A stretch of 64,000 nucleotides of DNA from Isoptericola halotolerans (GTDB lineage Bacteria; Actinomycetota; Actinomycetes; Actinomycetales; Cellulomonadaceae). This document shows positions 1 to 64,000 of the stretch, piece by piece. Every line of letters begins with the position of its first letter. Position 1 is the stretch's first letter. Location: positions 124,001 through 188,000 of the forward strand of contig NZ_JABEZU010000002.1 of NCBI RefSeq assembly GCF_013149785.1. The letters run 5' to 3'. Position numbers and translations under genes: made by a program. Below the pieces are notes generated by a model that saw only the letters and a program-made list of their open reading frames with translations, was not told where the DNA came from and searched no databases.

Positions 1-195
1 ACCGACGACCTCTGGGAGGACCGTTCGACCTGGGACGTGATGTTCGGCGACCAGCTCCTCATGTACGCGGCGATGCTGGGGCCCGCCGACGCCGAGGCGG
101 CGCTCGAGGTGGCGCGCGACCTGCCGGACGAGCGGATCGACGACGGTTCGACGCGATCCTGGCTGCTGGCCTGGTTGCGGGCGCACGCGGGGTAG
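1..195 (+). CDS. C-terminal fragment of an unidentified protein
   Basis: The first 64 codons are open in frame 1 and end at a TAG stop; the start lies outside the window. The peptide is acidic and rich in Trp, Leu and Ala (for example WDVMFGDQLLMYAAMLGP, then a closing WLLAWLRAHAG). The spacing of Trp and the acidic linker resemble the end of GH81 endo-1,3-beta-glucanases, but this is a weak impression from a short piece. The frame is GC3-rich like its neighbours, so it is probably a real coding end. The next gene has its own promoter, so no operon link is implied. Confidence 0.6.
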   Translation, partial: TDDLWEDRSTWDVMFGDQLLMYAAMLGPADAEAALEVARDLPDERIDDGSTRSWLLAWLRAHAG

Positions 196-221
196 ACCGG
201 CGTCGTCCGCGCTGCGCGCCG

Positions 222-227
222 TAGGGT
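222..227 (+). promoter_or_regulatory. -10 box of the uracil permease gene
   Basis: TAGGGT matches the actinobacterial -10 pattern TANNNT. It lies 42 bp before the ATG, which gives a 5' UTR of about 35 nt that contains the GGAG ribosome site. No clear -35 was seen. The downstream gene is a pyrimidine transporter, but no PyrR-type attenuator was recognised in this short leader. Confidence 0.5.
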
Positions 228-269
228 GTCCGACGGAGTTCACGGGACCTTCACGGACGGAGCGCGCGG

Positions 270-1586
270 ATGCAGTGGGGCTGGACGAAGCACGGCGACG
301 GCCGGTCGATCGCGCCGGGCGAGGCGGTGGCGCCGGGGGAGCGGCTGACCTGGCCGCGCACCGTCGGTATCGGGGTGCAGCACGTCGTGGCGATGTTCGG
401 CGCCACGTTCCTCGTGCCGCTGATCACCGGCTTCCCGCCGTCGACGACGCTGTTCTTCTCGGCGGTCGGGACCATCGGGTTCCTGCTCATCACGGGCAAC
501 CGGCTACCGAGCTATCTCGGGTCCAGCTTCGCCTTCCTCGCGCCCATCGGCGCGGCGACGGCGTCCCAGGGACAGGCGGCGGCCGTCGGCGGGATCTTCG
601 TCACGGGGGTGCTGCTGATGGTCGTCGGCGCGGTCGTGCACCGCGCCGGGGCACGCTGGATCGACCTCGTGATGCCGCCCGTGGTGACCGGGGTGATCGT
701 CGCGCTCATCGGGCTCAACCTGGCGCCCGCGGCCTGGGACAACTTCTCGGCCGCTCCGGTGACGGCGCTGGTCACGCTCGTGGCGGTGCTGGTCGTCTCG
801 GTCCTCTTCCGCGGCATCCTGGGGCGGCTGTCGATCCTCGTCGGCGTGCTCGTCGGGTACGCCTTCGCGGTGTGGCGTGGCGAGGTCGACTTCACGGAGG
901 TCAAGGACGCCGGCTGGTGGGGTCTGCCGGAGTTCACGGCACCGAGCTTCGAGCTGAGCGTGCTCGGACTGTTCCTCCCGGTGGTGTTCGTCCTGGTCGC
1001 GGAGAACGTGGGGCACGTGAAGTCGGTCGCGGCGATGACCGGGCAGAACCTGGACGACCGCATGGGCCGGGCGCTGTTCGCGGACGGTGTCGCCACCACG
1101 CTCGCGGGGACCGGCGGCGGCTCCGGCACCACGACCTACGCCGAGAACATCGGCGTCATGGCCGCCACCCGGGTCTACTCCACCGCCGCGTACTGGGTCG
1201 CGGGCACGACGGCGCTGCTGCTGTCGTTCTCCCCGAAGTTCGGCGAGGTGATCAACACCGTGCCGGGCGGGGTGCTGGGCGGGGTGACGACCATCCTCTA
1301 CGGCATGATCGGCGTCCTCGGCTTCCGCATCTGGGTGCAGAACCGCGTCGACTTCGCCGACCCCGTCAACCTCGCGACGGCGGCGGTGCCGCTGGTGATC
1401 GGCATCGCGAACTACACGTGGTCGGCGGGCGGGGTGACGTTCGAGGGGATCGCGCTGGGCACCGCGGCGGCGCTGGTGATCTACCACGGCATGCGGGCGA
1501 TCGGGCGGTGGCGCGGGACCGTCGTGCCGACGACGACGCCCGCACCGTCGTCGGGCGCCGAGGAGCCGGACCGACCGCTGCCGTAG
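270..1586 (+). CDS. uraA: uracil/xanthine permease (NCS2 family)
   Basis: This 438-residue polytopic membrane protein belongs to the nucleobase:cation symporter-2 family, whose members import uracil or xanthine with a proton. The N-terminal QHVVAMFGATFLVP segment, the LGSSFAFL segment (about residue 80) and the GGGSGTTTYAENIGVMA signature (about 284-300) are typical of the UraA/PyrP branch. About 14 hydrophobic segments can be followed along the length. The ATG is preceded by GGAG at a suitable distance. It appears monocistronic: the next gene is convergent after 45 bp. Substrate preference between uracil and xanthine is inferred; the short length and TTTYAEN motif favour uracil. Confidence 0.9.
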   Translation: MQWGWTKHGDGRSIAPGEAVAPGERLTWPRTVGIGVQHVVAMFGATFLVPLITGFPPSTTLFFSAVGTIGFLLITGNRLPSYLGSSFAFLAPIGAATASQGQAAAVGGIFVTGVLLMVVGAVVHRAGARWIDLVMPPVVTGVIVALIGLNLAPAAWDNFSAAPVTALVTLVAVLVVSVLFRGILGRLSILVGVLVGYAFAVWRGEVDFTEVKDAGWWGLPEFTAPSFELSVLGLFLPVVFVLVAENVGHVKSVAAMTGQNLDDRMGRALFADGVATTLAGTGGGSGTTTYAENIGVMAATRVYSTAAYWVAGTTALLLSFSPKFGEVINTVPGGVLGGVTTILYGMIGVLGFRIWVQNRVDFADPVNLATAAVPLVIGIANYTWSAGGVTFEGIALGTAAALVIYHGMRAIGRWRGTVVPTTTPAPSSGAEEPDRPLP

Positions 1587-1631
1587 CAGGGGCCGGTCTC
1601 GGGACGACGAGCCCGGGCCTCTTGCCTCAGG

Positions 1632-2285
1632 TCAGGCGTCGGGCTCGCGGCCGATGCCGTACTCGCGCTCGATCGGTTCGAGGTCCTCGACCGGGACGCA
1701 GCCGGGCATGTTCTCCAGCGGCTGGTCGGCCGCGAGGGGCACCTCCGCGGTGTCCAGCGGCTCGGTCCAGCCGGTGCCGACGAGAAGATCGATGACCCTG
1801 CCCGCGCGGTCGTCCAGGACCAGGTCGATGTCCTCGTACTGCGCGGCCAGGGTGTACGCCTGGACGATCCCGGCGGCACCGTAGCGGATCTGCGAGTAGC
1901 CCTCGACGAGGTGGGGCCAGTCACCGGTAGCGCGGACGTCGAACCCGCGGTCGGCGAGCACCTCGGCGCTCGCGCCGGCGAGGGCGAACCGCGGGTCGGC
2001 GGCGTTGAAGATGCGCACCCGCACCTTGTCGTACGCCAGCGGGGTGGCGCCGTCCGGGGAGTCCTCCTGCTCGGGCAGGCAGGCAGGTGCCATGCTCTCC
2101 ACCGTCGTGCTCGGGGTGTAGATGGGCTCCGAGATCGGCGAGTCGATCGTCTCGGTGTAGATGGCGAGCGCACCGAGGCCGAGGATCACGAGGAAGGCGA
2201 TGATGAGCCCGAAGACGACGGCCTGACGCTCGTGCTTGCGTCGTCGGCGGGCGATCCGCGCCGGATCCTGGGCTGGTGATGTCAC
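1632..2285 (-). CDS. LytR C-terminal domain membrane protein
   Basis: The 217-residue product starts with a basic cytoplasmic stretch (RIARRRRKHERQ), one membrane helix at about residues 25-48 and an extracellular part. The segment KVRVRIFNAADPRFALAGASAEVLADRGFDV with a following Gly-Trp motif is the LytR_C fold, found alone or behind LytR-CpsA-Psr domains; no catalytic LCP domain is present here. The role is thought to be in the cell envelope but is unknown. The GTG start has no ribosome site; instead TAGTTT (complement of 2292-2297) ends 6 nt before it, so the mRNA is probably leaderless. Confidence 0.8.
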   Translation of the reverse strand: MTSPAQDPARIARRRRKHERQAVVFGLIIAFLVILGLGALAIYTETIDSPISEPIYTPSTTVESMAPACLPEQEDSPDGATPLAYDKVRVRIFNAADPRFALAGASAEVLADRGFDVRATGDWPHLVEGYSQIRYGAAGIVQAYTLAAQYEDIDLVLDDRAGRVIDLLVGTGWTEPLDTAEVPLAADQPLENMPGCVPVEDLEPIEREYGIGREPDA

Positions 2286-2322
2286 GCGAAGAAACTACCT
2301 GAGAATCGTCGATGCCGAGCGT

Positions 2323-2619
2323 TCATCCGACGACGAGGACGCGGGCGTGCAGGATCGGGCGCTGCTGGAGGGCGGCACGGACGGCCCGGTGCAGCCCGTC
2401 CTCGAGGTACAGCGTGCCCCGGTACTCGACCACGTGAGCGAACAGGTCGCCGAAGAAGGTCGAGTCGTCGGCGAGCAGGGCGTCGAGGTCCAGCGTGCGC
2501 TTGGTGGTCACGAGCTCGTCCAGCCGGACCTGGCGGGGCGGCACGTCCGACCAGTCGTTGGTGCTCTCGCGCCCGTGGTCCGGGTAGGGACGACCATCGC
2601 CCACGGACTTGAAGATCAT
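2323..2619 (-). CDS. small actinobacterial protein often annotated as VapB-family antitoxin
   Basis: This 98-residue protein begins MIFKSVGDGRPYPDHG and ends with ALQQRPILHARVLV, the hallmark of a small conserved actinobacterial family that databases tend to label type II antitoxin VapB. No VapC-like toxin with PIN acidic residues lies next to it, so the antitoxin label is doubtful. The ATG at 2619 was chosen over an in-frame ATG 9 nt upstream because TACGAT (complement of 2627-2632) ends 7 nt before it, which makes a leaderless start. It lies upstream of the LytR_C gene on the same strand, a neighbourhood common for the family. Confidence 0.75.
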   Translation of the reverse strand: MIFKSVGDGRPYPDHGRESTNDWSDVPPRQVRLDELVTTKRTLDLDALLADDSTFFGDLFAHVVEYRGTLYLEDGLHRAVRAALQQRPILHARVLVVG

Positions 2620-2672
2620 GGCTGTCATCGTAGAGGTGGGCCTGTGCCCCGGGGTGCCACTCGGGCCAAGAG

Positions 2673-2695
2673 ATCGTCACGATCGTGTCACGATC
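2673..2695. promoter_or_regulatory. overlapping dyads ATCGT-C-ACGAT and ATCGTG-T-CACGAT
   Basis: Two overlapping inverted repeats also form two direct copies of GTCACGATC with an 11-bp period. They lie about 40-65 bp upstream of the proposed promoter of the small VapB-annotated gene and just past the end of the beta-galactosidase gene. One helical turn between copies suggests binding of a regulator dimer or tetramer. The regulator is unknown. The half site ATCGTG also occurs in the LysR box at 10108-10122, perhaps by chance. Confidence 0.35.
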
Positions 2696-2790
2696 AGGTC
2701 GACCTTCGTCGAGCGAACACATCGTCGTCACAGAGTTCGCGCAGGTGGCGGCAACCGGGGTGACCGGCATCACGCAAACCCGGGCAACGG

Positions 2791-4584
2791 TCATTCCTCG
2801 GTCGGGCCGAGACCCGGCCCGGCCACCAGCTGAGCGGTGCTGCGCCTCGTCCCGTGCAGCTCGAGCACCACGATCTCGTTGCCGGTGGCGCGTACCAGCG
2901 GTCCCGGGACGTAGAGGGTGCGCGTGGGCCCGGCGCTCCAGTAGCGGCCCAGGCAGAACCCGTTGAACCACACCACGCCCTTCGCCCAGCCGTCGAGCGC
3001 CAGGAAGTGGTCGGCGCCCTCGGCGCTCGCGAAGGTGCCGTGGACCAGCACCGGACCGGGAAGCGGCACGTCGGCTCCGGAGGGTGCCGCCGCCCGCAGT
3101 GCCGCCGTGACCTCCTCGCGCAGGGTCCCGCCGTCGTCGTCGAACCGCAGCGGGGTGACGTCCCACCCGGTGAGCTCGCGCCGGGCGGTCCGCGCCGGGC
3201 CGATCAGGCCCTTGGGCTCGCCGATGCGCGGGCCGTAGTTGACTCGACCGGCGTCCTCCACGAGCAGGGTGAGCTCGCCGGCGCGGGCCGGCAGTGCGAC
3301 GGCGGTGGTGTGCGTGGTGCGGTCGAGCAGGCCGACCGGTTCGCCGTCGAGGGCCACGAGCGCGCGGTCGCGAACCTCGTCGACCACCAGGACGGCGTCG
3401 TCGGCGGTGATGTGCGTGCGGTACCGCACGAAGCCGTCCCACGCGGCCACGTCGTCGTGCGTGGGGGCGTGCTCGAACCGCTGCGCCGTGCCGAGCAGGC
3501 CGACCACCTCGTCCAGCGGCACGTGTCGGTCCAGCGACACGGTGAGCTCCGGGGCGGGCGACGCCTCGGTCGGGAGCTCGTCGGGGACCGGCCGGTGCCG
3601 GGCGATCACGGTGCGCAGCGCGTGGAACTTCGCCGTCGGGGCGCCGTGCTCGGCGAGCGGCGCGTCGTAGTCGTACGACGTGGTCAGGGGCCGGTACGTG
3701 CCCTTGTCGTTGGCGCCGGAGGTGAACCCGAAGTTGGTGCCGCCGTGGAACATGTAGAGGTTGACCGACGCGCCCGCGGCGAGCAGGGCGTCGAGGTCGG
3801 CGGCGTTGGCCTCGGGGGCGGTGACATGGTGGTGCAGACCCCAGGAGTCGAACCAGCCGTCCCAGAACTCCGTGCACATCAGCGGGCCGGTGGGCTGGTG
3901 GCGGCGGAGGGTCGCCAGGCGCTCGGTGGTGCGTGAGCCGAAGTTCGCCGTCCGGTGCAGCTCGGGCAGCCCGCCGCGTGCGAGGTGCTCGTCGTTCGCC
4001 TGGTCGCTGGTGAACAGCGGCACGTCGATGCCGTGGTGACGCAGCATGGCGGTCAGCGTGCGCAGGTAGTGCTGTCGCTCGGCGAGCGGGTCGTCGCCGT
4101 ACGCCCCGTACTCGTTCTCGACCTGCACCATCAGCACCGGCCCGCCCGCCGTCACCTGTCGCGGTGCCACGATGCCCGCCACGGCCGCGTAGTAGTCCTC
4201 GATCGCCGCGAGGAACTGCGGCTCGGCACGTCGCACGCCCACGGTGGGATCGGTGAACAGCCAGGCCGGTAGCCCGCCGCCGGTCCACTCCGCGCAGATG
4301 TAGGGGCCGGGGCGGACGATGGTGTGCAGGCCCTCGGCGGCGGCCAGGTCGAGGAAGCGGCCGAGGTCGCGCGGCCCGTCGGTGCGGAACTCACCGCGTG
4401 CGGGCGCGTGGAAGTTCCACGCGACGTACGTCTCGATCGTGTTCAGTCCCATGAGGCGGGCCTTGCGGAGACGGTCGGCCCACTGGTCGGGGTGGACGCG
4501 GAAGTAGTGCAGCGCGCCACTGACGATCTGCAGCGGGCGGCCGTCGAGGAGGAAGTCTTCGTCACCGATGTCGAAGGAGGGCAT
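2791..4584 (-). CDS. beta-galactosidase, glycoside hydrolase family 35
   Basis: This 597-residue cytoplasmic enzyme would remove terminal beta-galactosyl residues. The TIM barrel shows the GH35 features SGALHYFRV (about 22-30), IVRPGPYICAEW (89-100), the acid/base Glu158 in VENEYG and the nucleophile Glu239 in CTEFWDGW, then a C-terminal beta part ending in a jelly-roll-like segment (WFNGFCLGRYW). There is no signal peptide. A much longer open frame extends upstream, but homology starts at MPSFDIGDEDF. TTAAAT ends 6 nt before this ATG, so translation is probably leaderless, and a palindrome covers that -10. No transporter gene is adjacent. Confidence 0.9.
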   Translation of the reverse strand: MPSFDIGDEDFLLDGRPLQIVSGALHYFRVHPDQWADRLRKARLMGLNTIETYVAWNFHAPARGEFRTDGPRDLGRFLDLAAAEGLHTIVRPGPYICAEWTGGGLPAWLFTDPTVGVRRAEPQFLAAIEDYYAAVAGIVAPRQVTAGGPVLMVQVENEYGAYGDDPLAERQHYLRTLTAMLRHHGIDVPLFTSDQANDEHLARGGLPELHRTANFGSRTTERLATLRRHQPTGPLMCTEFWDGWFDSWGLHHHVTAPEANAADLDALLAAGASVNLYMFHGGTNFGFTSGANDKGTYRPLTTSYDYDAPLAEHGAPTAKFHALRTVIARHRPVPDELPTEASPAPELTVSLDRHVPLDEVVGLLGTAQRFEHAPTHDDVAAWDGFVRYRTHITADDAVLVVDEVRDRALVALDGEPVGLLDRTTHTTAVALPARAGELTLLVEDAGRVNYGPRIGEPKGLIGPARTARRELTGWDVTPLRFDDDGGTLREEVTAALRAAAPSGADVPLPGPVLVHGTFASAEGADHFLALDGWAKGVVWFNGFCLGRYWSAGPTRTLYVPGPLVRATGNEIVVLELHGTRRSTAQLVAGPGLGPTEE

Positions 4585-4586
4585 GA

Positions 4587-4603
4587 ACCGATTTAAACAC
4601 GGT
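4587..4603. promoter_or_regulatory. imperfect palindrome over the beta-galactosidase promoter
   Basis: ACCG-N9-CGGT with a TTTAAA core lies 2 nt upstream of the GH35 start codon and covers the apparent -10 TTAAAT. A repressor bound here would block transcription directly, as LacI- or GntR-type sugar regulators do. No such regulator gene is adjacent, so it would act in trans. Confidence 0.5.
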
Positions 4604-4829
4604 CGTCGGTGGTGCGGGTCCTCCCCGCGGAGGGCCGGCTCCGGGGACGTCAGGGACTGATTGACCTGGTCAGGAGCGACCGCTACCCTGCTGACGTCAT
4701 CGGCCACGACGTCCTGGAGCGGACTTCTCGCGACCGGGTCGAACGATCGCTCGGCGAGGGTGCTGACGATCACTCCTCGGGGGCTGTCCGCATCGCCCGG
4801 CCGTGCCGGGAAACCTGGAGGCATCGAAC

Positions 4830-5384
4830 ATGGCAAGAGCACGTGGACGCGGCGTCGCGCTCGTCGCGCTGCTGATGGGTGCGGCGCTGACCGGCTGCAC
4901 GGGCGGTGAGCCCGAGCAGGGCGACCCCGGCGCTCCGGACGCGCGGCAGACCGAGGAGGCCGGCGGGTCCACGGCGGAGGGCGAGGCACCCGACGCGGGG
5001 GGCGAGGGCGACGAGGGTGCTGCGGACGACGAGGCCGAGGCGTCCCTGACGGTCGAGGCCGACGGGGACGGCCCGATCGGCCTGGCGACGCCGGACGCAC
5101 CCGACGGCGAGGCGCAGGAGCTCTCCGGGATGCTCATCACGGGCCCGGGGGGCTGCTTCGCGGTGGAGGACGGCGCGCCCCCGCAGCTGGTGGTCTTCGC
5201 CGAGGACGCGGAGTTCGTCCTGCGCGACGCCCGGCCGTCGGTGACCACGCCCGCGATCGGCACCGTCGCGGTGGGGGAGGACTTCGACTTCACCGCCGTG
5301 GAGGTCCCCCTGGGCGCCGTGGACGGCGTGCCTGACGAGTGTGTCGACGGGGCTCAGGAGACCGTGCTCGTCGTCGAGGAGTGA
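4830..5384 (+). CDS. secreted lipoprotein of unknown function
   Basis: The 184-residue product has a signal peptide (basic MARARGRG, hydrophobic VALVALLMGAA) and the lipobox LTGC, so Cys should be lipidated and anchored outside. It is followed by about 60 residues of Glu/Asp/Gly/Ala-rich linker, then a folded part of about 90 residues starting near GLATPDAPDG, with two Cys (CFAVEDG and DECVDG) that could form a disulfide. ATG 4830 was chosen because GGAGG lies 8 nt upstream and the signal peptide begins there. No family was recognised. It points away from the GH35 gene across 245 bp. Confidence 0.7.
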   Translation: MARARGRGVALVALLMGAALTGCTGGEPEQGDPGAPDARQTEEAGGSTAEGEAPDAGGEGDEGAADDEAEASLTVEADGDGPIGLATPDAPDGEAQELSGMLITGPGGCFAVEDGAPPQLVVFAEDAEFVLRDARPSVTTPAIGTVAVGEDFDFTAVEVPLGAVDGVPDECVDGAQETVLVVEE

Positions 5385-5443
5385 CCGCGGCGCGGACCGG
5401 TCCGCTCGCGCGCACCGGCCCGTGCAGACCTGCGCAGACAAGA

Positions 5444-5481
5444 GAGCCCGCCTCCTGCACCACGGTGCGGGAGGCGGGCTC
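5444..5481 (-). terminator. strong hairpin terminator after tRNA-Ser
   Basis: A 17-bp stem with one G-U pair and a CACG loop lies between the lipoprotein gene and the tRNA gene. Read on the minus strand it is followed by TCTTGTCTG, a modest U-run, so it most likely ends the tRNA-Ser transcript. It may also stop the convergent lipoprotein transcript. Confidence 0.8.
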
Positions 5482-5486
5482 GCTGC

Positions 5487-5570
5487 GGAGGATGGGGGAT
5501 TCGAACCCCCGAGGGCGTGAACCCAACACGCTTTCCAAGCGTGCGCCATAGGCCGCTAGGCGAATCCTCC
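5487..5570 (-). tRNA. tRNA-Ser (anticodon GGA)
   Basis: The 84-nt gene folds into a class II tRNA: acceptor stem GGAGGAT/ATCCTCC, anticodon stem-loop CACGC-TTGGAAA-GCGTG with anticodon GGA, a long variable arm typical of tRNA-Ser, and a T arm with GGTTCGAATCC. The anticodon reads UCC and UCU serine codons. CCA is not encoded. A -10 box lies upstream and a strong hairpin downstream, so it is a single-gene unit. Confidence 0.97.
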
Positions 5571-5610
5571 TCTGGTGCCACCTACGCACCACGGCGCAGG
5601 CAACTCCAGC

Positions 5611-5616
5611 AGGATA
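5611..5616 (-). promoter_or_regulatory. -10 box of tRNA-Ser
   Basis: On the minus strand TATCCT is a canonical -10. It predicts a start about 34 nt before the mature tRNA 5' end. No good TTGACA-like -35 was seen at 16-18 bp. Confidence 0.5.
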
Positions 5617-5705
5617 GCGGACGGACCGGCAGGTCTCCGAATCGGCTGTCTGTGAGGTGCGCGACGTCGTCGTCGGCCGGTTTCGGGACAGGCGTGGGTC
5701 TCGGT

Positions 5706-5711
5706 TAGGGT
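5706..5711 (+). promoter_or_regulatory. -10 box of the SRP RNA gene
   Basis: TAGGGT ends 7 nt before the first base of the SRP RNA stem, so transcription should begin exactly at the RNA 5' end. GGGACA at 5685-5690 is a weak -35 candidate with a 15-bp spacer. Confidence 0.55.
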
Positions 5712-5718
5712 AGGGGCA

Positions 5719-5806
5719 GACCCCTCGTGCGGCATCACCTCGCCGAACTCCCCCAGGGCCGGAAGGCAGCAAGGGTAAGTGAGCTCTGGTGGGTGCGCGA
5801 GGGGTC
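5719..5806 (+). ncRNA. ffs: 4.5S signal recognition particle RNA
   Basis: The sequence contains the conserved SRP domain IV loop: AGGGCCGGAAGGCAGCAAGG at about 5755-5774, with the GGAA tetraloop region and the asymmetric AGCA side that bind Ffh. The ends pair over 12 bp (GACCCCTCGTGC with GCGCGAGGGGTC, one G-U). The size of about 88-95 nt fits the short bacterial form without an Alu domain. It works with Ffh and FtsY in co-translational targeting of membrane proteins. Confidence 0.95.
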
Positions 5807-6163
5807 CTTTGCGTCTCGGTGACCAGCAGTTTCTCACGGAGCAAGACGATCCGCATCCGCATGGTGGGATTTCAGGGTCGTCGAGTTGGAGAAGTGGCCC
5901 TCGCGGTGTTCAGGTTGAGCCATGCACCGCTTCGACGCCACCGCTCCCCGCACCGCGCGCACCCCGCTGCGCGGCCGGACGTGCCGTGCGGCGTGGCGGC
6001 GCACCCGAATGCGTGTGCGCTGACAGCGCTCCCGCACCGTCGTCGGGCATGACGACACCCACCCTCCCTGCGCCCGCCGCGCGCTGATGGCCGCGGCCTG
6101 CCTGCCTCTCCCTGTTCTCCGCGACGGCGCCGCGCGCCGTCGCGTCCCTGGAAGGACTCCCTC
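5807..6163 (+). other. 357-bp region without a supported gene, leader of metQ
   Basis: No conserved protein-coding frame was found on either strand. Two short open frames occur: a 33-codon Arg-rich one from ATG 5922 and a 12-codon one from ATG 6048; neither has a convincing ribosome site. The core motifs of known SAM riboswitches were looked for and not seen. The only strong structure is a GC hairpin directly before the metQ ribosome site. Control of the methionine importer could reside here. Confidence 0.5.
6121..6143 (+). promoter_or_regulatory. hairpin next to the metQ ribosome site
   Basis: GCGACGGCG pairs perfectly with CGCCGTCGC around a 5-nt loop. It ends 6 nt before the GGAAGGA ribosome site of metQ. 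It could modulate translation or be a small attenuator stem. No U-run follows, so termination is unlikely. Confidence 0.4.
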
Positions 6164-7054
6164 ATGTCTGTGCGCTCCACCCTGCTCGCCGCCGGCGCCG
6201 CCGCCTCCGTCCTCGCTCTCGCCGCCTGCGCCAGCGGCGCCGAGACGCCTGTCGCCGAGGGCACCACCGAGGACCCGGTCCGCATCGGTGTCGTCTCCTC
6301 CGGCGAGGCCTACTGGGACACGTTCGCCGAGGCGGCCGCCGCCGACGGCATCACCGTCGAGATCGTCAACTTCTCCGACTACCAGCTCCCCAACCAGGGG
6401 CTCAGCGACGGCGACCTGGACCTCAACCAGTTCCAGCACCTGCAGTTCCTCGCGGGCTACAACGTGGCACGCGGCGACGACCTCACCCCGATCGGCGCCA
6501 CCGCCGTCTACCCGCTGGGCCTGTACTCCACGTCCCACGCGAGCGTCGAGGAGATCCCCGAGGGGGGCGAGGTCGCCATCCCGAACGACGACACCAACCA
6601 GGCTCGGGCCCTCCTGGTGCTGCAGGAGGCCGGCCTGATCGCGCTGCGCGACGGCGGCAACTCGTTCTCGACGCCGGCCGACGTGCTCGCCGACGAGTCG
6701 CGGGTGACCGTCACCCCGGTGGACGCCGCGCAGACGGCGCTCGCGCTGCAGGACGTCGACGCCTCGATCGTCAACAACGACTTCGTGGGCGACGCGGGCC
6801 TGACCGCGGAGGACGCGATCTACTCCGATGACCCGGACGCCTCTGCGGCCGAGCCGTACATCAACATCTGGGTGTCCCGCGCCGAGGACGCCGAGGACGT
6901 GACCCTCAACCGCCTCGTCGAGATCTTCCACACCGAGGAGATCGAGCAGGGCGTGATCGAGGCGTCCGGCGGGACCGGCGTCATCAAGGACAACGACGCG
7001 GCCGACCTCCAGGCGATCCTCGCCGAGATCCAGACCAACCTCGCCGACCAGTGA
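6164..7054 (+). CDS. metQ: methionine ABC transporter substrate-binding lipoprotein
   Basis: The 296-residue product belongs to the NlpA/MetQ family that binds D- or L-methionine outside the membrane. It has a signal peptide with lipobox LAAC (Cys about 22), then the family pattern IVNFSDYQLPNQGLSDGDLDLNQFQH (about 68-93), YPLGLYS and IPNDDTNQARALLVLQEAG. Length is slightly above the usual 270-280. GGAAGGA lies 7 nt before the ATG. metN and metI follow in the same direction, but a very long hairpin lies between this gene and metN, which would give more MetQ than MetNI, as needed for a binding protein. Confidence 0.93.
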   Translation: MSVRSTLLAAGAAASVLALAACASGAETPVAEGTTEDPVRIGVVSSGEAYWDTFAEAAAADGITVEIVNFSDYQLPNQGLSDGDLDLNQFQHLQFLAGYNVARGDDLTPIGATAVYPLGLYSTSHASVEEIPEGGEVAIPNDDTNQARALLVLQEAGLIALRDGGNSFSTPADVLADESRVTVTPVDAAQTALALQDVDASIVNNDFVGDAGLTAEDAIYSDDPDASAAEPYINIWVSRAEDAEDVTLNRLVEIFHTEEIEQGVIEASGGTGVIKDNDAADLQAILAEIQTNLADQ

Positions 7055-7061
7055 CCTCCGT

Positions 7062-7140
7062 CCCCGCGAAGTAGTACCGCAGGCGCTCGAGAAGTACCCG
7101 CGGGGTACTTCCTCGACGCCTGCGGTACTACTTCGCGGGG
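7062..7140 (+). terminator. 79-nt hairpin inside the metQ-metN-metI operon
   Basis: The outer 24 bp (from CCCCGCGAAGTAG to its complement CTACTTCGCGGGG) pair perfectly; the stem continues with 4 and 9 more pairs around two single-base bulges to a 3-nt loop, about 37 bp in total. It begins 8 nt after the metQ stop and ends 10 nt before the metN ribosome site. There is no U-run. It could act as a partial terminator or as an mRNA-stabilising 3' structure for metQ. Confidence 0.75.
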
Positions 7141-7161
7141 GTGGCGCGTGAAAGGACAGTC

Positions 7162-8388
7162 GTGAGCGAACCCATCATCAGCTTCCGCGACGCGGTCAAG
7201 GAGTTCCCCGCGCGGGGGCCCCGGCGGCGCCGGCATCGTCCGCAGCGCGCAGGCGCCGTCCGCGCCGTCGACGGCGTGACGCTCGACATCGCCGCCGGCG
7301 AGGTCTTCGGCGTCATCGGCTACTCGGGAGCGGGCAAGTCCACCCTGGTGCGGCTCGTCAACGCCCTGGAGACGACGACGGCGGGTTCCGTCGTCGTCGA
7401 CGGCACCGACCTGAGCGGGTTGAGCGAGGCGCGGCTGCGACCGGTGCGCGCCGGGATCGGCATGATCTTCCAGCAGTTCAACCTGCTCCGCTCCCGCACG
7501 GCCGCCGGGAACGTGGCCTACCCGCTGGAGGTCGCCGGCTGGTCCAAGGCGGACCGTGACGCACGGGTCGCCGAGCTGCTCGAGTTCGTCGGCATCGCGG
7601 ACAAGGCCGACTCCTACCCGTCGGCGCTGTCCGGCGGGCAGAAGCAGCGCGTCGGCATCGCCCGGGCACTCGCGACCAACCCCAGGATCCTGCTGGCCGA
7701 CGAGGCCACCAGTGCTCTCGACCCGGAGACGACGGCGGACGTCCTCGCCCTGCTGCAGCGCGTCAACCGCGAGCTCGGCATCACCGTGGTGGTCATCACC
7801 CACGAGATGGAGGTGGTCCGCTCGATCTGCCACCGTGTCGCGGTCATGGAGCGCGGCCGCGTCGTGGAGCTCGGGGACGCCTACCAGGTGTTCAGCGCAC
7901 CGCAGCAGGCCGTGACCCGCCGGTTCGTCGCCTCGGCCCTGCGCGACCGGCCCTCGCCCGCGGTGCTGAGGCGGCTGCGCGGTCGTCACCCGGGCCGCAT
8001 CGTCACCGTCCGCATCGACGAGGTCTCCGGATCGTCCGCGCAGGTCATGGAGGTCCTGGCGGACCGGGGCGTGCACGGCACCATCGTCTACGGCGGCATC
8101 ACCGAGGTGGCCGAGCGTCCCTACGGCTCGCTCACCCTCGAGCTCGTGGGGTCTGACACCGAGGTGTCCGCTGCCCTCGCCGGACTCCACGCCGTGACCG
8201 CCGTCGTCGACCACGGCACGGCGGCCGCGCCCCTCGAGGACCAGAGCGACGGACGTCGCGACACCACCGGCGTCGGGCACGACGGCGGGACGCCGAGCGC
8301 GTCCGGCGACCTCCGCGTGCGGCCGCACCGGCCGGGAGGCGGGCCGTTCGGCGGCCCGACCGGCCTCGTCGAAGGGAACGACCGATGA
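7162..8388 (+). CDS. metN: methionine ABC transporter ATP-binding protein
   Basis: This 408-residue ATPase energises methionine uptake with MetI. It shows Walker A GYSGAGKST, Q-loop FQQFNLL, signature LSGGQKQR, Walker B ILLADEATSALDP and the switch His in ITHE. A C-terminal NIL (ferredoxin-like) domain at about 275-345 (RIVTVRIDEVSG) is the methionine-sensing domain that mediates transinhibition in MetN. The tail after it is a 45-residue Gly/Arg-rich extension. A basic insert near residue 15-25 (RGPRRRRHRPQR) is unusual. GTG 7162 was chosen because GAAAGGA precedes it by 5 nt. metI overlaps its end by 4 bp. Confidence 0.93.
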   Translation: MSEPIISFRDAVKEFPARGPRRRRHRPQRAGAVRAVDGVTLDIAAGEVFGVIGYSGAGKSTLVRLVNALETTTAGSVVVDGTDLSGLSEARLRPVRAGIGMIFQQFNLLRSRTAAGNVAYPLEVAGWSKADRDARVAELLEFVGIADKADSYPSALSGGQKQRVGIARALATNPRILLADEATSALDPETTADVLALLQRVNRELGITVVVITHEMEVVRSICHRVAVMERGRVVELGDAYQVFSAPQQAVTRRFVASALRDRPSPAVLRRLRGRHPGRIVTVRIDEVSGSSAQVMEVLADRGVHGTIVYGGITEVAERPYGSLTLELVGSDTEVSAALAGLHAVTAVVDHGTAAAPLEDQSDGRRDTTGVGHDGGTPSASGDLRVRPHRPGGGPFGGPTGLVEGNDR

Positions 8389-9038
8389 GACCCGACCTGG
8401 TGCCCCTGCTGTGGGACGCGTTCGGTCAGACCCTGTACATGGTGCTCATCACCCTCGTGGTGGGCGGGTTCTTCGGGCTGCTGATCGGCCTCGGCCTGTA
8501 CCTGTCGAGGCCCGGCAACCTGCTGGCGAACCGTCCGGTGTTCGCCGTGCTCAACGTGGCCGTGAACATCGTGCGGCCGGTGCCCTTCCTGATCTTCCTG
8601 GTGGCGCTCGGGCCACTGACCCGCGCGGTCGTGGGGACGACGATCGGCATCGAGGCGTTCACGTTCGCGATGTGCATCATGGCGGCGTTCGTGTTCGCCC
8701 GGCTCGTGGAGCAGAACCTGGTCTCGATCGACCCGGGAGTCATCGAGGCGGCCCGCGCGATGGGCGCCTCCCCGCTGCGGATCGTGCGCACCGTCGTCGT
8801 GCCGGAGGCGCTGTCCCCGCTGATCCTGGGGTACACGTTCCTGTTCGTCGGGGTGCTCGACATGTCAGCGATCGCCGGGTACCTCGGTGCGGGCGGACTG
8901 GGTGACTTCGCGATCGTGTACGGCTACCGGCAGTACGACTGGGCCGTGACGGCGATCGTCGTGGTGATCATCATCGTCATCGTCCAGCTCGTGCAGTGGC
9001 TGGGGAACTCGCTGGCCAGGCGCGCGCTGCGGCGCTGA
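8385..9038 (+). CDS. metI: methionine ABC transporter permease
   Basis: This 217-residue inner-membrane protein has five to six hydrophobic segments and the EAA loop EAARAMGASPLRIVRTVVVPEA (about 123-144), which docks on the MetN ATPase. The start overlaps the metN stop in ATGA, so the two are translationally coupled. Length matches MetI (about 217). It ends the operon; the next gene is convergent and a short imperfect duplication lies in the gap. Confidence 0.93.
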   Translation: MRPDLVPLLWDAFGQTLYMVLITLVVGGFFGLLIGLGLYLSRPGNLLANRPVFAVLNVAVNIVRPVPFLIFLVALGPLTRAVVGTTIGIEAFTFAMCIMAAFVFARLVEQNLVSIDPGVIEAARAMGASPLRIVRTVVVPEALSPLILGYTFLFVGVLDMSAIAGYLGAGGLGDFAIVYGYRQYDWAVTAIVVVIIIVIVQLVQWLGNSLARRALRR

Positions 9039-9120
9039 TCCGGAAGGTTCCGCGGCGTGGCACGGCGCCGACGTCGTGGAGACTCACGCTTGCCGTCGCG
9101 ATCCGTGAGGTTCCGCGGCG
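9037..9120. repeat. two copies of a 21-bp repeat, 63 bp apart
   Basis: GATCCG-NN-AGGTTCCGCGGCG occurs at 9037-9057 and 9100-9120 with two mismatches, and both copies are followed by GCCGACGTCG after 7-9 bases. The first copy covers the metI stop; the second lies in the C-terminal coding end of the DMT gene. It looks like a decayed tandem duplication that may have remade that C-terminus. Confidence 0.5.
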
Positions 9121-10049
9121 ACGGCTCGCCGACGTCGCCGCGGGACGACCTGCCCGGCGAGCATCGCCAGCAGCGCCAGCCCGAACCCGACGAGCTGCCA
9201 GGGGGCCAGCGTCTGGCCGAGCGCCATGGCGCCGAGGACTGCCGCCGTCAGCGGGGACAGCAGCCCCAGGAACGCCACGGCGGGGACGGACAGCCGGCGG
9301 ACGCCCGAGAACCAGAGCGTGTACGCCACGAGCCCACCCACGATCCCGAGCCACAGGTACCCGCCCAGCGCAGGGCCGTCGATGCGCGCCGGGACTCCCT
9401 CGACCAGGGCCAGCGGGACCAGGGCGAGCCCGCCGGCGGTGAGCAGCCAGCCGGCGAACGCCATCGGGCCGACGCCGGGCGGTGGCCCCCACTTCTTGGT
9501 GAGCGTGACGCCGAGCGCCATGGCGGCCGCACCGCCGAGACCGGCCACGATGCCGACCGGGTCGAGGGCGGCGTCGGGCCCCAGGACGACGAACCCGACG
9601 CCCAGCACCCCGACGGTCCCCCAGGCGAGCCGCCATCGCGACCACCTCTCGCCCAGGACGACGACGGCGAGGACGGTGGCGACGAGCGGTGTCGCGGCCC
9701 CCAGGGTCGCCGCGACACCCCCGGGCAGCCGCTCGGCGGCGATGAAGAGCAGGGGGAAGAACGCCCCGATGTTGAGCACGCCGAGCACGGCGGCGCGCCA
9801 CCACCACGACCCGCGCGGCAGCGTGCGGGTCAGGGCGAGGGCGAGCAGCCCGGCGGGCAGGGCCCGCGCCGCCGCCGCGAAGAGGGGGTGCCCGGGCGGC
9901 AGCAGCTCGGTGGTCACGAGGTAGGTGGTGCCCCAGACGACGGGGGTGACGGCGGTCAGGGCCGTGGTGCGCCACCGCAGCGTGGCCGGGGCGGCCGTCG
10001 CGGGCAGGGGCGGCGTCGTCGTGCGCGGTGGCGGTGCGGTGGCGGTCAT
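9084..10049 (-). CDS. EamA/DMT-family transporter
   Basis: The 321-residue protein has about ten membrane segments arranged as two EamA repeats (roughly residues 25-150 and 165-300), typical of drug/metabolite exporters such as RhtA/YdcZ relatives. The N-terminus is Thr/Pro-rich and the C-terminus basic (VPRRRRRA), as expected for cytoplasmic tails. The ATG at 10049 was preferred over one 51 nt upstream because family similarity begins after it. It is divergent from a LysR regulator, and the LysR box in the gap suggests control by it. The substrate is unknown; amino acids or related metabolites are typical. Confidence 0.85.
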   Translation of the reverse strand: MTATAPPPRTTTPPLPATAAPATLRWRTTALTAVTPVVWGTTYLVTTELLPPGHPLFAAAARALPAGLLALALTRTLPRGSWWWRAAVLGVLNIGAFFPLLFIAAERLPGGVAATLGAATPLVATVLAVVVLGERWSRWRLAWGTVGVLGVGFVVLGPDAALDPVGIVAGLGGAAAMALGVTLTKKWGPPPGVGPMAFAGWLLTAGGLALVPLALVEGVPARIDGPALGGYLWLGIVGGLVAYTLWFSGVRRLSVPAVAFLGLLSPLTAAVLGAMALGQTLAPWQLVGFGLALLAMLAGQVVPRRRRRAVAAEPHGSRRQA

Positions 10050-10107
10050 GGATCCACGGTGCTGCCAAGACGTGCCATGAGTCCAACACATGCTTGTCAC
10101 CGCTTCG

Positions 10108-10122
10108 ATCGTGAACCACGAT
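10108..10122. promoter_or_regulatory. LysR box (T-N11-A) between DMT and LysR genes
   Basis: ATCGTG-AAC-CACGAT is a perfect 6-bp inverted repeat with the T-N11-A spacing that defines LysR-type binding sites. It ends 6 nt before the lysR start and lies 58 bp before the DMT start, the usual place for autorepression and activation of the divergent target. Confidence 0.7.
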
Positions 10123-10128
10123 AGATCG

Positions 10129-11010
10129 ATGGAGCTGCAGCAGATGCGCTACGTGGTCGCCGTCGCGGAGACGGGGAGCTTCACCCGGGCCGCCGAGCGG
10201 TGCTTCGTCGTGCAGTCGGCGCTGAGCCACCAGGTCGCGGCGCTCGAGCGGGAGCTCGGCGTCCGGCTGTTCGCCCGCACCAGCCGGCGGGTGGAGATCA
10301 CCGCCGCGGGGGAGGCCTTCCTGGTCTCGGCGCGGGCCGCGCTGGATGCTGCGGAGCGGGCCGGTGTCGACGCGGCCGCGGCGGCCGGCCTGGTGCGGGG
10401 CACCCTGCGGCTGGGCATCATCCCCACGGTGACGGCGTTCGACGTGCCGACCGCGCTGCGGAGGTTCCGGTCCGTCCACCCGCAGGTCACCGTGTCGCTC
10501 CGCGTCGACGCCAGCGACGCGCTCATGGCGGCCCTTCGGGCGGGCGAGGCCGACGTCGCGGTGCTCGGCCTGCCCGACGAGGTCCCGCCGTCGGGCGTCG
10601 CCCACCGCGAGCTGGTCCGGGAGCGGCTGGTGGCCGCCGTCGGGTCGGGCCACCCGCTCGCCGGGCGGTCGCGGATCGACCTCGCGGTGCTCGCGGACGA
10701 GCAGTTCGCCGACTTCCCGTCCGGGTCACCCGGGCGGGCGCAGAGCGACCGGGCGTTCGCGGCAGCGGGACTGCAGCGCGAGGTCGCCTTCGAGGCGCCG
10801 TCGAGCGACCTCCTGCTCGGTCTCGTCCGGGAAGGTCTCGCGGTCGCCATGCTGCCGGAGCCGCTGGTCGCAGGGGCCGACGGCGTGACCGCGCTGCAGG
10901 TGACGCGCGGTCCGGCACGCGTCCAGCACCTCGCGTGGAGCGACCTCAACCCGAGCCCGGCAGCCCTGGCGTTCCTCGACCTGGTTGACGTCAGCTCGGC
11001 GAGCTCCTGA
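10129..11010 (+). CDS. LysR-family transcriptional regulator
   Basis: The 293-residue product has the N-terminal winged helix MRYVVAVAETGSFTRAAERCFVVQSALSHQVAALERELGVRLFAR split across residues 6-50 and a C-terminal periplasmic-binding-like effector domain (about 90-290). The start ATG lies just after the LysR box and has no clear ribosome site, so the mRNA may be short-leader or leaderless. It probably controls the divergent DMT exporter and itself. The effector is unknown. The upstream in-frame extension of 13 codons is not conserved in style. Confidence 0.88.
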   Translation: MELQQMRYVVAVAETGSFTRAAERCFVVQSALSHQVAALERELGVRLFARTSRRVEITAAGEAFLVSARAALDAAERAGVDAAAAAGLVRGTLRLGIIPTVTAFDVPTALRRFRSVHPQVTVSLRVDASDALMAALRAGEADVAVLGLPDEVPPSGVAHRELVRERLVAAVGSGHPLAGRSRIDLAVLADEQFADFPSGSPGRAQSDRAFAAAGLQREVAFEAPSSDLLLGLVREGLAVAMLPEPLVAGADGVTALQVTRGPARVQHLAWSDLNPSPAALAFLDLVDVSSASS

Positions 11011-11015
11011 AGGCC

Positions 11016-11891
11016 CTATCCCCGCCCCTGGGTGGCGGTGATGCTGACCGCGTTCGCCCAGGGGTCCTCGACGCTGACCGTCCGGCCGTCGTCGCGGACC
11101 GGGACGCGGTGGTGCCGCATGCGGTCGACCATCTCGGCGACGTCGTCGGCCGTGGGCACCTCGATGTCCACCCGGCCGAGCCCGAGGGTCTGCTGGCGCG
11201 GGCCTGCGCCGCGGCTCCTCCACACGTTCATCGCCATGTGGTGGTGGTAGCCGCCGGCGCTGACGAACACGGCCTCGTCGCCCACCGTCATCGTCACGTC
11301 GAAGCCCAGCCGGGTGGCGTAGAAGTCGCGGGCCGTCGCCACGTCGCCGACCGACAGGTGCACGTGCCCCACCCGGGCGTCGCCGACCGGCTCGCCGGCG
11401 AGGCCGTCGGCATCGAGGTGCTCGCGCAGGTACGCGTTCGGGTCCAGGAGCATCACCCCCATCTCGACCTGCCCGTGCGTCCAGCTCCACTGCGTCCGGT
11501 CGCGGTCCCAGTAGAGCTCGACGCCGTTTCCCTCGGGGTCGTCGAAGTAGAACGCCTTGCTGACCAGGTGGTCGGCGGACCCGGTGAACGAGCCCGGGCG
11601 CCGCCGCGCGACCGAGCTCACCGCCGCAGCGAGCGCCGCCTCCGTGTCGAAGAGGATCGCGGTGTGGAAGAGCCCCGCCTGGTGGGGGGAGGCGTGCCGG
11701 AGCTCGGGGGTGTGCGCCAGGACGACGACGGCACGGTCACCCCGGCCGAGCGTCACCACGGGCCCGGCCTGGTCCATCACGGTCAGGCCCACCCCGTCGC
11801 GGTAGTAGGCGGTCATGGCGTCCAGGTCCGCGACGTTGAGGGTGACGGCGCCCATGGCCGTGTCGGCCGCGAGGAGTGGTCGTGTGCTCAT
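11016..11891 (-). CDS. VOC-family protein, catechol-2,3-dioxygenase-like
   Basis: The protein of about 291 residues carries two vicinal-oxygen-chelate modules (about 15-125 and 165-280). The metal-ligand type positions are visible as FHTAILF, ELYW, GHVHLSV and HHHMAMN. This arrangement matches YfiE/CatE-like ring-cleavage or glyoxalase-like proteins. The ATG at 11891 has GGAGG very close; a GTG 9 nt upstream is an alternative. A TTGAA-N2-TTCAA dyad sits just upstream, and a MarR gene lies 700 bp away, the usual pairing for quinone-responsive catDE-like genes. The substrate is unknown. Confidence 0.82.
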   Translation of the reverse strand: MSTRPLLAADTAMGAVTLNVADLDAMTAYYRDGVGLTVMDQAGPVVTLGRGDRAVVVLAHTPELRHASPHQAGLFHTAILFDTEAALAAAVSSVARRRPGSFTGSADHLVSKAFYFDDPEGNGVELYWDRDRTQWSWTHGQVEMGVMLLDPNAYLREHLDADGLAGEPVGDARVGHVHLSVGDVATARDFYATRLGFDVTMTVGDEAVFVSAGGYHHHMAMNVWRSRGAGPRQQTLGLGRVDIEVPTADDVAEMVDRMRHHRVPVRDDGRTVSVEDPWANAVSITATQGRG

Positions 11892-11907
11892 GGCCTCCAC
11901 AACTGAC

Positions 11908-11919
11908 TTGAACTTTCAA
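11908..11919. promoter_or_regulatory. dyad TTGAA-CT-TTCAA upstream of the VOC gene
   Basis: A perfect 5-bp inverted repeat lies 17 bp upstream of the VOC start, in an AT-rich patch (AACTTTCAACTATT) that stands out from the surrounding GC. It is a likely operator for a MarR- or HxlR-type repressor; the MarR encoded at 12611-13090 is the nearest candidate. Confidence 0.5.
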
Positions 11920-12044
11920 CTATTCCGCCGGTTCGAGGGCCGCCCGCCCGGTGCCGGGCGTAGTGTCGGCCTCGAGCGCGGCCGACCCGGTCCCTGACGG
12001 CGGGACCGGCGGCTTGCCGGGCTCTCACGGATCGAGGGCGGGGC

Positions 12045-12599
12045 ATGGACATCACGGTGATCGGTCGAGGCAGCATCGGCGGCGGGCTCGCCGACCTCTG
12101 GGAGCAGGCGGGGCATCAGGTGGTGCGACTGGGGCGGGGTGGCGGAGACGCCGGGCACGCCGATGCGGTCCTCCTGGCCGTGCCGGGCGACGTCGTGGCG
12201 GACGCGCTGTCGTCGGTCGCCGGGCTTGCGGGCCGGACGGTGCTCGATGCGACGAACCTCTACGGCGGCAGCCGGCCCCCACGGGGGGCGTCCTCCAACG
12301 CCGAGTTCGTCCGGACCGTGACGGGCGGGCCGACGGCCAAGGCGTTCAGCACCAACTTCGCCTCGCTGTTCGGGCGCGTCGCCGGCGCGCGTGCCCGGCC
12401 GAGCAACCTGTGGGCCGGCGACGACGCCGCCGCCGAGGTCGTCGAGCGGCTCAGTCTCGACGCCGGCTACGAGGCCGTCCGGCTCGGCGACCTCGGCATG
12501 GCCGCCACGCAGGAGGCCCTGGCCGGCCCCCTGTTCTCGATCATGCAGTCGGGCCTCGGCCCGTTCGTCTACCGGATGGCGCCACCCGAGGAGCTCTGA
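12045..12599 (+). CDS. F420/NADP-binding oxidoreductase-like protein
   Basis: This 184-residue protein opens with a Rossmann motif in MDITVIGRGSIGGGL and has the family pattern VLLAVPGD, VLDATNLYGG and AKAFSTNFASLF. It belongs to the F420-dependent NADP reductase / dinucleotide-binding group. It is short, near the usual 190-220. A -10 TAGTGT at 11961-11966 lies 78 bp upstream. It is convergent with the MarR gene 11 bp later. A second family member sits at 14231, so the region has two such proteins around an LLM flavoprotein. Confidence 0.8.
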   Translation: MDITVIGRGSIGGGLADLWEQAGHQVVRLGRGGGDAGHADAVLLAVPGDVVADALSSVAGLAGRTVLDATNLYGGSRPPRGASSNAEFVRTVTGGPTAKAFSTNFASLFGRVAGARARPSNLWAGDDAAAEVVERLSLDAGYEAVRLGDLGMAATQEALAGPLFSIMQSGLGPFVYRMAPPEEL

Positions 12600-12610
12600 G
12601 ACCCGGCGGC

Positions 12611-13090
12611 TCAGTGTCCGTCGTCGAGACGCAGGTGGCGGCGCATCGCGGCCGCAGCGTCGCGCAGGTGGTCGAGCTGCTCGGGGGTGAGCGCGTCGAC
12701 GAAGACCTCCTTGACCGCGCGAAGGTGCGGCAGGGTGCTGGCGTGGAAGGCCCGGTCGCCCGAGTCGGTGAGCACGACCCGCGAGCCGCGGGCGTCCTCC
12801 GCGCACGGTTCGCGCCGCACCAGGCCCCGCCGCTCCATGCGGCCGAGGTGACCGGACAGGCGGCTGCGTTCCCACTCGATGTGCGCGGCGAGCTCGGAGG
12901 ACCGCATCGCCCGGCCGTCCGCCTCGCTCAGCGCGAGGAGCACCCGGTAGTCCCCGCCGGAGAGTCCCGAGTCCTCGTGCAGCCGGGCCTCGATGCGGGC
13001 GCGGACGATCTCGGAGGTCTCGATGAACGCCCGCCAGGCCGCGAGCTCCTCGTGCGTGGGGACCGGTCGACGACGACGGGAATTTTCCAT
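12611..13090 (-). CDS. MarR-family transcriptional regulator
   Basis: The 159-residue product has a typical MarR winged helix: helices from about residue 30 to 60, recognition region SSELAAHIEWERSRLSGHLGRMERRGLVRRE (split over 68-98), and the wing DARGSRVVLTDSG. GGAGG precedes the ATG by 5 nt; a longer upstream frame was rejected. It is divergent from the LLM gene, and a TTGACATGTGAA dyad lies in the gap, so it probably represses itself and that operon, releasing on binding a phenolic or oxidant ligand, as MarR relatives do. Confidence 0.87.
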   Translation of the reverse strand: MENSRRRRPVPTHEELAAWRAFIETSEIVRARIEARLHEDSGLSGGDYRVLLALSEADGRAMRSSELAAHIEWERSRLSGHLGRMERRGLVRREPCAEDARGSRVVLTDSGDRAFHASTLPHLRAVKEVFVDALTPEQLDHLRDAAAAMRRHLRLDDGH

Positions 13091-13106
13091 GGACCCTCCT
13101 CGGTTG

Positions 13107-13118
13107 TTGACATGTGAA
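13107..13118. promoter_or_regulatory. probable MarR operator
   Basis: TTGACATGTGAA has a palindromic ACATGT core flanked by TT and AA. It lies 17 bp from the marR start and 46 bp from the LLM start. The TTGACA half could also serve as the -35 of the rightward promoter, so binding would block it. Confidence 0.5.
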
Positions 13119-13163
13119 TCATACGCGCCTCGGCGCGACCTCACCGAGAAGGAGTGGCAGACC

Positions 13164-14234
13164 ATGGACGTCTCGCAGATCGAGTTCGGCATCGACAGCT
13201 TCGGGGACCGGCCGCGGGACGACCGGGGCGAGATCGTCTCGCACGCCGAGGCGATCCGTGCGGCGGTGGCCGAGGCCGTCCTCGCCGACCAGGTCGGCAT
13301 CGACGTGGTCGCTCTCGGGGAGCACCACCGGCCGGAGTACGCGATCTCCAGCCCGGAGACCGTGCTGGCCGGTATCGCGACCGCCACCCAGCGCATCCGG
13401 CTGGCCTCCGGGGTCACGGTGCTGTCCTCGGACGACCCGGTGCGTGTGTTCCAGCGGTTCGCCACCGTGGACGCGCTGTCCCACGGTCGCGCCGAGGTGA
13501 TCCTCGGCCGGGGCTCGTTCACCGAGTCCTTCCCGCTGTTCGGCTACGACCTGAAGGACTACGACGTCCTGTTCGAGGAGAAGATCAACCTCTTCAACCG
13601 GCTCCTGGACGAGCAGCCGGTCACCTGGGAGGGAACCACCCGACCGGCCCTGCACGAGGCCGACGTCTTCCCGAAGACCGAGTCGGGCCGGCTCCAGACG
13701 TGGGTGGGCGTCGGCGGGACACCGCAGTCGGTGCTCCGCACCGCCACCTACGGGTTCCGGCTCATGCTCGCGATCATCGGCGGAGCCCCGGACCGCTTCG
13801 CCCCCTACGTCGACCTGTACCGGCGCGCCCACGAGCAGCTCGGCACCAGCCCGCAGCCGGTCGGGATGCACTCGCCCGGCTTCGTCGCCGAGACCGACGA
13901 GGAGGCCAAGGAGCTGTTCTACCCCGGGTACCGGGAGATCCGCGACCGGATCGGTGCGCTGCGCGGATGGCCGCCGCTGCGCAGGGCGGAGTTCGACGAC
14001 GAGGTGGACGGCGGATCGCTGTACGTCGGGTCGGTCGAGACGGTCGCGGCCAAGATCGCCCACGCGGTCCGGGCGCTCGACGCGGGACGGTTCGACATGA
14101 TCTACTCCGCCGCCGGCACCGTGTCCGCCACCGCGCGGCTGCGCTCGGTCGAGCTCTACGGCACGCAGGTCATCCCGCGCGTCCGCGAGCTCCTGGCCGA
14201 GACCCCGGTCGTCGCCGCGGGAGCGTCACGATGA
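13164..14234 (+). CDS. LLM-class flavin-dependent oxidoreductase
   Basis: The 356-residue product is a luciferase-like TIM-barrel monooxygenase that uses FMN or F420. The family features [10 protein letters not shown] (about residues 51-60), [30 protein letters not shown] and [12 protein letters not shown] are clear. ATG 13164 follows a GAGAAGGAG ribosome site. The next gene overlaps by 4 bp and encodes an F420/NADP-binding reductase, so the pair may form a coenzyme-coupled oxidation system. Divergent MarR control is likely. The substrate is unknown. Confidence 0.88.
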
Positions 14235-14923
14235 GCCCCGCCACCACGACGGTCGGGATCCTGGGCGCCGGGAAGGTGGGCACCGTCCTGGCCCGGTTGG
14301 CCGTGGCCGCAGGCTTCCGGGTCCTCATCTCCGGCTCCGGCGACCCCGAGAAGATCGCCCTCACCACGGAGGTCCTCACGCCGGGCGCCCGGCCGGTCTG
14401 GTCCGCCGAGGCCGCAGCGGCCGCGGACGTCGTCGTGCTCGCCCTGCCGCTCAGCAAGTACCGCGACATCCCGGCACAGGAGCTGGAGGGCAGGCTGGTC
14501 GTCGACGCGATGAACCACTGGTGGGAGATCGACGGCCCTCGGGACGCGGTCGTGCCACCCGGACTCTCCTCCAGCGAGCTCGTCCAGCAGTTCCTGACGG
14601 GTGCGCGGGTGGTCAAGGCGTTCAACCACATGGGCTACCACGACCTGGAGGACGGGGCCCGACCCGCGGGGCCGGGGCGCAAGGCGATCGCCGTCGCCGG
14701 CGACGTGCCGGCAGACCTCACCGCCGTGTCGGAGCTGGTCGACGCCCTCGGGTTCGACGCGCTCGCCATCGGCGGCCTCGCAGCGGGTGCCCGGCTCGAA
14801 CCGGGCACACCCGCCTTCGGGGCGAACGTCGACGTCGAGGACCTCCGCGCCCTCACCAGCAGCCCGGTGCTCGTCGCGACGGCCGACGAGCCGCGGGAGC
14901 CGGAGGCCGCGACGTCCGGTTGA
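14231..14923 (+). CDS. NADPH-dependent F420 reductase-like protein
   Basis: The 230-residue product has the Rossmann motif [21 protein letters not shown] at its N-terminus, [22 protein letters not shown] and [18 protein letters not shown]. This is the F420-dependent NADP oxidoreductase-like family, which may reduce F420 or a related carrier. The start overlaps the LLM stop in ATGA, so it is translationally coupled. The MerR-type promoter of the next gene begins inside its stop codon, which marks the operon end. Confidence 0.83.
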
Positions 14924-14950
14924 CCGTGTCCCCACCACACGGTGTCCACT
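14920..14950 (+). promoter_or_regulatory. MerR-type promoter 1 (19-bp spacer), upstream of GNAT gene
   Basis: TTGACC and TCCACT are separated by 19 bp, the long spacer of MerR-activated promoters. The dyad CCGTGT-N7-ACACGG fills the spacer. The -35 overlaps the stop of the preceding gene. The same arrangement occurs at four more places up to 28331. Confidence 0.75.
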
Positions 14951-15042
14951 GGGCGCGCGGCCGACGGTGACGCACTCACGGTGCGGCACCAGGTCCGTGC
15001 CGGAGCACACCGCGGGGAGCGCGCCGAGGAGAGGGCTGTCGC

Positions 15043-15435
15043 ATGACTGAAGCACTGACGGACACGACGGGCACGAGGGTCGCCGTCGGGGTCGAGCTCG
15101 CCGACCCCGTCAGCGCCTACACGATCACGGTCGACGACGGACCTGTCGTCGGCAGGGCGGAGTTCGTCGACAACCCGAAGGCGGAGGGTGAGCGCATCAT
15201 CTTCCACACCGAGGTGGACCAGGACTTCGCCGGACGAGGCCTGGCCAAGATCCTGCTGGAGGAGGCGCTCGCGGACAGCATCCGCCGCGGCCTCACGATC
15301 GTGCCCGTGTGCCCCCTCTTCGCGCGCCACCTCACCCGGCGCGGCGACGAGTTCGTCGCCGCGGGCGGGATGTTCCGCTCGCCGACGCGCGCGGACCTGT
15401 CAGCGGTGACCGTGGCCGTCAGGCACCGGCCATGA
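15043..15435 (+). CDS. small GNAT-type N-acetyltransferase (YjdJ-like)
   Basis: The 130-residue product has a short acetyltransferase core: VGRAEFVDNPKAEGERIIFHTEVDQDFAGRGLAKILLEEALADS split over residues 36-80 with the acetyl-CoA loop FAGRGLA, then VPVCPLFARHL. This is the compact Acetyltransf_CG family without the first strands of full GNATs. A GAGGAGAGG ribosome site precedes the ATG. The leader is about 85 nt from MerR-type promoter 1, so it is probably the single target of that promoter. The acceptor is unknown. Confidence 0.8.
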   Translation: MTEALTDTTGTRVAVGVELADPVSAYTITVDDGPVVGRAEFVDNPKAEGERIIFHTEVDQDFAGRGLAKILLEEALADSIRRGLTIVPVCPLFARHLTRRGDEFVAAGGMFRSPTRADLSAVTVAVRHRP

Positions 15436-15471
15436 GCGGCTCCTCGCTCTGCACGACGCCGTGCGGCGGCA

Positions 15472-15477
15472 TAGCGT
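15472..15477 (+). promoter_or_regulatory. -10 box of the glutaminase operon
   Basis: TAGCGT lies 46 bp before the glutaminase start, giving a leader of about 40 nt with a GGGGAGGAG ribosome site. It is separate from MerR-type promoter 1. Confidence 0.45.
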
Positions 15478-15522
15478 GACCTCGGACGCTGCGCGGGATC
15501 GCGCGGACGGGGAGGAGAGCAC

Positions 15523-16854
15523 ATGCGGTCGATGATCCCCGACTACCTGGACGGTGCGCTGTCCGACGTCGTGGCGGACGACTCCGGCGCGACGGCCGCC
15601 TACATCCCCGAGCTCGCGGCGGCGGACCCCGACCGCCTCGGCGCGGCCTTCGCCACGATCGACGGCCAGGTCTACGGTGCGGGCGACGTCGAGGTGGAGT
15701 TCACCATCCAGTCGATCTCCAAGCCGTTCGCGTACGCGTTGGCGCTGTCCGACCGTGGGTTCGGGCCCGTGCTGGCCAAGGTCGGGGTCGAACCGTCCGG
15801 CGAGGCGTTCAACGAGATCTCCCTGGAGGACGAGACCGGACGTCCGCTCAACCCGATGATCAACGCCGGCGCCATGACGACGCACTCGCTCACCGGCCCG
15901 GACGGCGCCGACCCCGCCCGTCGGGTGGAGCGCGTGATCGACGGCCTGTCAGCCTTCGCGGGCCGCCGGCTGCGGGTCGACGAGGCGACGTGCGCCTCGG
16001 AGATGGAGCACGCGCACCGGAACCTGGCGATCGCGCACATGCTGCGCAGCCACGAGATCCTCACGGAGGACCCTCGGGGCGTGGTGGACGGCTACCTCCG
16101 CCAGTGCTCGGTGCTCGTCACGGCACGGGACCTGGCCATGATGGCCGCCACGCTGGCCAACCGAGGCGTCAACCCGCTCTCCGGTCGGCGGGTGGTCGGC
16201 GAGCGGGTGGTCCGGCAGGTGCTGAGCGTCATGGCCACCTGCGGGATGTACGACGCCGCGGGCGACTGGGCCACGCAGGTCGGCATCCCCGCCAAGAGCG
16301 GCGTCGCCGGCGGGCTCATCGGTGCGCTGCCGGGCCAGCTCGGGATCGCGACGTTCTCGCCCCGGCTGGACGGGCACGGCAACAGCGTCCGGGGCGTGTC
16401 GCTGTTCGAGCGGTTCACCTCGGACATGGGGCTGCACCTGATGGAGGTGCCGCCCGCCGCTCGTGCGGTCGTGCGGTCGAACCGTGCCCGCGGCAGCGCG
16501 GGCGACGCGGTCCGGGTCCTGCGGCTGCAGGGCGGTATCCGCTTCGCCGGGGCGGAACGGTTCGTCCGCGAGGTCATCGACAGCCCGCCGGCCGAGCCGC
16601 GCGTCGTCGTCGACGTCTCCGAGGTCTACTCGATCGACGACGTGTCGCGCCGGATGCTCCTCGAGCTCGTGCGCCGGCTCACCCTGGACGGCCACGACGT
16701 GTACCTCGTCGACCCGGAGGCGGTCGTCCCCGACCCGGATCCGGGGGAGGGCGGCCGGGTCACGGTCGTCGACGACATCGACGAGGTCCCGGTGGTCCGG
16801 GGCGAGGCCGGCGCACGCGACGTCGCGCTCGCCGGTCGGGCGGACGACGCATGA
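15523..16854 (+). CDS. glsA: glutaminase fused to a STAS domain
   Basis: The 443-residue product hydrolyses glutamine to glutamate and ammonia. The glutaminase part (about 1-310) has the serine beta-lactamase-like motif S64-I-S-K67, NPMINAGAM, CSVLVTARDLA and KSGVAGGLIGALPGQLGIATFSPRLD. A C-terminal STAS domain (about 325-420, with VVVDVSEVYSIDDVSRRMLLELVRRL across the loop where anti-sigma antagonists are phosphorylated) follows. Glutaminase-STAS fusions occur in actinobacteria; the STAS part may sense nucleotides or bind a partner. It overlaps the next gene by 4 bp. Confidence 0.9.
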   Translation: MRSMIPDYLDGALSDVVADDSGATAAYIPELAAADPDRLGAAFATIDGQVYGAGDVEVEFTIQSISKPFAYALALSDRGFGPVLAKVGVEPSGEAFNEISLEDETGRPLNPMINAGAMTTHSLTGPDGADPARRVERVIDGLSAFAGRRLRVDEATCASEMEHAHRNLAIAHMLRSHEILTEDPRGVVDGYLRQCSVLVTARDLAMMAATLANRGVNPLSGRRVVGERVVRQVLSVMATCGMYDAAGDWATQVGIPAKSGVAGGLIGALPGQLGIATFSPRLDGHGNSVRGVSLFERFTSDMGLHLMEVPPAARAVVRSNRARGSAGDAVRVLRLQGGIRFAGAERFVREVIDSPPAEPRVVVDVSEVYSIDDVSRRMLLELVRRLTLDGHDVYLVDPEAVVPDPDPGEGGRVTVVDDIDEVPVVRGEAGARDVALAGRADDA

Positions 16855-18230
16855 GCGCCGAGGCGAAGCCCCGGGCGCGTTCCTCGGACCGCGTCAGCGC
16901 GACGGCGCAGGACGGCCGTGACGCACGCCGGCGGGCGCCGCGTCGGCGGGCGGCCGACTGGGACCCGCGCGTGCGGGTCGCGCGGCCCCTCGACCGTCTG
17001 CGCGCCCAGGAGGCGGTCCGCGACCCGCAGCTCCTGCCGCTGCGGTACGCGCGGATGGCGTCGTCCCCGTGGGCCTACCTGCGCGGCGCCGCCGCCGTGA
17101 TGGCCGCCGACCTCGCGGCCGTGCCCCACTCAGGGCTCGACGTCCAGATGTGCGGTGACGCGCACGTGCTGAACTTCGGCTTCTGGGCGTCGCCGGAGCG
17201 GCAGCTGCTGTTCGACGCGCGCGACTTCGACGAGACCCTCCCGGGTCCGTTCGAGTGGGACCTCAAGCGCCTGGTGACCAGCGTCCACGTTCTCGCGGCC
17301 TCCGAAGGGCTCGTCGCGGGGTGCGGCGAGAGCTCGGCCGCTGCTGCGGTCGAGGGATACCGCACGGCGATGCGGCGGTACGCCACCATGGGGGAGCTGG
17401 ACGTCTGGTACGACCGTATCCCGCCCGACGTGCCGCTCAAGCGGCTGTCCTCGCAGCACGCCGAGGCCGCCGTGCGCCTCATCGAGAAGCAGTCCAGGAA
17501 GCGCACCCATCACGGCGCGGCCAAGCAGCTCGCGACCGAGGAGGGCGGGCGGCGGCGCATCGTCCGGGACCCGCTGAAGCGGGTGGACGACGGACTGAGC
17601 CAGGAGCAGCAGGTCGCCGCCTACGAGCAGCTCTACGACACGTACCTCGCCTCCATCCCGCCCCACCTGCGCCGCCTCGTCAGCCGCTTCACCCGGGTCG
17701 ACTCCGTCCGCCAGGTCGTCGGCGTGGGCAGCGTCGGGATGCGCGTCTGGCTGCACCTGCTGGAGGGAGACAGCGGGCAGCAGCCGTTGTTCTCCCAGGT
17801 GAAGCAGGCCACGGCGTCGGTGTACGAGGAGTTCCTCGGTCCGAGCGAGTTCTCGAACCACGGCGAACGCGTGGTCGTCGGCCAACGTCTCATGCAGACC
17901 GCCAGCGACATCTTCCTCGGCCACCTGCGCGTCGACGGCTTCGACTACTACGTGCGGCAGTTCCGCGACATGAAGATCATCCCGCGCGGGGACCAGATCG
18001 CGGGATACCTGCCCCAGTTCGCCTACGCCTGCGGGCACGCCCTGGCCAAGTCCCACGCCCGCAGCGGCGACCCGGCCGCCATCGCCGGCTACATGGGCCG
18101 GGGCGCCGCGTTCGCCGACGGGATCCTCGGGTTCGGACGAGCCTATGCCGAGCAGACGCACGCCGACCACGCCGAGCTGATGGCCGCCGTCGGGAGCGGA
18201 GAGGTGCACGCCGCCGAGCAGGCCTGGTGA
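16851..18230 (+). CDS. DUF2252 protein
   Basis: The 459-residue product belongs to the DUF2252 family, seen by LLPLRYARMASSPWAYLRGAA (about 63-83), CGDAHVLNFGFW, DFDETLPGPFEWDLKRLVTSVH and DYYVRQFRDMKI. The HxN and D-x-D positions resemble a protein-kinase-like or aminoglycoside phosphotransferase-like fold, but the function is unknown. The N-terminal 50 residues are Arg-rich and disordered. It starts in ATGA overlap with glsA, so the two are made together; no functional link is known. Confidence 0.85.
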   Translation: MSAEAKPRARSSDRVSATAQDGRDARRRAPRRRAADWDPRVRVARPLDRLRAQEAVRDPQLLPLRYARMASSPWAYLRGAAAVMAADLAAVPHSGLDVQMCGDAHVLNFGFWASPERQLLFDARDFDETLPGPFEWDLKRLVTSVHVLAASEGLVAGCGESSAAAAVEGYRTAMRRYATMGELDVWYDRIPPDVPLKRLSSQHAEAAVRLIEKQSRKRTHHGAAKQLATEEGGRRRIVRDPLKRVDDGLSQEQQVAAYEQLYDTYLASIPPHLRRLVSRFTRVDSVRQVVGVGSVGMRVWLHLLEGDSGQQPLFSQVKQATASVYEEFLGPSEFSNHGERVVVGQRLMQTASDIFLGHLRVDGFDYYVRQFRDMKIIPRGDQIAGYLPQFAYACGHALAKSHARSGDPAAIAGYMGRGAAFADGILGFGRAYAEQTHADHAELMAAVGSGEVHAAEQAW

Positions 18231-19181
<951 letters not shown>

Positions 19182-19187
19182 GACCAC

Positions 19188-19236
19188 CCGGTGGAGGGTG
19201 GCCGGGCCACCGGCTGCCCTCCACCACCGGTCCCGC
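19188..19236 (+). terminator. hairpin-rich gap between hydrolase and merR
   Basis: CCGGTGGAGGG pairs imperfectly with CCCTCCACCACCGG around a nested GGTGGCC/GGCCACC-like stem. It could partly end the hydrolase transcript, with read-through into merR. There is no clear U-run. Confidence 0.4.
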
Positions 19237-19283
19237 CTGTCGCGGGGACCGGCCCGTTGCTCGGCCGAGCGAGAGGAGCCGAC

Positions 19284-20039
19284 ATGCCATGGAGCACCCG
19301 AGAGCTCGCCGAGCGCGCGGGCACGACGGTGAACACCATCCGCCACTACCACCGCACCGGGCTCCTCGAGGAGCCCGAGCGCCGGTACAACGGCTACAAG
19401 CAGTACGACGTGCAGCACCTGGTGACCCTGCTCCGCATCCGGCGACTCGCCAGTCTCGGTGTGCCGCTCGCCCAGATCGGTGACGTCAGCGCCCGGGCCG
19501 ACAGCACCCCGGAGGTGCTGCGCGCTCTCGACACGGAGCTCCAGCAGGGCATCGCTCGGCTGGAGAAGGCGCGGGCGGACCTCGCAGTCATCCTGCGCGA
19601 CGACGCGCCCGCCGACATCCCGGCCGGCTTCGAGTCGGTGGCGGCCCGGCTCTCGGAGGCGGACCGGTCCATCGTCCACATCTACACCCAGCTCTACGAC
19701 GAGTCGGCGCTGTCCGACATCCAGAAGCTCGTCGAGGCGGACACCGACGGCGTCGGTGCCGAGCTCGACGAGCTGCCCGCCGACGCCGACGAGGACACCC
19801 GGCGCCGGCTGGTGGACAGGCTGGCCGCGACCATCGTGCGCAACAACCGCGACTTCCCGTGGCTGACCGATCCGGCGGCGCACCTGGCCAAGGACCCGTC
19901 GTTCACCGCGCAGACGATGGCCGACGCCCTGAACGACCTGTACAACCCGGCGCAGCTCGATGTCATCGAGCGCGCCCACACCCTGGCGGGCCAGCTCGAG
20001 CAGAACCCGCCCGAGCACGAGGTGAAGGACACCACATGA
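19284..20039 (+). CDS. MerR-family transcriptional regulator (paralog 1)
   Basis: The 251-residue product has an N-terminal MerR winged helix: STRELAERAGTTVNTIRHYHRTGLLEEPER (about 3-32), wing YNGYKQYDVQHLVTLLRIRRL, then a coiled-coil (LDTELQQGIARLEKARADLAVIL) and a C-terminal helical part of about 140 residues with no effector-binding signature recognised (no Cys cluster, no GyrI-like or TipAS pattern). A close paralog is encoded at 27345. It has no MerR-type promoter of its own and may be read from promoter 2. It is coupled to the GPP34 gene by ATGA. It is the first candidate for the regulator of the five promoters. Confidence 0.87.
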   Translation: MPWSTRELAERAGTTVNTIRHYHRTGLLEEPERRYNGYKQYDVQHLVTLLRIRRLASLGVPLAQIGDVSARADSTPEVLRALDTELQQGIARLEKARADLAVILRDDAPADIPAGFESVAARLSEADRSIVHIYTQLYDESALSDIQKLVEADTDGVGAELDELPADADEDTRRRLVDRLAATIVRNNRDFPWLTDPAAHLAKDPSFTAQTMADALNDLYNPAQLDVIERAHTLAGQLEQNPPEHEVKDTT

Positions 20040-20779
20040 CGACTGAGCACCCGGACGACGCGCGGCCCGCGTCGGAGACCGCACCCGAGCCCGCCTCGCG
20101 GTCCACGGGCGGCGAGCCGACCCTGGCGGAGGACCTCCTGCTGCTGCTGTTCCAGCCCGGCTCGGGCACCATCGCCGGCGAGGGGACCTTGTACTACGTC
20201 CTGGCCGGCGCGGTCCTCGCCGACCTGGGCCTCGGCGAGCACGTGCAGACCTCGACGGGCCGGACGGGGTCGCTTCTCGTCGGAGCCGTCGGCGACCGGC
20301 CGCCCGCGGACCCGCTCCTGCGGACGAGCTGGGAGTACGTCGAGGGCAAGCCCCGCGGGGTGCAGACCGTCCTGGCAGCCACCGGCCCGTCGCTGCGCCA
20401 GCCGCTGCTGGACAGGCTGGTCGAACGGGGCGACCTGCGCCGGCGCACCCGCAAGACGCTCGGCCTGTTCACGTCGTCGGTCCTCGAGGAGGGCGACAGC
20501 GGCCGCAGGGCGCAGGTGCTCGGCGAGGTGCGCGCGGTGCTCGTCGACCGGGTCGAGCCGTCCCCGCGCACCGCCGCCCTCGCCGCCCTGCTCTACGGCA
20601 GCGGCACCATGCCCCAGCTCGACCGCGAGATCCCGTGGACCTCACCGGTGATCGCTCGCGCCGAGGAGCTCACGGAGGGCAGCTGGGGAGCGGAGGCCGC
20701 CGCCAAGGCGGTCACCCGCACGGTCACCGCGGTCATCGTCAACAGCGTCGTTGCCGCCGCGGCCGCCCTGCCGCGCTGA
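20036..20779 (+). CDS. GOLPH3/VPS74 (GPP34) family protein
   Basis: The 247-residue product has the GPP34 pattern: TLAEDLLLLLFQPGSGTI (about 30-47), YVLAGAVLADLGL, LLDRLVERGDLRRRTRKTLGLF with the basic beta-hairpin region, and ALAALLYGSGTMPQLD. The eukaryotic relatives bind phosphatidylinositol-4-phosphate on Golgi membranes; bacterial members are common in actinobacteria and unexplained. The first 28 residues are a disordered Pro/Glu tail. It is translationally coupled to merR, which suggests a shared response, perhaps membrane-related. A 28-bp palindrome ends the unit. Confidence 0.85.
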   Translation: MTTEHPDDARPASETAPEPASRSTGGEPTLAEDLLLLLFQPGSGTIAGEGTLYYVLAGAVLADLGLGEHVQTSTGRTGSLLVGAVGDRPPADPLLRTSWEYVEGKPRGVQTVLAATGPSLRQPLLDRLVERGDLRRRTRKTLGLFTSSVLEEGDSGRRAQVLGEVRAVLVDRVEPSPRTAALAALLYGSGTMPQLDREIPWTSPVIARAEELTEGSWGAEAAAKAVTRTVTAVIVNSVVAAAAALPR

Positions 20780-20786
20780 CAGTGCC

Positions 20787-20846
20787 GCCGAGCATGCCCT
20801 GACGGCCCGTCCGGTCCTCCGGACGGGCCGTCAGGGCATGCTCGGC
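20787..20846. terminator. perfect 28-bp palindrome, bidirectional terminator
   Basis: Two 28-nt arms (ends GCCGAGCATGCCCTGACGG and CCGTCAGGGCATGCTCGGC) pair without a mismatch around a TCCT loop. It lies 7 bp after the GPP34 stop and 17 bp from the stop of the convergent PEP mutase-like gene, so it probably ends both transcripts. The stem is far longer than a terminator needs. Confidence 0.85.
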
Positions 20847-20863
20847 CATCAGGTCCGGGACGC

Positions 20864-21634
20864 TCAGTTGAGCGGGGGAGTGTCGGCAGGGACGACCCCG
20901 TCGGCGTAGAGGTCCGTGGCCAGGTCACGCAGCGCCCGCAGGGCGACCCGCTGCGTGAGCGGCCCGTAGGAGACGCGGGCGACGCCCAGCTCCTCGTACT
21001 CGGCCGCGGTCAGTGCCCCGGGCACGCCGATGACGCTGAGCCGACGCGGGCCGAGCCCGGCGACGAGGTGCTGGGTCGACTCACGGTCGAGCTTGCCGGG
21101 CACGAAGACGAGGCTCGCGCCGGCGTCGAGGAACGCCCGACCGCGTTCGACGGCGTCGTCGAGGCTCTCGGACAGCGGACGGTCGCCACCGCGCACCAGC
21201 GCGTCCGTGCGCGCGTTGAGCTGGAACGGGACGCCCTCCTGCTCGGCGACCCGCACGATGGCCTCGACGTTCGCCACCGCCTCGGTCAGCGGCACGAGGC
21301 GGTCCTCGACGTTCGCGCCGACGACACCGACGCCGATCGCGCGACGGACCGACTCGCCCGGGTCGCCGAACCCCGCGTCGAGGTCGGCGGTCACCGGCAG
21401 GTCGGTCGCCTCCACGATCCGCGCCACGGCGGACAGCGCGATGTCGAAGGGGATCTCCCCGTCCGCGAACCCGTGGCTCGCGGCGATGGAGTGCCCGGCG
21501 GTGGCGATCGCGCGCGTACCGGGCAGGTCGGCGACCGTGCGGGTACTGATCGCGTCCCAGACGTTCACGACGCGGAGGATCTCGGGGGCTTCGTGGAGCG
21601 CCTTCAGCGCTTCGGCCTTCGTCAGGGTGCTCAT
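20864..21634 (-). CDS. isocitrate lyase/PEP mutase family enzyme
   Basis: The 256-residue product is a TIM-barrel C-C or C-P bond lyase relative. It shows NVWDAISTRTVADLPGTRAIATAG (about 24-47), the metal-binding TADLDAGFGD, GVVGANVEDR and a Gly-rich C-terminal end. No KKCGH motif of true isocitrate lyase is present, so it is nearer to oxaloacetate/2-methylisocitrate-lyase-like or phosphonomutase-like proteins of unknown substrate. It is divergent from the TAP-like gene; MerR-type promoter 3 lies in the 132-bp gap and points the other way. Confidence 0.85.
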   Translation of the reverse strand: MSTLTKAEALKALHEAPEILRVVNVWDAISTRTVADLPGTRAIATAGHSIAASHGFADGEIPFDIALSAVARIVEATDLPVTADLDAGFGDPGESVRRAIGVGVVGANVEDRLVPLTEAVANVEAIVRVAEQEGVPFQLNARTDALVRGGDRPLSESLDDAVERGRAFLDAGASLVFVPGKLDRESTQHLVAGLGPRRLSVIGVPGALTAAEYEELGVARVSYGPLTQRVALRALRDLATDLYADGVVPADTPPLN

Positions 21635-21659
21635 GGCGACGACGCTACAGCGGCCGCGC

Positions 21660-21690
21660 TTGACCGTGTCCCCGGAACACGCGGTGTGCT
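21660..21690 (+). promoter_or_regulatory. MerR-type promoter 3 (19-bp spacer), upstream of TAP-like hydrolase
   Basis: TTGACC and TGTGCT are separated by 19 bp. The dyad is CCGTGT-N7-ACACGC followed by GG, one change from the perfect copies. It lies 77 bp before the downstream start. Confidence 0.7.
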
Positions 21691-21766
21691 CCTGCCGTGG
21701 GCGGCCGTGCGTGCCGGTGCGGACCGCGCCGCCACCCGCTGCCCTCGACACCTCAAGGAGAAGACG

Positions 21767-23536
21767 ATGTCCCAGCAGACCTCCTCCCCGCCGGGAACCC
21801 GGCGCTCCCGGCGCAGAGCACCGCTCGTCGCCGTCGCCGTCGGAGCTGCCGTCGTCGTCGCGACGGTGGCGACCGTGCCGTGGCCCGACGGCGGCGCCGA
21901 CGGTGCCGCCGGTGCCCCGCCGGTTCCCGACGTCGCGGCGCTGGCGGGGCCCCTCGCCGACCAGGAGCTGGTCTGGGAGGCCTGCGAGTTCAGCGAGGAC
22001 GGTCCCCCCGTCCCGGGCGCCGACGTGTCGAACGTCGAGTGCGCGACCGTCACCGTGCCGCGCGACTGGCTGGACCCCGACCCGGAGCTCACGTGGGAGG
22101 TGCGCATCTCGCACGCCCAGAACATCAGCACCTCGGACCCCGACCACCACACCACGGTCATGGCCCATCCCGGTGGACCGTACGCCTCGGGGCTGTCCTT
22201 CAGCACGGCGGTCCAGCTGTACACCCCGGAGCTGCGGCCGACGACGAACTACGTCAGCTTCGACCAGCGCGGTCTCGGGCAGTCCAGCCAGGTGGGGTGC
22301 GACTACGAGTACGACCCGGCCGGAGGCCCCGCCGCCGCGGCACAGGCGATCGGCGACGCCTGCTCGCAGGACCCCGACGTCGCGACGATGACGACCGAGC
22401 AGACCGCCTACGACATGGACTTCATCCGCCACCTCCTGGGGCTGGAGCAGGTCACCTACGTGGGCTACTCCTACGGCACCTGGTTGGGGACCTGGTACGG
22501 CAACCTGTTCGCCGCCCACATCGAGCGGATGGTCCTCGACTCCGCCACCGACTCGACCCAGAGGTCGATCCAGACGAACTACGACGCGGCCCACGAGGGT
22601 CGGGACCGCCAGTTCCGGCTGCACCTGATGAACTGGATCGCGCGCAACGACGCGACCGTCGGGCTGGGCTCGGACCCGGAAGCGATCTGGGAACGGTACT
22701 TCGCGGCCACGGGCGGGCCCGAGAAGGCGCTCGCGGCGCAGCACGCCTGGAACGCCGCCCGTGGTTCGGTGGCCTTCTCGAGCCCTGCGTTCTACCCGAT
22801 CGCCGGAAGCCTCGTGGCCAGCATCATCACCGAGGCCGAGGCGTCGACAGAGTCGGTCGACCCGCTCGAGCTGGCTGGTCGCATCGTCGACGGCACCGAC
22901 CTGCCGGAGGAGCTGCGCGCGGGTGCGGACGCGGGGCTCGCGCTGCTGAGGGACACCCCGGAGACCGAGCCCGGCGAGCTCGTCCAGGGCACGCACGACT
23001 ACGTCATCGAGTTCACCGCCTGCACGGACGGGCAGTGGGACCAGGGCCTCGAGCACTGGGACGGGTTCCACGAGCGCACCGCGCCGAGCGCACCCCTCAC
23101 GGAGCAGCTCGGCCTGCTCGTCACGCCGACGTGCGCGTTCTGGCCCACGGACTCGGAGATGCCGACCGCGGACGAGCACTTCCCGGAGACCCTCGTGCTG
23201 CAGAGCGAGCTCGACTCGATGACGCCCTACGAGCAGGGTTGGGCCGCGGGTACCGGTCTGCCGAACACCAGCCTGATCGTCGTCGACAACGAGAGCATCC
23301 ATGGTGTCTTCCCCTACGGCACCGAGGAGGTGGACCAGCCCGTGATCGACTTCCTGCTCGGTGGCGACCGGCCGGACCGGACGGTCGTCGCGGCCGGCAA
23401 GCCGTTGCCGCTGGAGGACGTGACGTACGAGTCGTGGTCGCCGATCGACGCGGACGGCGAGCACGACGACGTCCCGCTGTTCACGGACCCGACCATCCCC
23501 GCCGAGACGGGCATCCTGTCGGAGCCGAGCCCCTGA
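21767..23536 (+). CDS. secreted alpha/beta hydrolase, tripeptidyl aminopeptidase-like
   Basis: The 589-residue product has an N-terminal signal or anchor segment (RRRAPLVAVAVGAAVVVATVATV) and an alpha/beta hydrolase core: HPGGPYASG oxyanion region, FDQRGLGQSS, nucleophile elbow GYSYGTWLG (about 238), and a C-terminal TAP-like part with CAFWP, the acid Asp in SELDSMTPYEQG and the His in ESIHGVF. This is the Streptomyces SlpD/Tap-like family that releases N-terminal peptides. AAGGAG lies 7 nt before the ATG. It is controlled by the proposed MerR-type promoter 3. Confidence 0.88.
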   Translation: MSQQTSSPPGTRRSRRRAPLVAVAVGAAVVVATVATVPWPDGGADGAAGAPPVPDVAALAGPLADQELVWEACEFSEDGPPVPGADVSNVECATVTVPRDWLDPDPELTWEVRISHAQNISTSDPDHHTTVMAHPGGPYASGLSFSTAVQLYTPELRPTTNYVSFDQRGLGQSSQVGCDYEYDPAGGPAAAAQAIGDACSQDPDVATMTTEQTAYDMDFIRHLLGLEQVTYVGYSYGTWLGTWYGNLFAAHIERMVLDSATDSTQRSIQTNYDAAHEGRDRQFRLHLMNWIARNDATVGLGSDPEAIWERYFAATGGPEKALAAQHAWNAARGSVAFSSPAFYPIAGSLVASIITEAEASTESVDPLELAGRIVDGTDLPEELRAGADAGLALLRDTPETEPGELVQGTHDYVIEFTACTDGQWDQGLEHWDGFHERTAPSAPLTEQLGLLVTPTCAFWPTDSEMPTADEHFPETLVLQSELDSMTPYEQGWAAGTGLPNTSLIVVDNESIHGVFPYGTEEVDQPVIDFLLGGDRPDRTVVAAGKPLPLEDVTYESWSPIDADGEHDDVPLFTDPTIPAETGILSEPSP

Positions 23537-23569
23537 CGAGCGGATGCACGGGGCCGGCCCGCACGAGAG

Positions 23570-24298
23570 TCAGTCGGCGGGCCGGCCCCCGACGACGGCG
23601 GCCACGGCGTCCAGGATGACGTCCGCGACGGGATCCGGCCGCGAGACCTCCAGCGCGTGCGACCCGTCCCAGATCACCCGGCGCACGACGGCCCCGGCCC
23701 GGTCGGCCATGAGCTGCAGCGCCGCTGTGGGGATGTTCCGGTCCGCGTCGCCGTAGACGAACCAGCTCGGACGGGTCCGCCATGCGGGGACGGCGCTCAC
23801 GAGGACGTCCGTCAGTGCGCTCTCGGCCACCGGGCGTTGCGCGGCGCTCATCGCGGCGGCGAGCGGCGCCGGCACGTCGGCCGCGAGCTGCGCGGCGAAC
23901 GCCTCGCGCCGCACGACGAGCTCCCTCCCGCTCGCGCGGACCGGGTAGCCCGCGACGGTGTCACGGAGCGTGCTCCCCGGGAACCGGCGGGAGAGCTCGT
24001 CGGCGCTCTCGCCATGATCCGGAGCGAAGGCCGACACGTAGACCAGCGCGGTGACGGCGTCGCGCGTGCCCGCCTCGGTGATCACCATCCCGCCGTAGCA
24101 GTGCCCGACGAGGACGATCTCTCCCGGGACCGCGTCCAGGACGTCCGACAGGTAGCGCGCGTCGTCGGCGAGGCCGCGCAGCGGGTTCGCCACGGCGACC
24201 ACCGGCACGTCGTCCTCGTCCAGCCGGGCGATGACCTCGTTCCAGCTCGACGAGTCGGCGAACGCTCCGTGGACCAGCACGACGGTCGGTGTGGGCAC
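23570..24298 (-). CDS. alpha/beta hydrolase with a Cys nucleophile elbow
   Basis: The 242-residue product is a small alpha/beta hydrolase: LVHGAFADSSSW (oxyanion region), the elbow VGHCYGG with Cys67 in place of the usual Ser, a lid with SRRFPGST, the acid Asp in YGDADRNIP and the His in DGSHALEVSRPD. A Cys at this place occurs in dienelactone hydrolases; in this HGAFADSSSW family the residue is normally Ser. GTG 24298 has GGAGGAG 6 nt upstream. MerR-type promoter 4 precedes it on the same strand. The gene is convergent with the TAP-like gene. Confidence 0.85.
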   Translation of the reverse strand: MPTPTVVLVHGAFADSSSWNEVIARLDEDDVPVVAVANPLRGLADDARYLSDVLDAVPGEIVLVGHCYGGMVITEAGTRDAVTALVYVSAFAPDHGESADELSRRFPGSTLRDTVAGYPVRASGRELVVRREAFAAQLAADVPAPLAAAMSAAQRPVAESALTDVLVSAVPAWRTRPSWFVYGDADRNIPTAALQLMADRAGAVVRRVIWDGSHALEVSRPDPVADVILDAVAAVVGGRPAD

Positions 24299-24350
24299 GA
24301 TGCTCCTCCGGTCCGGGGCGCACCGGGGGTGTGGCGCACCTCACACATCC

Positions 24351-24381
24351 AGCCAACGGTGTGTGCCGACCACAGAGTCAA
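24351..24381 (-). promoter_or_regulatory. MerR-type promoter 4 (19-bp spacer), upstream of Cys-type hydrolase
   Basis: On the minus strand TTGACT and TTGGCT are separated by 19 bp. The dyad is weaker (CTCTGT-N7-ACACAC) but keeps the TGT-N7-ACAC core and position. It lies 53 bp before the GTG start. Confidence 0.6.
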
Positions 24382-24414
24382 GGCCCGCATGCCGGTCGAG
24401 GTCCGGGCAGCGCC

Positions 24415-27159
24415 TCAGAGCAGCTCCCGGAGCTGGCGACGGGACGTGATGCCGAGCTTGCGGTAGATGTTGCGCAGGTGGGTCTCGATCGTGCGAGGGC
24501 TCAGGAACAGACCGGCGGCGACCTCTCGTGAGGTCGCCCCGGCCGCCACGAGGCGTGCGATGTGACGTTCGTGGTCGGTCAGCGCCGTGGACGCTCCGAC
24601 GCCGTGTGCGCGCGGATGCTCCCCGGTCGCCCGGAGCTCCCGCGCGGCTCGCTCGGCGAACGCCTCGGCCCCCATGGCGACGAAGGACTCGTGCGCGATG
24701 CGGAGCTGCTCGCGCGCCGCCTGCCGCAGGCCCCGGCGACGCAGCCACTCGCCGTGCAGGAGGTGGGCGCGCGCGAGGTGAGCGGCCATGCGGGTGGCGC
24801 CGAGCTGGTCGATCGCCTCGCGGTAGTGGTCCTCGGCGGCGTCGGCGTCGGCCGCGTCGTCGTCGACGAGGAGTGCCCGAGCCTGGGCGGCCAGGCCCCG
24901 CGCCAGTGGCGTCCCGCACGCGGAGGACAGGGCCGTGAGCTCGTGCGACGCGGAAGAGGCGTCGCTGCGCCGTCCTCCACGGACGGCCCCTTCGACCAGC
25001 TCGTGGAGCGCCAGGCTGCGGACGAAGAGCTCGGGTGACCGGCTCGCGCGCAGCGCGGCGTCGGCGGCGCCGGCGTAGTCACCGCTCGCGTTGCGGGACA
25101 CGGCGAGGGCGTACTGCGCGACGCCGCCGGCCGCACCGGCGTCGTCGGCGACGGACGTCGCGGAGAGCCGCACGACGTCGTCCTCCTGCCCGCGCCACGC
25201 GGAGAGGAGCAGGTCCGCGGAGGCCAGGGGCACGACGCCGGTGGCCCGGGCGACAGCCCTGCTCTCGGCGGCGAGGTCCGCGGACCGCGCGAAGTCGCCC
25301 GTGAGGACCAGCACGCACGCGAGATGGACCAGCGCCGGGGGGAGGGCGGTCAGGGATCCGGAGCCACGGACGCGTTCGACGTTGCGGCACAGGAGGCTGT
25401 GGGTCGTCTCGTCGTCCAGCACCGCGCCGGCGGTGCGGGCCGCGAGCACCAGCCATCGTCCGGTGCGCTCGTGCAGCGGACCCTCGCCGCTCGGGTCGTA
25501 CCGCCGGAAGGTCACCACAGCACGGCCGATCTCGGGGACGGCGTCCGCGAGTCCTCGCGTGTACGCGCTGACCAGCGCGTCCAGGAGAAGATCTGCCGGC
25601 TCGGGCGGGCCGAGCGGGGCCGGAGCGTGCTCCGCGGCCGACGCGACCTCCTGGACGCCCATGCGACCGGGAGCGGCACCGAGGACGACCGCACTGTTCA
25701 ACGCGACCAGGAAGGCCTCACGCGACCGGGTGGGGTCGAGGGGCGCGAGCATCTTCGCGGCGTCGACGAGCCGAGCCGGCGCCCCGTCCCCGGAGGTCGT
25801 GTCGAAGTCGATCATCGCCCGGTACAGGCGGACCCGTGCTCGCTCGAGGTCGTCGAGCGTGCCTGCCTCGGCGACGGCCAGCAGACGCGTCGCCTCGTCC
25901 GGGGCGCCTGCCTCGTGCATGGCCTGCGCAGCCAGGAGAGCGCGTCCTGCCCGGGCACGGGGGTCGGGGGTGAGCTCGGTGGCCCGTTCCAGCAGCGCCG
26001 CAGCGTCCGCGAAGCCGCCGCGGGCGATCGCCCGTTCGGCCGCGGCGACCGACTCGACCGCGACCTCCTCGTCGGTCCCGAGGATCGCGTTCGCACGATG
26101 CCACGCCCGACGATCGGGGTCGGTCCGGGCGTCGAGGGCGCGCGCGAGGACGTCGTGGACCCGCCGTCGGTCGGCCGGGCGGGCCACGCCGTAGATCGCG
26201 GACCGGGCGAGGGGGTGCGGGAAGCGCACGGTCGTGCCGATCTCCAGCAGGCCGGCCTCCTCCGCCGCAGCGGCGGCGTCGGGCCGGATGCCGAGGTGCG
26301 AGGCTGCTGCCCAGAGCAGCGCCGGGTCGCCCGTCGGCTCCGCGGTGGCGATCAGCAGGAGGTGCCGGGTGTCCTGCGGCAGTCCCGCGTACCTCTCGCG
26401 ATAGGCCTCCTCGACGCGGCGAGGTGCCGTCACGGGCACCGCCAGCCCGCCCGCCAGCTGTGTCGCGCTGGTGGCGCGGGGAAGCTCGAGCAGCGCGAGA
26501 GGGTTGCCCCGCGCCTCGGCGACCACACGGTCTCTCAGCACGTCCTCGATCGGCGTGCTGACCGTCGACTCCAGCAGTGCTCTGGCATCGGCGTCCCCCA
26601 GCCCGGTCAGGCTGACGGATCGGATGCCGGCGAGGTACGACCCTCGCTCGTCGGTGAGCTCGCGGGAGGCGACGATCAGCGCCAGCCGGTCCGCGGCGAG
26701 GCGCCGTACCACGAAGGCGACGACCTGCGTCGAGGCGGCGTCGAGCAGGGCGGCGTCGTCGACGAGGCAGAGCAGCGGCCGCTGCTCCGCGCTCTCGGAG
26801 AGCAGCGAGAGGGTGGCCAGCCCGACGAGGAACAGGTCCGGGGGTGGTCCTGACCCCCTGCCCAGGGCGACGTCCAGGGCGCCCCGCTGGGGATCGGGAA
26901 GCGCATCGACATGCTCCAAGAGTGGTGCGCACAGCTGGTGGAGACCGGCGAACGCCAGCTGCTGCTCGGACGCGTTCCCGACGACGCGCACCACGGTGAA
27001 GCCCGCCCGTGCGGCGACGTCGGCGGCGTGGTCGAGCAGGGCCGTCTTGCCGATGCCCGCCTCGCCCAGCACGACGAGCGCTCCGCTGCGTCCGGCGCGG
27101 GCATCGGCCAGGATCTCGTCGACCGTCTCACGTTCCGACCGCCGTCCGAAGAGGTGCAC
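24415..27159 (-). CDS. LuxR-family regulator with AAA ATPase domain (LAL type)
   Basis: This 914-residue regulator starts HLFGRRSERETVDEIL, then Walker A LGEAGIGKTALLD (about 31-43) and Walker B LLCLVDDAALLDAAS, a helical repeat middle resembling TPRs (about 380-830) and a C-terminal LuxR helix-turn-helix LTDHERHIARLVAAGATSREVAAGLFLSPRTIETHLRNIYRKL. LAL regulators activate antibiotic or catabolic genes on binding an inducer. GTG 27159 was chosen for its GGAGG site; longer frames lack similarity. Its end lies 34 bp from promoter 4, so it may be linked with the hydrolase in function. No MerR-type promoter precedes it. Confidence 0.88.
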   Translation of the reverse strand: MHLFGRRSERETVDEILADARAGRSGALVVLGEAGIGKTALLDHAADVAARAGFTVVRVVGNASEQQLAFAGLHQLCAPLLEHVDALPDPQRGALDVALGRGSGPPPDLFLVGLATLSLLSESAEQRPLLCLVDDAALLDAASTQVVAFVVRRLAADRLALIVASRELTDERGSYLAGIRSVSLTGLGDADARALLESTVSTPIEDVLRDRVVAEARGNPLALLELPRATSATQLAGGLAVPVTAPRRVEEAYRERYAGLPQDTRHLLLIATAEPTGDPALLWAAASHLGIRPDAAAAAEEAGLLEIGTTVRFPHPLARSAIYGVARPADRRRVHDVLARALDARTDPDRRAWHRANAILGTDEEVAVESVAAAERAIARGGFADAAALLERATELTPDPRARAGRALLAAQAMHEAGAPDEATRLLAVAEAGTLDDLERARVRLYRAMIDFDTTSGDGAPARLVDAAKMLAPLDPTRSREAFLVALNSAVVLGAAPGRMGVQEVASAAEHAPAPLGPPEPADLLLDALVSAYTRGLADAVPEIGRAVVTFRRYDPSGEGPLHERTGRWLVLAARTAGAVLDDETTHSLLCRNVERVRGSGSLTALPPALVHLACVLVLTGDFARSADLAAESRAVARATGVVPLASADLLLSAWRGQEDDVVRLSATSVADDAGAAGGVAQYALAVSRNASGDYAGAADAALRASRSPELFVRSLALHELVEGAVRGGRRSDASSASHELTALSSACGTPLARGLAAQARALLVDDDAADADAAEDHYREAIDQLGATRMAAHLARAHLLHGEWLRRRGLRQAAREQLRIAHESFVAMGAEAFAERAARELRATGEHPRAHGVGASTALTDHERHIARLVAAGATSREVAAGLFLSPRTIETHLRNIYRKLGITSRRQLRELL

Positions 27160-27344
27160 CGTCCGTCCTCCCTCCGTCGCACGGCGTCGGACCGATGGCG
27201 AAAGGACGACTACGTAGTCCTCACCGATGCCGAGCACGGGTGCTCGATGAGACGTTACCAACGAGGGCGGGCGGATCACCGCGCAGGGGGCGAAACTCAC
27301 CCGGCGGCGGGCGCCCCACCCTGTCGCCGAGCAAGGAGAACGTC

Positions 27345-28157
27345 ATGGTGTGGAGCACGCGGGAGCTGGCGGATCTCGCGGGGACGACCGTGAACACCGT
27401 CCGGCACTACCACGCGGTCGGGCTCCTCGATCTGCCGCAACGGCTGCACAACGGGTACAAGCAGTACCAGGTGAGCCACCTCGTGCGGCTGATCCGTCTG
27501 CGACGGCTGGCCGAGCTGGGTGTGCCGCTCGCACGGATCGAGGAGGTCGACACCCGTCAGCCGTCGGCCCTGCGCTCGGTGGACGCGGAGCTCGAGGCGG
27601 ACATCGAGCGCCTGCAGCGTGCCCGCTCGGACGTCGCCGCGATCCTGCGCGAGAACGCGCCGCCGGACACCCCGCACGGCTTCGAGGCGATCGCCGCCCG
27701 GATGTCGGGCGCAGACCGCTCGCTCGTCCACATCCTCGCCCGCCTGTCCGGGCCCGACGATCGTGCGCACCTGCTGGCCATGGTCGCCGCCGAGCCCGCC
27801 GAGGCACGGCGCCGGTTCGACGACCTGCTGCCGGACGCCACCGAGGCGACCCGTGAGAGCCTCGCCGCGCTCCTGGCGAGCAACGGTCCGCACTGGCGGA
27901 GTCCGGAGGCCGCGCCGCCCAGGGCCAGGGCGCCGCTCCAGACCGCCGTCGCCGAGCTCTACCGGCCTGTCCAGCGCGACGTCCTGCGTCGCGCGTCGTC
28001 CATGGTGAGCCGCTCAGGGGCGCCAGGCGTCGTCGACTCCTCCCGCGCGGAGCCGGCGACCGCTACGGTGTCGGCCCCTGGTGGTCCATCCAGAAGTCGA
28101 CGGCATCGGCACGCGGGTGAGCACTCGTCCGGCCGCCGACAGCACCGAGCGCCATGA
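27345..28157 (+). CDS. MerR-family transcriptional regulator (paralog 2)
   Basis: The 270-residue product is close to the MerR at 19284: WSTRELADLAGTTVNTVRHYHAVGLLDLPQR, wing HNGYKQYQVSHLVRLIRLRRL, a matching coiled-coil and AAILRENAPPDTPHGFEAIAARMSGADRSLVHI. Similarity ends near residue 230. The last 40 residues (Arg/Ser/His-rich) are unlike any MerR and read across the antisense of a decayed coding piece, so the C-terminus is probably an accident of a lost stop. AAGGAG lies 6 nt before the ATG. It is a second candidate regulator of the MerR-type promoters. Confidence 0.83.
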   Translation: MVWSTRELADLAGTTVNTVRHYHAVGLLDLPQRLHNGYKQYQVSHLVRLIRLRRLAELGVPLARIEEVDTRQPSALRSVDAELEADIERLQRARSDVAAILRENAPPDTPHGFEAIAARMSGADRSLVHILARLSGPDDRAHLLAMVAAEPAEARRRFDDLLPDATEATRESLAALLASNGPHWRSPEAAPPRARAPLQTAVAELYRPVQRDVLRRASSMVSRSGAPGVVDSSRAEPATATVSAPGGPSRSRRHRHAGEHSSGRRQHRAP

Positions 28158-28300
28158 CCATCCCCGGTGCGTCCTGCACCGCGGGTCATGGCACGGGTCA
28201 TGACCTGGTCCGTCTGCGACGGCACGGACGACTCGAGGGCCTGTTCGGGGGTCTCGCCCGGGTACAGGTCGAGGTACGCGGGGGCCAGCGTTGCGTCGAC
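28063..28300 (-). pseudogene. decayed minus-strand coding remnant with a frameshift
   Basis: On the minus strand a strongly GC3-biased frame reads AYLDLYPGETPEQALESS... down to about 28190, then the bias moves to the frame one base away, which reads DAPGMVMALGAVGG...DFWMDHQGPTP and stops at TAG 28063-28065. Both halves look like protein. The upstream part is missing: promoter 5 and the AhpD-like gene begin there. The family was not recognised. It overlaps the tail of the MerR paralog 2 frame. Confidence 0.4.
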
Positions 28301-28331
28301 TTGACCCTGTGCCGGGAACACGGTCTTGAGT
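28301..28331 (+). promoter_or_regulatory. MerR-type promoter 5 (19-bp spacer), leaderless, upstream of AhpD-like/pirin genes
   Basis: TTGACC and TTGAGT are separated by 19 bp, with dyad CCCTGT-N7-ACACGG. The -10 ends 6 nt before the downstream ATG, so this MerR-type promoter would make a leaderless mRNA. Confidence 0.72.
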
Positions 28332-28337
28332 CGTGCC

Positions 28338-28835
28338 ATGAGTGAGCTCGCCGAACGGTCCACGCGTCCGTTCATGGACAAGACCATGCCTGAGGTGTGG
28401 CGCGCCGTCGTGGCCTTCTCGGTGGTGACACGCGAGGCGGCCGAGCAGGGAGGGCTCCTCGCGCAGGAGTCCGAGCTGATCAAGGTGCGGGCGTCCCAGC
28501 TCAACGGCTGCTCGTTCTGCCTGGACCTCCACGGTCGGGAGGCGAGGCAGGCCGGCGTCCCGCAGCAGAAGCTGGACGTGCTGGCGAGCTGGCGAGAGAC
28601 CGGCGTGTTCGGCGACCGGGAACGGGCCGTGCTCGCCGTGGCCGAGGCGGCGACGGTCCTCCCGCTCGACGACAGGGCCGCTGCCGAGCTGTCCGGCGCC
28701 CGGGTCGTCCTCGGCGACGCGACGTTCGCGGCCGCCGAGTGGGTCGCCGTCGCGATCAACGCCTTCAACAGGGTCTCCGTCCTCAGCGGGCACCCGGTGA
28801 GGCCGCGCGATGCCGACGGAGGGCTCGTGCGATGA
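28338..28835 (+). CDS. carboxymuconolactone decarboxylase / AhpD-like protein
   Basis: The 165-residue product has the AhpD-type redox motif in KVRASQLNGCSFCLDLHGREAR: two Cys spaced C-x2-C with His three residues after the second. Such proteins are alkylhydroperoxidase-like thiol enzymes or, in CMD relatives, decarboxylases; the CxxC form favours peroxidase activity. The ATG at 28338 was chosen because the -10 of promoter 5 ends 6 nt before it; an in-frame ATG at 28326 lies in that -10. It overlaps the pirin gene by 4 bp. Confidence 0.87.
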   Translation: MSELAERSTRPFMDKTMPEVWRAVVAFSVVTREAAEQGGLLAQESELIKVRASQLNGCSFCLDLHGREARQAGVPQQKLDVLASWRETGVFGDRERAVLAVAEAATVLPLDDRAAAELSGARVVLGDATFAAAEWVAVAINAFNRVSVLSGHPVRPRDADGGLVR

Positions 28836-29842
28836 CCAACCTCGACAGCCGCCCCGAGCTGGAGGTCCTCGGGAGCGGGCGGCCCGGCGTCGCCGAGGGG
28901 CACGCAGCCGTCCAGGTCCTGGAACCCCGCCCGGTGGCGCTCGGCGGACCGCGCGCCATGAACGTGCACCGCACGCTGCCCCAGCGGGAGCGGTCGTTGG
29001 TGGGGGCGTGGTGCTTCCTGGACCACTTCGGCCCCGACGACGTCGCCGAGACCGGCGGCATGCTGGTGCCACGGCATCCGCACACCGGGCTGGCGACGGT
29101 GTCCTGGCTGTTCACGGGTCGTGTGGAGCATCTCGACTCCGGCGGGAACGCGGCGTCCGTCGTTCCCGGGTCCCTCAACCTGATGATCGCGGGGCGTGGC
29201 ATCACCCACCAGGAGATCAGCGACCCAGGGACCACGGTCCTGCACGGTGTGCAGCTCTGGTACGCGCTGCCCGAGGAGACACGCTTCGGTGCGAACGCGT
29301 TCGAGCGCTACACGCCGGAGCCCGTCCGGCTGCCGGGGGCGACCGCCCGTGTGTTCCTCGGAGAGCTCCTGGGCTCGGTGTCGCCGGTCGCGACGCGCAC
29401 GCCCGACCTGCTGGGCGCCGAGCTGGTCCTGGAGCCGGGGGGTCGTGCGTCCCTGGACGTCCGACCCGACTTCGAGCACGCCGTGCTCGCCGAGAGCGAC
29501 GAGGTCGTGGTCAACGGGACCACCGTGGGACATCGGTCCCTCGCGTACCTCCCGCCCGGGGCGGACTCGCTGGTCGTCACGGCGGGCGCCGCGGGCGCCC
29601 GGGTGATCCTCCTGGGCGGCGTGCCGCTGGGCGAGCAGATCGTGATGTGGTGGAACTTCGTCGGGCGCGACCACGACGAGATCGCCGCGTTCCGACGCCG
29701 CTACCAGGCGGAGCTCGGGTTCGAGCCCGCCGACCCCCGGGACGCTGGAGCGCCGGAGCTGTTCGGTCCGTTCCCCCCGGGGCAGCCGCGAGCGCTTCCC
29801 GCTCCACCCTTGCCGACCGTCAGGCTGCGCCCGCGGGAGTGA
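28832..29842 (+). CDS. pirin-family bicupin
   Basis: The 336-residue product has the pirin N-terminal cupin with the metal-binding pattern VPRHPHTGLATVSWLFTG (about 69-86) and IAGRGITHQEIS, and a C-terminal pirin_C part (from about 200: GAELVLEPGG...). Bacterial pirins may have quercetin dioxygenase activity or modulate metabolism. It begins in ATGA overlap with the AhpD-like gene, so both are made from promoter 5. Pairing with a peroxidase-like protein suggests a response to electrophiles or oxidants, which is inference. Confidence 0.87.
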   Translation: MTNLDSRPELEVLGSGRPGVAEGHAAVQVLEPRPVALGGPRAMNVHRTLPQRERSLVGAWCFLDHFGPDDVAETGGMLVPRHPHTGLATVSWLFTGRVEHLDSGGNAASVVPGSLNLMIAGRGITHQEISDPGTTVLHGVQLWYALPEETRFGANAFERYTPEPVRLPGATARVFLGELLGSVSPVATRTPDLLGAELVLEPGGRASLDVRPDFEHAVLAESDEVVVNGTTVGHRSLAYLPPGADSLVVTAGAAGARVILLGGVPLGEQIVMWWNFVGRDHDEIAAFRRRYQAELGFEPADPRDAGAPELFGPFPPGQPRALPAPPLPTVRLRPRE

Positions 29843-29896
29843 GATGGGCGACGCGGCGCGGGGACGGCGGAGCGCCGCCGGGGCCGCGGAGCACCG

Positions 29897-30610
29897 TCAG
29901 CCCTGCTGCGCCGCCATGATCTCCACCCCCATCGGCACGGTGGCGTCGTGCACGCCGTCGATCGCGACGAGGGCCTCGGCGACGTACCGCGCGACGTACC
30001 GGGCTCCCGCCGTCGTGTAGTGGGTGTTGTCGTTCGTCAGGTCGGTGCTCACCGGCAGGCCTGCCTCGGCGGCGGCGCCGTGCGGGAACAGGGCGGCCGA
30101 CGCCGTCGCGCCGAGCCAGGCGTACAGCCAGCGGGTGAAGATCGTGAGGTCGATCAGCGGCACGTGCCGCTCGGCGGCGAGCGACCGCACGGCGGCGGGG
30201 TACGCGCCGTGCGACCAGCGCAGCGACCCGTCCGCCTCGAACCAGCGACGTTCGACGCTCGTGGCCAGGACGGGCCGTGCCCCGGCGTCGCGCACCTCGG
30301 TGACGAACTCGTCCAGCCGGCGCCGGTACCCGCCGTCGGCGGCCAGCTCGCCGGGGTGCTTCTGGTCGTTGTGCCCGAACTGGATGACGACGGTGTCGCC
30401 AGGGCGCAGCGCGTCGGTCACGCGAGCCCAGTGCCCCTCCTCGCGGAAGGACCGCGTGGTCGCGCCGCCGACCGCGGTGTTGTGGACCTCGTCGTCGACC
30501 AGCGGGGCGAGCTCGTCCCCCCAGCCCAGCAGCGGGATCTCCGGGTGACCCGAGGTCGCACCGTGGTCGGTCGGGGCGACGGTCGAGTCGCCGGCAAGAT
30601 GGATCGTCAT
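29897..30610 (-). CDS. SGNH/GDSL hydrolase, rhamnogalacturonan acetylesterase-like
   Basis: The 237-residue product shows the SGNH blocks: block I LAGDSTVAP with the nucleophile Ser, Gly in NTAVGGATTRSF, block III IQFGHNDQKHPG, and block V TNDNTHYTTAGA with Asp and His. HNDQKHP is typical of rhamnogalacturonan acetylesterases (CE12), which deacetylate pectin side chains. There is no signal peptide, so it acts on imported oligosaccharides or belongs to a cytoplasmic branch. GGAGG precedes the ATG by 6 nt. A LacI-type operator lies upstream. Confidence 0.87.
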   Translation of the reverse strand: MTIHLAGDSTVAPTDHGATSGHPEIPLLGWGDELAPLVDDEVHNTAVGGATTRSFREEGHWARVTDALRPGDTVVIQFGHNDQKHPGELAADGGYRRRLDEFVTEVRDAGARPVLATSVERRWFEADGSLRWSHGAYPAAVRSLAAERHVPLIDLTIFTRWLYAWLGATASAALFPHGAAAEAGLPVSTDLTNDNTHYTTAGARYVARYVAEALVAIDGVHDATVPMGVEIMAAQQG

Positions 30611-30627
30611 CGGTCCTCCGGTCGGTC

Positions 30628-30639
30628 TGAATCGATCCA
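30628..30639. promoter_or_regulatory. LacI-type operator upstream of the SGNH hydrolase
   Basis: TGAATCGATCCA is one base from the perfect palindrome TGAATCGATTCA, a common CG-centred operator of LacI-family sugar regulators. It lies between a TAGGTT -10 (minus strand, complement of 30640-30646 region) and the start codon, 17 bp upstream of the latter. The regulator is not in the window. Confidence 0.55.
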
Positions 30640-30668
30640 AACCTAGGGTCGGCACCACCGCCCGTCAA

Positions 30669-31445
30669 TCACACGTCGGTGAGCCGGTGCCACTGCCGGG
30701 TGACCACGGCGATCCCCACCGGTGCCACCGCCGCCGTCAGCAGCAGCCCCGCCGGCCCGATGCCGGCCGCCGCCTCGGCGCCGCCCATCCCGGTCCACAG
30801 CGACGGCACGGCGTAGGGGAACCAGGAGCCGCCGCCCACGAGCACCACCATCTGGGTCAGGGCGACGACGCCGATCAGCGCGCCGACCGTGGCCAGCGGG
30901 CTCCGGGTCGCCGTCGCCACGGCGGCGAACGGCACGCCGAGGCCGGCACCGAGCATCCCGGCGGCGAGCCCGCGGCCCGCCGCCGCCCAGGCCTCGGGCC
31001 CGAGACCGGAGGACGTCACCGCGGCCAGTGCTGCCGTGATCCCCAGGGCCGGCACGACGCAGGCGAGCGCCCGTCCCAGCACCACCAGGCAGCGCGCCGC
31101 CGCGATGGTCGGGCGGGGCGTCGCGAGCCCGAAGCAGGCCCCGGCCCGCCCGTCGGCGAGCGGCTGCCCGAACGTCGCGGCGAGCGCGAAGCCGACCGCG
31201 ATCAGCATCGACACCGAGAGGATCTGACCGGCGGCGGCGAGCTGGGTCGTCGCGAGGTCGCCGGTCGCGTAGGGCTCCAGCTTGGCTGCGCCCGCACCGA
31301 CCACCGTCCCGGAGCGGGCGAGGGCCGTCAGGCCGACGGCGGCCAGCGGCACCAGGACGAGCACCAGCGCTGTGGACAGCCGCTGCACCGTGGAGCGACG
31401 CCACGCCAGCGCCTCCACCCGCAGGGCGGTGCCGAGGGCGGTCAT
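30669..31445 (-). CDS. ABC transporter permease, ABC-2 type
   Basis: The 258-residue product has about six membrane helices (for example STALVLVLVPLAAVGLTALA and ILSVSMLIAVGFALAATF) and an Ala/Gly/Val-rich composition. It overlaps the upstream ATPase gene by 4 bp, so the two form an exporter. The family is the uncharacterised ABC-2-like permease often found behind a TetR gene. The substrate is unknown; drug or peptide efflux or resistance is typical. Confidence 0.8.
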   Translation of the reverse strand: MTALGTALRVEALAWRRSTVQRLSTALVLVLVPLAAVGLTALARSGTVVGAGAAKLEPYATGDLATTQLAAAGQILSVSMLIAVGFALAATFGQPLADGRAGACFGLATPRPTIAAARCLVVLGRALACVVPALGITAALAAVTSSGLGPEAWAAAGRGLAAGMLGAGLGVPFAAVATATRSPLATVGALIGVVALTQMVVLVGGGSWFPYAVPSLWTGMGGAEAAAGIGPAGLLLTAAVAPVGIAVVTRQWHRLTDV

Positions 31446-32161
31446 GCGTCCGCCTCGGCGTCCGCCGCGAGCACCATCGCGAAGAACCGCCGCTCCATCT
31501 CGTCGCCCGGCGCCAGCTCGCCGACCACCCGCCCGCCGTGCACGACGACGACGCGGTCGGCCACGCGGGCGACCTCGTCCAGGTGGTGGCTGGAGACGAG
31601 CACGGCCGCGCCGTCGTCGGCCAGCGACCGCACCAGCTCGCGGACGAGGACGACGCCGCGGGGGTCGAGCGCCGAGGTGGGCTCGTCGAGCACGAGCGCG
31701 GACGGTGAGTGCGCCACCGCGCAGGCGATCCCGAGGCGTTGGGCGTTGCCCGCGGACAGCGTGCGGGCCGGGGCGTCGGCCCAGGCGTCCAGGTCCAGGC
31801 GGTGCACGACGTCGGCGCTCGCGTGCTCGACGTCGGCGCGTGGCAGGCCGTGCAGCGACGCGGCGCTGCGCAGGTTCTCGACCACGGTGAGGTCACCGGA
31901 GACCAGCGCGGCGCCGACGACGTGACCGAACCGCCGTGCCGTCGTCGGCCGCATCGTGGCCGGGTCCTCGCCGAGTACGCGGGCCGTGCCCCGGTCCGGG
32001 CGGAGCCGGCCGGTCAGGACGCGCAGCGCCGTCGTCTTGCCGGCGCCGTTGAGGCCGACCATGGCCACGACCTCGCCGTGAGCCGCGGCGAACGAGAGCC
32101 CGGTGAGGGCGTCCCGGTCCCCGAAGCGGTGCCCCGCCTGGTGCAGGGGCAGGGCGCTCAT
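31442..32161 (-). CDS. ABC transporter ATP-binding protein
   Basis: The 239-residue ATPase has Walker A LNGAGKTTALR (about 37-47), a signature degraded to LSAGNAQRLGIA, Walker B ALVLDEPTSALDP and the switch His in VSSHHLDE. It overlaps the TetR gene at its start and the permease gene at its end by 4 bp each, so the three are one operon. It energises the efflux system encoded next. Confidence 0.88.
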   Translation of the reverse strand: MSALPLHQAGHRFGDRDALTGLSFAAAHGEVVAMVGLNGAGKTTALRVLTGRLRPDRGTARVLGEDPATMRPTTARRFGHVVGAALVSGDLTVVENLRSAASLHGLPRADVEHASADVVHRLDLDAWADAPARTLSAGNAQRLGIACAVAHSPSALVLDEPTSALDPRGVVLVRELVRSLADDGAAVLVSSHHLDEVARVADRVVVVHGGRVVGELAPGDEMERRFFAMVLAADAEADA

Positions 32162-32715
32162 GGCGTCTCGCCGAGCACGTCGAGCGCGCGGGTCACGACG
32201 GCGCCGAGGTCGGCGTCCGCCGGCATCGCGAAGAGGGCGGCGGTGCAGGCGCCGAGGCACGCAGCGGCGGCGACCGCCGCGTCGAGGTGCGGCACGCCGT
32301 CGTCGACCAGGGCGTCGGTGATGGCGCGCTCGGTGTCGTACGTGGCGAGGACGACGGCGGCGCGCAGCGCGGGGCTCGCCGCGACCAGCCGGACCCGGCG
32401 CACCGCGGTGGCGTGCTCGACCGGCTCGATGGTGCCGAGCGCGGCGAGCATGCCGCGCCGCACGCGCTCGACCGCCGGGAGGTCCCGCGGCTGGGCGGCG
32501 ACCGCCTCGGCGAGGAGCGGGTCGTAGGGGTCGGAGACCAGCACGGCGTCCTTGGTGGGGAAGTGCCGGAAGAACGTCATCGGCGTGATGCCTGCCGCGG
32601 CGGCGATCTGGGCCACGGTGGTGCCGTCGTAGCCCTGTCGCTCGAAGAGGTCGAGCGCGGCATCGAGGACGCGGGCGCGGGTGCGCAGCGCCCGGGGTGT
32701 CGCAGGGGTGGTCAC
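32158..32715 (-). CDS. TetR-family repressor
   Basis: The 185-residue product has a TetR helix-turn-helix: RARVLDAALDLFERQGYDGTTVAQIAAAAGITPMTFFRHFPTKDAVL over residues 13-58, and an all-helical ligand domain. It heads the operon with the ABC exporter. A 19-bp perfect palindrome just upstream of its ATG is the obvious operator, so it represses its own operon and possibly touches the divergent dnaX control region. Confidence 0.9.
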   Translation of the reverse strand: MTTPATPRALRTRARVLDAALDLFERQGYDGTTVAQIAAAAGITPMTFFRHFPTKDAVLVSDPYDPLLAEAVAAQPRDLPAVERVRRGMLAALGTIEPVEHATAVRRVRLVAASPALRAAVVLATYDTERAITDALVDDGVPHLDAAVAAAACLGACTAALFAMPADADLGAVVTRALDVLGETP

Positions 32716-32720
32716 GTCTC

Positions 32721-32739
32721 AATGTTAGTGACTAACATT
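32721..32739. promoter_or_regulatory. TetR operator, perfect 19-bp palindrome
   Basis: AATGTTAGT-G-ACTAACATT is a perfect 9-1-9 inverted repeat, strikingly AT-rich in this genome. It lies 5 bp upstream of the tetR start and 60 bp upstream of the dnaX promoter. The TTAGTNACTAA core is typical of TetR operators in actinobacteria. Confidence 0.85.
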
Positions 32740-32798
32740 TGCGGTGTCGAGGGGGCGACGGCGGTGGAGCAGGTGGTGTCCCTGTCGGCGTCGGCGTC

Positions 32799-32804
32799 TA
32801 TCGT
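32799..32804 (+). promoter_or_regulatory. leaderless -10 box of dnaX
   Basis: TATCGT fits TANNNT and ends 7 nt before the dnaX GTG, so the transcript should start at or within a base of the start codon. Confidence 0.6.
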
Positions 32805-32811
32805 GGCGTGC

Positions 32812-35487
32812 GTGACCACCGCCCTGTACCGCCGCTACCGGCCCGAGACGTTCGCCGAGGTGATCGGCCAGGAGCACGTCACCGCGCCGCTCATGCAGGC
32901 GCTGCGCAGCGGGCGTGTCAACCACGCCTACCTGTTCTCCGGTCCGCGCGGCTGCGGCAAGACGACGTCGGCACGCATCCTCGCCCGCACCCTCAACTGC
33001 GCCAGCAACACCCCCGAGAAGCCGCTCGACACCCCCTGCGGGGAGTGCCCCTCCTGCGTCGAGCTGGCGCGCGGCGGCTCGGGCTCGCTCGACGTCGTCG
33101 AGATCGACGCCGCGTCGCACAACGGCGTCGACGACGCCCGCGACCTGCGCGAGCGCGCCACGTTCGCGCCCGCGCGCGACCGGTACAAGATCTTCATCCT
33201 CGACGAGGCCCACATGGTCACCCAGCAGGGCTTCAACGCGCTGCTGAAGATCGTCGAGGAGCCGCCCCCGCACATCAAGTTCGTGTTCGCCACGACGGAG
33301 CCCGACAAGGTCATCGGGACGATCCGCTCGCGCACCCACCACTACCCGTTCCGGCTCGTGCCGCCGGACGTCCTGGGCCCGTACCTCGAGGAGCTGTGCG
33401 GCGCCGAGGGCGTCGAGGTCGGCGGAGGAGTGGTGCCCCTGGTCACGCGCGCCGGCGGCGGCTCCGTGCGGGACTCGCTGTCCGTCATGGACCAGCTCAT
33501 CGCCGGGGCGACCGGCGGCTCGGTCGGGTACGACACCGCCGTGAACCTGCTCGGGTTCACCCACGCGACCCTGCTCGACGACGTCGTCGACGCCCTCGCC
33601 GCGCGCGACGGCGCCTCGATCTTCCGGGTCGTCGACCAGGTCATCGCCACCGGGCACGAGCCACGGCGGTTCGTCGAGGACATCCTCGAACGCCTGCGCG
33701 ACCTGGTGGTCATCGCCGTCTCCGGGGACGCCGCCGAGGCGGTGCTGCGAGGTCTGCCCGCCGACCAGCTCGAACGCATGACCGAGCAGGCCTCCCACCT
33801 CGGGCTGGCCGAGCTCTCCCGCGCGGCGGACCTCGTCAACTCGGCGCTCACCGAGATGACCGGTGCCACGTCACCGCGCCTGCACCTGGAGCTGCTCTGT
33901 GCCCGGCTGCTGCTGCCCGGCGCCGACCACGGCACCGACGGCCTGGCCGCCCGCATCGACCGGCTCGAGCGCGGTGCGATCGCCGCCGACCCGGGTGGCG
34001 TCCCTGCCGCCGCGGGCGAGCGGCCCGCCCCGACCACCCCGGGGCCGTCGCACCCGAGGCCGACGGCGGCACCGACGCCCGGCGCGGACGCCGGCGACGG
34101 GACGGGCGCGGCCGGATCGCTCTCCGGTGCCGCGGCCGCCCGCGCCGCGCTGCGCCAGAGCAGGCGACCCGTGGCCCGGGACGCCACGGCCTCGGCCTCG
34201 TCGGCTGCCGACGTCCCGGCGCGGGCGGTGACTCCGGAGGTCCCGGGTGCGGCGCCCGCGCAGGTGTCGGCGTCGTCGCCCGCGGAGCCGTCGCAGCCGG
34301 CGGCGGAGAAGCCCGGCGAGCCGCCGGCCGCCGAGCCGGCCGGACCGGCGACCGCGGAGCCGACCGGGCCGCAGGCAGCCCAGCCGGCCGTGCCGGCACC
34401 AGCACGGGGCGATCACCCGCTGGGGCCGGTCACGACGTCGGTGGAGGAACCGGTCGCGTCGCCGCGTGACTCCTCGGCTGAGACCGCCGCGGACCCTGTC
34501 TCCGAGCGTTCCCCCGAACGCGTCGAGCAGCCACCCGCGCCCGCGCAGCCCGTCGCGGAGGCGGCCGCGCCGGCAGGGCCGGCCGAGGTCACGGCCGAGC
34601 TGGTCCGACGCCGCTGGGACGAGGTGGTGGCGAACCTCTCCAGCCCGGTGACGCGTGCCCTCGTCGGGCCCAACGCCCAGGTGGCCTCGTTGTCCGCAGG
34701 GGTGCTGACGATCGCCTTCGACGCCGAGGGGATGGCGCGCGCGTTCTCCGCGCAGCCCCGTCACGTCGACGCGGTGGTCGACGCCGTCTTCCAGACCCTC
34801 GGCGTGCAGGTGCGCCTCGAGACCACCGTGGGTGCGCCCGCACCCGCCGCGAGCCCTGCGCCGGCGCGGCCGAGCGCGCCCGAGCTCACGGCGCCGGCCA
34901 CAGGCGGCCAGGAGCCGGCCACCCCCGACACCGGTTCCCCCGGCACCGGTTCCCCCGGCACCGACGCTCCCGACGTCGATGCCCCCGACGACCCGTGGCC
35001 GGACGTTCCCGTACCCGGGGGCCCCGGCGCCGGTCCGCAGGGCTCGGCCCGGCCGGCCCCGGCGGGGCAGCCTGAGCAGTCGGCGCAGCCGGTCCCGCCA
35101 GCGCAGCCAGATCACTCGGCGCAGTCGGCTGCCGACGCCGCCGACGCGGCCTGGCTCGCGGGGCCGTCGGCCTCGCCGGACGGTGCGTCGCCCCCGGCGG
35201 GCTCGGTCTCCGCCGCCGCACCGACCGCCACCCCTGCTGCCACCTCGCAGCAGACCGCCGCGCCGTCGTCCCCTGCCCAGACTCCACGCCAGGCGGCCGA
35301 ACAGGCGGCGGCAGCCTCCCGTGAGCGGGAGCGCGAGGAGTCCGAGAAGACCCGGCCGGCAGCCGGCGGCTTCGACGACGCCTCGGACGACGACCCGGAC
35401 ATCTCCTCCACGGGACTGATGGGGGTGCCGCTGGTCGTCAAGGTGCTGGACGGCACGGTGGTCGACGAGGTCGTCGACCAGCCGTGA
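32812..35487 (+). CDS. dnaX: DNA polymerase III subunit gamma/tau
   Basis: The 891-residue clamp-loader subunit has LYRRYRPETFAEVIGQEHV at its start, Walker A GPRGCGKTTSARI (about 43-55), a zinc site with four Cys (C64 to C82 region, CGECPSC), Walker B FILDEAHM, and SRTHHYPFRLV. Domain III ends near 370. About 500 residues of Pro/Ala/Glu-rich tail follow, with a small folded part near 600-670 (VTAELVRRRWDEVVANLSS), the tau region. No A-rich slippery heptamer was seen, so only the long form is expected. The GTG start was chosen by homology and by the -10 6-7 nt upstream. The Nudix gene overlaps its stop. Confidence 0.96.
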   Translation: MTTALYRRYRPETFAEVIGQEHVTAPLMQALRSGRVNHAYLFSGPRGCGKTTSARILARTLNCASNTPEKPLDTPCGECPSCVELARGGSGSLDVVEIDAASHNGVDDARDLRERATFAPARDRYKIFILDEAHMVTQQGFNALLKIVEEPPPHIKFVFATTEPDKVIGTIRSRTHHYPFRLVPPDVLGPYLEELCGAEGVEVGGGVVPLVTRAGGGSVRDSLSVMDQLIAGATGGSVGYDTAVNLLGFTHATLLDDVVDALAARDGASIFRVVDQVIATGHEPRRFVEDILERLRDLVVIAVSGDAAEAVLRGLPADQLERMTEQASHLGLAELSRAADLVNSALTEMTGATSPRLHLELLCARLLLPGADHGTDGLAARIDRLERGAIAADPGGVPAAAGERPAPTTPGPSHPRPTAAPTPGADAGDGTGAAGSLSGAAAARAALRQSRRPVARDATASASSAADVPARAVTPEVPGAAPAQVSASSPAEPSQPAAEKPGEPPAAEPAGPATAEPTGPQAAQPAVPAPARGDHPLGPVTTSVEEPVASPRDSSAETAADPVSERSPERVEQPPAPAQPVAEAAAPAGPAEVTAELVRRRWDEVVANLSSPVTRALVGPNAQVASLSAGVLTIAFDAEGMARAFSAQPRHVDAVVDAVFQTLGVQVRLETTVGAPAPAASPAPARPSAPELTAPATGGQEPATPDTGSPGTGSPGTDAPDVDAPDDPWPDVPVPGGPGAGPQGSARPAPAGQPEQSAQPVPPAQPDHSAQSAADAADAAWLAGPSASPDGASPPAGSVSAAAPTATPAATSQQTAAPSSPAQTPRQAAEQAAAASREREREESEKTRPAAGGFDDASDDDPDISSTGLMGVPLVVKVLDGTVVDEVVDQP

Positions 35488-36278
35488 CGACCATCCACGT
35501 CGTCGCCGCGGTGATCGTGCGCGACGGCAGGTTCCTCCTCGTGCGCAAGCGCGGCACCAGCGCGTTCATGCAGGTCGGCGGCAAGCTCGAACCGGGAGAG
35601 GACGCGCGGGCGGCGCTGGTGCGCGAGTGCGCCGAGGAGATCGGCCTCGTCGTCGACCCCGACGCCGTGGTGCCGTGGGGCCGGTTCGACGCGCCCGCTG
35701 CCAACGAGGCGGACCACACGGTGGTCGCGGACGTCTTCGCCGTCGAGCTCCCGGCCGGGTTCGATCCGGAGCCGCGTGCCGAGCTGGCGGAGGTCGTCTG
35801 GGTCGACCCGGCCGCGCCGGTGACGACGCACCCGGTCGCCGCGCTCTCGGTCGACCTGCTGGAGCGGGCGGTGCGGCAGCTCCGCTCAGCACCCGCGCAC
35901 CGACCCCCCGACGGAGCGCCTCGTCGGCCCGGCGCACCGCTGACCCCGCACGAGACGGCGCTGCTGGAGCGGATCTGTGCGGGCACCTGGCGAGGGGCCG
36001 CGGAGGCCCGGGCGCAGCTCGCGCACGCGCGCTGGGGCGGCAAGGACCACGAGGGGGACGCGTGCTTCGTCCTCGACGTCCCGACCGAGGTGGGCCTGCC
36101 GAGGATCCCGCCGCACGACGGCGGCCCGATCGCCGAGCTCGAGGTCGCCGACGGCGAGACGCCGCTGGGCATGCTCGAGCTCTGGGTCGAGGACGGCGTC
36201 CTGCACTCGTTGGACTACTCCACCTACGGCGACGACACCGTCGAGACGCTGCCCGGGCTGCACCAGATCGTGGAGTAG
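35484..36278 (+). CDS. Nudix hydrolase with an unidentified C-terminal domain
   Basis: The 264-residue product has an N-terminal Nudix domain with a complete Nudix box (G-x5-E-x7-RE-C-A-EE-IG over residues 33-55, starting GKLEPGE). After a Pro/Arg linker (about 135-150), a second domain of about 110 residues contains ARWGGKDHEGDACFVLDVP and LGMLELWVEDGVLHSLDYSTYGDD, a beta-rich pattern not assigned here. The GTG start overlaps the dnaX stop (GTGA). The substrate, a nucleoside diphosphate derivative, is unknown. A long palindrome follows the gene. Confidence 0.83.
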   Translation: MTTIHVVAAVIVRDGRFLLVRKRGTSAFMQVGGKLEPGEDARAALVRECAEEIGLVVDPDAVVPWGRFDAPAANEADHTVVADVFAVELPAGFDPEPRAELAEVVWVDPAAPVTTHPVAALSVDLLERAVRQLRSAPAHRPPDGAPRRPGAPLTPHETALLERICAGTWRGAAEARAQLAHARWGGKDHEGDACFVLDVPTEVGLPRIPPHDGGPIAELEVADGETPLGMLELWVEDGVLHSLDYSTYGDDTVETLPGLHQIVE

Positions 36279-36291
36279 CCCACGGCCGCCT

Positions 36292-36358
36292 TGCCACGAA
36301 CGTCTCTGTTCGTCAGGATCCGACCGTCTGATCCTGACGAACAGAGACGCTCGTGGCA
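36292..36358. terminator. 29-bp palindrome after the Nudix gene
   Basis: Two 29-nt arms (ends TGCCACGAACG and CGCTCGTGGCA) pair with a single G-U around a 9-nt loop. It ends 10 bp before the -10 of the serine hydrolase gene, so it insulates that gene from the dnaX transcript. No U-run follows. Confidence 0.75.
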
Positions 36359-36379
36359 GCGGTGCGGCACACTGGCCCC

Positions 36380-37978
36380 GTGCCGACGACGACACCCGCC
36401 CCCGCATCCTCACTCCGGCTTCCCCGGGCCACCCCTGAGTCCCAGGGGGTGGACCCCGCCGCGCTGGCGCGACTCGTCGAGACGCTCGACGGCATCCGCG
36501 ACGTGCACAGCCTCATGGTGCTGCGCCATGGTGCGGTGGTCGCCGAGGAGTGGTGGCACCCTTACCGGCCCGACGAGCCGCACGTCATGTTCTCGGTGTC
36601 CAAGTCCTTCACCGCCACCGCGCTAGGCCTCGCTGTCGCCGACGGCTTGCTCACCACCGACGACCGCGTCATCGACCTGCTGCCCGACGACGCCCCCGAC
36701 GACCCGGGCGAGCACCTCGCGGCCATGACCGTGCGGGACCTGCTGACGATGACGTCCGGCCACGGCACCGACACGATGAACTTCACCCTGACGAACCTGC
36801 ACGTGCCCGGTGCGGGCTGGGCGCGGGCGATCCTCGCCGCGCCGGTGACCCACGAGCCCGGGACGCACTTCGTCTACAACACCGGTGCCACCTACCTCCT
36901 CTCGGCGATCCTGCACCGCCTGACGGGCGGGCGGCTCCTCGACTACCTCACCCCGCGCCTGCTCACCCCGCTGGGGATCGTCGGCGCCACGTGGGAGCAG
37001 TGCCCCCGGGGCATCGACGTCGGCGGGTACGGGATGCGGCTGACCACCGAGGACCTCGCGGCGTTCGGTCAGCTCCTGCTGCAGCGTGGCTCCTGGCAGG
37101 GCGAACAGCTCGTGCCCGCCGCATGGGTCGACGAGATGACGGCGGCCCAGGTGCCCAACGGTCCCGACCGGAGCCCGGACTGGGAGCAGGGCTACGGCTA
37201 CCAGTTCTGGCGCTGCCGCGACGGCGCGTACCGGGCCGACGGCGCGTTCGGGCAGTTCTGCGTGGTGCGGCCTGACCGCGACGCCGTCGTCGTCCTCACC
37301 TCCGGGACGACCGTCACGGACGTCGAGCTGGAAGCCGTCCTCGCCACGATCGACGAGGCGTTCGGCGAGGTGCCCGACGGCGGCACCCCACCCCCGCCGA
37401 GCGCACCGGACAGCACGGCCCCGGCCGCGCAGGCGGCGGGGACGGCGCCGTCGCGTGGCGACCTGGTCGTCGCGATGCCGCAGGGCCGGGTCTCCTCGCC
37501 GCTGGCGGCGATGGTCGACGGCGCGGCGTTCGTCCTGGCCGAGGGCGCCGTCGAGCCCGCGGACGGGTCGCCGGACAGCGGTCCCGACGCCGGGAGCCCG
37601 GACACGGCGGGCCGGTCGTTCCTGCGCTGGCACGCGATCGCCGTCCGCCACGCAGGCGGCGCGCACGGTGACGAGATCGAGCTCGCCTGGACCCGCGCGC
37701 ACGACGGGCCCTGGCACGCGGTGCGGTGCGGTGTCGGGCGCTGGGTGCTGGGCCGTGCCGAGGTCGTCGACGACGAGGTGCCGGTCGCGGGGGCGGCGGC
37801 GTGGACGTCGGACCGGGAGCTGTCGGTGCGGTTGCTCTGGCGCGGCACGCCGTTCGCCCTGGACGTCCGCCTGGTGTTCGGCGGGGACGGGGAGGGGCGC
37901 ACCGTCGAGGTCGCCGTGGACCAGAACGTGTCCTTCGGGCCCACGGTGCTGCTGCGGGCGACCGGCCTCGGAGCGTGA
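36380..37978 (+). CDS. serine hydrolase (beta-lactamase class C-like) with C-terminal extension
   Basis: The 532-residue product has a class C beta-lactamase/esterase fold: S72-V-S-K75 with nucleophile Ser72, the Tyr in VYNTGATYLLS and the late GAYRADGAFGQF in place of the HTG strand. From about 360 a Pro/Ala linker leads to a beta-rich part of about 150 residues (LAAMVDGAAFVLAEG ... VAVDQNVSFGPTVLLRATG), as in other long serine hydrolases of unknown role. There is no signal peptide. CACACT ends 6 nt before GTG 36380, so it is probably leaderless. Confidence 0.83.
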   Translation: MPTTTPAPASSLRLPRATPESQGVDPAALARLVETLDGIRDVHSLMVLRHGAVVAEEWWHPYRPDEPHVMFSVSKSFTATALGLAVADGLLTTDDRVIDLLPDDAPDDPGEHLAAMTVRDLLTMTSGHGTDTMNFTLTNLHVPGAGWARAILAAPVTHEPGTHFVYNTGATYLLSAILHRLTGGRLLDYLTPRLLTPLGIVGATWEQCPRGIDVGGYGMRLTTEDLAAFGQLLLQRGSWQGEQLVPAAWVDEMTAAQVPNGPDRSPDWEQGYGYQFWRCRDGAYRADGAFGQFCVVRPDRDAVVVLTSGTTVTDVELEAVLATIDEAFGEVPDGGTPPPPSAPDSTAPAAQAAGTAPSRGDLVVAMPQGRVSSPLAAMVDGAAFVLAEGAVEPADGSPDSGPDAGSPDTAGRSFLRWHAIAVRHAGGAHGDEIELAWTRAHDGPWHAVRCGVGRWVLGRAEVVDDEVPVAGAAAWTSDRELSVRLLWRGTPFALDVRLVFGGDGEGRTVEVAVDQNVSFGPTVLLRATGLGA

Positions 37979-38112
37979 CCACCTGACAGATGTCATGCCC
38001 GGACCGTGCGGACCTCACGCCGTCCGGTGACCGGTGGCACCGGACGGGGCGTCCCGGGCAGGGCAGACTCGTCCCATGACGATCCGACCGGCGAGCGTGG
38101 CAGGCTGACGCC

Positions 38113-39411
38113 GTGACCTCCCCGCCGCCGGCCTCTGCCTCGTCGAGCCCTCCGCCGAACGCCCTGTCGGGCACCTCGTCCTCCCGTCTGGCCGCCTCGT
38201 TGGGCGGCGCCCGCGGGGTGGAGATGTACACGCGGATCAGCCTGTACCTCTTCGTCCCGCTGGAGGCACTCTTCTACCTCTACGCGGTCGTCGCGCTGTC
38301 GCAGAGCCCCGACCCCCTCCCGCCGGCCCTGGGGTTGGGGGCGCTCGCCGTCGCCGCGGTCGTCCATGTCGGGCTGGCGTTCGCGACGGTGCACGTCGGC
38401 TTCGACCGCCCGCTGGTCGCAGGTGGCAGGCTGCACCCGGTCGTGATCGGCCTGCTCGCCGCCACCGCCGTGGTCGTCGTCCTCGCCCTGGTGGTGCTGC
38501 CCGGTACGTCCACGGACGCGCTGCGCCTCGACGCGCGTGCCATGACGATCGCGGTCTGCGGCGCCGCGACCTGCGGGGCGCTGGCCATCGGCTTCGCGAT
38601 CCGGCCCCTCGCCGTCGTGGCGCTCTGGGTGCCGATCGTCGTCCTCGCCTCCTGGGTCCTGGACGGGTCGTTCAGCAGCGGTGCCGTCGTCGGCGCGGCC
38701 CTCCTCTACGCGCTCGTGCTCTTCTGGACGGGGACCGTCCGCATCTCGATGTGGATCGTCGAGGTGGTCCGCGAGCTCGAGGAGGCCAGCGAGGTCGCCG
38801 GACGGCTCGCCGTCGCCGAGGAGCGGCTGCGGATCTCTCGTGACATGCACGACGTCGTCGGACGGGCGCTGTCCGCCGTCGCCGTGAAGAGCGACCTGGC
38901 CGCGGCCCTGTCCCGTCGAGGCGATGCGCGGGCTGCGGACGAGATGGACGAGGTGCGCACGCTGGCCCAGGAGTCGCTGCGCGAGGTACGCGGCGTCGTC
39001 GCGGGCTACCGGGCGGCCGACCTGGCGACGGAGTTCGCGGGTGCGCGTGCCGTCCTGCGGGCCGCCGGGATCACCGTCCGGGCCGCGAGCGACGTGCCGT
39101 CGCTGGCGGCGACCCAGCAGGAGGCGCTGGCCTGGGTCGTCCGCGAGGCGGTGACGAACGTGGTCCGCCACTCGCGCGCCACCGAGTGCCGGCTGGAGCT
39201 GGAGGTCGACGACGAGTCCGCCGTCCTGCGTGTCACCAACGACGGCGTCGCGGCCCCGAGAGGCACCACGGCGGGGCTCGGCGACGGGACCGGGCTCGCC
39301 GGCCTGCGCGAACGTCTCGCCGCGGTCCGCGGCACCCTCGACACCACCCTCGACGGCGACCGGTTCACGGTCACCGCCCGTGTCCCGAACCCTCCCGGAG
39401 CGACCTCATGA
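38113..39411 (+). CDS. sensor histidine kinase, DesK/NarX-like
   Basis: The 432-residue membrane kinase has six hydrophobic segments in residues 40-205, a HisKA_3 region RISRDMHDVVGRALSAVAVKS with His246, and an HATPase_c domain (WVVREAVTNVVRHSRATEC, VTNDGV, GTGLAGLRERLAAVRG). This is the DesK branch that senses membrane state or temperature in some bacteria. It overlaps the response regulator gene by 4 bp. The stimulus is unknown; the next genes are a DtxR-controlled iron importer. Confidence 0.9.
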   Translation: MTSPPPASASSSPPPNALSGTSSSRLAASLGGARGVEMYTRISLYLFVPLEALFYLYAVVALSQSPDPLPPALGLGALAVAAVVHVGLAFATVHVGFDRPLVAGGRLHPVVIGLLAATAVVVVLALVVLPGTSTDALRLDARAMTIAVCGAATCGALAIGFAIRPLAVVALWVPIVVLASWVLDGSFSSGAVVGAALLYALVLFWTGTVRISMWIVEVVRELEEASEVAGRLAVAEERLRISRDMHDVVGRALSAVAVKSDLAAALSRRGDARAADEMDEVRTLAQESLREVRGVVAGYRAADLATEFAGARAVLRAAGITVRAASDVPSLAATQQEALAWVVREAVTNVVRHSRATECRLELEVDDESAVLRVTNDGVAAPRGTTAGLGDGTGLAGLRERLAAVRGTLDTTLDGDRFTVTARVPNPPGATS

Positions 39412-40013
39412 TCCGTATCGTCCTGGCCGACGACGAGACCCTCATCCGTGACGCCGTGGCGCAGCTCCTCGGGCTGGAGGAGGACCTGGACGTGGTCGCC
39501 GTGGCCGGCAGCGGGCCGGAGGCGATCGCCGTGGTGCAGCGCCACCGGCCCGACGTCGCGGTCCTCGACCTGCAGATGCCGGGGGCGGACGGCATCGAGG
39601 TGGCGGAGGCCGTGCGCCGGGACGTCCCGGAGTGCGCGATCATCATCGTCACCGGGCACGGCCGGCCGGGTCATCTGAAGAAGGCTCTCGGCGCGGGCGT
39701 GCGGGGCTTCCTGCCCAAGACGGTCTCGGCGACCGTGCTGGCGGGTGCGATCCGGCAGGTGGCCGAGGGCGGGCGGTACGTGGACCCGGAGCTCGCCGCC
39801 GACGCGATCTCTGCCGGGGACTCACCGCTGACCGCGCGGGAGGCGGACGTGCTGGAGCTGGCTGCCGACGGCGCGCCGGTGGAGGAGATCGCCGTGCGAG
39901 CCTCGCTGGCCCCCGGGACGGTGCGCAACTACCTGTCGTCGGCCGTGGCGAAGCTCGGCGTCGCGAACCGGCACGAGGCGGTCCGGGCGGCGCGGGCCAA
40001 GGGCTGGATCTGA
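39408..40013 (+). CDS. response regulator, NarL/DesR-like
   Basis: The 201-residue product has a receiver domain with DDE near the N-terminus, the phosphorylated Asp54 in VAVLDLQMPG, Thr in IIIVTGH and Lys in FLPKTVS, and a C-terminal LuxR helix-turn-helix (LTAREADVLELAADGAPVEEIAVRASLAPGTVRNYLSSAVAKL). It is translationally coupled to the kinase. Targets are unknown. Confidence 0.92.
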   Translation: MIRIVLADDETLIRDAVAQLLGLEEDLDVVAVAGSGPEAIAVVQRHRPDVAVLDLQMPGADGIEVAEAVRRDVPECAIIIVTGHGRPGHLKKALGAGVRGFLPKTVSATVLAGAIRQVAEGGRYVDPELAADAISAGDSPLTAREADVLELAADGAPVEEIAVRASLAPGTVRNYLSSAVAKLGVANRHEAVRAARAKGWI

Positions 40014-40078
40014 GGGCCCTGAGCGGTGGTTGCGTCAGGCACCGGTGCCCGGGTGCTGAGACCGTGACCCGGTAACGA

Positions 40079-40097
40079 TGAGGTGAGCCTTACCTTA
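40079..40097. promoter_or_regulatory. DtxR/IdeR iron box upstream of the iron importer
   Basis: TGAGGTGAGCCTTACCTTA matches the 19-bp iron-box consensus TTAGGTTAGGCTAACCTAA at 14 positions and keeps both AGGT/ACCT halves. It lies 52 bp before the substrate-binding protein gene. It should repress the operon when iron is plentiful. Confidence 0.75.
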
Positions 40098-40148
40098 TGA
40101 TCGGCCACGGGGACTCGCCCCCGGTACTCCGATCCCGAAGGAACACCC

Positions 40149-41216
40149 ATGCGACTCCGACGCACTCTCGGCGCGGTCACCTCGGCGGCGCTCGTCGCCG
40201 CCCTCGCGGCCTGCGGCACCGACGAGGCAGCCGACGCTGCCGACGCCGACGCCGCCACAGCCGCTGACGCGGCAGGCGACGGCGAGGCGCTGGTCATCTA
40301 CTCCGGCCGCAACGAGGACCTCGTCGGCCCGCTCCTCGACGACCTCGAGGCAGCCGTGGGCGTCCCCGTCGAGGTCCGCTACGCGGACTCCGCCGAGCTG
40401 GCCGCCCAGCTCGCCGAGGAGGGCGACCGCACCCCCGCGGACGTGTTCTTCTCCCAGGACGCCGGCGCCCTCGGCGCGCTCGCCAAGGCCGGGCTGCTCG
40501 CCGAGCTGCCCGACGACGTCACCGCCGCCGTCCGGGACGACCTGAAGGACGCCAGCGGCTCGTGGGTGGCGACGTCCGCCCGGGCGCGCGTGCTCGTGCA
40601 CGACGCCGACGCCGCACCCGAGGTGACCGGGTTCGACTCGGTCGACGACCTGCTCGACCCCGCCTACACCGGCAAGATCGGCTACGCGCCGACCAACGCC
40701 TCCTGGCAGTCGTTCGTCACGGCGCTGCGCGTGATGCGCGGCGAGGACGGCGCCGAGGAGTGGCTGACGCAGTTCGCCGCCCTCGAGCCCGTCGACTACG
40801 AGAAGAACGGTGCTGTGCTGCAGGCCGTCAACGACGGCGAGGTGGCCGTCGGCCTCATCAACCACTACTACTGGTACCCGCTCGCCGCCGAGCTCGGCGA
40901 GGAGAGCATGAACGCCCAGATCCACTTCCTCGACGCGGACGACCCGGGCGCGCTCATCAACGTCGCCGGTGCCGGGACGCTCGCCGCGAGCGACCAGCCC
41001 GACGCCGCCGCCGCGGCCGTCGCCTACCTGCTCTCCGAGGACGCCCAGCAGTACTTCGCCGACGAGACCGCCGAGCTGCCGGTGGTCGAGGGCGTCACGA
41101 GCACGGTCTACGACGTCGGGTCGCTCGACGAGATGACCGGTGCGCGCCTCGACCTCAACGACCTCGACTCGCTGCCCGAGACGCAGGCGCTGCTCGAGAA
41201 GGTCGGGCTGCTCTGA
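40149..41216 (+). CDS. fbpA: iron(III) ABC transporter substrate-binding lipoprotein
   Basis: The 355-residue product has a signal peptide with lipobox LAAC (Cys22), an Asp/Ala-rich linker and a type II periplasmic-binding fold: LVIYSGRNEDLVGPLLDDLE (about 49-68), DVFFSQDAGALGALAKAGLL, NHYYWYPLAAE with the twin Tyr that bind ferric ion, and AAVAYLLSEDAQQYFADETAELPVVEG. This is the FbpA/SfuA family. GAAGGA lies upstream of the ATG. It is the first gene of the three-gene importer below an iron box. Confidence 0.92.
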   Translation: MRLRRTLGAVTSAALVAALAACGTDEAADAADADAATAADAAGDGEALVIYSGRNEDLVGPLLDDLEAAVGVPVEVRYADSAELAAQLAEEGDRTPADVFFSQDAGALGALAKAGLLAELPDDVTAAVRDDLKDASGSWVATSARARVLVHDADAAPEVTGFDSVDDLLDPAYTGKIGYAPTNASWQSFVTALRVMRGEDGAEEWLTQFAALEPVDYEKNGAVLQAVNDGEVAVGLINHYYWYPLAAELGEESMNAQIHFLDADDPGALINVAGAGTLAASDQPDAAAAAVAYLLSEDAQQYFADETAELPVVEGVTSTVYDVGSLDEMTGARLDLNDLDSLPETQALLEKVGLL

Positions 41217-42781
41217 CCCTCCGCCCCGGGGGCCGACGGCTCCGCCGACCCAGGACCCTCGAGGTGCTGGCGGTCGCCGTCGCCCTCGTGGCGCTGGTCC
41301 CGGTGGCCTACCTCCTGCTGCGCACCGGGGAGGCCGGCGTCGAGCGGGTCGTCGAGATCGTCTGGCGCGAGCGCACCGCCGCCCTGGTGCTGCGCAGCCT
41401 CGCGCTGACGGCCTCGGTGACGGCGGCGTGCCTGGTCGTCGGGGTGACCTCCGCCGCGCTCCTGACACGCACGACCGTGCGTCACCGACGCTTCTGGACC
41501 GTCGTGGCCACCCTGCCGCTCGCCGTGCCGAGCTACGTCGCGGCCTACGCATGGGTCTCGACGTTCGGCAGCGAGGTCACCGGCTACGGCGGGTCGGTCC
41601 TGGTACTCACCGCCTGCACCTACCCGCTCGTGATGCTGCCGACGATGGCGGCGCTGCAGCGCACCGACCCGTCGCTCGAGGAGGTCGCCCGGTCGCACGG
41701 GCGCTCCCCGCTGCGCACCTTCGTGACCGTCACGCTGCGGCAGGCGCGCCCGGCCGTCGCAGCAGGTTCCCTGCTGGTCGCCCTTTACACCCTGAGCGAC
41801 TTCGGAGCGGTGTCGATCCTGCGCTACGACGTCTTCACGCGGGTCATCTACACGTCCTACCGGGCCGCCTTCGACCGCACCCCGGCGGCCGTGCTGTCGC
41901 TGCTGCTGGTCGTCATCACGGTGGCGATCACCGTCGCCGAGTCACGCAGCCGCGGTCGGGCCGAGCAGGTCCGGGTCGGCGCCGGGGTCAGCCGGCCGCC
42001 GCTGCGTGCGAGCCTCGGCAGGCGAGGCCAGGCGCTGGCGACGACCTGGCTCGTCGTCGTCGCCGCCGTCGCCGTCGGTTTTCCCGTGGCGTCCCTGAGC
42101 TTCTGGCTGCTGCGCGGGCGGAGCGCCGGCGCCGGGCTCGACCGACTGTTCGGCGCGGCGTCCGCGACCCTGGGCGTGAGCCTGCTCGCGGCGCTCGTCG
42201 CCGTCGCGATGGCGCTGCCCGTCGGCATCCTCGCCGCCCGGCACCGCACCCGGCTGGTGCGCCTGACGGAGCACGCCTCCTACGCGGGCCACGCCCTGCC
42301 GGGCATCGTCGTCGCGCTCGCCATGGTGTTCTTCGGCGTGCGGGTGGTCCCCGGCCTCTACCAGCAGGTGCCGCTGCTCGTCCTGACCTACGCGATCCTG
42401 TTCCTGCCGGCGGCGGTCGGCGTGGTGCGTGCGTCGGTCGCCCTGTCGTCGCCCCACGGCGAGGAGATCGCCCGCTCGCTCGGGCACACGTCCTGGGGGG
42501 TGCTGCGCCGGGTGACCGTACCGCTCGCGGCACCGGGCATCGGTGCCGGCGCGGCGCTGGTGATGCTCACCTGCATGAAGGAGCTGCCCGCCACGCTCCT
42601 GCTGCGCCCCACGGGGATGGACACGCTCGCCACCCGGCTGTGGACGCACACCTCCGTCGACGAGTACGCCGCCGCCGCCCCCTACGCGGCGGCCCTGGTG
42701 CTGCTGGCCGTCGTCCCGACCCTGTTCATGTCGCGCGAGCACCTCTCGCGCACCCCCACCACCGCGCTGGAGCCCTCGTGA
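41213..42781 (+). CDS. fbpB: iron(III) ABC transporter permease
   Basis: The product (up to 522 residues) is a double-length permease with about 12 membrane helices and two EAA loops, EEVARSHGRSPLRTFVTVTLRQARPA (about 160) and EEIARSLGHTSWGVLRRVTVPLAAPG (about 420). No ATG, GTG or TTG opens the frame at the expected place. CTG 41213 overlaps the fbpA stop (CTGA) with GAGAAGG 10 nt upstream and keeps a basic N-tail; GTG 41264 is the first standard start and would begin inside the first helix. The gene is coupled to fbpC by GTGA. Confidence 0.88.
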   Translation: MTLRPGGRRLRRPRTLEVLAVAVALVALVPVAYLLLRTGEAGVERVVEIVWRERTAALVLRSLALTASVTAACLVVGVTSAALLTRTTVRHRRFWTVVATLPLAVPSYVAAYAWVSTFGSEVTGYGGSVLVLTACTYPLVMLPTMAALQRTDPSLEEVARSHGRSPLRTFVTVTLRQARPAVAAGSLLVALYTLSDFGAVSILRYDVFTRVIYTSYRAAFDRTPAAVLSLLLVVITVAITVAESRSRGRAEQVRVGAGVSRPPLRASLGRRGQALATTWLVVVAAVAVGFPVASLSFWLLRGRSAGAGLDRLFGAASATLGVSLLAALVAVAMALPVGILAARHRTRLVRLTEHASYAGHALPGIVVALAMVFFGVRVVPGLYQQVPLLVLTYAILFLPAAVGVVRASVALSSPHGEEIARSLGHTSWGVLRRVTVPLAAPGIGAGAALVMLTCMKELPATLLLRPTGMDTLATRLWTHTSVDEYAAAAPYAAALVLLAVVPTLFMSREHLSRTPTTALEPS

Positions 42782-43827
42782 GCACGTTGACCATCACCGG
42801 GCTGCGCAAGTCCTTCGGCGAGACCACCGTGCTGTCCGGTGTGGCGCTGGAGGTGGCCCAGGGCTCGTTGACGGCGGTGCTCGGGCCCTCCGGCTGCGGC
42901 AAGACGACGCTGCTGCGGACGGTCGCGGGCTTCGAGCGGCCGGACGCCGGCGTGGTGCGTCTCGGTGACGTGGAGGTCGTCGGGCCACGGACCTGGCTGC
43001 CGCCCGAGCGGCGCAAGGTCGGTGTCGTGCCGCAGGAGGGAACGCTCTTCCCGCACCTCGACGTCGCCCAGAACGTGGGCTTCGGCCTGCCGCGTCGGTC
43101 GCCCGGGCGGCGCGAGCGGATCATGCAGGTGCTCGACGTCGTCGGGCTGGCCGACCTCGCCGGCCGACGGCCGCACGAGCTCTCCGGCGGGCAGCAGCAA
43201 CGCGTCGCGCTCGCCCGCGCGCTGGCACCCGAACCCGAGGTGGTGCTGCTCGACGAGCCGTTCAGCGCGCTCGACGCCGGGCTGCGGGTCGCCCTGCGCG
43301 AGGACGTGCGGGCCGCCCTGCAGCAGGTCGGCGCGACCGCGGTGCTGGTCACCCACGACCAGGAGGAGGCCCTCAGCATCGCCGACGAGGTGGCCGTCAT
43401 GCGTGCCGGCGTCGTCGTGCAGCACGGCAGGCCGCAGGACGTCTACCTGCGGCCTGCCGACCTGGGTGTGGCGCGCTTCGTCGGGGAGGCCGTGGTGCTG
43501 GAGGCCCGCCGCAGCGACACCAACCGGGTGACCACGATGCTGGGGCCGCTGCACGTCCTGGGGCCGACGCCCACCGGCGAGACCGGTCGGGTCGTGCTGC
43601 GGCCCGAGCAGATCCACCTCGTCCCGCCCGGCGAGGGGACGGCGGCCGTGGTGGAACGCACGGTGTTCCACGGCCACGACTCGACCGTGCACCTGCGGGT
43701 GCACCCCGCCGGGACACGCCCCGGCAGCCCGGCCTCCGCACCGATCATCTGCCGTGTGCAGGGCTCGGTCCCCGAGCACACCGAGGTGGCGGTGCGGGTC
43801 GAGGGTCCCGTCGTCTGGTTCGCCTGA
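42778..43827 (+). CDS. fbpC: iron(III) ABC transporter ATP-binding protein
   Basis: The 349-residue ATPase has Walker A LGPSGCGKTTLLR (about 36-48), LSGGQQQRVALARAL, Walker B VVLLDEPFSALDAG, switch VTHDQEEA and a C-terminal TOBE-like regulatory part (about 240-349, VVLRPEQIHLVP). It matches FbpC/PotA-type importer ATPases. The GTG start overlaps the permease stop. A palindrome follows the gene and ends the operon. Confidence 0.92.
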   Translation: MSTLTITGLRKSFGETTVLSGVALEVAQGSLTAVLGPSGCGKTTLLRTVAGFERPDAGVVRLGDVEVVGPRTWLPPERRKVGVVPQEGTLFPHLDVAQNVGFGLPRRSPGRRERIMQVLDVVGLADLAGRRPHELSGGQQQRVALARALAPEPEVVLLDEPFSALDAGLRVALREDVRAALQQVGATAVLVTHDQEEALSIADEVAVMRAGVVVQHGRPQDVYLRPADLGVARFVGEAVVLEARRSDTNRVTTMLGPLHVLGPTPTGETGRVVLRPEQIHLVPPGEGTAAVVERTVFHGHDSTVHLRVHPAGTRPGSPASAPIICRVQGSVPEHTEVAVRVEGPVVWFA

Positions 43828-43856
43828 TCGCCGGGCGGTGCGGTCGGCAGCTTGCA

Positions 43857-43888
43857 CTCCGCTCGGCAGCTCGAGCTGCCGAGCGGAG
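43857..43888. terminator. 32-bp perfect palindrome after the iron importer
   Basis: CTCCGCTCGGCAGCTC and its exact complement abut without a loop base, so the folded RNA would have a 14-bp stem and a 4-nt loop. It lies 29 bp after the fbpC stop. Partial outer pairing (CGGCA with TGCCG) extends it. It probably ends the operon before the recR promoter. Confidence 0.75.
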
Positions 43889-43946
43889 CGCGATGTGCCG
43901 AGTGGAGGCGCCGGCCGGCGCGGCGTCCGGTGTCCCCGGCGCCCCG

Positions 43947-43952
43947 TAGGCT
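43947..43952 (+). promoter_or_regulatory. leaderless -10 box of recR
   Basis: TAGGCT ends 6 nt before the recR GTG, the exact spacing for a transcript that starts at the start codon. Confidence 0.65.
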
Positions 43953-43958
43953 GAGCGC

Positions 43959-44558
43959 GTGTACGAAGGCGCGGTCCAGGACCTGATCGACGAGCTCGGC
44001 CGGCTTCCCGGCGTCGGGCCCAAGAGCGCGCAACGGATCGCGTTCCACCTGCTCGCTGCGGATGCTGCGGACGTGCGCCGGCTCGCCGACGCGCTCACCG
44101 AGGTCAAGCTGCGGGTGCAGTTCTGCGAGGTGTGCGGCAACGTCGCGGAGTCCGAGCGCTGTCGCATCTGCTCCGACCCCCGCCGCGGGGACGACGTCAT
44201 CTGCGTGGTGGAGGAGCCGAAGGACGTCGTCGCGATCGAGCGCACCCGCGAGTTCCGTGGCAGGTACCACGTGCTCGGCGGCGCGATCAACCCGCTGGAC
44301 AACGTCGGGCCCGACGACCTGCGGATCTCCGAGCTGATGACGCGGCTGGCCGACGGCGCGGTCACCGAGGTCATCATCGCCACCGACCCGAACGTCGAGG
44401 GCGAGGCGACCGCCACCTACCTCTCGCGGCTCATCGGACCGATGGGGCTCACCGTGTCCCGCCTCGCCTCCGGGCTGCCCGTCGGCGGAGACCTGGAGTA
44501 CGCCGACGAGGTCACGCTCGGCCGGGCGTTCGAGGGCCGCCGCGTCGTCGGCAGCTGA
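43959..44558 (+). CDS. recR: recombination mediator protein RecR
   Basis: The 199-residue product has the RecR helix-hairpin-helix ([24 protein letters not shown]), a C4 zinc finger ([16 protein letters not shown], Cys57-Cys72 region), a Toprim domain ([33 protein letters not shown]) and the C-terminal [28 protein letters not shown]. It helps RecFOR load RecA at gaps. Length is normal. It is leaderless by its -10 position. In most actinobacteria it follows dnaX and ybaB; here neither precedes it, and ybaB is not in the window. Confidence 0.97.
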
Positions 44559-44666
44559 CCGGGCCCGCCGAGCCGATGTCCATGTCGGCCGGACGGCGTC
44601 TGGCGCTCCCCGGGTGACAGGGGTGAGACTGGGAGCACCACACCGGGCGCAGGAAAGGTGAGCACC

Positions 44667-45236
44667 GTGCCAGAGATCTCCGCCGACTCGGAGCTGCGAG
44701 ATGTCGCCGAGCAGATGTCCGCGCAGGCGCGGACCTTCCTGTCGACGACGTCGCAGGTCGCCTCGGGAGGGTTCCCCGGTGCCGAGCTGTCCCTGCTGAT
44801 CCTCGCCACGTCCGACCTGCTGGCCGCCGGGGCACGGCTCGCCGCGATCACCGACGTCGTCCCCGTCGAGCGCTTCGAGCCCGACGCGGGGCGCGAGACC
44901 GACATGGACCCGCTACGGATCGCCCTGGCGCAGATGTTCGACGGGTTCGACGACTACGTCGAGGTCTCCGACCCCGTGCTGAGCGCCGACGTCGCACCCG
45001 CCGCGCTCTCCGGCGACCTCGCCTGCGTCGCCGACGAGATCGCCAAGGGCCTGCAGCACTTCGACGACGGCCACGAGCTCGAGGGCCTGTGGTGGTGGCA
45101 GTTCAGCTATCTGTCGAGCTGGGGCGAGCGGGCGTCGTCGGCCCTGCGGGTGCTGCAGGGCGTGCTCGCCCACCTGCGCCTCGACGTCGCGGACGACGTC
45201 GCCGCCGAGGCGGAGTACGACGCACTGCACGCCTGA
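44667..45236 (+). CDS. DUF5063 family protein
   Basis: The 189-residue helical protein has the DUF5063 pattern LLILATSDLLAAGARLAAITDVVP, MFDGFDDYVEVSDP and LEGLWWWQFSYLSSWGERASSALRVLQ. Its function is unknown; the gene commonly sits behind recR in actinobacteria. GTG 44667 was chosen because AGGAAAGG lies 8 nt upstream; a GTG 9 nt earlier is too close to that site. A strong hairpin follows. Confidence 0.87.
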   Translation: MPEISADSELRDVAEQMSAQARTFLSTTSQVASGGFPGAELSLLILATSDLLAAGARLAAITDVVPVERFEPDAGRETDMDPLRIALAQMFDGFDDYVEVSDPVLSADVAPAALSGDLACVADEIAKGLQHFDDGHELEGLWWWQFSYLSSWGERASSALRVLQGVLAHLRLDVADDVAAEAEYDALHA

Positions 45237-45267
45237 ACGTGCCGGCAGGGATGACCTGCCGGCACGT
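45237..45267. terminator. 13-bp perfect hairpin after DUF5063
   Basis: ACGTGCCGGCAGG pairs with CCTGCCGGCACGT around a GATGA loop. It starts at the base after the stop codon and lies 15 bp from the end of the convergent ABC permease gene, so it probably ends both transcripts. Confidence 0.8.
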
Positions 45268-45282
45268 CCTGTCGCCACGGCA

Positions 45283-46443
45283 TCAGGCGACGCGGGTGCC
45301 CTTCGGGAGGCGCTGGGCGGGGATGCGGAGGCGTCGGACGGCGGTGACGACGCCCCCCGCCCCGAGCAGCAGGTAGATCCCCAGCCCCCACGGCCACACG
45401 AGCGACTCGCTCGGCTGCGGCTCCTCGACGGGAGGGTCGGCGGACAGGTCGCCCCCGGTCGAGAACCACATGTCGCCGCACCAGTCCTGCTCGGCGGCAG
45501 GTCCGGTGCGGGCGTACCGGACCCCGTACTGGATCAGCGTCAGCGGGTCCGCGGCGTTCTCGAACTCCTCGGTCCCTGGGAGCGGCTGGGCGTCGGCGAC
45601 GATGACGAAGGGGTTGGCCGCGAGCAGCCACCAGGTGCGTTCCGAGTGGAAGACCTCCTGCTCCTGCATGCGCCACTCGCACTCGGGCGGCGCCGAGTCC
45701 TCCCAGTCGTAGTCGACCGGCACGTCCCAGGTGCGCACCTGCTCGGTGGTGGTCACGAGCGGCACGCTCAGCCCGAAGAGGACCAGCGTCAGCACCGACA
45801 GCCCGCCCACCGTGAGGTAGGTGAGCACGGCCGAGCCGGAGGTCTTGGCGGTCAGCGTCGAGAACCCGAGGCCCACCGCGCAGACGATGCCGAGCACGAT
45901 CCCGAGCACCACCAGCACCGAGACGAGCGACCAGAACGGGAGCCCGCCGACGGCGAAGGCCCAGAGGATGAAGGGCACGCTCGCAGCGAGGAAGGCCAGT
46001 GCTGCCAGCCAGGCGGAGAGCAGCTTGCCGACCACGATCTCCGCCGGGGTGAGCAGCGTCGCCTGCAGCGTCGCGAGCGTCCCCGCAGAACGGTCGCCGT
46101 TGATCGCGGGTGCGGTGAGCGCCGGTGCGACGAGCAGCCCGAGGAACAGCACGAAGAACACCACGACGCCGAACATGGTGCGTCCGGCGCCCTCGGCCCC
46201 CATCGACGGGTCGGCGAAGATCATGCTCACGGCGCCGGACGTGAGCAGGGTGACCAGCCCGACCGCCACGAACCAGACGACGAGCGCGACCTTCCATCGC
46301 GTCGAACGGATCCGTTGGCGCAGCTCCAGCTGCGTCACGGTGCGCACACCCTGCCAGGACAGCGACCAGTCGCTGCCGGGCACCTTCGGGGGCGTGGTGC
46401 CCGACGCCGGGGCCTCCGTGCCTCGCTCGGCCGCGATGCTCAT
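45283..46443 (-). CDS. ABC-2 type transporter permease
   Basis: The 386-residue product has an N-terminal cytosolic tail, six membrane helices and an extracellular loop of about 130 residues before the last helix (DYDWEDSAPPECEWRMQEQ ... CGDMWF, with two or more Cys). SAGTLATLQATLLTPAEIVVGKLLSAW is the typical ABC-2/NatB-like element. It overlaps its ATPase gene by 4 bp. The substrate is unknown. Confidence 0.85.
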   Translation of the reverse strand: MSIAAERGTEAPASGTTPPKVPGSDWSLSWQGVRTVTQLELRQRIRSTRWKVALVVWFVAVGLVTLLTSGAVSMIFADPSMGAEGAGRTMFGVVVFFVLFLGLLVAPALTAPAINGDRSAGTLATLQATLLTPAEIVVGKLLSAWLAALAFLAASVPFILWAFAVGGLPFWSLVSVLVVLGIVLGIVCAVGLGFSTLTAKTSGSAVLTYLTVGGLSVLTLVLFGLSVPLVTTTEQVRTWDVPVDYDWEDSAPPECEWRMQEQEVFHSERTWWLLAANPFVIVADAQPLPGTEEFENAADPLTLIQYGVRYARTGPAAEQDWCGDMWFSTGGDLSADPPVEEPQPSESLVWPWGLGIYLLLGAGGVVTAVRRLRIPAQRLPKGTRVA

Positions 46444-47363
46444 CGTCGTTCCTCCTCGAGTCGCAGATAGGCCTGCTCCAGGGCGCCACCGGCCGGGGCC
46501 AGGCTGACCACCGGGACGTCGGCGGCGACCGCGTCGCGCAGCAGCGCCGCCGCCGCCTCGTCGCCGTCCAGGTCGACCAGGGCGGAGCCGTCGACCTCCA
46601 GCCGTGCGGTGATGCCGGCGGCCGTCAACCAGTCCGCCAGCGCACCGGGGGAGAGCGCCGCGATCCGCCATGCCCGGAGCTCGGCCGCGGCGTCGTCCAC
46701 CGACTGCGACCGCACGGTGCGTCCCTGGGACAGGAAGACGGCGTCGTCGGCCATCTCGTCGAGCTCGGTCAGCACGTGCGAGCTGATGAGCACGGTCTTG
46801 CCCGCGCCGGCCAGCCGGCGCACCAGCCGGCGCAGGTCGACGCGCGACCGCGGGTCCAGGCCCGAGGCCGGTTCGTCGAGCAGCAGCACGTCGGGGTCGT
46901 GCACGAGCGCCCGGGCCAGGCCGAGGCGCTGCTTCTGGCCCCGGGAGAGCACGTGCGCGGGAGAGTCGGCGAGGTCGGTGAGGTGCACCAGCTCGAGCAG
47001 CTCGACGGCGCGGCGGGCGCCGTCGTCGGGCGCCATGCGGTACGCCGCGGCGACCGTGGTGAGCACCTCGCGGGCCGTCAGGGACTCCCACGTGCCGAAC
47101 ACGTCGGGCATCCAGCCGATCCGCGCGCGGGCCGCCCGACCGTCGACGGCGGGGTCGAGACCGGCGACCCGGACCTCCCCGGCGTCGGGGGCGAGCAGCC
47201 CGGCGAGCATCAGCAGCAGGGTCGTCTTGCCGGACCCGTTGGGGCCCACGAGGGCCGTCACCCGTCCCGGCCGGGCGTCGAGGTCGACGCTCGTCACCGC
47301 CTGCACCGTCCCGAACGCGCGGCGTACTCCGCGCGTCCTGATCCCACCCTCGTCATCGGTCAT
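46440..47363 (-). CDS. ABC transporter ATP-binding protein
   Basis: The 307-residue ATPase has Walker A VGPNGSGKTTLLL (about 40-52), signature LSRGQKQRLGLARAL, Walker B VLLLDEPASGLDP and SSHVLTELDEMA. A C-terminal extension of about 80 residues follows, as in exporters such as CcmA/NatA relatives. ATGA overlap with the permease gene makes a two-gene exporter. It is divergent from the choice-of-anchor protein gene across 183 bp. Confidence 0.9.
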   Translation of the reverse strand: MTDDEGGIRTRGVRRAFGTVQAVTSVDLDARPGRVTALVGPNGSGKTTLLLMLAGLLAPDAGEVRVAGLDPAVDGRAARARIGWMPDVFGTWESLTAREVLTTVAAAYRMAPDDGARRAVELLELVHLTDLADSPAHVLSRGQKQRLGLARALVHDPDVLLLDEPASGLDPRSRVDLRRLVRRLAGAGKTVLISSHVLTELDEMADDAVFLSQGRTVRSQSVDDAAAELRAWRIAALSPGALADWLTAAGITARLEVDGSALVDLDGDEAAAALLRDAVAADVPVVSLAPAGGALEQAYLRLEEERR

Positions 47364-47504
47364 GCGACGAAACCTACGGCGTGACGCGAGGGCCCGGCGT
47401 CATCCTGGCGGATGATCTTTGCGGGCCGACCTGCGACGACGCCTCGCCACCGCCGCGCCATCCGGTGTTCACCCGTCGGCGCCGTTCTCGCTACCGAGGG
47501 CCCC

Positions 47505-47510
47505 TAGCGT
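47505..47510 (+). promoter_or_regulatory. -10 box of the choice-of-anchor protein gene
   Basis: TAGCGT lies 37 bp before the GTG start, giving a short leader with GGAG. No regulator site was recognised in the divergent gap. Confidence 0.45.
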
Positions 47511-47546
47511 GCGACGCGACCCTGTCGTCCCACACCGGAGGCTCCC

Positions 47547-49814
47547 GTGCCCGTCCGTGGCATCCGTCCGCCCGCCGTCCGTGCCACCGCTGCAGCGATC
47601 GGCCTCACCCTCGTGGGGGCGGCGCTGGCGCTGCCCGCTCGCGCGTCCGTGGTCGACGACCCGGTCGGCACCAGCGCACCCGGCGCGGCGATCGACCTGC
47701 GTGCCCTCGGCAGCTACGAGACCGGGGTGTTCGACGAGTCCGCGGCCGAGGTGGTCGCCTACCACGGTGGCTCCCAGCGGCTGTTCTCGGTGAACGCGCA
47801 GGCCGGAGAGGTGACGGTGCTCGACGTCGCCGACCCGGCCGTCCCGACGCGGGTCTTCTCGCTGCAGACCACCAGCGTGCAGGCCGACGACGGCTCGGTG
47901 GTCCCCACCGGGGCCGTCGCGAACTCGGTGGCCGTCCGGGACGACGGCCTCGCCGTCGTCGCCGTCGAGTCCGACCCGAAGACCGACCGCGGCTGGCTCG
48001 TGTTCTTCGACGCCGCCGCGGACGGTTCCGCGCTGGGCGCCGTCCGGGTCGGCGCACAACCGGACATGGTGACCTTCACCCCCGACGGCACGCGGGCCGT
48101 CGTCGCCGACGAGGGCGAGCCGAACGACGACTACACCGTCGACCCCGAGGGCGACGTCGCCGTCGTCGACGTGCCCGACCAGGTCGCCGCGCCGTCCCAG
48201 GGCGACGTCCGGATCGCCGACTTCCACGCGTTCGAGGCACCCGGTGCGTTGCCCGACGGGGTGCGGGTCTTCGCCGGGATCGACGGGATCGACCACCCGG
48301 TCTCGCGGAACCTCGAACCGGAGTACGTCGCCGTCTCGGGTGACTCGACCACCGCCTACGCCGTGCTGCAGGAGGCGAACGCCGTCGCCGTCGTCGACCT
48401 GGACGCCGCCGAGGTGACCGACGTCTGGCCGTTGGGCGCCAAGGACTTCTCGATCGAGGGGCAGGGCATCGACCCCTCGGACCGCGACGGCGGGATCGAC
48501 ATCCGCACGATCCCGGTCAAGGGCCTGTACATGCCGGACGGGATCAACGCCTACACGGCCGGTGGCGAGACGTACCTGGTCACCGCCAACGAGGGAGACG
48601 CCCGCGAGTGGGGCGACTACGAGGAGCCGGTCCGAGTCAAGGACCTCGGCAAGGGTGGCACCGCCCCGATCTGCGAGGGCCACCCGGCGGTCGGCCTCAC
48701 CGGCGACGCCGACCTCGGGCGCCTCGACGTGTCCATCGCCTCCGGCCTGCGTGCCGACGGCGCCTGCTACGAGGAGCTGCACGCCTTCGGCGGCCGGTCC
48801 TTCTCGATCTGGACCACCGACGGCGAGCAGGTCTACGACTCGGGCGACGACTTCGAGCAGATCACCGCGGAGGTCGCGCCGGAGCACTTCAACGCCAACA
48901 ACACCGACCCTGCCGCCGACTCCCGCTCGGACAACAAGGGCCCGGAGCCGGAGAACATGGCGATCGGCGAGGTGGACGGCCGCACCTACGCCTTCATCGG
49001 GCTCGAGCGGGTCGGCGGCGTCATGGTCTACGACGTCACCGACCCCGCAGCGTCGGAGTTCGTGCAGTACGTCAACAACCGCGACTTCTCGGCCCCCGTC
49101 GAGGAGTCGGGCGACCTCGGTCCCGAGGGCCTGGCGTTCATCGAGGCCGACGAGTCGCCGACCGGCGAGCCGATGCTCGCCGTCGCCAACGAGGTCTCGG
49201 GGACCACGACGCTCTACGCCGTCGACGGCCCCGCGCCCACGGTGGCCCCGGCGCGCGGCGTGATCAGCGACGACAACGCGCACGACGGCGTCCGCGGCGG
49301 GGCGTACACCGTCTCGGTCGACCTGTGGTGGGGCCAGAACGCCACCCACGTGCGCCTGCTCGAGAACGGCGAGGTGGTCGCCACGCGCAACCTCGTGGAC
49401 GCCTCGCCGTCGGCCCAGCACGTGGACTTCGCGCTGACCGGACGCACCGACGGCACCTACGTCTACTCCTGCGAGCTGGTGAACGCCGCGGGGACGACGC
49501 CGTGCCGCGACCACACGGTGCGGGTGACCGACGCGGCGCCGGCGGCCCCCCGGCTGAGCCACGACAACCACGACCGCGACGGCGACTACACGGTGTCCGC
49601 CGACCTGTGGTGGGGCACCAACGCCACCTCGTGGACGCTGCTCGAGGACGGCGTCGAGGTGGCGTCGGGTGAGCTGACGGACGCCACGCCGTCGGCCCAG
49701 CAAGTGGCGGTACCGCTCACCGGCCGCGAGCCCGGCCGGTACACGTACCGCGTCGTGTTCGCCAACGACCTCGGATCGACGAGCAGCAAGGAGCTGACCG
49801 TCCGCGTGCAGTGA
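47547..49814 (+). CDS. secreted choice-of-anchor I protein with two chitinase-type Ig-like repeats
   Basis: The 755-residue product has a signal peptide (basic start, AATAAAIGLTLVGAALALPARA) and a beta-propeller-like core of about 550 residues: FSVNAQAGEVTVLDV, PDMVTFTPDGTRAVVADEGEP, YMPDGINAYTAGGETYLVTANEGDAREWGDY, NKGPEPENMAIGEVDG. This is the choice-of-anchor I family, often annotated alkaline phosphatase-like. Two related Ig-like repeats follow (about 570-655 and 670-755), each with the DLWWGxNAT motif seen in chitinase N-terminal modules. No sorting or lipid anchor is visible. The TSUP gene overlaps its end. Confidence 0.87.
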   Translation: MPVRGIRPPAVRATAAAIGLTLVGAALALPARASVVDDPVGTSAPGAAIDLRALGSYETGVFDESAAEVVAYHGGSQRLFSVNAQAGEVTVLDVADPAVPTRVFSLQTTSVQADDGSVVPTGAVANSVAVRDDGLAVVAVESDPKTDRGWLVFFDAAADGSALGAVRVGAQPDMVTFTPDGTRAVVADEGEPNDDYTVDPEGDVAVVDVPDQVAAPSQGDVRIADFHAFEAPGALPDGVRVFAGIDGIDHPVSRNLEPEYVAVSGDSTTAYAVLQEANAVAVVDLDAAEVTDVWPLGAKDFSIEGQGIDPSDRDGGIDIRTIPVKGLYMPDGINAYTAGGETYLVTANEGDAREWGDYEEPVRVKDLGKGGTAPICEGHPAVGLTGDADLGRLDVSIASGLRADGACYEELHAFGGRSFSIWTTDGEQVYDSGDDFEQITAEVAPEHFNANNTDPAADSRSDNKGPEPENMAIGEVDGRTYAFIGLERVGGVMVYDVTDPAASEFVQYVNNRDFSAPVEESGDLGPEGLAFIEADESPTGEPMLAVANEVSGTTTLYAVDGPAPTVAPARGVISDDNAHDGVRGGAYTVSVDLWWGQNATHVRLLENGEVVATRNLVDASPSAQHVDFALTGRTDGTYVYSCELVNAAGTTPCRDHTVRVTDAAPAAPRLSHDNHDRDGDYTVSADLWWGTNATSWTLLEDGVEVASGELTDATPSAQQVAVPLTGREPGRYTYRVVFANDLGSTSSKELTVRVQ

Positions 49815-50614
49815 CCCGTGCGAGGATGCGACGCGTGCTCGACCTCGACGTCTCCACCGTCCTCCTGCTGGTCCTCGCCGGGCTGGCGGCGGGCTGGGTC
49901 GACGCCGTCGTCGGCGGTGGCGGGCTCATCCAGCTTCCCGCGCTGCTGCTCGTGCCCGGCATCTCGCCCGTCCAGGCCCTGGCGACCAACAAGCTCGGCT
50001 CGATCATGGGCACGTCGGTCAGCTCGATCACGTACTACCGGCGCGTCGGTCCGGACCTGACGACGGCCGGTCCGATGGCGGTCGCTGCCCTGGCCGGTGC
50101 GGTCGGCGGGGCCGCGCTCGCCACGCAGATCCCCGCCGAGCTGTTCACCCCGATCATCCTCGTGGTGCTCGTCGGGGTGGCTCTGTTCACGATCCTCAAG
50201 CCCCGGCTCGGCCAGCAGGACGACCTGCGCTGGGAAGGGAACCGGCACCGGTGGACGGCCGCGGGGATCGGGCTGGTCATCGGTGCCTACGACGGCCTGC
50301 TCGGGCCCGGCACCGGGACCTTCCTGGTCATCTCCCTGGTGAGCGTGCTCGGGTACGCGTTCCTCCCGGCGTCGGCCCTGGCCAAGATCGTCAACTTCGC
50401 CACGAACCTGGGCGCGTTGCTGTACTTCGTGCCGGCCGGGGCCGTGATCTGGGGCCTCGGGCTCGCGATGGGGGCGGCGAACCTGGTCGGCGGGTACATC
50501 GGGGCACGGATGGCGGTGGCGAAGGGTTCCGGTTTCGTGCGCATCGTCTTCGTCGTCGTGGTCGGAGCGCTCATCTGCAAGCTCGGCTACGACGTCGTCA
50601 CGGGCTCCTCGTAG
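49811..50614 (+). CDS. TSUP-family permease (TauE/SafE)
   Basis: The 267-residue product has eight hydrophobic segments and the TSUP repeats VDAVVGGGGLIQLPALLLVPGISPVQALATNKLGSIMG (about 31-66) and AYDGLLGPGTGTFLVI ... ASALAKIVNFATNLGAL. These permeases export sulfur-containing or organic anions such as sulfoacetate. GTG 49811 overlaps the upstream stop, but ATG 49826 or GTG 49835 are also possible because the first residues are basic and not conserved. Confidence 0.87.
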   Translation: MTRARMRRVLDLDVSTVLLLVLAGLAAGWVDAVVGGGGLIQLPALLLVPGISPVQALATNKLGSIMGTSVSSITYYRRVGPDLTTAGPMAVAALAGAVGGAALATQIPAELFTPIILVVLVGVALFTILKPRLGQQDDLRWEGNRHRWTAAGIGLVIGAYDGLLGPGTGTFLVISLVSVLGYAFLPASALAKIVNFATNLGALLYFVPAGAVIWGLGLAMGAANLVGGYIGARMAVAKGSGFVRIVFVVVVGALICKLGYDVVTGSS

Positions 50615-50657
50615 CGGTGGTGTGACCGCCGGCACATCGGCGCCGAGCACCGGTCGC

Positions 50658-50663
50658 TACCAT
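50658..50663 (+). promoter_or_regulatory. -10 box of the lysC-asd operon
   Basis: TACCAT fits TANNNT and gives a leader of about 65 nt. That is too short for a lysine riboswitch, and none of its conserved parts was seen. Confidence 0.5.
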
Positions 50664-50734
50664 GGTGCGCGCACACACAAGAGACCGGCGGGCCGTTGAG
50701 AGAGACGGAGGCCGGCGACAGAAAGGTTGCATGC

Positions 50735-53159
<2,425 letters not shown>

Positions 53160-53185
53160 GTCACGTCGCCTGAATCACCCTGACG

Positions 53186-53214
53186 GGCCGCGGTGGGATC
53201 CTCCCGCCGCGGCC
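53186..53214 (+). terminator. rho-independent terminator after asd
   Basis: GGCCGCGGTGGGA pairs with TCCCGCCGCGGCC (one G-U) around a TCC loop and is followed by TGTCGTCGTTCC. It ends the lysC-asd operon. Confidence 0.85.
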
Positions 53215-53231
53215 TGTCGTCGTTCCCCCTG

Positions 53232-53297
53232 CCGTTGTGGGTGCACGACGCGCCGTTGTTGCTGGCTGGTTGGCGGTGTGTCGTGCACCCACAGCGG
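53232..53297. repeat. 18-bp inverted repeat with a 30-nt spacer
   Basis: CCGTTGTGGGTGCACGAC pairs with GTCGTGCACCCACAGCGG with one G-U. It lies between the asd terminator and the fic promoter. The 13-mer GCACCCACAGCGG of the right arm recurs at 57456-57468, near the GntR operon. Function is unknown. Confidence 0.6.
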
Positions 53298-53353
53298 AAG
53301 GCGGGTGGGCTGCTGCCGTGTGCCACGTGCCAAGTTGGTTGACACGTACGGCG

Positions 53354-53388
53354 AACCTGTCAAAAATCTGTGCGATTTTTGACAGGTT
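53354..53388. promoter_or_regulatory. perfect 15-bp palindrome over the fic promoter
   Basis: AACCTGTCAAAAATC and GATTTTTGACAGGTT are exact complements around TGTGC. It is very AT-rich for this genome. A -10 TAATCT at 53393-53398 lies 5 bp after it and 6 nt before the fic ATG, so the palindrome covers the -35 region of a leaderless promoter. The C-terminal HTH of Fic is the likely binder. Confidence 0.7.
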
Positions 53389-53404
53389 ACGTTAATCTGA
53401 TCCG

Positions 53405-54472
53405 ATGAACCGGGAACCTGCTCGGCCCCATGACGGTCTTCCAGTCCTGCCTCCCCGGGTGGAGCTGGAGACCCACGCGGTGCTCAAGGTGACGATCGAG
53501 GCACGCGATGCCCTGGCGCGCTTCGATGCGCGAGCGCAGGCCCTGCCGAATCCGACGGTGCTGATCAACGCCATCCCGCTCCTGGAAGCGCAGGCAAGCT
53601 CGGAGATCGAGAACATCGTCACGACGACGGACGAGCTGTTCACGGCAGCAGCCACGGACGTCGGAGCGACTCCCGCGGCACGGGAGGCGCTCCGATACCG
53701 CAGCGCGCTGCAGACCGGGTTCCAGCAGGTGGGCCATCGGCCGCTCACGGCCAACACGGCGGCCGAGATATGCGCCGTCATCCGTGGCCATGACGAGGGG
53801 TTCCGTCGAGGCGAGGTGTTCATCGGGGACCCTGCGACCAGGCAACGCGTGTACACCCCGCCATCGGGCACCGAGCTGTCCAGGTTGCTCGACAACTGGT
53901 CGGAGTTTCTCAATGCGCCGACCGACCTCGACCCGCTGGTGCGGATGGCGGTCGCCCACTACCAGTTCGAGGCGATCCACCCGTTCACCGACGGCAACGG
54001 TCGCACCGGGCGCATCATGAACGTGCTGATGCTCTGTGACGCCGGGCTGATGCACCTTCCCCTGCTGTACCTGTCTCGCTACATCATCGAGTCGAAGGAC
54101 GACTACTACCGCCTGCTGCGCGAGGTGACGTCGGACGGAACTTGGGAGCCGTGGGTCCGGTACATCATCGATGGTGTCCGAGTGACCGCGGAGCGGACCA
54201 CCCGGGTGGTCGACAACATCGACGATGTCCAAGGACAGCTGCTCGATCATGTCCGTCAGGTGGTGGGGTCGGCCAACGGTGATCTGCTGTCGGTGCTCAT
54301 GGAGCAGCCGTACTCCCGGGTGCGGGACGTCATCGACCGGTGCGGCGTGTCTCGGCCCACGGCGTCAAAGTGGATGCACGGACTGGTCGATGCCGGGGTG
54401 CTTGCCGACCTGCGCGTCGGCCGTGAGGTCCTCTACATCAACCGGGCGCTGATGGACGTGTTGCGCGGGTAG
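53405..54472 (+). CDS. fic: Fic-family protein (class II, autoinhibited, C-terminal HTH)
   Basis: The 355-residue product has a Fic_N region, the inhibitory motif S65-S-E-I-E69-N70 that fits (S/T)xxxE(G/N), and the Fic core HPFTDGNGRTGR with catalytic His192. It transfers AMP to protein hydroxyls; Glu69 would block this until relieved. A C-terminal winged helix (about 290-350, RVRDVIDRCGVSRPTASKWMHGLVDAGVL) follows, common in stand-alone chromosomal Fic proteins. It is probably leaderless. Its last 35 bp overlap the end of the convergent MerR gene. No FicA-type antitoxin is present. Confidence 0.9.
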   Translation: MNREPARPHDGLPVLPPRVELETHAVLKVTIEARDALARFDARAQALPNPTVLINAIPLLEAQASSEIENIVTTTDELFTAAATDVGATPAAREALRYRSALQTGFQQVGHRPLTANTAAEICAVIRGHDEGFRRGEVFIGDPATRQRVYTPPSGTELSRLLDNWSEFLNAPTDLDPLVRMAVAHYQFEAIHPFTDGNGRTGRIMNVLMLCDAGLMHLPLLYLSRYIIESKDDYYRLLREVTSDGTWEPWVRYIIDGVRVTAERTTRVVDNIDDVQGQLLDHVRQVVGSANGDLLSVLMEQPYSRVRDVIDRCGVSRPTASKWMHGLVDAGVLADLRVGREVLYINRALMDVLRG

Positions 54473-55187
54473 TCCTGGATCGCTCGAGTTCGACGGAGTC
54501 CACGACGGCGACCAGGTCGGTACCGGCGCGCAGCAGCGCCAGCGACCGCGTCGCGATCGTGTCCAGCCGTTCGCGCAGCGCGGTCTCGGCCTGCGCCGTG
54601 CCCCCGGCTCCTCGCAGCGCGGCCATGACGGTCGCCACCTCCGGGACTCCGTACCCCGCCGCGCGCAACGCCGCGACGATCCGCGCGGCTCCGACCTGCC
54701 CGACGTCGTAGGTACGGACCCGCAGAGACCCGACCCGTTGCGCGGTGACCAGACCTTCGGACTCCCAGTGGCGCAGCGTCGAGGTCCGGACGCCCAGGGC
54801 GTCGGCGAGCTCGGTGATCGACAGGACGTCGCCGGCACGGGTCGCCGCCGGCTCGGCGCCGATCTCGTAGAGCGCGTCGAGCGCCTGGAGGGTCTGGCGG
54901 CGGTCCTCGGCCAGGCCGACGTGCAGCTCGGTCAGGGACGCCACTGCGACATCGCGCGGCGACCTCCACAGTTCCACCATCGTCCGACGTGCGATGACGG
55001 GGCCGACGGCGGTCGCGAGCCCGCGGTAGGCGCGTACCGCCTGGAGATGGAGCGGCCTGTACCGGCGGTAGCCGTTCGAGGAGCGGCTTGCCGGCGGGAT
55101 CACGCCGAGCCGTTCCAGGTCGCGCACCTGCTGGACGGAGTAGCCCGTGGCGCGGGCGACGTCGGAGGTCCTCCGTCGACCGTTCAT
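54438..55187 (-). CDS. MerR-family regulator with two MerR DNA-binding domains
   Basis: The 249-residue product has a first MerR-like helix-turn-helix (TSDVARATGYSVQQVRDLERLGVIPPA, wing NGYRRYRPLHLQAVRAYRGL) and a second one starting near 124 (LSITELADALGVRTSTLRHWESEGLVTAQR), then a helical tail. Two DNA-binding heads in one chain are rare and suggest a pseudo-dimer or contact with two sites. ATG 55187 was chosen to start just before the first domain. It is divergent from a DUF6194-type gene; a dyad lies in the 38-bp gap. Its 3' end overlaps fic by 35 bp. Confidence 0.8.
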   Translation of the reverse strand: MNGRRRTSDVARATGYSVQQVRDLERLGVIPPASRSSNGYRRYRPLHLQAVRAYRGLATAVGPVIARRTMVELWRSPRDVAVASLTELHVGLAEDRRQTLQALDALYEIGAEPAATRAGDVLSITELADALGVRTSTLRHWESEGLVTAQRVGSLRVRTYDVGQVGAARIVAALRAAGYGVPEVATVMAALRGAGGTAQAETALRERLDTIATRSLALLRAGTDLVAVVDSVELERSRTTRATRPSAPG

Positions 55188-55199
55188 CAAACCCCACAC

Positions 55200-55220
55200 A
55201 AGCACATGAAGGTGATGCTT
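55200..55220. promoter_or_regulatory. dyad AAGCA-N11-TGCTT between MerR and DUF6194-type genes
   Basis: A 5-bp inverted repeat with an 11-bp spacer fills the short divergent gap. GATGCT at 55214-55219 ends 6 nt before the rightward ATG and could be its -10. The double-headed MerR is the likely binder. Confidence 0.5.
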
Positions 55221-55225
55221 GAAGT

Positions 55226-55729
55226 ATGGACATCGAACAGATCATCTCCGCGGTGCACGAGTTGGACGGCGCGCTCGTGCTGCAGCCTGGACCTGGCGGC
55301 GACGCCCCGGAGCTCACCTGGGGCGACGCCTTCTTCTACTTCGCGCCGGACGGCCGCGTGCCCACGGCCGTGCAGCCCTACGGCACCATCACCACGAAGA
55401 ACTACCCGGACGACACCGCCTGCGACCTCGATCGACCCGGGCGGTGGCGCGTCAACGTCCACGTGGGTCGAGAGCGCGCGGGCGAGCTCGGTGTCGTCCG
55501 GGCGCCGGGCAAGGCCGACGGGACCCGCGCGACCAGCGTGCCGCCGTCGGACGGCGTCCCTACCGACGTCCTGATGTCCCACCCGGTGTACGGCCACCTG
55601 GGCTGGGTCTGCGTGGTCGACCCGGACGAGCGCACAGCCGGCGTCGTCCTCACGCTGCTGCGGGAGGCGCACGACGCGGCTCGACGGCGGGACGAGCGCC
55701 GGCGCGGGGCCTGGTCGCACGGTTCGTGA
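55226..55729 (+). CDS. DUF6194-like protein
   Basis: The 167-residue cytoplasmic product has the pattern LTWGDAFFYFAPDGRVPTAVQPYGTITTKNYPDDTACDLDRPGRWRVNVHVGRE (split over residues 30-85) and HPVYGHLGWVCVVDP, matching the DUF6194 group of small actinobacterial proteins. Function is unknown. It is driven from the 38-bp gap shared with the double-headed MerR gene and is probably its target. A basic tail ends the protein. Confidence 0.78.
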   Translation: MDIEQIISAVHELDGALVLQPGPGGDAPELTWGDAFFYFAPDGRVPTAVQPYGTITTKNYPDDTACDLDRPGRWRVNVHVGRERAGELGVVRAPGKADGTRATSVPPSDGVPTDVLMSHPVYGHLGWVCVVDPDERTAGVVLTLLREAHDAARRRDERRRGAWSHGS

Positions 55730-55741
55730 GTCCGACGTCGA

Positions 55742-56695
55742 TCAGCAGGTGGTGTGGCCGTGGGTGTCGTCGCAGACGAGGCGGGCGCGGGCTTCGGTGA
55801 GGGTGACGGGGTCGGTGGTGCTGGTGGTGGTGATGGTGCCGTCGATGGTGGTCCAGGTGCTCGTGCCGGTGATGCGGAAGTGGCCTTGCCAGGTGGTGGT
55901 CAGGGTGGTGGTGACCTCGGGGCGGTACCAGTTGCCGGCGTCGTCGCGGTGGGTGCCGGTGTGGGTGTCGGGGTGGCCGAGGTGGGTGTAGGTGTGGCCG
56001 ATCCAGGTGTGGTCGGGGGTGGGGGCGTCGTCGGTCCAGGGTTGGCCGGGGTCGGTGGTGGTCAGGGTGGCGCCGCCGGGGGTGTGGGGGTCGTCGAAGT
56101 TCCAGGTGTACTCGACGGGGTCGGCGCGGATCTGGACGGGGACGTCCAGGAGGGTGACGTCGACGATCTGGGGTTGGGTGGTGGCGTAGGCGGGGTAGTG
56201 GACGCCTGCCAGGAGGGGTTCGCGGGCTTGGAGGGTGGCTTGGGGGGTGGGGATGTGCATGGTGGCGAACTCGTGTCGGGCGTGGGGGGCGAGGTCGGTG
56301 GGGGTGATGCACTCGCGTCCGGAGAGGTGCTCGGGGTCGGTGTAGGTGCCGTCGTCGCGGAGGCGTTCGACCCACAGGTCGGCGAGCTCGTACTCGTCGT
56401 CGGTGCAGGGGGCGCCTTGGATGGTGAGTTCGAGGGCCTCGTCGGGGCAGGTGTCCAGGGTGGTGGCGAGGTCGACGCCGTCCCAGGTCGCGGCGAGGTT
56501 GCAGGTGGTCAGGTCGGTGCGGAAGTAGCGGTCGCGGGGGCCGTCGTCCTGGCCCGAGGTCGCGGGGTTCTGCGCGGCGCCGTGAGCGCCGAGCCGCACC
56601 TCGTCCGCCGGGTCGTCGAGTATTGGCGTGTACACATCGGTAGACGTTCCGAGTAGGAGGCTCGCTGCGATCGCGGCAGCGGTGATCGCGCTCAT
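55742..56695 (-). CDS. secreted PKD-like domain protein of unusual composition
   Basis: The 317-residue product starts with a signal-like segment (MSAITAAAIAASLLLG). The middle is Thr/Asp/Pro/His-rich, with four Cys in the first half (TCNLAAT, DTCPDEA, APCTDDE, RECITPT). A PKD-like stretch, EYTWNFDDPHTPGG ... HTWIGHTYTHLGHPDTH, is followed by TTTLTTTWQGHFRITGTSTW and a last pair of Cys. Codons are dominated by ACC, CAC, CCC and GAC more than in neighbours. ATG 56695 begins the signal segment. The next lipoprotein gene ends 5 bp upstream of it, so the two are one operon. Function is unknown. Confidence 0.72.
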   Translation of the reverse strand: MSAITAAAIAASLLLGTSTDVYTPILDDPADEVRLGAHGAAQNPATSGQDDGPRDRYFRTDLTTCNLAATWDGVDLATTLDTCPDEALELTIQGAPCTDDEYELADLWVERLRDDGTYTDPEHLSGRECITPTDLAPHARHEFATMHIPTPQATLQAREPLLAGVHYPAYATTQPQIVDVTLLDVPVQIRADPVEYTWNFDDPHTPGGATLTTTDPGQPWTDDAPTPDHTWIGHTYTHLGHPDTHTGTHRDDAGNWYRPEVTTTLTTTWQGHFRITGTSTWTTIDGTITTTSTTDPVTLTEARARLVCDDTHGHTTC

Positions 56696-56700
56696 ACGGA

Positions 56701-57354
56701 TCAACCCTCTTCGAGCGGCGCGACCCCCAGGATGGCCCACTGACCACCGTGGCGTATCAGTTCCATTCGCACGACTCCCTGAGTGCTTGCGAACTGAGCG
56801 ATGTCAGTTCCCTCCGGTCCGGTGATCGTCACTTCCTGCGTCGTGACCTCGACGTCAAGTGGCCATCCGCCAGTGGGTTCGTCCTGCTCATACGTGTGCA
56901 GCACTTGGACCGATGTCTCACCACCTTCGAAGCGGTCGCCGTTGGCGGCGATCGTCTGTGCCTGCTCCAGACGGTTGGCGCACGTGTTGCACTCCGGGTG
57001 CGACATCGCTTCCCACTCGGTGGTGTCCCCGGTCTTCATCATGTAGGTGTCGAGCAGCTGGAAGTACACCGCCGCCGCCTCGGCGCCCTCGTACCCGTCG
57101 TCGTCCATCGCGGCGGGGCGTTCCGGTGCGACGACCACCGGCGTGGGCGACGGCGTCGGCGAGGATTCCGCCGCCGTCGCCGACGGGCTCGGCGCAGCCT
57201 CCGCCGTCGTGCCCGGGTCGGGGGCCGGCTCGGGGCCGGTGCAGCCGGCGAGCAGCAGCGCGACCAGCGCGAGCGCACCGGACGCGGGGACGGGACGAGG
57301 GCTCGGGTGTTCCTTCACGGGTTCCTTCACGGAGTCCTTCACAGGGTCCTTCAC
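56701..57354 (-). CDS. DUF6318-like lipoprotein
   Basis: The product (about 217 residues) has a signal peptide with lipobox LLAGC, a Pro/Ser/Thr linker and a folded part with EGAEAAAVYFQLLDTYMMKTGDTTEWEAMSHPECNTCANRLEQA, typical of DUF6318. The start is unsettled: four GTG codons 12 bp apart (57354, 57342, 57330, 57318) lie in a tandem repeat, and an ATG at 57402 lies further upstream. TACGGT (complement of 57382-57387) could be a -10 and would exclude the ATG. It precedes the PKD-like gene in one operon. Confidence 0.78.
   Translation of the reverse strand: MKDPVKDSVKEPVKEHPSPRPVPASGALALVALLLAGCTGPEPAPDPGTTAEAAPSPSATAAESSPTPSPTPVVVAPERPAAMDDDGYEGAEAAAVYFQLLDTYMMKTGDTTEWEAMSHPECNTCANRLEQAQTIAANGDRFEGGETSVQVLHTYEQDEPTGGWPLDVEVTTQEVTITGPEGTDIAQFASTQGVVRMELIRHGGQWAILGVAPLEEG
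57307..57354 (-). repeat. four 12-bp tandem repeats carrying GTG and AAGGA
   Basis: GTGAAGGA followed by CCCT, CTCC, ACCC and ACAC repeats four times. Each unit holds a GTG in frame and an AAGGA that is a ribosome site for the next GTG. It encodes VKDP-VKDS-VKEP-VKEH at the start of the lipoprotein. Confidence 0.8.
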
Positions 57355-57496
57355 CAGGGAGTCGACGGCGACATCCCCGACACCGTAGCGAAACCCGCCC
57401 ATCCTGGGCACGACCCTGTGGACAACGTCTCGCTCAGTGGACCGGTCGCATCCGCGCACCCACAGCGGTAGGGGGGTTGACGGCACTCGGTCTCCT

Positions 57497-57524
57497 GTGG
57501 TTCATTAGTCAAGTAATGAACCAC
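57497..57524. promoter_or_regulatory. GntR (YtrA-type) operator
   Basis: GTGGTTCATTA and TAATGAACCAC are perfect 11-bp arms around GTCAAG. The site lies 28 bp before the GntR gene, overlaps the likely -10 TAATGA, and is the usual kind of autoregulatory site for YtrA-type repressors. Confidence 0.8.
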
Positions 57525-57552
57525 AGCACCAGTAAACCCTGAGGAGGGTCGC

Positions 57553-57966
57553 GTGTTCGACGGCCCCGAACCGATCTACGTCCAGATCGCGCAGCAGATC
57601 CGGTCGCAGGTCCTCGCGGGCGAGCTCGCGGAGGAGGAGCAGGTCATGTCCACCACCCAGTTCGCGACGACGTTCCGGATCAACCCCGCCACGGCGGCGA
57701 AGGCCTTCACCGGTCTCGTCGAGGAGGGCGTGCTCTACAAGCGGCGAGGCCTCGGCATGTTCGTCGCGCCCGGCGCGCGGGAACGCCTCCTCGACCAGCA
57801 CCGCACGGCCTACTTCGACGACGTGCTGGCACCCGCCCTGGCCCAGGCGGACGTCCTCGGCATCCCTGCCGACGAGATCGTCGCCTACGTCCACGCCCGC
57901 CGGCACGGCACCGGTCCCGACGGACCCGCCGCCACCGACCACACCACGAACCAGGAGCAGTCATGA
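57553..57966 (+). CDS. GntR-family regulator, YtrA type
   Basis: The 137-residue product has the GntR winged helix (PIYVQIAQQIRSQVLAGELAEEEQVMSTTQFATTFRINPATAAKAFTGLVEEGVL over 7-61) and only a short C-terminal helix region, which defines the YtrA branch. GAGGAGG precedes the GTG by 5 nt. It overlaps the ABC ATPase gene by 4 bp and probably represses the whole cluster through the palindrome upstream. Cell-envelope stress is the usual trigger for YtrA systems. Confidence 0.9.
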   Translation: MFDGPEPIYVQIAQQIRSQVLAGELAEEEQVMSTTQFATTFRINPATAAKAFTGLVEEGVLYKRRGLGMFVAPGARERLLDQHRTAYFDDVLAPALAQADVLGIPADEIVAYVHARRHGTGPDGPAATDHTTNQEQS

Positions 57967-58916
57967 CGCCCCCCGCCCCGTTCGGCGCCCGCCTGGACGA
58001 CGTCGTCGTCCGGTTCGGCAAGCAGCGCCGGATGTCCGCCGACGGGAACACGTTCAGGGAGGACGCCACCACCGCGCTCGACGGCGTGGGCCTCACCGTC
58101 CGGCCCGGCACCATCACCGGGATCCTCGGCCGCAACGGCGCCGGCAAGTCCACGATGCTCTCCCTGCTGGCCGCCTTCACCCGCCCCACCAGCGGCACCG
58201 TGCGGGTCGGTACCGAGGGCGCGCAGGAGGACCCGTGGGAGAACGCCTGGGTGACGTCCAACGTGCAGCTCGTGCGCGAGAGCGGAGACCTCCAGGACGA
58301 CGAGAAGCTCTCCGAGACGCTCAAGTACTACGCCGACCTGCGCCCGTACTGGGACGTGGACCTCGCCGGGCGACTGCTCGACATGTTCGAGGTCAGCCCG
58401 CGCAAGAAGCCCGCCGCGCTGTCCCGCGGCAAGAAGTCCGCCGTCGGAGCCACCATCGGCCTCGCCGCCCGCGCACCGCTGACGATCTTCGACGAGGTCT
58501 ACCTCGGGATGGACGCGCCGACGCGCTACGCCTTCTACGACGAGATCCTCGCCGACTACGCCGAGCACCCGCGCACCATCCTGCTGTCCAGCCACCTGGT
58601 CGAGGAGGTCGAGCGCCTCTTCGAGGACGTCGTCGTCCTCGACCGGGGGCGGGTGCTCCTCGCCGAGACCGCCGAGGAGATGGGCCGGCGCGGCTTCAGC
58701 CTGACCGGCCCCGCCTCCGCCGTCGAACGGCTCACCGGGGAGCGCCGCATCCTGCACCGCCAGCAGCTCGGTGCCACCGTGCAGGTCACGCTCGAGGGAG
58801 CCCCCGACGACGGCGAGGCCGCCACCGCACGCGACGCCGGCGTCGAGCTGGGGTCGCTCCCGCTGCAGGACCTGTTCGTCCGGCTGACGGACCCGGCGCG
58901 GAAGGGAACGTCATGA
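57963..58916 (+). CDS. ABC transporter ATP-binding protein (YtrB-like)
   Basis: The 317-residue ATPase has Walker A LGRNGAGKSTMLS (about 58-70), a degenerate signature LSRGKKSAVGATIGLA, Walker B LTIFDEVYLGMD and LSSHLVEEVERL. YtrB-type ATPases share this LSRG form. The C-terminal 70 residues form an extension. ATGA overlaps couple it to the GntR gene before and the membrane protein after. It probably works with one or both membrane proteins that follow. Confidence 0.88.
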   Translation: MTPPAPFGARLDDVVVRFGKQRRMSADGNTFREDATTALDGVGLTVRPGTITGILGRNGAGKSTMLSLLAAFTRPTSGTVRVGTEGAQEDPWENAWVTSNVQLVRESGDLQDDEKLSETLKYYADLRPYWDVDLAGRLLDMFEVSPRKKPAALSRGKKSAVGATIGLAARAPLTIFDEVYLGMDAPTRYAFYDEILADYAEHPRTILLSSHLVEEVERLFEDVVVLDRGRVLLAETAEEMGRRGFSLTGPASAVERLTGERRILHRQQLGATVQVTLEGAPDDGEAATARDAGVELGSLPLQDLFVRLTDPARKGTS

Positions 58917-59665
58917 CCGACCGCAAGGTGCTCGCCGCCCAGGTCCAGCGACGTGCGGTCCGCCGTGTCACGCGGTCGATCGCGACCTCCGTCATCACCA
59001 TCGGCGCCGGCTTCTGGCTCGTCTACGCCGTCGTGGCCGTCGTCGTCCCCCTGCTCGTGCGCCGCGCCGGCAACGAGATGGAGCACGGCGTGCTCGCCAC
59101 GAGCGACTACATCGCCCGGTGGGTCGCCTTCGGCACCGCCATCGCGATGCTCGCCACCATCCTGGCGACCCACCTCGCCGCCGGTGGCACCCGGCGCGCA
59201 CTGCGCGACGGCGCGATCCGGGCCGCGGTGATCGCCGGGGTCGTCTACGCCGCGATCGGCGCGCTGGCCACCGTCGGTGAACGGGGACTGTTCGGAGCGC
59301 TCGGGTGGACGTGGCAACGAGCCGATGCGCTCACGACGGGCGACGGCGCGTTCGCCGTCGAGCTCGTCGCCGACACCTTCGCCACTGCGGTCTACGTGCT
59401 GGTCGGGTGCGCCGTCGTCGCCGGCTACCAGTCGCACGGCGGGTGGCGCGGCACCCTGCTCGTCGTCCCGGGACTCGTCCCGCTCGCTCTCGTCGACCTC
59501 GTCACAGCAGGTGGGAGCGGCCACGACGTCCTGGGCAACCTGGTGCAGATCCCGGCGTCGAGCGCAGTGGCGATCGGACTGGTGGGCGGAGCGGCCGCCG
59601 TCGTGCTCGCGGCCGGGTGGCTCCACCTGCACCTCCACTCCCTCCGACTCCGCCCGACGAGGTGA
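58913..59665 (+). CDS. membrane protein, probable ABC permease partner (copy A)
   Basis: The 250-residue product has six membrane helices: about 25-50, 70-90 (IARWVAFGTAIAMLATILATHLAAGGTRRAL), 100-120, 145-165, 175-195 and 215-235. It shares HLAAGGTRRAL and the general plan with the next protein, so the two are paralogs and may form a heterodimer in a transporter with the YtrB-like ATPase. The family is not characterised. It starts in ATGA overlap with the ATPase gene. Confidence 0.75.
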   Translation: MTDRKVLAAQVQRRAVRRVTRSIATSVITIGAGFWLVYAVVAVVVPLLVRRAGNEMEHGVLATSDYIARWVAFGTAIAMLATILATHLAAGGTRRALRDGAIRAAVIAGVVYAAIGALATVGERGLFGALGWTWQRADALTTGDGAFAVELVADTFATAVYVLVGCAVVAGYQSHGGWRGTLLVVPGLVPLALVDLVTAGGSGHDVLGNLVQIPASSAVAIGLVGGAAAVVLAAGWLHLHLHSLRLRPTR

Positions 59666-59670
59666 CCGCG

Positions 59671-60429
59671 ATGACCAGCGGGACGACGGCGGGCCTCGGT
59701 CCCGGCCCGCACGCCCGGGCGGTCGCGGCCGCCCGCCGGCGGTTCCTCCGTGTGCTGCTGCTGGCCGGAGCCTGGTTCTGGACCGGTTGGGCACTGATCG
59801 TGCTGAGCCTGCCCCTGATCGTCGCACGCTGGGGCGGGGTCGCGGACGGCCTCACCTACGACGCCGCCGGCAGCCCGGCGCGCTGGCCCGCGTTCGCCAT
59901 CGGCATCATCGCCACGGGCGCCCTGCTGCGCACCCACCTCGCCGCCGGGGGCACCCGCCGAGCGCTCGTCGAGGGCATCGCCCGCGCGGCGGTCCTCGGC
60001 GGCCTGGCCTTCGGGGTGGCGACCGTCCTGCTCACCCTCGCCGAGCGGGGGACGTTTGCCGCCCTCGACCGCCCGTGGCAGGGGGCTACCGGTGCCTTCG
60101 GCCTCGACGGACCTGCCGGCGTCGCCGGCACGGTCGCGGCCGAGTCCCTGGTCATCACCACCTATGCACTCGTCGGCGCCGCCGTGCTGGCCGGCTACCA
60201 GCGCTGGGGCGGGTTGCGCGGCACTCTCGCCATCGTGCCGCTGCTCGTCCCCGGCGTCCTCGCCGATCTCGCGACACGCACGGGCATCTTCAGCATCCCG
60301 CTGCGTGACGCGGCCGTCGGCCCCGTGCTCGGGACGGCGGTCGCGCTCGGGGGAGGAGCCCTCGCCGCGGTGCTGGCCGCTCTCGTCGCACACCACATGC
60401 TCCGCAGCGTCGTTCCTCGGCCTGCCTGA
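59671..60429 (+). CDS. membrane protein, probable ABC permease partner (copy B)
   Basis: The 252-residue product has six membrane helices and repeats landmarks of copy A: THLAAGGTRRALVEGIARAAVLGG and GAAVLAGYQRWGGLRGTLAIVPLLVPG. It follows copy A after 5 bp. ATG 59671 was chosen because GAGG lies close upstream; GTG 59662 is an alternative. The two may arise from a tandem duplication. Their ATPase is presumably the YtrB-like protein. Confidence 0.75.
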   Translation: MTSGTTAGLGPGPHARAVAAARRRFLRVLLLAGAWFWTGWALIVLSLPLIVARWGGVADGLTYDAAGSPARWPAFAIGIIATGALLRTHLAAGGTRRALVEGIARAAVLGGLAFGVATVLLTLAERGTFAALDRPWQGATGAFGLDGPAGVAGTVAAESLVITTYALVGAAVLAGYQRWGGLRGTLAIVPLLVPGVLADLATRTGIFSIPLRDAAVGPVLGTAVALGGGALAAVLAALVAHHMLRSVVPRPA

Positions 60430-60471
60430 CCACCTGATCGTCCGACCAACACCCACTGAAGGAGGCCCACC

Positions 60472-61458
60472 ATGGCCGACCCCGTCGTGGAGGTCACGCA
60501 CCTCCGCAAGACCTACGGTGACAAGGTCGCCGTCGACGACGTGTCGTTCACCGTCCAGCCCGGGGAGATCTTCGGGATCCTCGGCCCGAACGGCGCCGGC
60601 AAGACCACCACCGTCGAGACGCTCGCCGGCCTGCGGCACGCCGACGGCGGGACCGTGACCGTGCTGGGCCACGACACCCAGCGGGACCCCGCCGCCGTGA
60701 AGGACCTGCTGGGGGTCCAGCTGCAGGAGGCCACGCTGCACGACAAGATCACCGTCGGCGAGGTCCTGCATCTCTTCGCCGGCTTCTACTCCCGGCCCGC
60801 CGATCCCGGTGAGCTGCTGGACCTGCTCGACCTGACCGAGCACACCGACAAGCAGTTCGGACGCCTGTCCGGCGGTCAGAAGCAGCGGCTGTCGATCGCG
60901 CTGGCCCTGGTCGGCAACCCCGAGGTCGCCATCCTGGACGAGCTCACCACCGGCCTGGACCCGCAGGCCCGCCGCAGCACGTGGGAGCTCGTGGAACGGG
61001 TGCGAGCCACCGGTGTGACGATCCTGCTCGTCACCCACTTCATGGACGAGGCCGAGCGGCTCTGCGACCGGCTCGTCGTGATCGACGCCGGCCGCGTCGT
61101 CGCCGAGGGGACCCCCGCCGGTCTGATCGACGGCCTCGACGACGAACGCACCGTCGTCGTGCGGTTCGGCGCGGACGACGCCGGGCGCGCCCGGCAGCGG
61201 CTCGACCGGCTCGCCGCCGAGCACCACGACGTCGTGCGCGTCGAGGAGCTGGACGGCACGCCCGGCGAGATCGCCGTCTCCGGCACGCCCCGGGTGCTGT
61301 TCGCCGTCGTCCCGGCGTTGGCGGAGGCCGACCTCGTGCCCGAGGACGTCCGCACCGTCACGCGCACGCTCGAGGACGTCTTCCTCGCCGTCACCGGGCG
61401 CACCTACGCCCCGCAGGAGCCCGAGCCCGAGCTCACCACCGAAGGAGTCCGGTCATGA
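60472..61458 (+). CDS. ABC transporter ATP-binding protein (DrrA-like)
   Basis: The 328-residue ATPase has Walker A LGPNGAGKTTTVE (about 37-49), signature LSGGQKQRLSIALAL, Walker B VAILDELTTGLDP and VTHFMDEAERL, and a C-terminal extension of about 100 residues. GAAGGAGG lies 8 nt before the ATG. It is followed in ATGA overlap by an ABC-2 permease. It is the second ABC system of the GntR-headed locus, of the drug-efflux DrrAB/NodIJ style. Only 42 bp separate it from the upstream gene. Confidence 0.9.
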   Translation: MADPVVEVTHLRKTYGDKVAVDDVSFTVQPGEIFGILGPNGAGKTTTVETLAGLRHADGGTVTVLGHDTQRDPAAVKDLLGVQLQEATLHDKITVGEVLHLFAGFYSRPADPGELLDLLDLTEHTDKQFGRLSGGQKQRLSIALALVGNPEVAILDELTTGLDPQARRSTWELVERVRATGVTILLVTHFMDEAERLCDRLVVIDAGRVVAEGTPAGLIDGLDDERTVVVRFGADDAGRARQRLDRLAAEHHDVVRVEELDGTPGEIAVSGTPRVLFAVVPALAEADLVPEDVRTVTRTLEDVFLAVTGRTYAPQEPEPELTTEGVRS

Positions 61459-62261
61459 CCACGACCACCGCCGCCCCCGCCCGCCGCCGGAGCTCCGGCT
61501 GGCACGGCTTCGGGCGCCTGCTGACCACCGAGACGAAGGTGTGGATGCGCGACTTCGCCTCGCCGTTCTTCGGGATCGTCTTCCCGACGATCATCCTGCT
61601 CGGCGTCGGGTTCTTCATCCCCGGGATGCGCGATCCCATCACCGACGCCCCACCCGACTCCGTCTGGTTCGGGCTCACCCCCATCGCCACGTTCCTGCCC
61701 ACCGTGCTCGCGATGGCCGTCGGCACCGCCTCGCTGACCGTGATGCCCGTGACCATCGCGACCTACCGGGAGAAGGGGGTGCTGCGGCGGATGTCGACCA
61801 CGCCGATGCGACCGCAGGGCATCGTCGCGAGCCACCTGATCATCAACATGGTCACCACGCTCGTGGGGATCGCTCTCGCGCTGGTCGTCGCCGAGCTCGC
61901 CTTCGGCGTGCCGGTGCCCTCGCAGCTGGGGGTGGTGCTGCTCGCGACGGCGCTGGGTCTGTCCTCCATGTTCGCGCTCGGCATGCTGGTCGCCGCGGTC
62001 GCCCCACGACCGTCGTCGGCGAACGCGATCGCGATGTCGCTGTACTTCCCGATGCTGCTCCTGGCCGGGCTGTGGACGCCGGGACCGATCATGCCCGACC
62101 TGTTGCGTGACATCGGCCAGTTCACCCCGCTCGGCGCTGCTGCCCAGGCGCTGACGACGGGCTGGTTCGAGGCCGGCTTCCCGACGCTGCAGATGGTGGT
62201 CATGGTCGTGTGGACGGCGGTGCTGCTCCCGCTCGCGATCCGGTTGTTCCGCTGGAGCTGA
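61455..62261 (+). CDS. ABC-2 type transporter permease (DrrB-like)
   Basis: The 268-residue product has six membrane helices and the ABC-2 region TYREKGVLRRMSTTPMRPQGIVASHLIINM (about 97-126) and the late LAGLWTPGPIMPDLLRDIGQFTPLGAAAQALTTGWF that is typical of DrrB-like efflux permeases. It is translationally coupled to the DrrA-like ATPase. A hairpin terminator follows the stop by 5 bp, ending the locus. Confidence 0.9.
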   Translation: MTTTTAAPARRRSSGWHGFGRLLTTETKVWMRDFASPFFGIVFPTIILLGVGFFIPGMRDPITDAPPDSVWFGLTPIATFLPTVLAMAVGTASLTVMPVTIATYREKGVLRRMSTTPMRPQGIVASHLIINMVTTLVGIALALVVAELAFGVPVPSQLGVVLLATALGLSSMFALGMLVAAVAPRPSSANAIAMSLYFPMLLLAGLWTPGPIMPDLLRDIGQFTPLGAAAQALTTGWFEAGFPTLQMVVMVVWTAVLLPLAIRLFRWS

Positions 62262-62266
62262 CACCA

Positions 62267-62302
62267 CCCGGTGCCCTCGGAGGGCGGACCGGGACGTTCC
62301 TT
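62267..62302 (+). terminator. terminator after the GntR-headed locus
   Basis: CCCGGT-GCCCT pairs with AGGGC-GG-ACCGGG around CGG, with a 2-nt bulge, and is followed by ACGTTCCTTCT. It lies 5 bp after the permease stop. Confidence 0.7.
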
Positions 62303-62386
62303 CTGCCGGCGACCCGCGCCGAGCACGTCGCCGCGTCGTGCGCGGGCCGGAGACGCCCGCGCTGGCGTGGTACCGCCGTCCGGGGG

Positions 62387-62923
62387 TCAAACGGCGGTAG
62401 GCGCGGACGCCTCCCCGGCGTCGAAGACCGACATGATGACGGTCGCCGTGCTGGTGAACCCGACGGCGAGGGCGAGAAGGAGGGAAGGGACGAAGTCGCT
62501 CGGCGAGGGGATCCAGCCGCCGAGGATCCACGGCAGGACGACCAGGGTCACCACCGCGAGCGAGGTCAGGACCTCGTTCGCGGCGAGTGCGAGAGACTTC
62601 CTCGTCGCGCCCACCCTCACGATGCGACGGGACGTGTCGACGGTGGCGGCCACGAGCGCCGCCGCCAGCACCAGGAACGCGACAGCCGCCCAGACCGGCC
62701 CCACACCGACCAGGGCAAGAGCGACGATCAGGGGCAGGCTGTAGGCGGTGAGCACCCACCGGGCGCCCGCCCGCATGTACCGGTCCGACGTGCTGCCTGC
62801 GGCGCCGCGGGCCCGGTGCAGCGCCGAGTCGAGGTAGAAGAACACCGCCAGCATGAACATGCCGACAAGGGTCGCTGCGATGCCCGCGAGGGCGAGCAGG
62901 AAGGCATCGGTTGCTTCGGGCAC
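62387..62923 (-). CDS. four-helix membrane protein of unknown function
   Basis: The 178-residue product has four to five hydrophobic segments: FLLALAGIAATLVGMFMLAVFFYL (about 8-31), LTAYSLPLIVALALVG, VWAAVAFLVLAAALVAATV, VLTSLAVVTLVVLPWILGG and LLLALAVGFTSTATVIMSV. GTG 62923 is preceded by GGAGG 8 nt upstream. Similar small proteins are annotated as hypothetical in actinobacteria. It is convergent with the DrrB-like permease gene and divergent from the amidotransferase gene. Confidence 0.7.
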   Translation of the reverse strand: MPEATDAFLLALAGIAATLVGMFMLAVFFYLDSALHRARGAAGSTSDRYMRAGARWVLTAYSLPLIVALALVGVGPVWAAVAFLVLAAALVAATVDTSRRIVRVGATRKSLALAANEVLTSLAVVTLVVLPWILGGWIPSPSDFVPSLLLALAVGFTSTATVIMSVFDAGEASAPTAV

Positions 62924-63063
62924 GATCGTTCACCTCCTTCTCCCGGCGCGCCTGGATCACGGCGGGCGCCGAGTGCCTGTCGTCACATTCAAGACCCTGT
63001 GGTCACCACGCGCTCAAGAGCTCACCGCTCTGTCGTCCGCGGCGGCTGGCGCAGGAATCGGCC

Positions 63064-63069
63064 TACGCT
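63064..63069 (+). promoter_or_regulatory. leaderless -10 box of the amidotransferase gene
   Basis: TACGCT ends 6 nt before GTG 63076, the leaderless arrangement. Confidence 0.65.
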
Positions 63070-63075
63070 GCAAGG

Positions 63076-63822
63076 GTGAAGCCGTTCCTGCTCCTGGCGA
63101 CGCGCGCCGAGGACGTCGCCGCCGACGGCGAGTACGAGGCGTTCTGCCGGTACGGCGCCCTCGCACCCGACCAGCTCCACCGTGTCCGCCTCGAGGAGCG
63201 CCCGATGCCGCGGCTCGACCTCGACCGGTACTCCGGGATCATCGTCGGCGGCGGCCCGTTCAACTCCTCCGATCCTGACAGCGAGAAGTCGGACACCCAG
63301 CGGCGCGTGGAGCGTGAGTTCACGACGCTGCTCGACGAGGTCGTCGACCGTGACTTCCCCTTCCTCGGTGCCTGCTACGGCGTCGGCACCCTGGGGCAGT
63401 ACGCCGGGGGAGTGGTCGACCGGCTCTACGGCGAGGCGGTCGGCGTCGCCACCGTCGAGCTGACCCAGGAGGGCATGGCGGACCCGCTGCTCGCCGGGCT
63501 GCCCCCGGCGTTCGCCGCCTACGTCGGGCACAAGGAGGCCATGCGCGGTCTGCCACCCGGAGCCGTGCGGCTCGCGCTCTCGCCCCGGTCGCCCGTCCAG
63601 ATGTTCCGCCTGCGGTCCCACCTCTACGCCACCCAGTTCCACCCCGAGCTGGACCTCGCCGGACTCACCCAGCGGGTGCAGGTCTACCGCGACTACGGGT
63701 ACTTCGCCGCCGACGAGGCCGACGACGTCGTCACCCGGGCGGCAGCCCGCCCCGTCACCGCGCCGATGCGGGTCGTGCGCAACTTCGTCGACCGCTACGG
63801 GCACCGCCCCGACGGCGGATAG
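63076..63822 (+). CDS. class I glutamine amidotransferase
   Basis: The 248-residue product has the class I GATase triad: Cys in FLGACYGVGTLGQYAGG (about 95-111) and the His and Glu of ATQFHPELD. IIVGGGPFNSSDP is the oxyanion-side region. This is the stand-alone GuaA-N-like family (YfeJ/GATase1_2119-like), which may hydrolyse gamma-glutamyl compounds. Annotations as GMP synthase are not supported: no ATP pyrophosphatase domain is present. The start is the leaderless GTG. It is not linked to other genes. Confidence 0.88.
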   Translation: MKPFLLLATRAEDVAADGEYEAFCRYGALAPDQLHRVRLEERPMPRLDLDRYSGIIVGGGPFNSSDPDSEKSDTQRRVEREFTTLLDEVVDRDFPFLGACYGVGTLGQYAGGVVDRLYGEAVGVATVELTQEGMADPLLAGLPPAFAAYVGHKEAMRGLPPGAVRLALSPRSPVQMFRLRSHLYATQFHPELDLAGLTQRVQVYRDYGYFAADEADDVVTRAAARPVTAPMRVVRNFVDRYGHRPDGG

Positions 63823-63825
63823 GGT
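63820..63825 (+). promoter_or_regulatory. leaderless -10 box of the terminal Nudix gene
   Basis: TAGGGT overlaps the TAG stop of the amidotransferase and ends 6 nt before the next ATG, so the downstream transcript is probably leaderless. Confidence 0.6.
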
Positions 63826-63831
63826 CGCGGC

Positions 63832-64000
63832 ATGCCGATCCCCGACCACGTCGCCTCTCTGCGCACCCGCGTCGGCACCGACCTGCTGTGGCTGCCGGGC
63901 GTGAGCGCGGTCGTGCGCGACGGCGACCACCGGCTGCTGCTCGGGCGGCGCACCGACAACGGCCGCTGGGCCCTGCCGAGCGGCATCCTGGACCCGGGCG
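63832..64000 (+). CDS. Nudix hydrolase, N-terminal part (cut by the window end)
   Basis: The 56 visible codons read MPIPDHVASLRTRVGTD, then LLWLPGVSAVVRDGDHRLLLGRRTDNGRWALPSGILDPG with the start of the Nudix box (GxxxPGE follows outside). LWLPGVSAVV is typical of cytoplasmic MutT-like actinobacterial Nudix proteins. Substrate unknown. It is the second Nudix protein of the window and not close to the one at 35484. Confidence 0.85.
   Translation, partial: MPIPDHVASLRTRVGTDLLWLPGVSAVVRDGDHRLLLGRRTDNGRWALPSGILDPG

Follow-up and report, generated by a model that had tools for sequence, protein, structure and literature searches.

Genes and promoter units of the locus

The window (the whole stretch of DNA that we analyzed, 64,000 nt) contains two MerR genes on the forward strand, MerR1 (19284..20039) and MerR2 (27345..28157), whose products are 47% identical over 234 positions. 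PF13411 and PF00376 score above their cut-offs in both proteins, which indicates an N-terminal winged-helix MerR DNA-binding domain. The same promoter-like unit occurs five times near these genes: a -35 box, a dyad, and a -10 box at a spacing of 19 bp. Operator-promoter 1 (14920..14950, forward strand) has TTGACC, the dyad ACCGTGT-N7-ACACGGT, and the -10 box TCCACT; operator-promoter 2 (18258..18288, forward) has TTGACC, the dyad, and TCTACT; operator-promoter 3 (21660..21690, forward) has TTGACC, GTGT-N7-ACAC, and TGTGCT; operator-promoter 4 (24351..24381, reverse) has TTGACT, CTGT-N7-ACA, and TTGGCT; and operator-promoter 5 (28301..28331, forward) has TTGACC, CTGT-N7-ACACGGT, and TTGAGT. Of the five, just the copies at 14920 and 18258 have the complete CCGTGT-N7-ACACGG.

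Operator 1 is predicted to drive a small GNAT acetyltransferase (15043..15435, forward; PF14542), and possibly also the genes behind it, which encode a glutaminase with a C-terminal STAS domain (15523..16854, forward) and a DUF2252 protein (16851..18230, forward; PF10009). Operator 2 is predicted to drive an alpha/beta hydrolase (hydrolase1; 18339..19181, forward; PF00561). Judging by gene order, it probably drives MerR1 and a GPP34-family protein (20036..20779, forward; PF05719) as well; the start codon of the GPP34 gene overlaps the MerR1 stop (ATGA). The predicted target of operator 3 is a TAP-like alpha/beta hydrolase (21767..23536, forward; PF00561 and PF08386), which is probably secreted, as its N terminus looks hydrophobic by eye. 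We rejected operator 3 as the promoter of the divergent PEP-mutase gene: the direction of the promoter is that of the TAP gene. Operator 4 is predicted to drive another alpha/beta hydrolase (hydrolase2; 23570..24298, reverse; PF12697), whose nucleophile elbow reads GHCYG in the translation. A LuxR/LAL protein is encoded at 24415-27159. Behind operator 5 lie genes for a carboxymuconolactone decarboxylase (CMD)/AhpD-core protein (28338..28835, forward; PF02627) and a pirin (28832..29842, forward; PF02678/PF05726) that overlaps the CMD stop.

A preliminary description of this DNA had proposed the five promoters, their common unit, the two MerR paralogs, and the type of each target (a small GNAT, a haloperoxidase-like hydrolase, a secreted TAP-like hydrolase, a Cys-type hydrolase, and an AhpD-like/pirin pair). 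Direct reading and an exact motif search gave the same sites at the same positions, and the gene assignments were correct. It had also proposed a 19-bp spacer, which we found at all eight sites of the whole genome (3.97 Mb) that match TTGACYNTGTN7ACA exactly.

Five of these eight matches lie in the window, as compared to a mean of 0.00 over 100 dinucleotide shuffles; the other three are at C1:192236, C2:91164, and C2:832701. All eight have a T at both ends of the -10 hexamer (T....T) at the 19-bp spacing, and an ORF begins no more than about 150 bp from each of them. The motif with its -10 T....T is found 8 times in the genome, versus 0 for the reversed control. Allowing up to two mismatches makes the search far less specific (82 matches versus 50 for the reversed control), so only the exact matches are informative. 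The eight sites are 66% identical within the 31-bp core but about 30% identical outside it, which argues against their having been spread as copies by a mobile repeat. The predicted regulon is larger than the five sites of the preliminary description: it extends to the three additional sites of the same genome and to many sites of other actinobacteria.

Conservation of the site and its association with a MerR branch

In 80 named loci from relatives, we found 141 sites in 72 of the loci, a count that includes a few sites seen twice in overlapping loci (L137/L139); eight loci had no site. Across the 80 loci, gaps of 3, 5, 6, 8, and 10-13 within the dyad gave no sites; a gap of 4 gave 8 and a gap of 9 gave 16, but 6 of the 8 and all of the 16 are the same sites reread in another register. 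A larger set of 180 sites consists of distinct sequences that are still related by descent.

For most of the targets, the site is kept upstream of orthologs. Operator 1 has counterparts upstream of GNAT orthologs in L082 (86% identity) and L098 (62% identity); in addition, a glutaminase ortholog in L085 (77% identity) has a site of its own, and a DUF2252 ortholog in L106 (77% identity) is directly behind a site. The operator 2 site precedes hydrolase1 orthologs in seven other genomes (L040/L099, L042/L100, L046, L051, L094, L096/L105, and L133), the operator 4 site precedes hydrolase2 homologs in L099 and L112, and the operator 5 site precedes orthologs in L081, L083, L086, and L099. Elsewhere, only distant TAP-like proteins (about 28-29% identity) seem to be site-driven. 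Conservation before orthologs, which the preliminary description had named as a test, was therefore seen for four of the five targets; for the fifth, the TAP-like gene, support came only via distant family members.

Genes in the relatives' loci were called with a simple codon-position score, which placed no ORF behind 25 of the 141 sites. We scanned 113 of the 116 called targets against Pfam, with one long protein shortened to 600 amino acids; the three excluded were a duplicate, an ORF that runs antisense to a merR gene, and an ORF truncated at the end of a contig. The targets across sites include hydrolases, membrane proteins, GPP34 proteins, the CMD/pirin pair, and merR genes. Fourteen of the 116 are MerR genes of MerR1's own branch, which points to autoregulation.

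The site also travels with the regulator. In a sample of 200 genomes from the family, the strict motif was found in 23 genomes, all of them among the 36 with a MerR1 homolog (reversed control, 0). The relaxed motif with the -10 was found in 27 of the 36 MerR1-positive genomes versus 5 of the 164 MerR1-negative genomes (p about 7e-21), with 86 matches in total versus 1 for the reversed pattern. Nine of the MerR1-positive genomes lack the relaxed motif, and five genomes have it without MerR1. In a class-wide sample, just 7 of 22 MerR1-positive genomes have a site, and 3 of 10 motif-bearing genomes have no MerR1 homolog, so the link between motif and MerR holds for the nearer branch.

The branch predicted to pair with the operator is marked by asparagine at position 2 of the recognition helix (residue 17), which reads VNTIRHYH in MerR1 and VNTVRHYH in MerR2. 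All 26 family genomes with a homolog of this type have the relaxed motif with the -10. The helix was readable in 51 of the 57 homologs of the family sample and not in the other six. A site lies within 10 kb of the MerR gene for 34 of 35 proteins with Asn17 versus 2 of the 16 with another residue (p about 1e-9); these two non-Asn proteins have their sites at 46 bp (G105) and 2.7 kb (G031). Among the loci from relatives, 71 of 92 Asn-type genes versus 0 of 8 others have a site within 2.5 kb, but this count is biased because the loci were fetched by peptide patterns; the comparison of 34/35 with 2/16 is the fair version. MerR2 has no exact site directly upstream. We excluded a third paralog in this genome (C2:455810, helix VRSVRLYH) from the regulon, as its vicinity contains no such site.

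The -10 element and the regulators

Although the -10 was not part of the search, 137 of the 141 sites have T at both ends of the hexamer that lies 19 bp from the -35. At spacers of 15-18 and 20-23, the same T....T occurs in at most 3 of the 141 sites; the higher counts at spacers of 14 (18 sites) and 24 (25 sites) each reuse one T of the 19-bp hexamer. In the set of distinct sites, 174 of 180 keep the T....T at 19 bp, and none of the 180 has TANNNT at any spacer from 15 to 22. Thus, the weak T....T at 19 bp is the sole consistent -10.

Base -11 of a -10 box is normally A, and it is normally where DNA melting starts. Only 1 of the 180 sites has A at this base, a scarcity that the standard promoter picture does not predict.

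ATG codons are in excess where transcription is predicted to begin. ATG occurs at offset 37 in 19 of the 180 sites and at offset 38 in 8, as compared to 0, 0, 1, and 2 at offsets 35, 36, 39, and 40; this excess coincides with the predicted +1. The largest single count is at offset 29 (26 of 180 sites, 11 of them open). We read these ATGs as a probable by-product of the -10 sequence, and not as starts, because they overlap its last bases. For operator 5, the predicted transcription start falls on the ATG at 28338, so the transcript would be leaderless.

The full-length model of MerR1 (pLDDT 84, pTM 0.53) has CueR as its best fold match. Helix 72-105 would be the long dimerization helix before the effector region, and the C-terminal domain is predicted to be all-helical. 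This domain has no convincing Pfam match, and a Pfam scan of 49 C-terminal domains at E values of up to 1 gave neither TipAS (PF07739) nor GyrI-like families; it also has no convincing sequence relative in the PDB (best E, 0.23), and no significant fold match: the drug-binding domain of AlbA appears only at E = 5 and a TM score of 0.35. There is no cysteine in MerR1, in MerR2, or in 17 of 18 aligned relatives; the remaining relative has a single one. The best score against the NCBIfam equivalogs of the metal-sensing CueR/CadR-PbrR/ZntR branch is 45.9 bits, versus a cut-off of 150.85. Given these scores and the lack of cysteine, we rejected metal sensing by MerR1 and MerR2. Three other identities found no support: SoxR, which has a [2Fe-2S] cysteine cluster; the TipA class, as the scan gave no PF07739 and the fold search no significant match; and the BmrR class, which has a GyrI-like effector domain, as the scan gave no such domain and the predicted domain is all-helical.

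Proposed regulon and comparison with known systems

The same tightly defined control site travels with one MerR branch in relatives, so the genes behind the five sites of the window very probably belong to a single set that is induced by a chemical. More broadly, we are confident that the eight sites of this genome are operator-promoters of a single MerR-type regulon, which would be activated by spacer distortion. A dimer of MerR1 and/or MerR2 would bind the 21-bp dyad ACC(C/G)TGT-N7-ACA(C/G)GGT within the spacer, which at 19 bp is over-long. As long as no ligand is bound, the two promoter boxes would be out of phase and the promoter would be silent. An inducer, probably organic, would bind the all-helical C-terminal domain, and the ligand-bound dimer would kink and untwist the spacer, allowing the housekeeping sigma factor to engage both boxes. 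The hydrolase, membrane-protein, and CMD/pirin genes would then be turned on, along with the regulator's own operon. We infer the binding, the distortion mechanism, the class of inducer, the membership of MerR1 in the operon, and the role in detoxification.

Another regulator might bind these sites instead, such as the LuxR/LAL protein or another MerR, with MerR1 and MerR2 as mere neighbors. LAL-like proteins do lie behind sites in two loci of the Actinoplanes group (L166 and L168), which suggests that such genes belong to the neighborhood, and, as noted above, similar motifs occur without MerR1 in five genomes of the family sample and three of the class-wide sample. We nevertheless consider this unlikely: the motif adjoins a merR gene in loci that otherwise differ, often within 100 bp before or after it; it follows the recognition-helix residue; and a dyad in a spacer of 19-20 bp is the MerR promoter anatomy described in PMC9909328. 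Alternatively, MerR1 and MerR2 might bind and only repress, with the long spacer as a relic and transcription coming from elsewhere. The poor -10 boxes, with almost never an A at -11, would fit. Conservation of a fixed, misphased -10 is not expected under pure repression, though, and the 19-bp spacing and both outer Ts are kept in nearly all distinct sites, with ATG codons in excess at the matching +1; this explanation seems equally improbable.

The remaining alternative, that in high-GC DNA the unit recurs by chance or as a dispersed repeat, has in its favor the moderate excess of two-mismatch matches over the reversed control. We rejected it as extremely improbable, given the shuffles and the unrelated flanks; the site is also kept upstream of orthologs, and the co-occurrence in the family contradicts it. 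The preliminary description, which had suggested a probable MerR regulon, had proposed checking whether the motif is as common at random positions and whether it co-occurs with the MerR paralogs in related genomes. The exact motif is rare, is kept before orthologs, co-occurs with the MerR branch, and covaries with the helix residue, all of which support a MerR regulon.

A wider reading is possible, and we hold it only tentatively, at somewhat less than even odds: that the Asn-type MerRs are an undescribed branch of chemical sensors with a new all-helical effector fold, that they control multitarget detoxification regulons in many actinobacterial genera, and that their promoters have discarded the A at -11 so that transcription is strictly dependent on distortion. 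Among the literature matches listed, we found no description of the operator or the regulon; most subscription papers were beyond the scope of the search. The operator signature TTGACCSTGTNNNNNNNACASGGTNTYNACT, derived from site counts, can be used to predict which genes this widespread MerR branch controls and is tied to one specificity residue, which can be swapped and tested. Identifying the inducer would reveal a compound to which many actinobacteria are alert, and the sensor, with its promoter, might be developed for inducible expression in high-GC hosts. Also, the near absence of A at -11 over 180 sites allows a direct test of how far distortion by MerR can replace normal promoter melting.

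The operators of CueR and CadR-PbrR are described as 21-bp sites centered 7 bp from the -35 (PMC5045206; see also PMC1526738 and PMC12301328), and our sites share this dyad, its position, and the 19-bp spacer. The CadR consensus given in PMC12301328, AACCCTGTAGTTACTACAGGGTT, has the outer ACCCTGT-N7-ACAGGGT in common with the operator here. In contrast to these systems, 19 of the 20 aligned sequences, including MerR1 and MerR2, lack cysteine and hence a cysteine metal site; the C-terminal domain is longer; and the regulon has multiple targets and is rich in hydrolases, not metal pumps. According to PMC5045206, residue 2 of the recognition helix is the most correlated with the operator, another point in common with the system here. 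Position 14 of its table, which would correspond to residue 17 here, lists E, K, D, A, Q, V, R, and H; the asparagine found here is not among these tabulated residues.

As described in PMC7762955 and PMC9909328, TipA/AlbA and BmrR resemble the proposed system in combining a MerR helix-turn-helix with a large domain for organic ligands, in self-activation, and in resistance-type targets, and the N-terminal domain of TipAL is among the PDB sequence matches. They differ in the C-terminal domain, which here has no TipAS or GyrI-like match, convincing PDB sequence match, or significant fold match. Finally, PpbrA, which is controlled by PbrR, is reported in PMC3431237 to have a 19-bp spacing and the -10 box TTAAAT, without A at -11; a consensus TATAAT raised its transcription. 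PpbrA is thus a MerR-type 19-bp promoter that lacks this base, as the sites here do, but it is one promoter, whereas here the A is missing almost without exception from 180 distinct sites.

Sites in the window and their targets

The preliminary description had claimed five promoter units with a shared dyad and a 19-bp spacer, and direct reading of the sequence found all five in the window, at 14920 (+), 18258 (+), 21660 (+), 24351-24381 (-), and 28301 (+) (operators 1 to 5). When aligned, each has TTGAC(C/T) and, exactly 19 bp from the -35, a T....T hexamer; the dyad between them reads ACCGTGT-N7-ACACGGT in its most complete form. The five-site observation is exact and is far beyond chance. 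Nor is the motif equally common at random positions: dinucleotide shuffles of the window contained no exact sites (TTGACYNTGTN7ACA), and the whole 3.97 Mb genome has only three exact copies beyond the five. One precedes a gene for a PHB-depolymerase-like esterase, one a short-chain dehydrogenase gene, and one a gene for a CPBP-type membrane protein, all three named by eye from the translations; the CPBP-type gene has 75% identity to a gene behind a site at another sampled locus (L133). A sixth, weaker candidate site (63017-62987, minus strand) has two mismatches and a -10 at 19 bp; downstream of it is a small membrane-protein-like ORF.

Pfam upheld the names proposed for the targets: a GNAT, an alpha/beta hydrolase (hydrolase1, 18339-19181 (+)), a TAP-like hydrolase (21767-23536 (+)), a second alpha/beta hydrolase (hydrolase2, 23570-24298 (-)), and a CMD/AhpD-core protein (28338-28835 (+)) with a pirin. 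The expected conservation of the site upstream of orthologs was seen in other genomes for the GNAT (2 genomes), hydrolase1 (7), hydrolase2 (2), and the CMD gene (4); for the TAP gene, only distant site-bearing relatives were found (about 28-29% identity).

Other genes may belong to these transcription units. Downstream of hydrolase1 come a gap of about 100 bp that contains no exact site, MerR1 (19284-20039 (+)), and a GPP34-family gene; the stop codon of MerR1 and the start of this last gene overlap. Because all three genes run in one direction and no exact site separates the first two, operator 2 probably controls the regulator MerR1 as well. Similarly, a glutaminase-STAS fusion gene (15523-16854 (+)) and a DUF2252 gene lie downstream of the site-driven GNAT, in the same direction. 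In relatives, an ortholog of each has its own site directly in front (L085 for the glutaminase; L106, at 77% identity, for DUF2252), which suggests that both genes are regulon members. We also noticed a large AAA/LuxR (LAL-type) regulator at 24415-27159 (-), between operator 4 and the paralog MerR2 (27345-28157 (+)); LAL-like proteins are also encoded downstream of sites at two loci of the Actinoplanes group (L166 and L168).

Association of the sites with a branch of MerR proteins

Among 200 genomes of the family, 36 contain a homolog of MerR1 (E <= 1e-30). The strict motif was found in 23 genomes, every one of which belongs to these 36, and a reversed control of the motif occurs in none of the family genomes. 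A relaxed motif with a -10 was found in 32 genomes, and the proposed co-occurrence held: 27 of the 36 MerR1-positive genomes have it vs. 5 of the 164 others. In the genus itself, the motif is present in 4 of 4 MerR-positive genomes and in 0 of 14 others. Of 296 genomes from the class, 22 have a homolog, 10 have the motif, and 7 have both. Here, 50% identity divides the genomes: each of the 7 with a best homolog at or above it has the motif, and all 15 with a best homolog at 49% or below lack it.

Identity to MerR1 alone is not decisive, because one family genome (G122) has a 63% homolog but no site, and a third paralog in the window's own genome (56%) has no site near it; both proteins lack Asn17. 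Asn is at the second position of the recognition helix in MerR1, in MerR2, and in 35 of the 51 family homologs (out of 57) whose helix was readable. A site lies within 10 kb of 34 of the 35 Asn-type homologs vs. just 2 of the 16 others (Lys, Arg, or Ser), and the motif is in 26 of 26 family genomes with an Asn-type protein and 6 of 174 others. In a correlation study of the MerR family, the operator is reported to correlate most strongly with residue 2 of this helix (PMC5045206). Of the sequence-level evidence, this covariation argues most strongly that the MerR protein would itself read the dyad.

The third paralog (recognition helix VRSVRLYH; L179, C2:453000-459500) is convergent with a CPBP-type gene and has a quinone-reductase-like gene close by (translations read by eye); this paralog may work through a sister operator. 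A distinct but related site with 19-bp spacing, TTGACCTTGTCAC-N-GTGACAGG, occurs in three genomes without a MerR1 homolog (G140:C31:28457, G155:C104:49140, and G425:C12:380153) and may be the site of a different MerR protein. Finally, a MerR-like protein at about 54600-55100 (-) in the window matches the MerR helix-turn-helix twice within a single reading frame (C2:178618 and C2:179017); this tandem layout struck us as unusual.

Promoter anatomy across genera

From at least 559 named loci with MerR1 relatives, we examined the best-matching 80, which come from Isoptericola, Promicromonospora, Myceligenerans, Agromyces, Microbacterium, Arthrobacter, Actinoplanes, Asanoa, Nonomuraea, and other genera. 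Of these loci, 72 contain a total of 141 sites. Other half-site distances gave no sites in the 80 loci, except for distances 4 and 9, where most of the hits are these sites read in a shifted register. The -10 was no part of the search, yet the hexamer at 19 bp begins and ends with T in 137 of the 141 sites, and in 174 of 180 distinct sites when pooled with other loci.

ATG is in excess at 37 and 38 bases from the start of the -35 (19 and 8 of the 180 sites; the two offsets before and the two after gave 0-2). Transcripts would be expected to start here, so some of the targets appear to be leaderless, among them the CMD gene in the window (ATG at 28338). ATG is also found at offset 29 (26 sites), where it overlaps the -10 itself, and rises broadly at offsets of about 66-86.

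Sensor domain, probable regulon, and comparison with known promoters

Cysteine is absent from MerR1, MerR2, and 17 of 18 aligned relatives, and scores against NCBIfam's metal-sensor equivalogs were far under the cut-off. For the C-terminal domain (residues about 108-243), the structure prediction is all-helical and of good confidence (mean pLDDT 90, pTM 0.81). Across 49 members, Pfam gave no convincing family for this domain (HEAT_2 in 9 of 49, best E = 0.0004; other families in one member each); PDB sequences gave no convincing relative (best E = 0.23), and a fold search gave no significant match (best E = 1.7). In relatives, a called target lies behind 116 of the 141 sites. These targets include a cluster of 27 small membrane proteins, few of which match PF06695, and those under its cut-off; the others are 14 MerR, 11 GPP34, 11 TAP-like hydrolases, 5 hydrolase1-like proteins, 5 RidA-like proteins, 4 ABC ATPases, and many single ones. 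From this set of targets, we infer that the regulon may respond to an organic toxicant.

Since independent comparative tests support it, one MerR regulon behind these sites is very probable. We found no description of this MerR branch in the literature searched. The promoter mechanics would be those of classical MerR promoters; what sets the system apart is a MerR branch that combines an orphan sensor domain with a wide range of targets and an anomaly that recurs in the -10. Namely, A is at the second position of the -10 in 0 of the 141 sites and in 1 of the 180 distinct sites, while A is at about 7-33% at flanking positions outside the unit. According to a review, melting begins with the disruption of base -11 (PMC9909328), and changing the -10 of PpbrA, a described MerR-type promoter, from TTAAAT to TATAAT is reported to give higher activity (PMC3431237). 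Like PpbrA, the probable MerR-type promoters described here almost always lack an A at -11. It is therefore plausible that a poor base at -11 would serve to keep these promoters silent.
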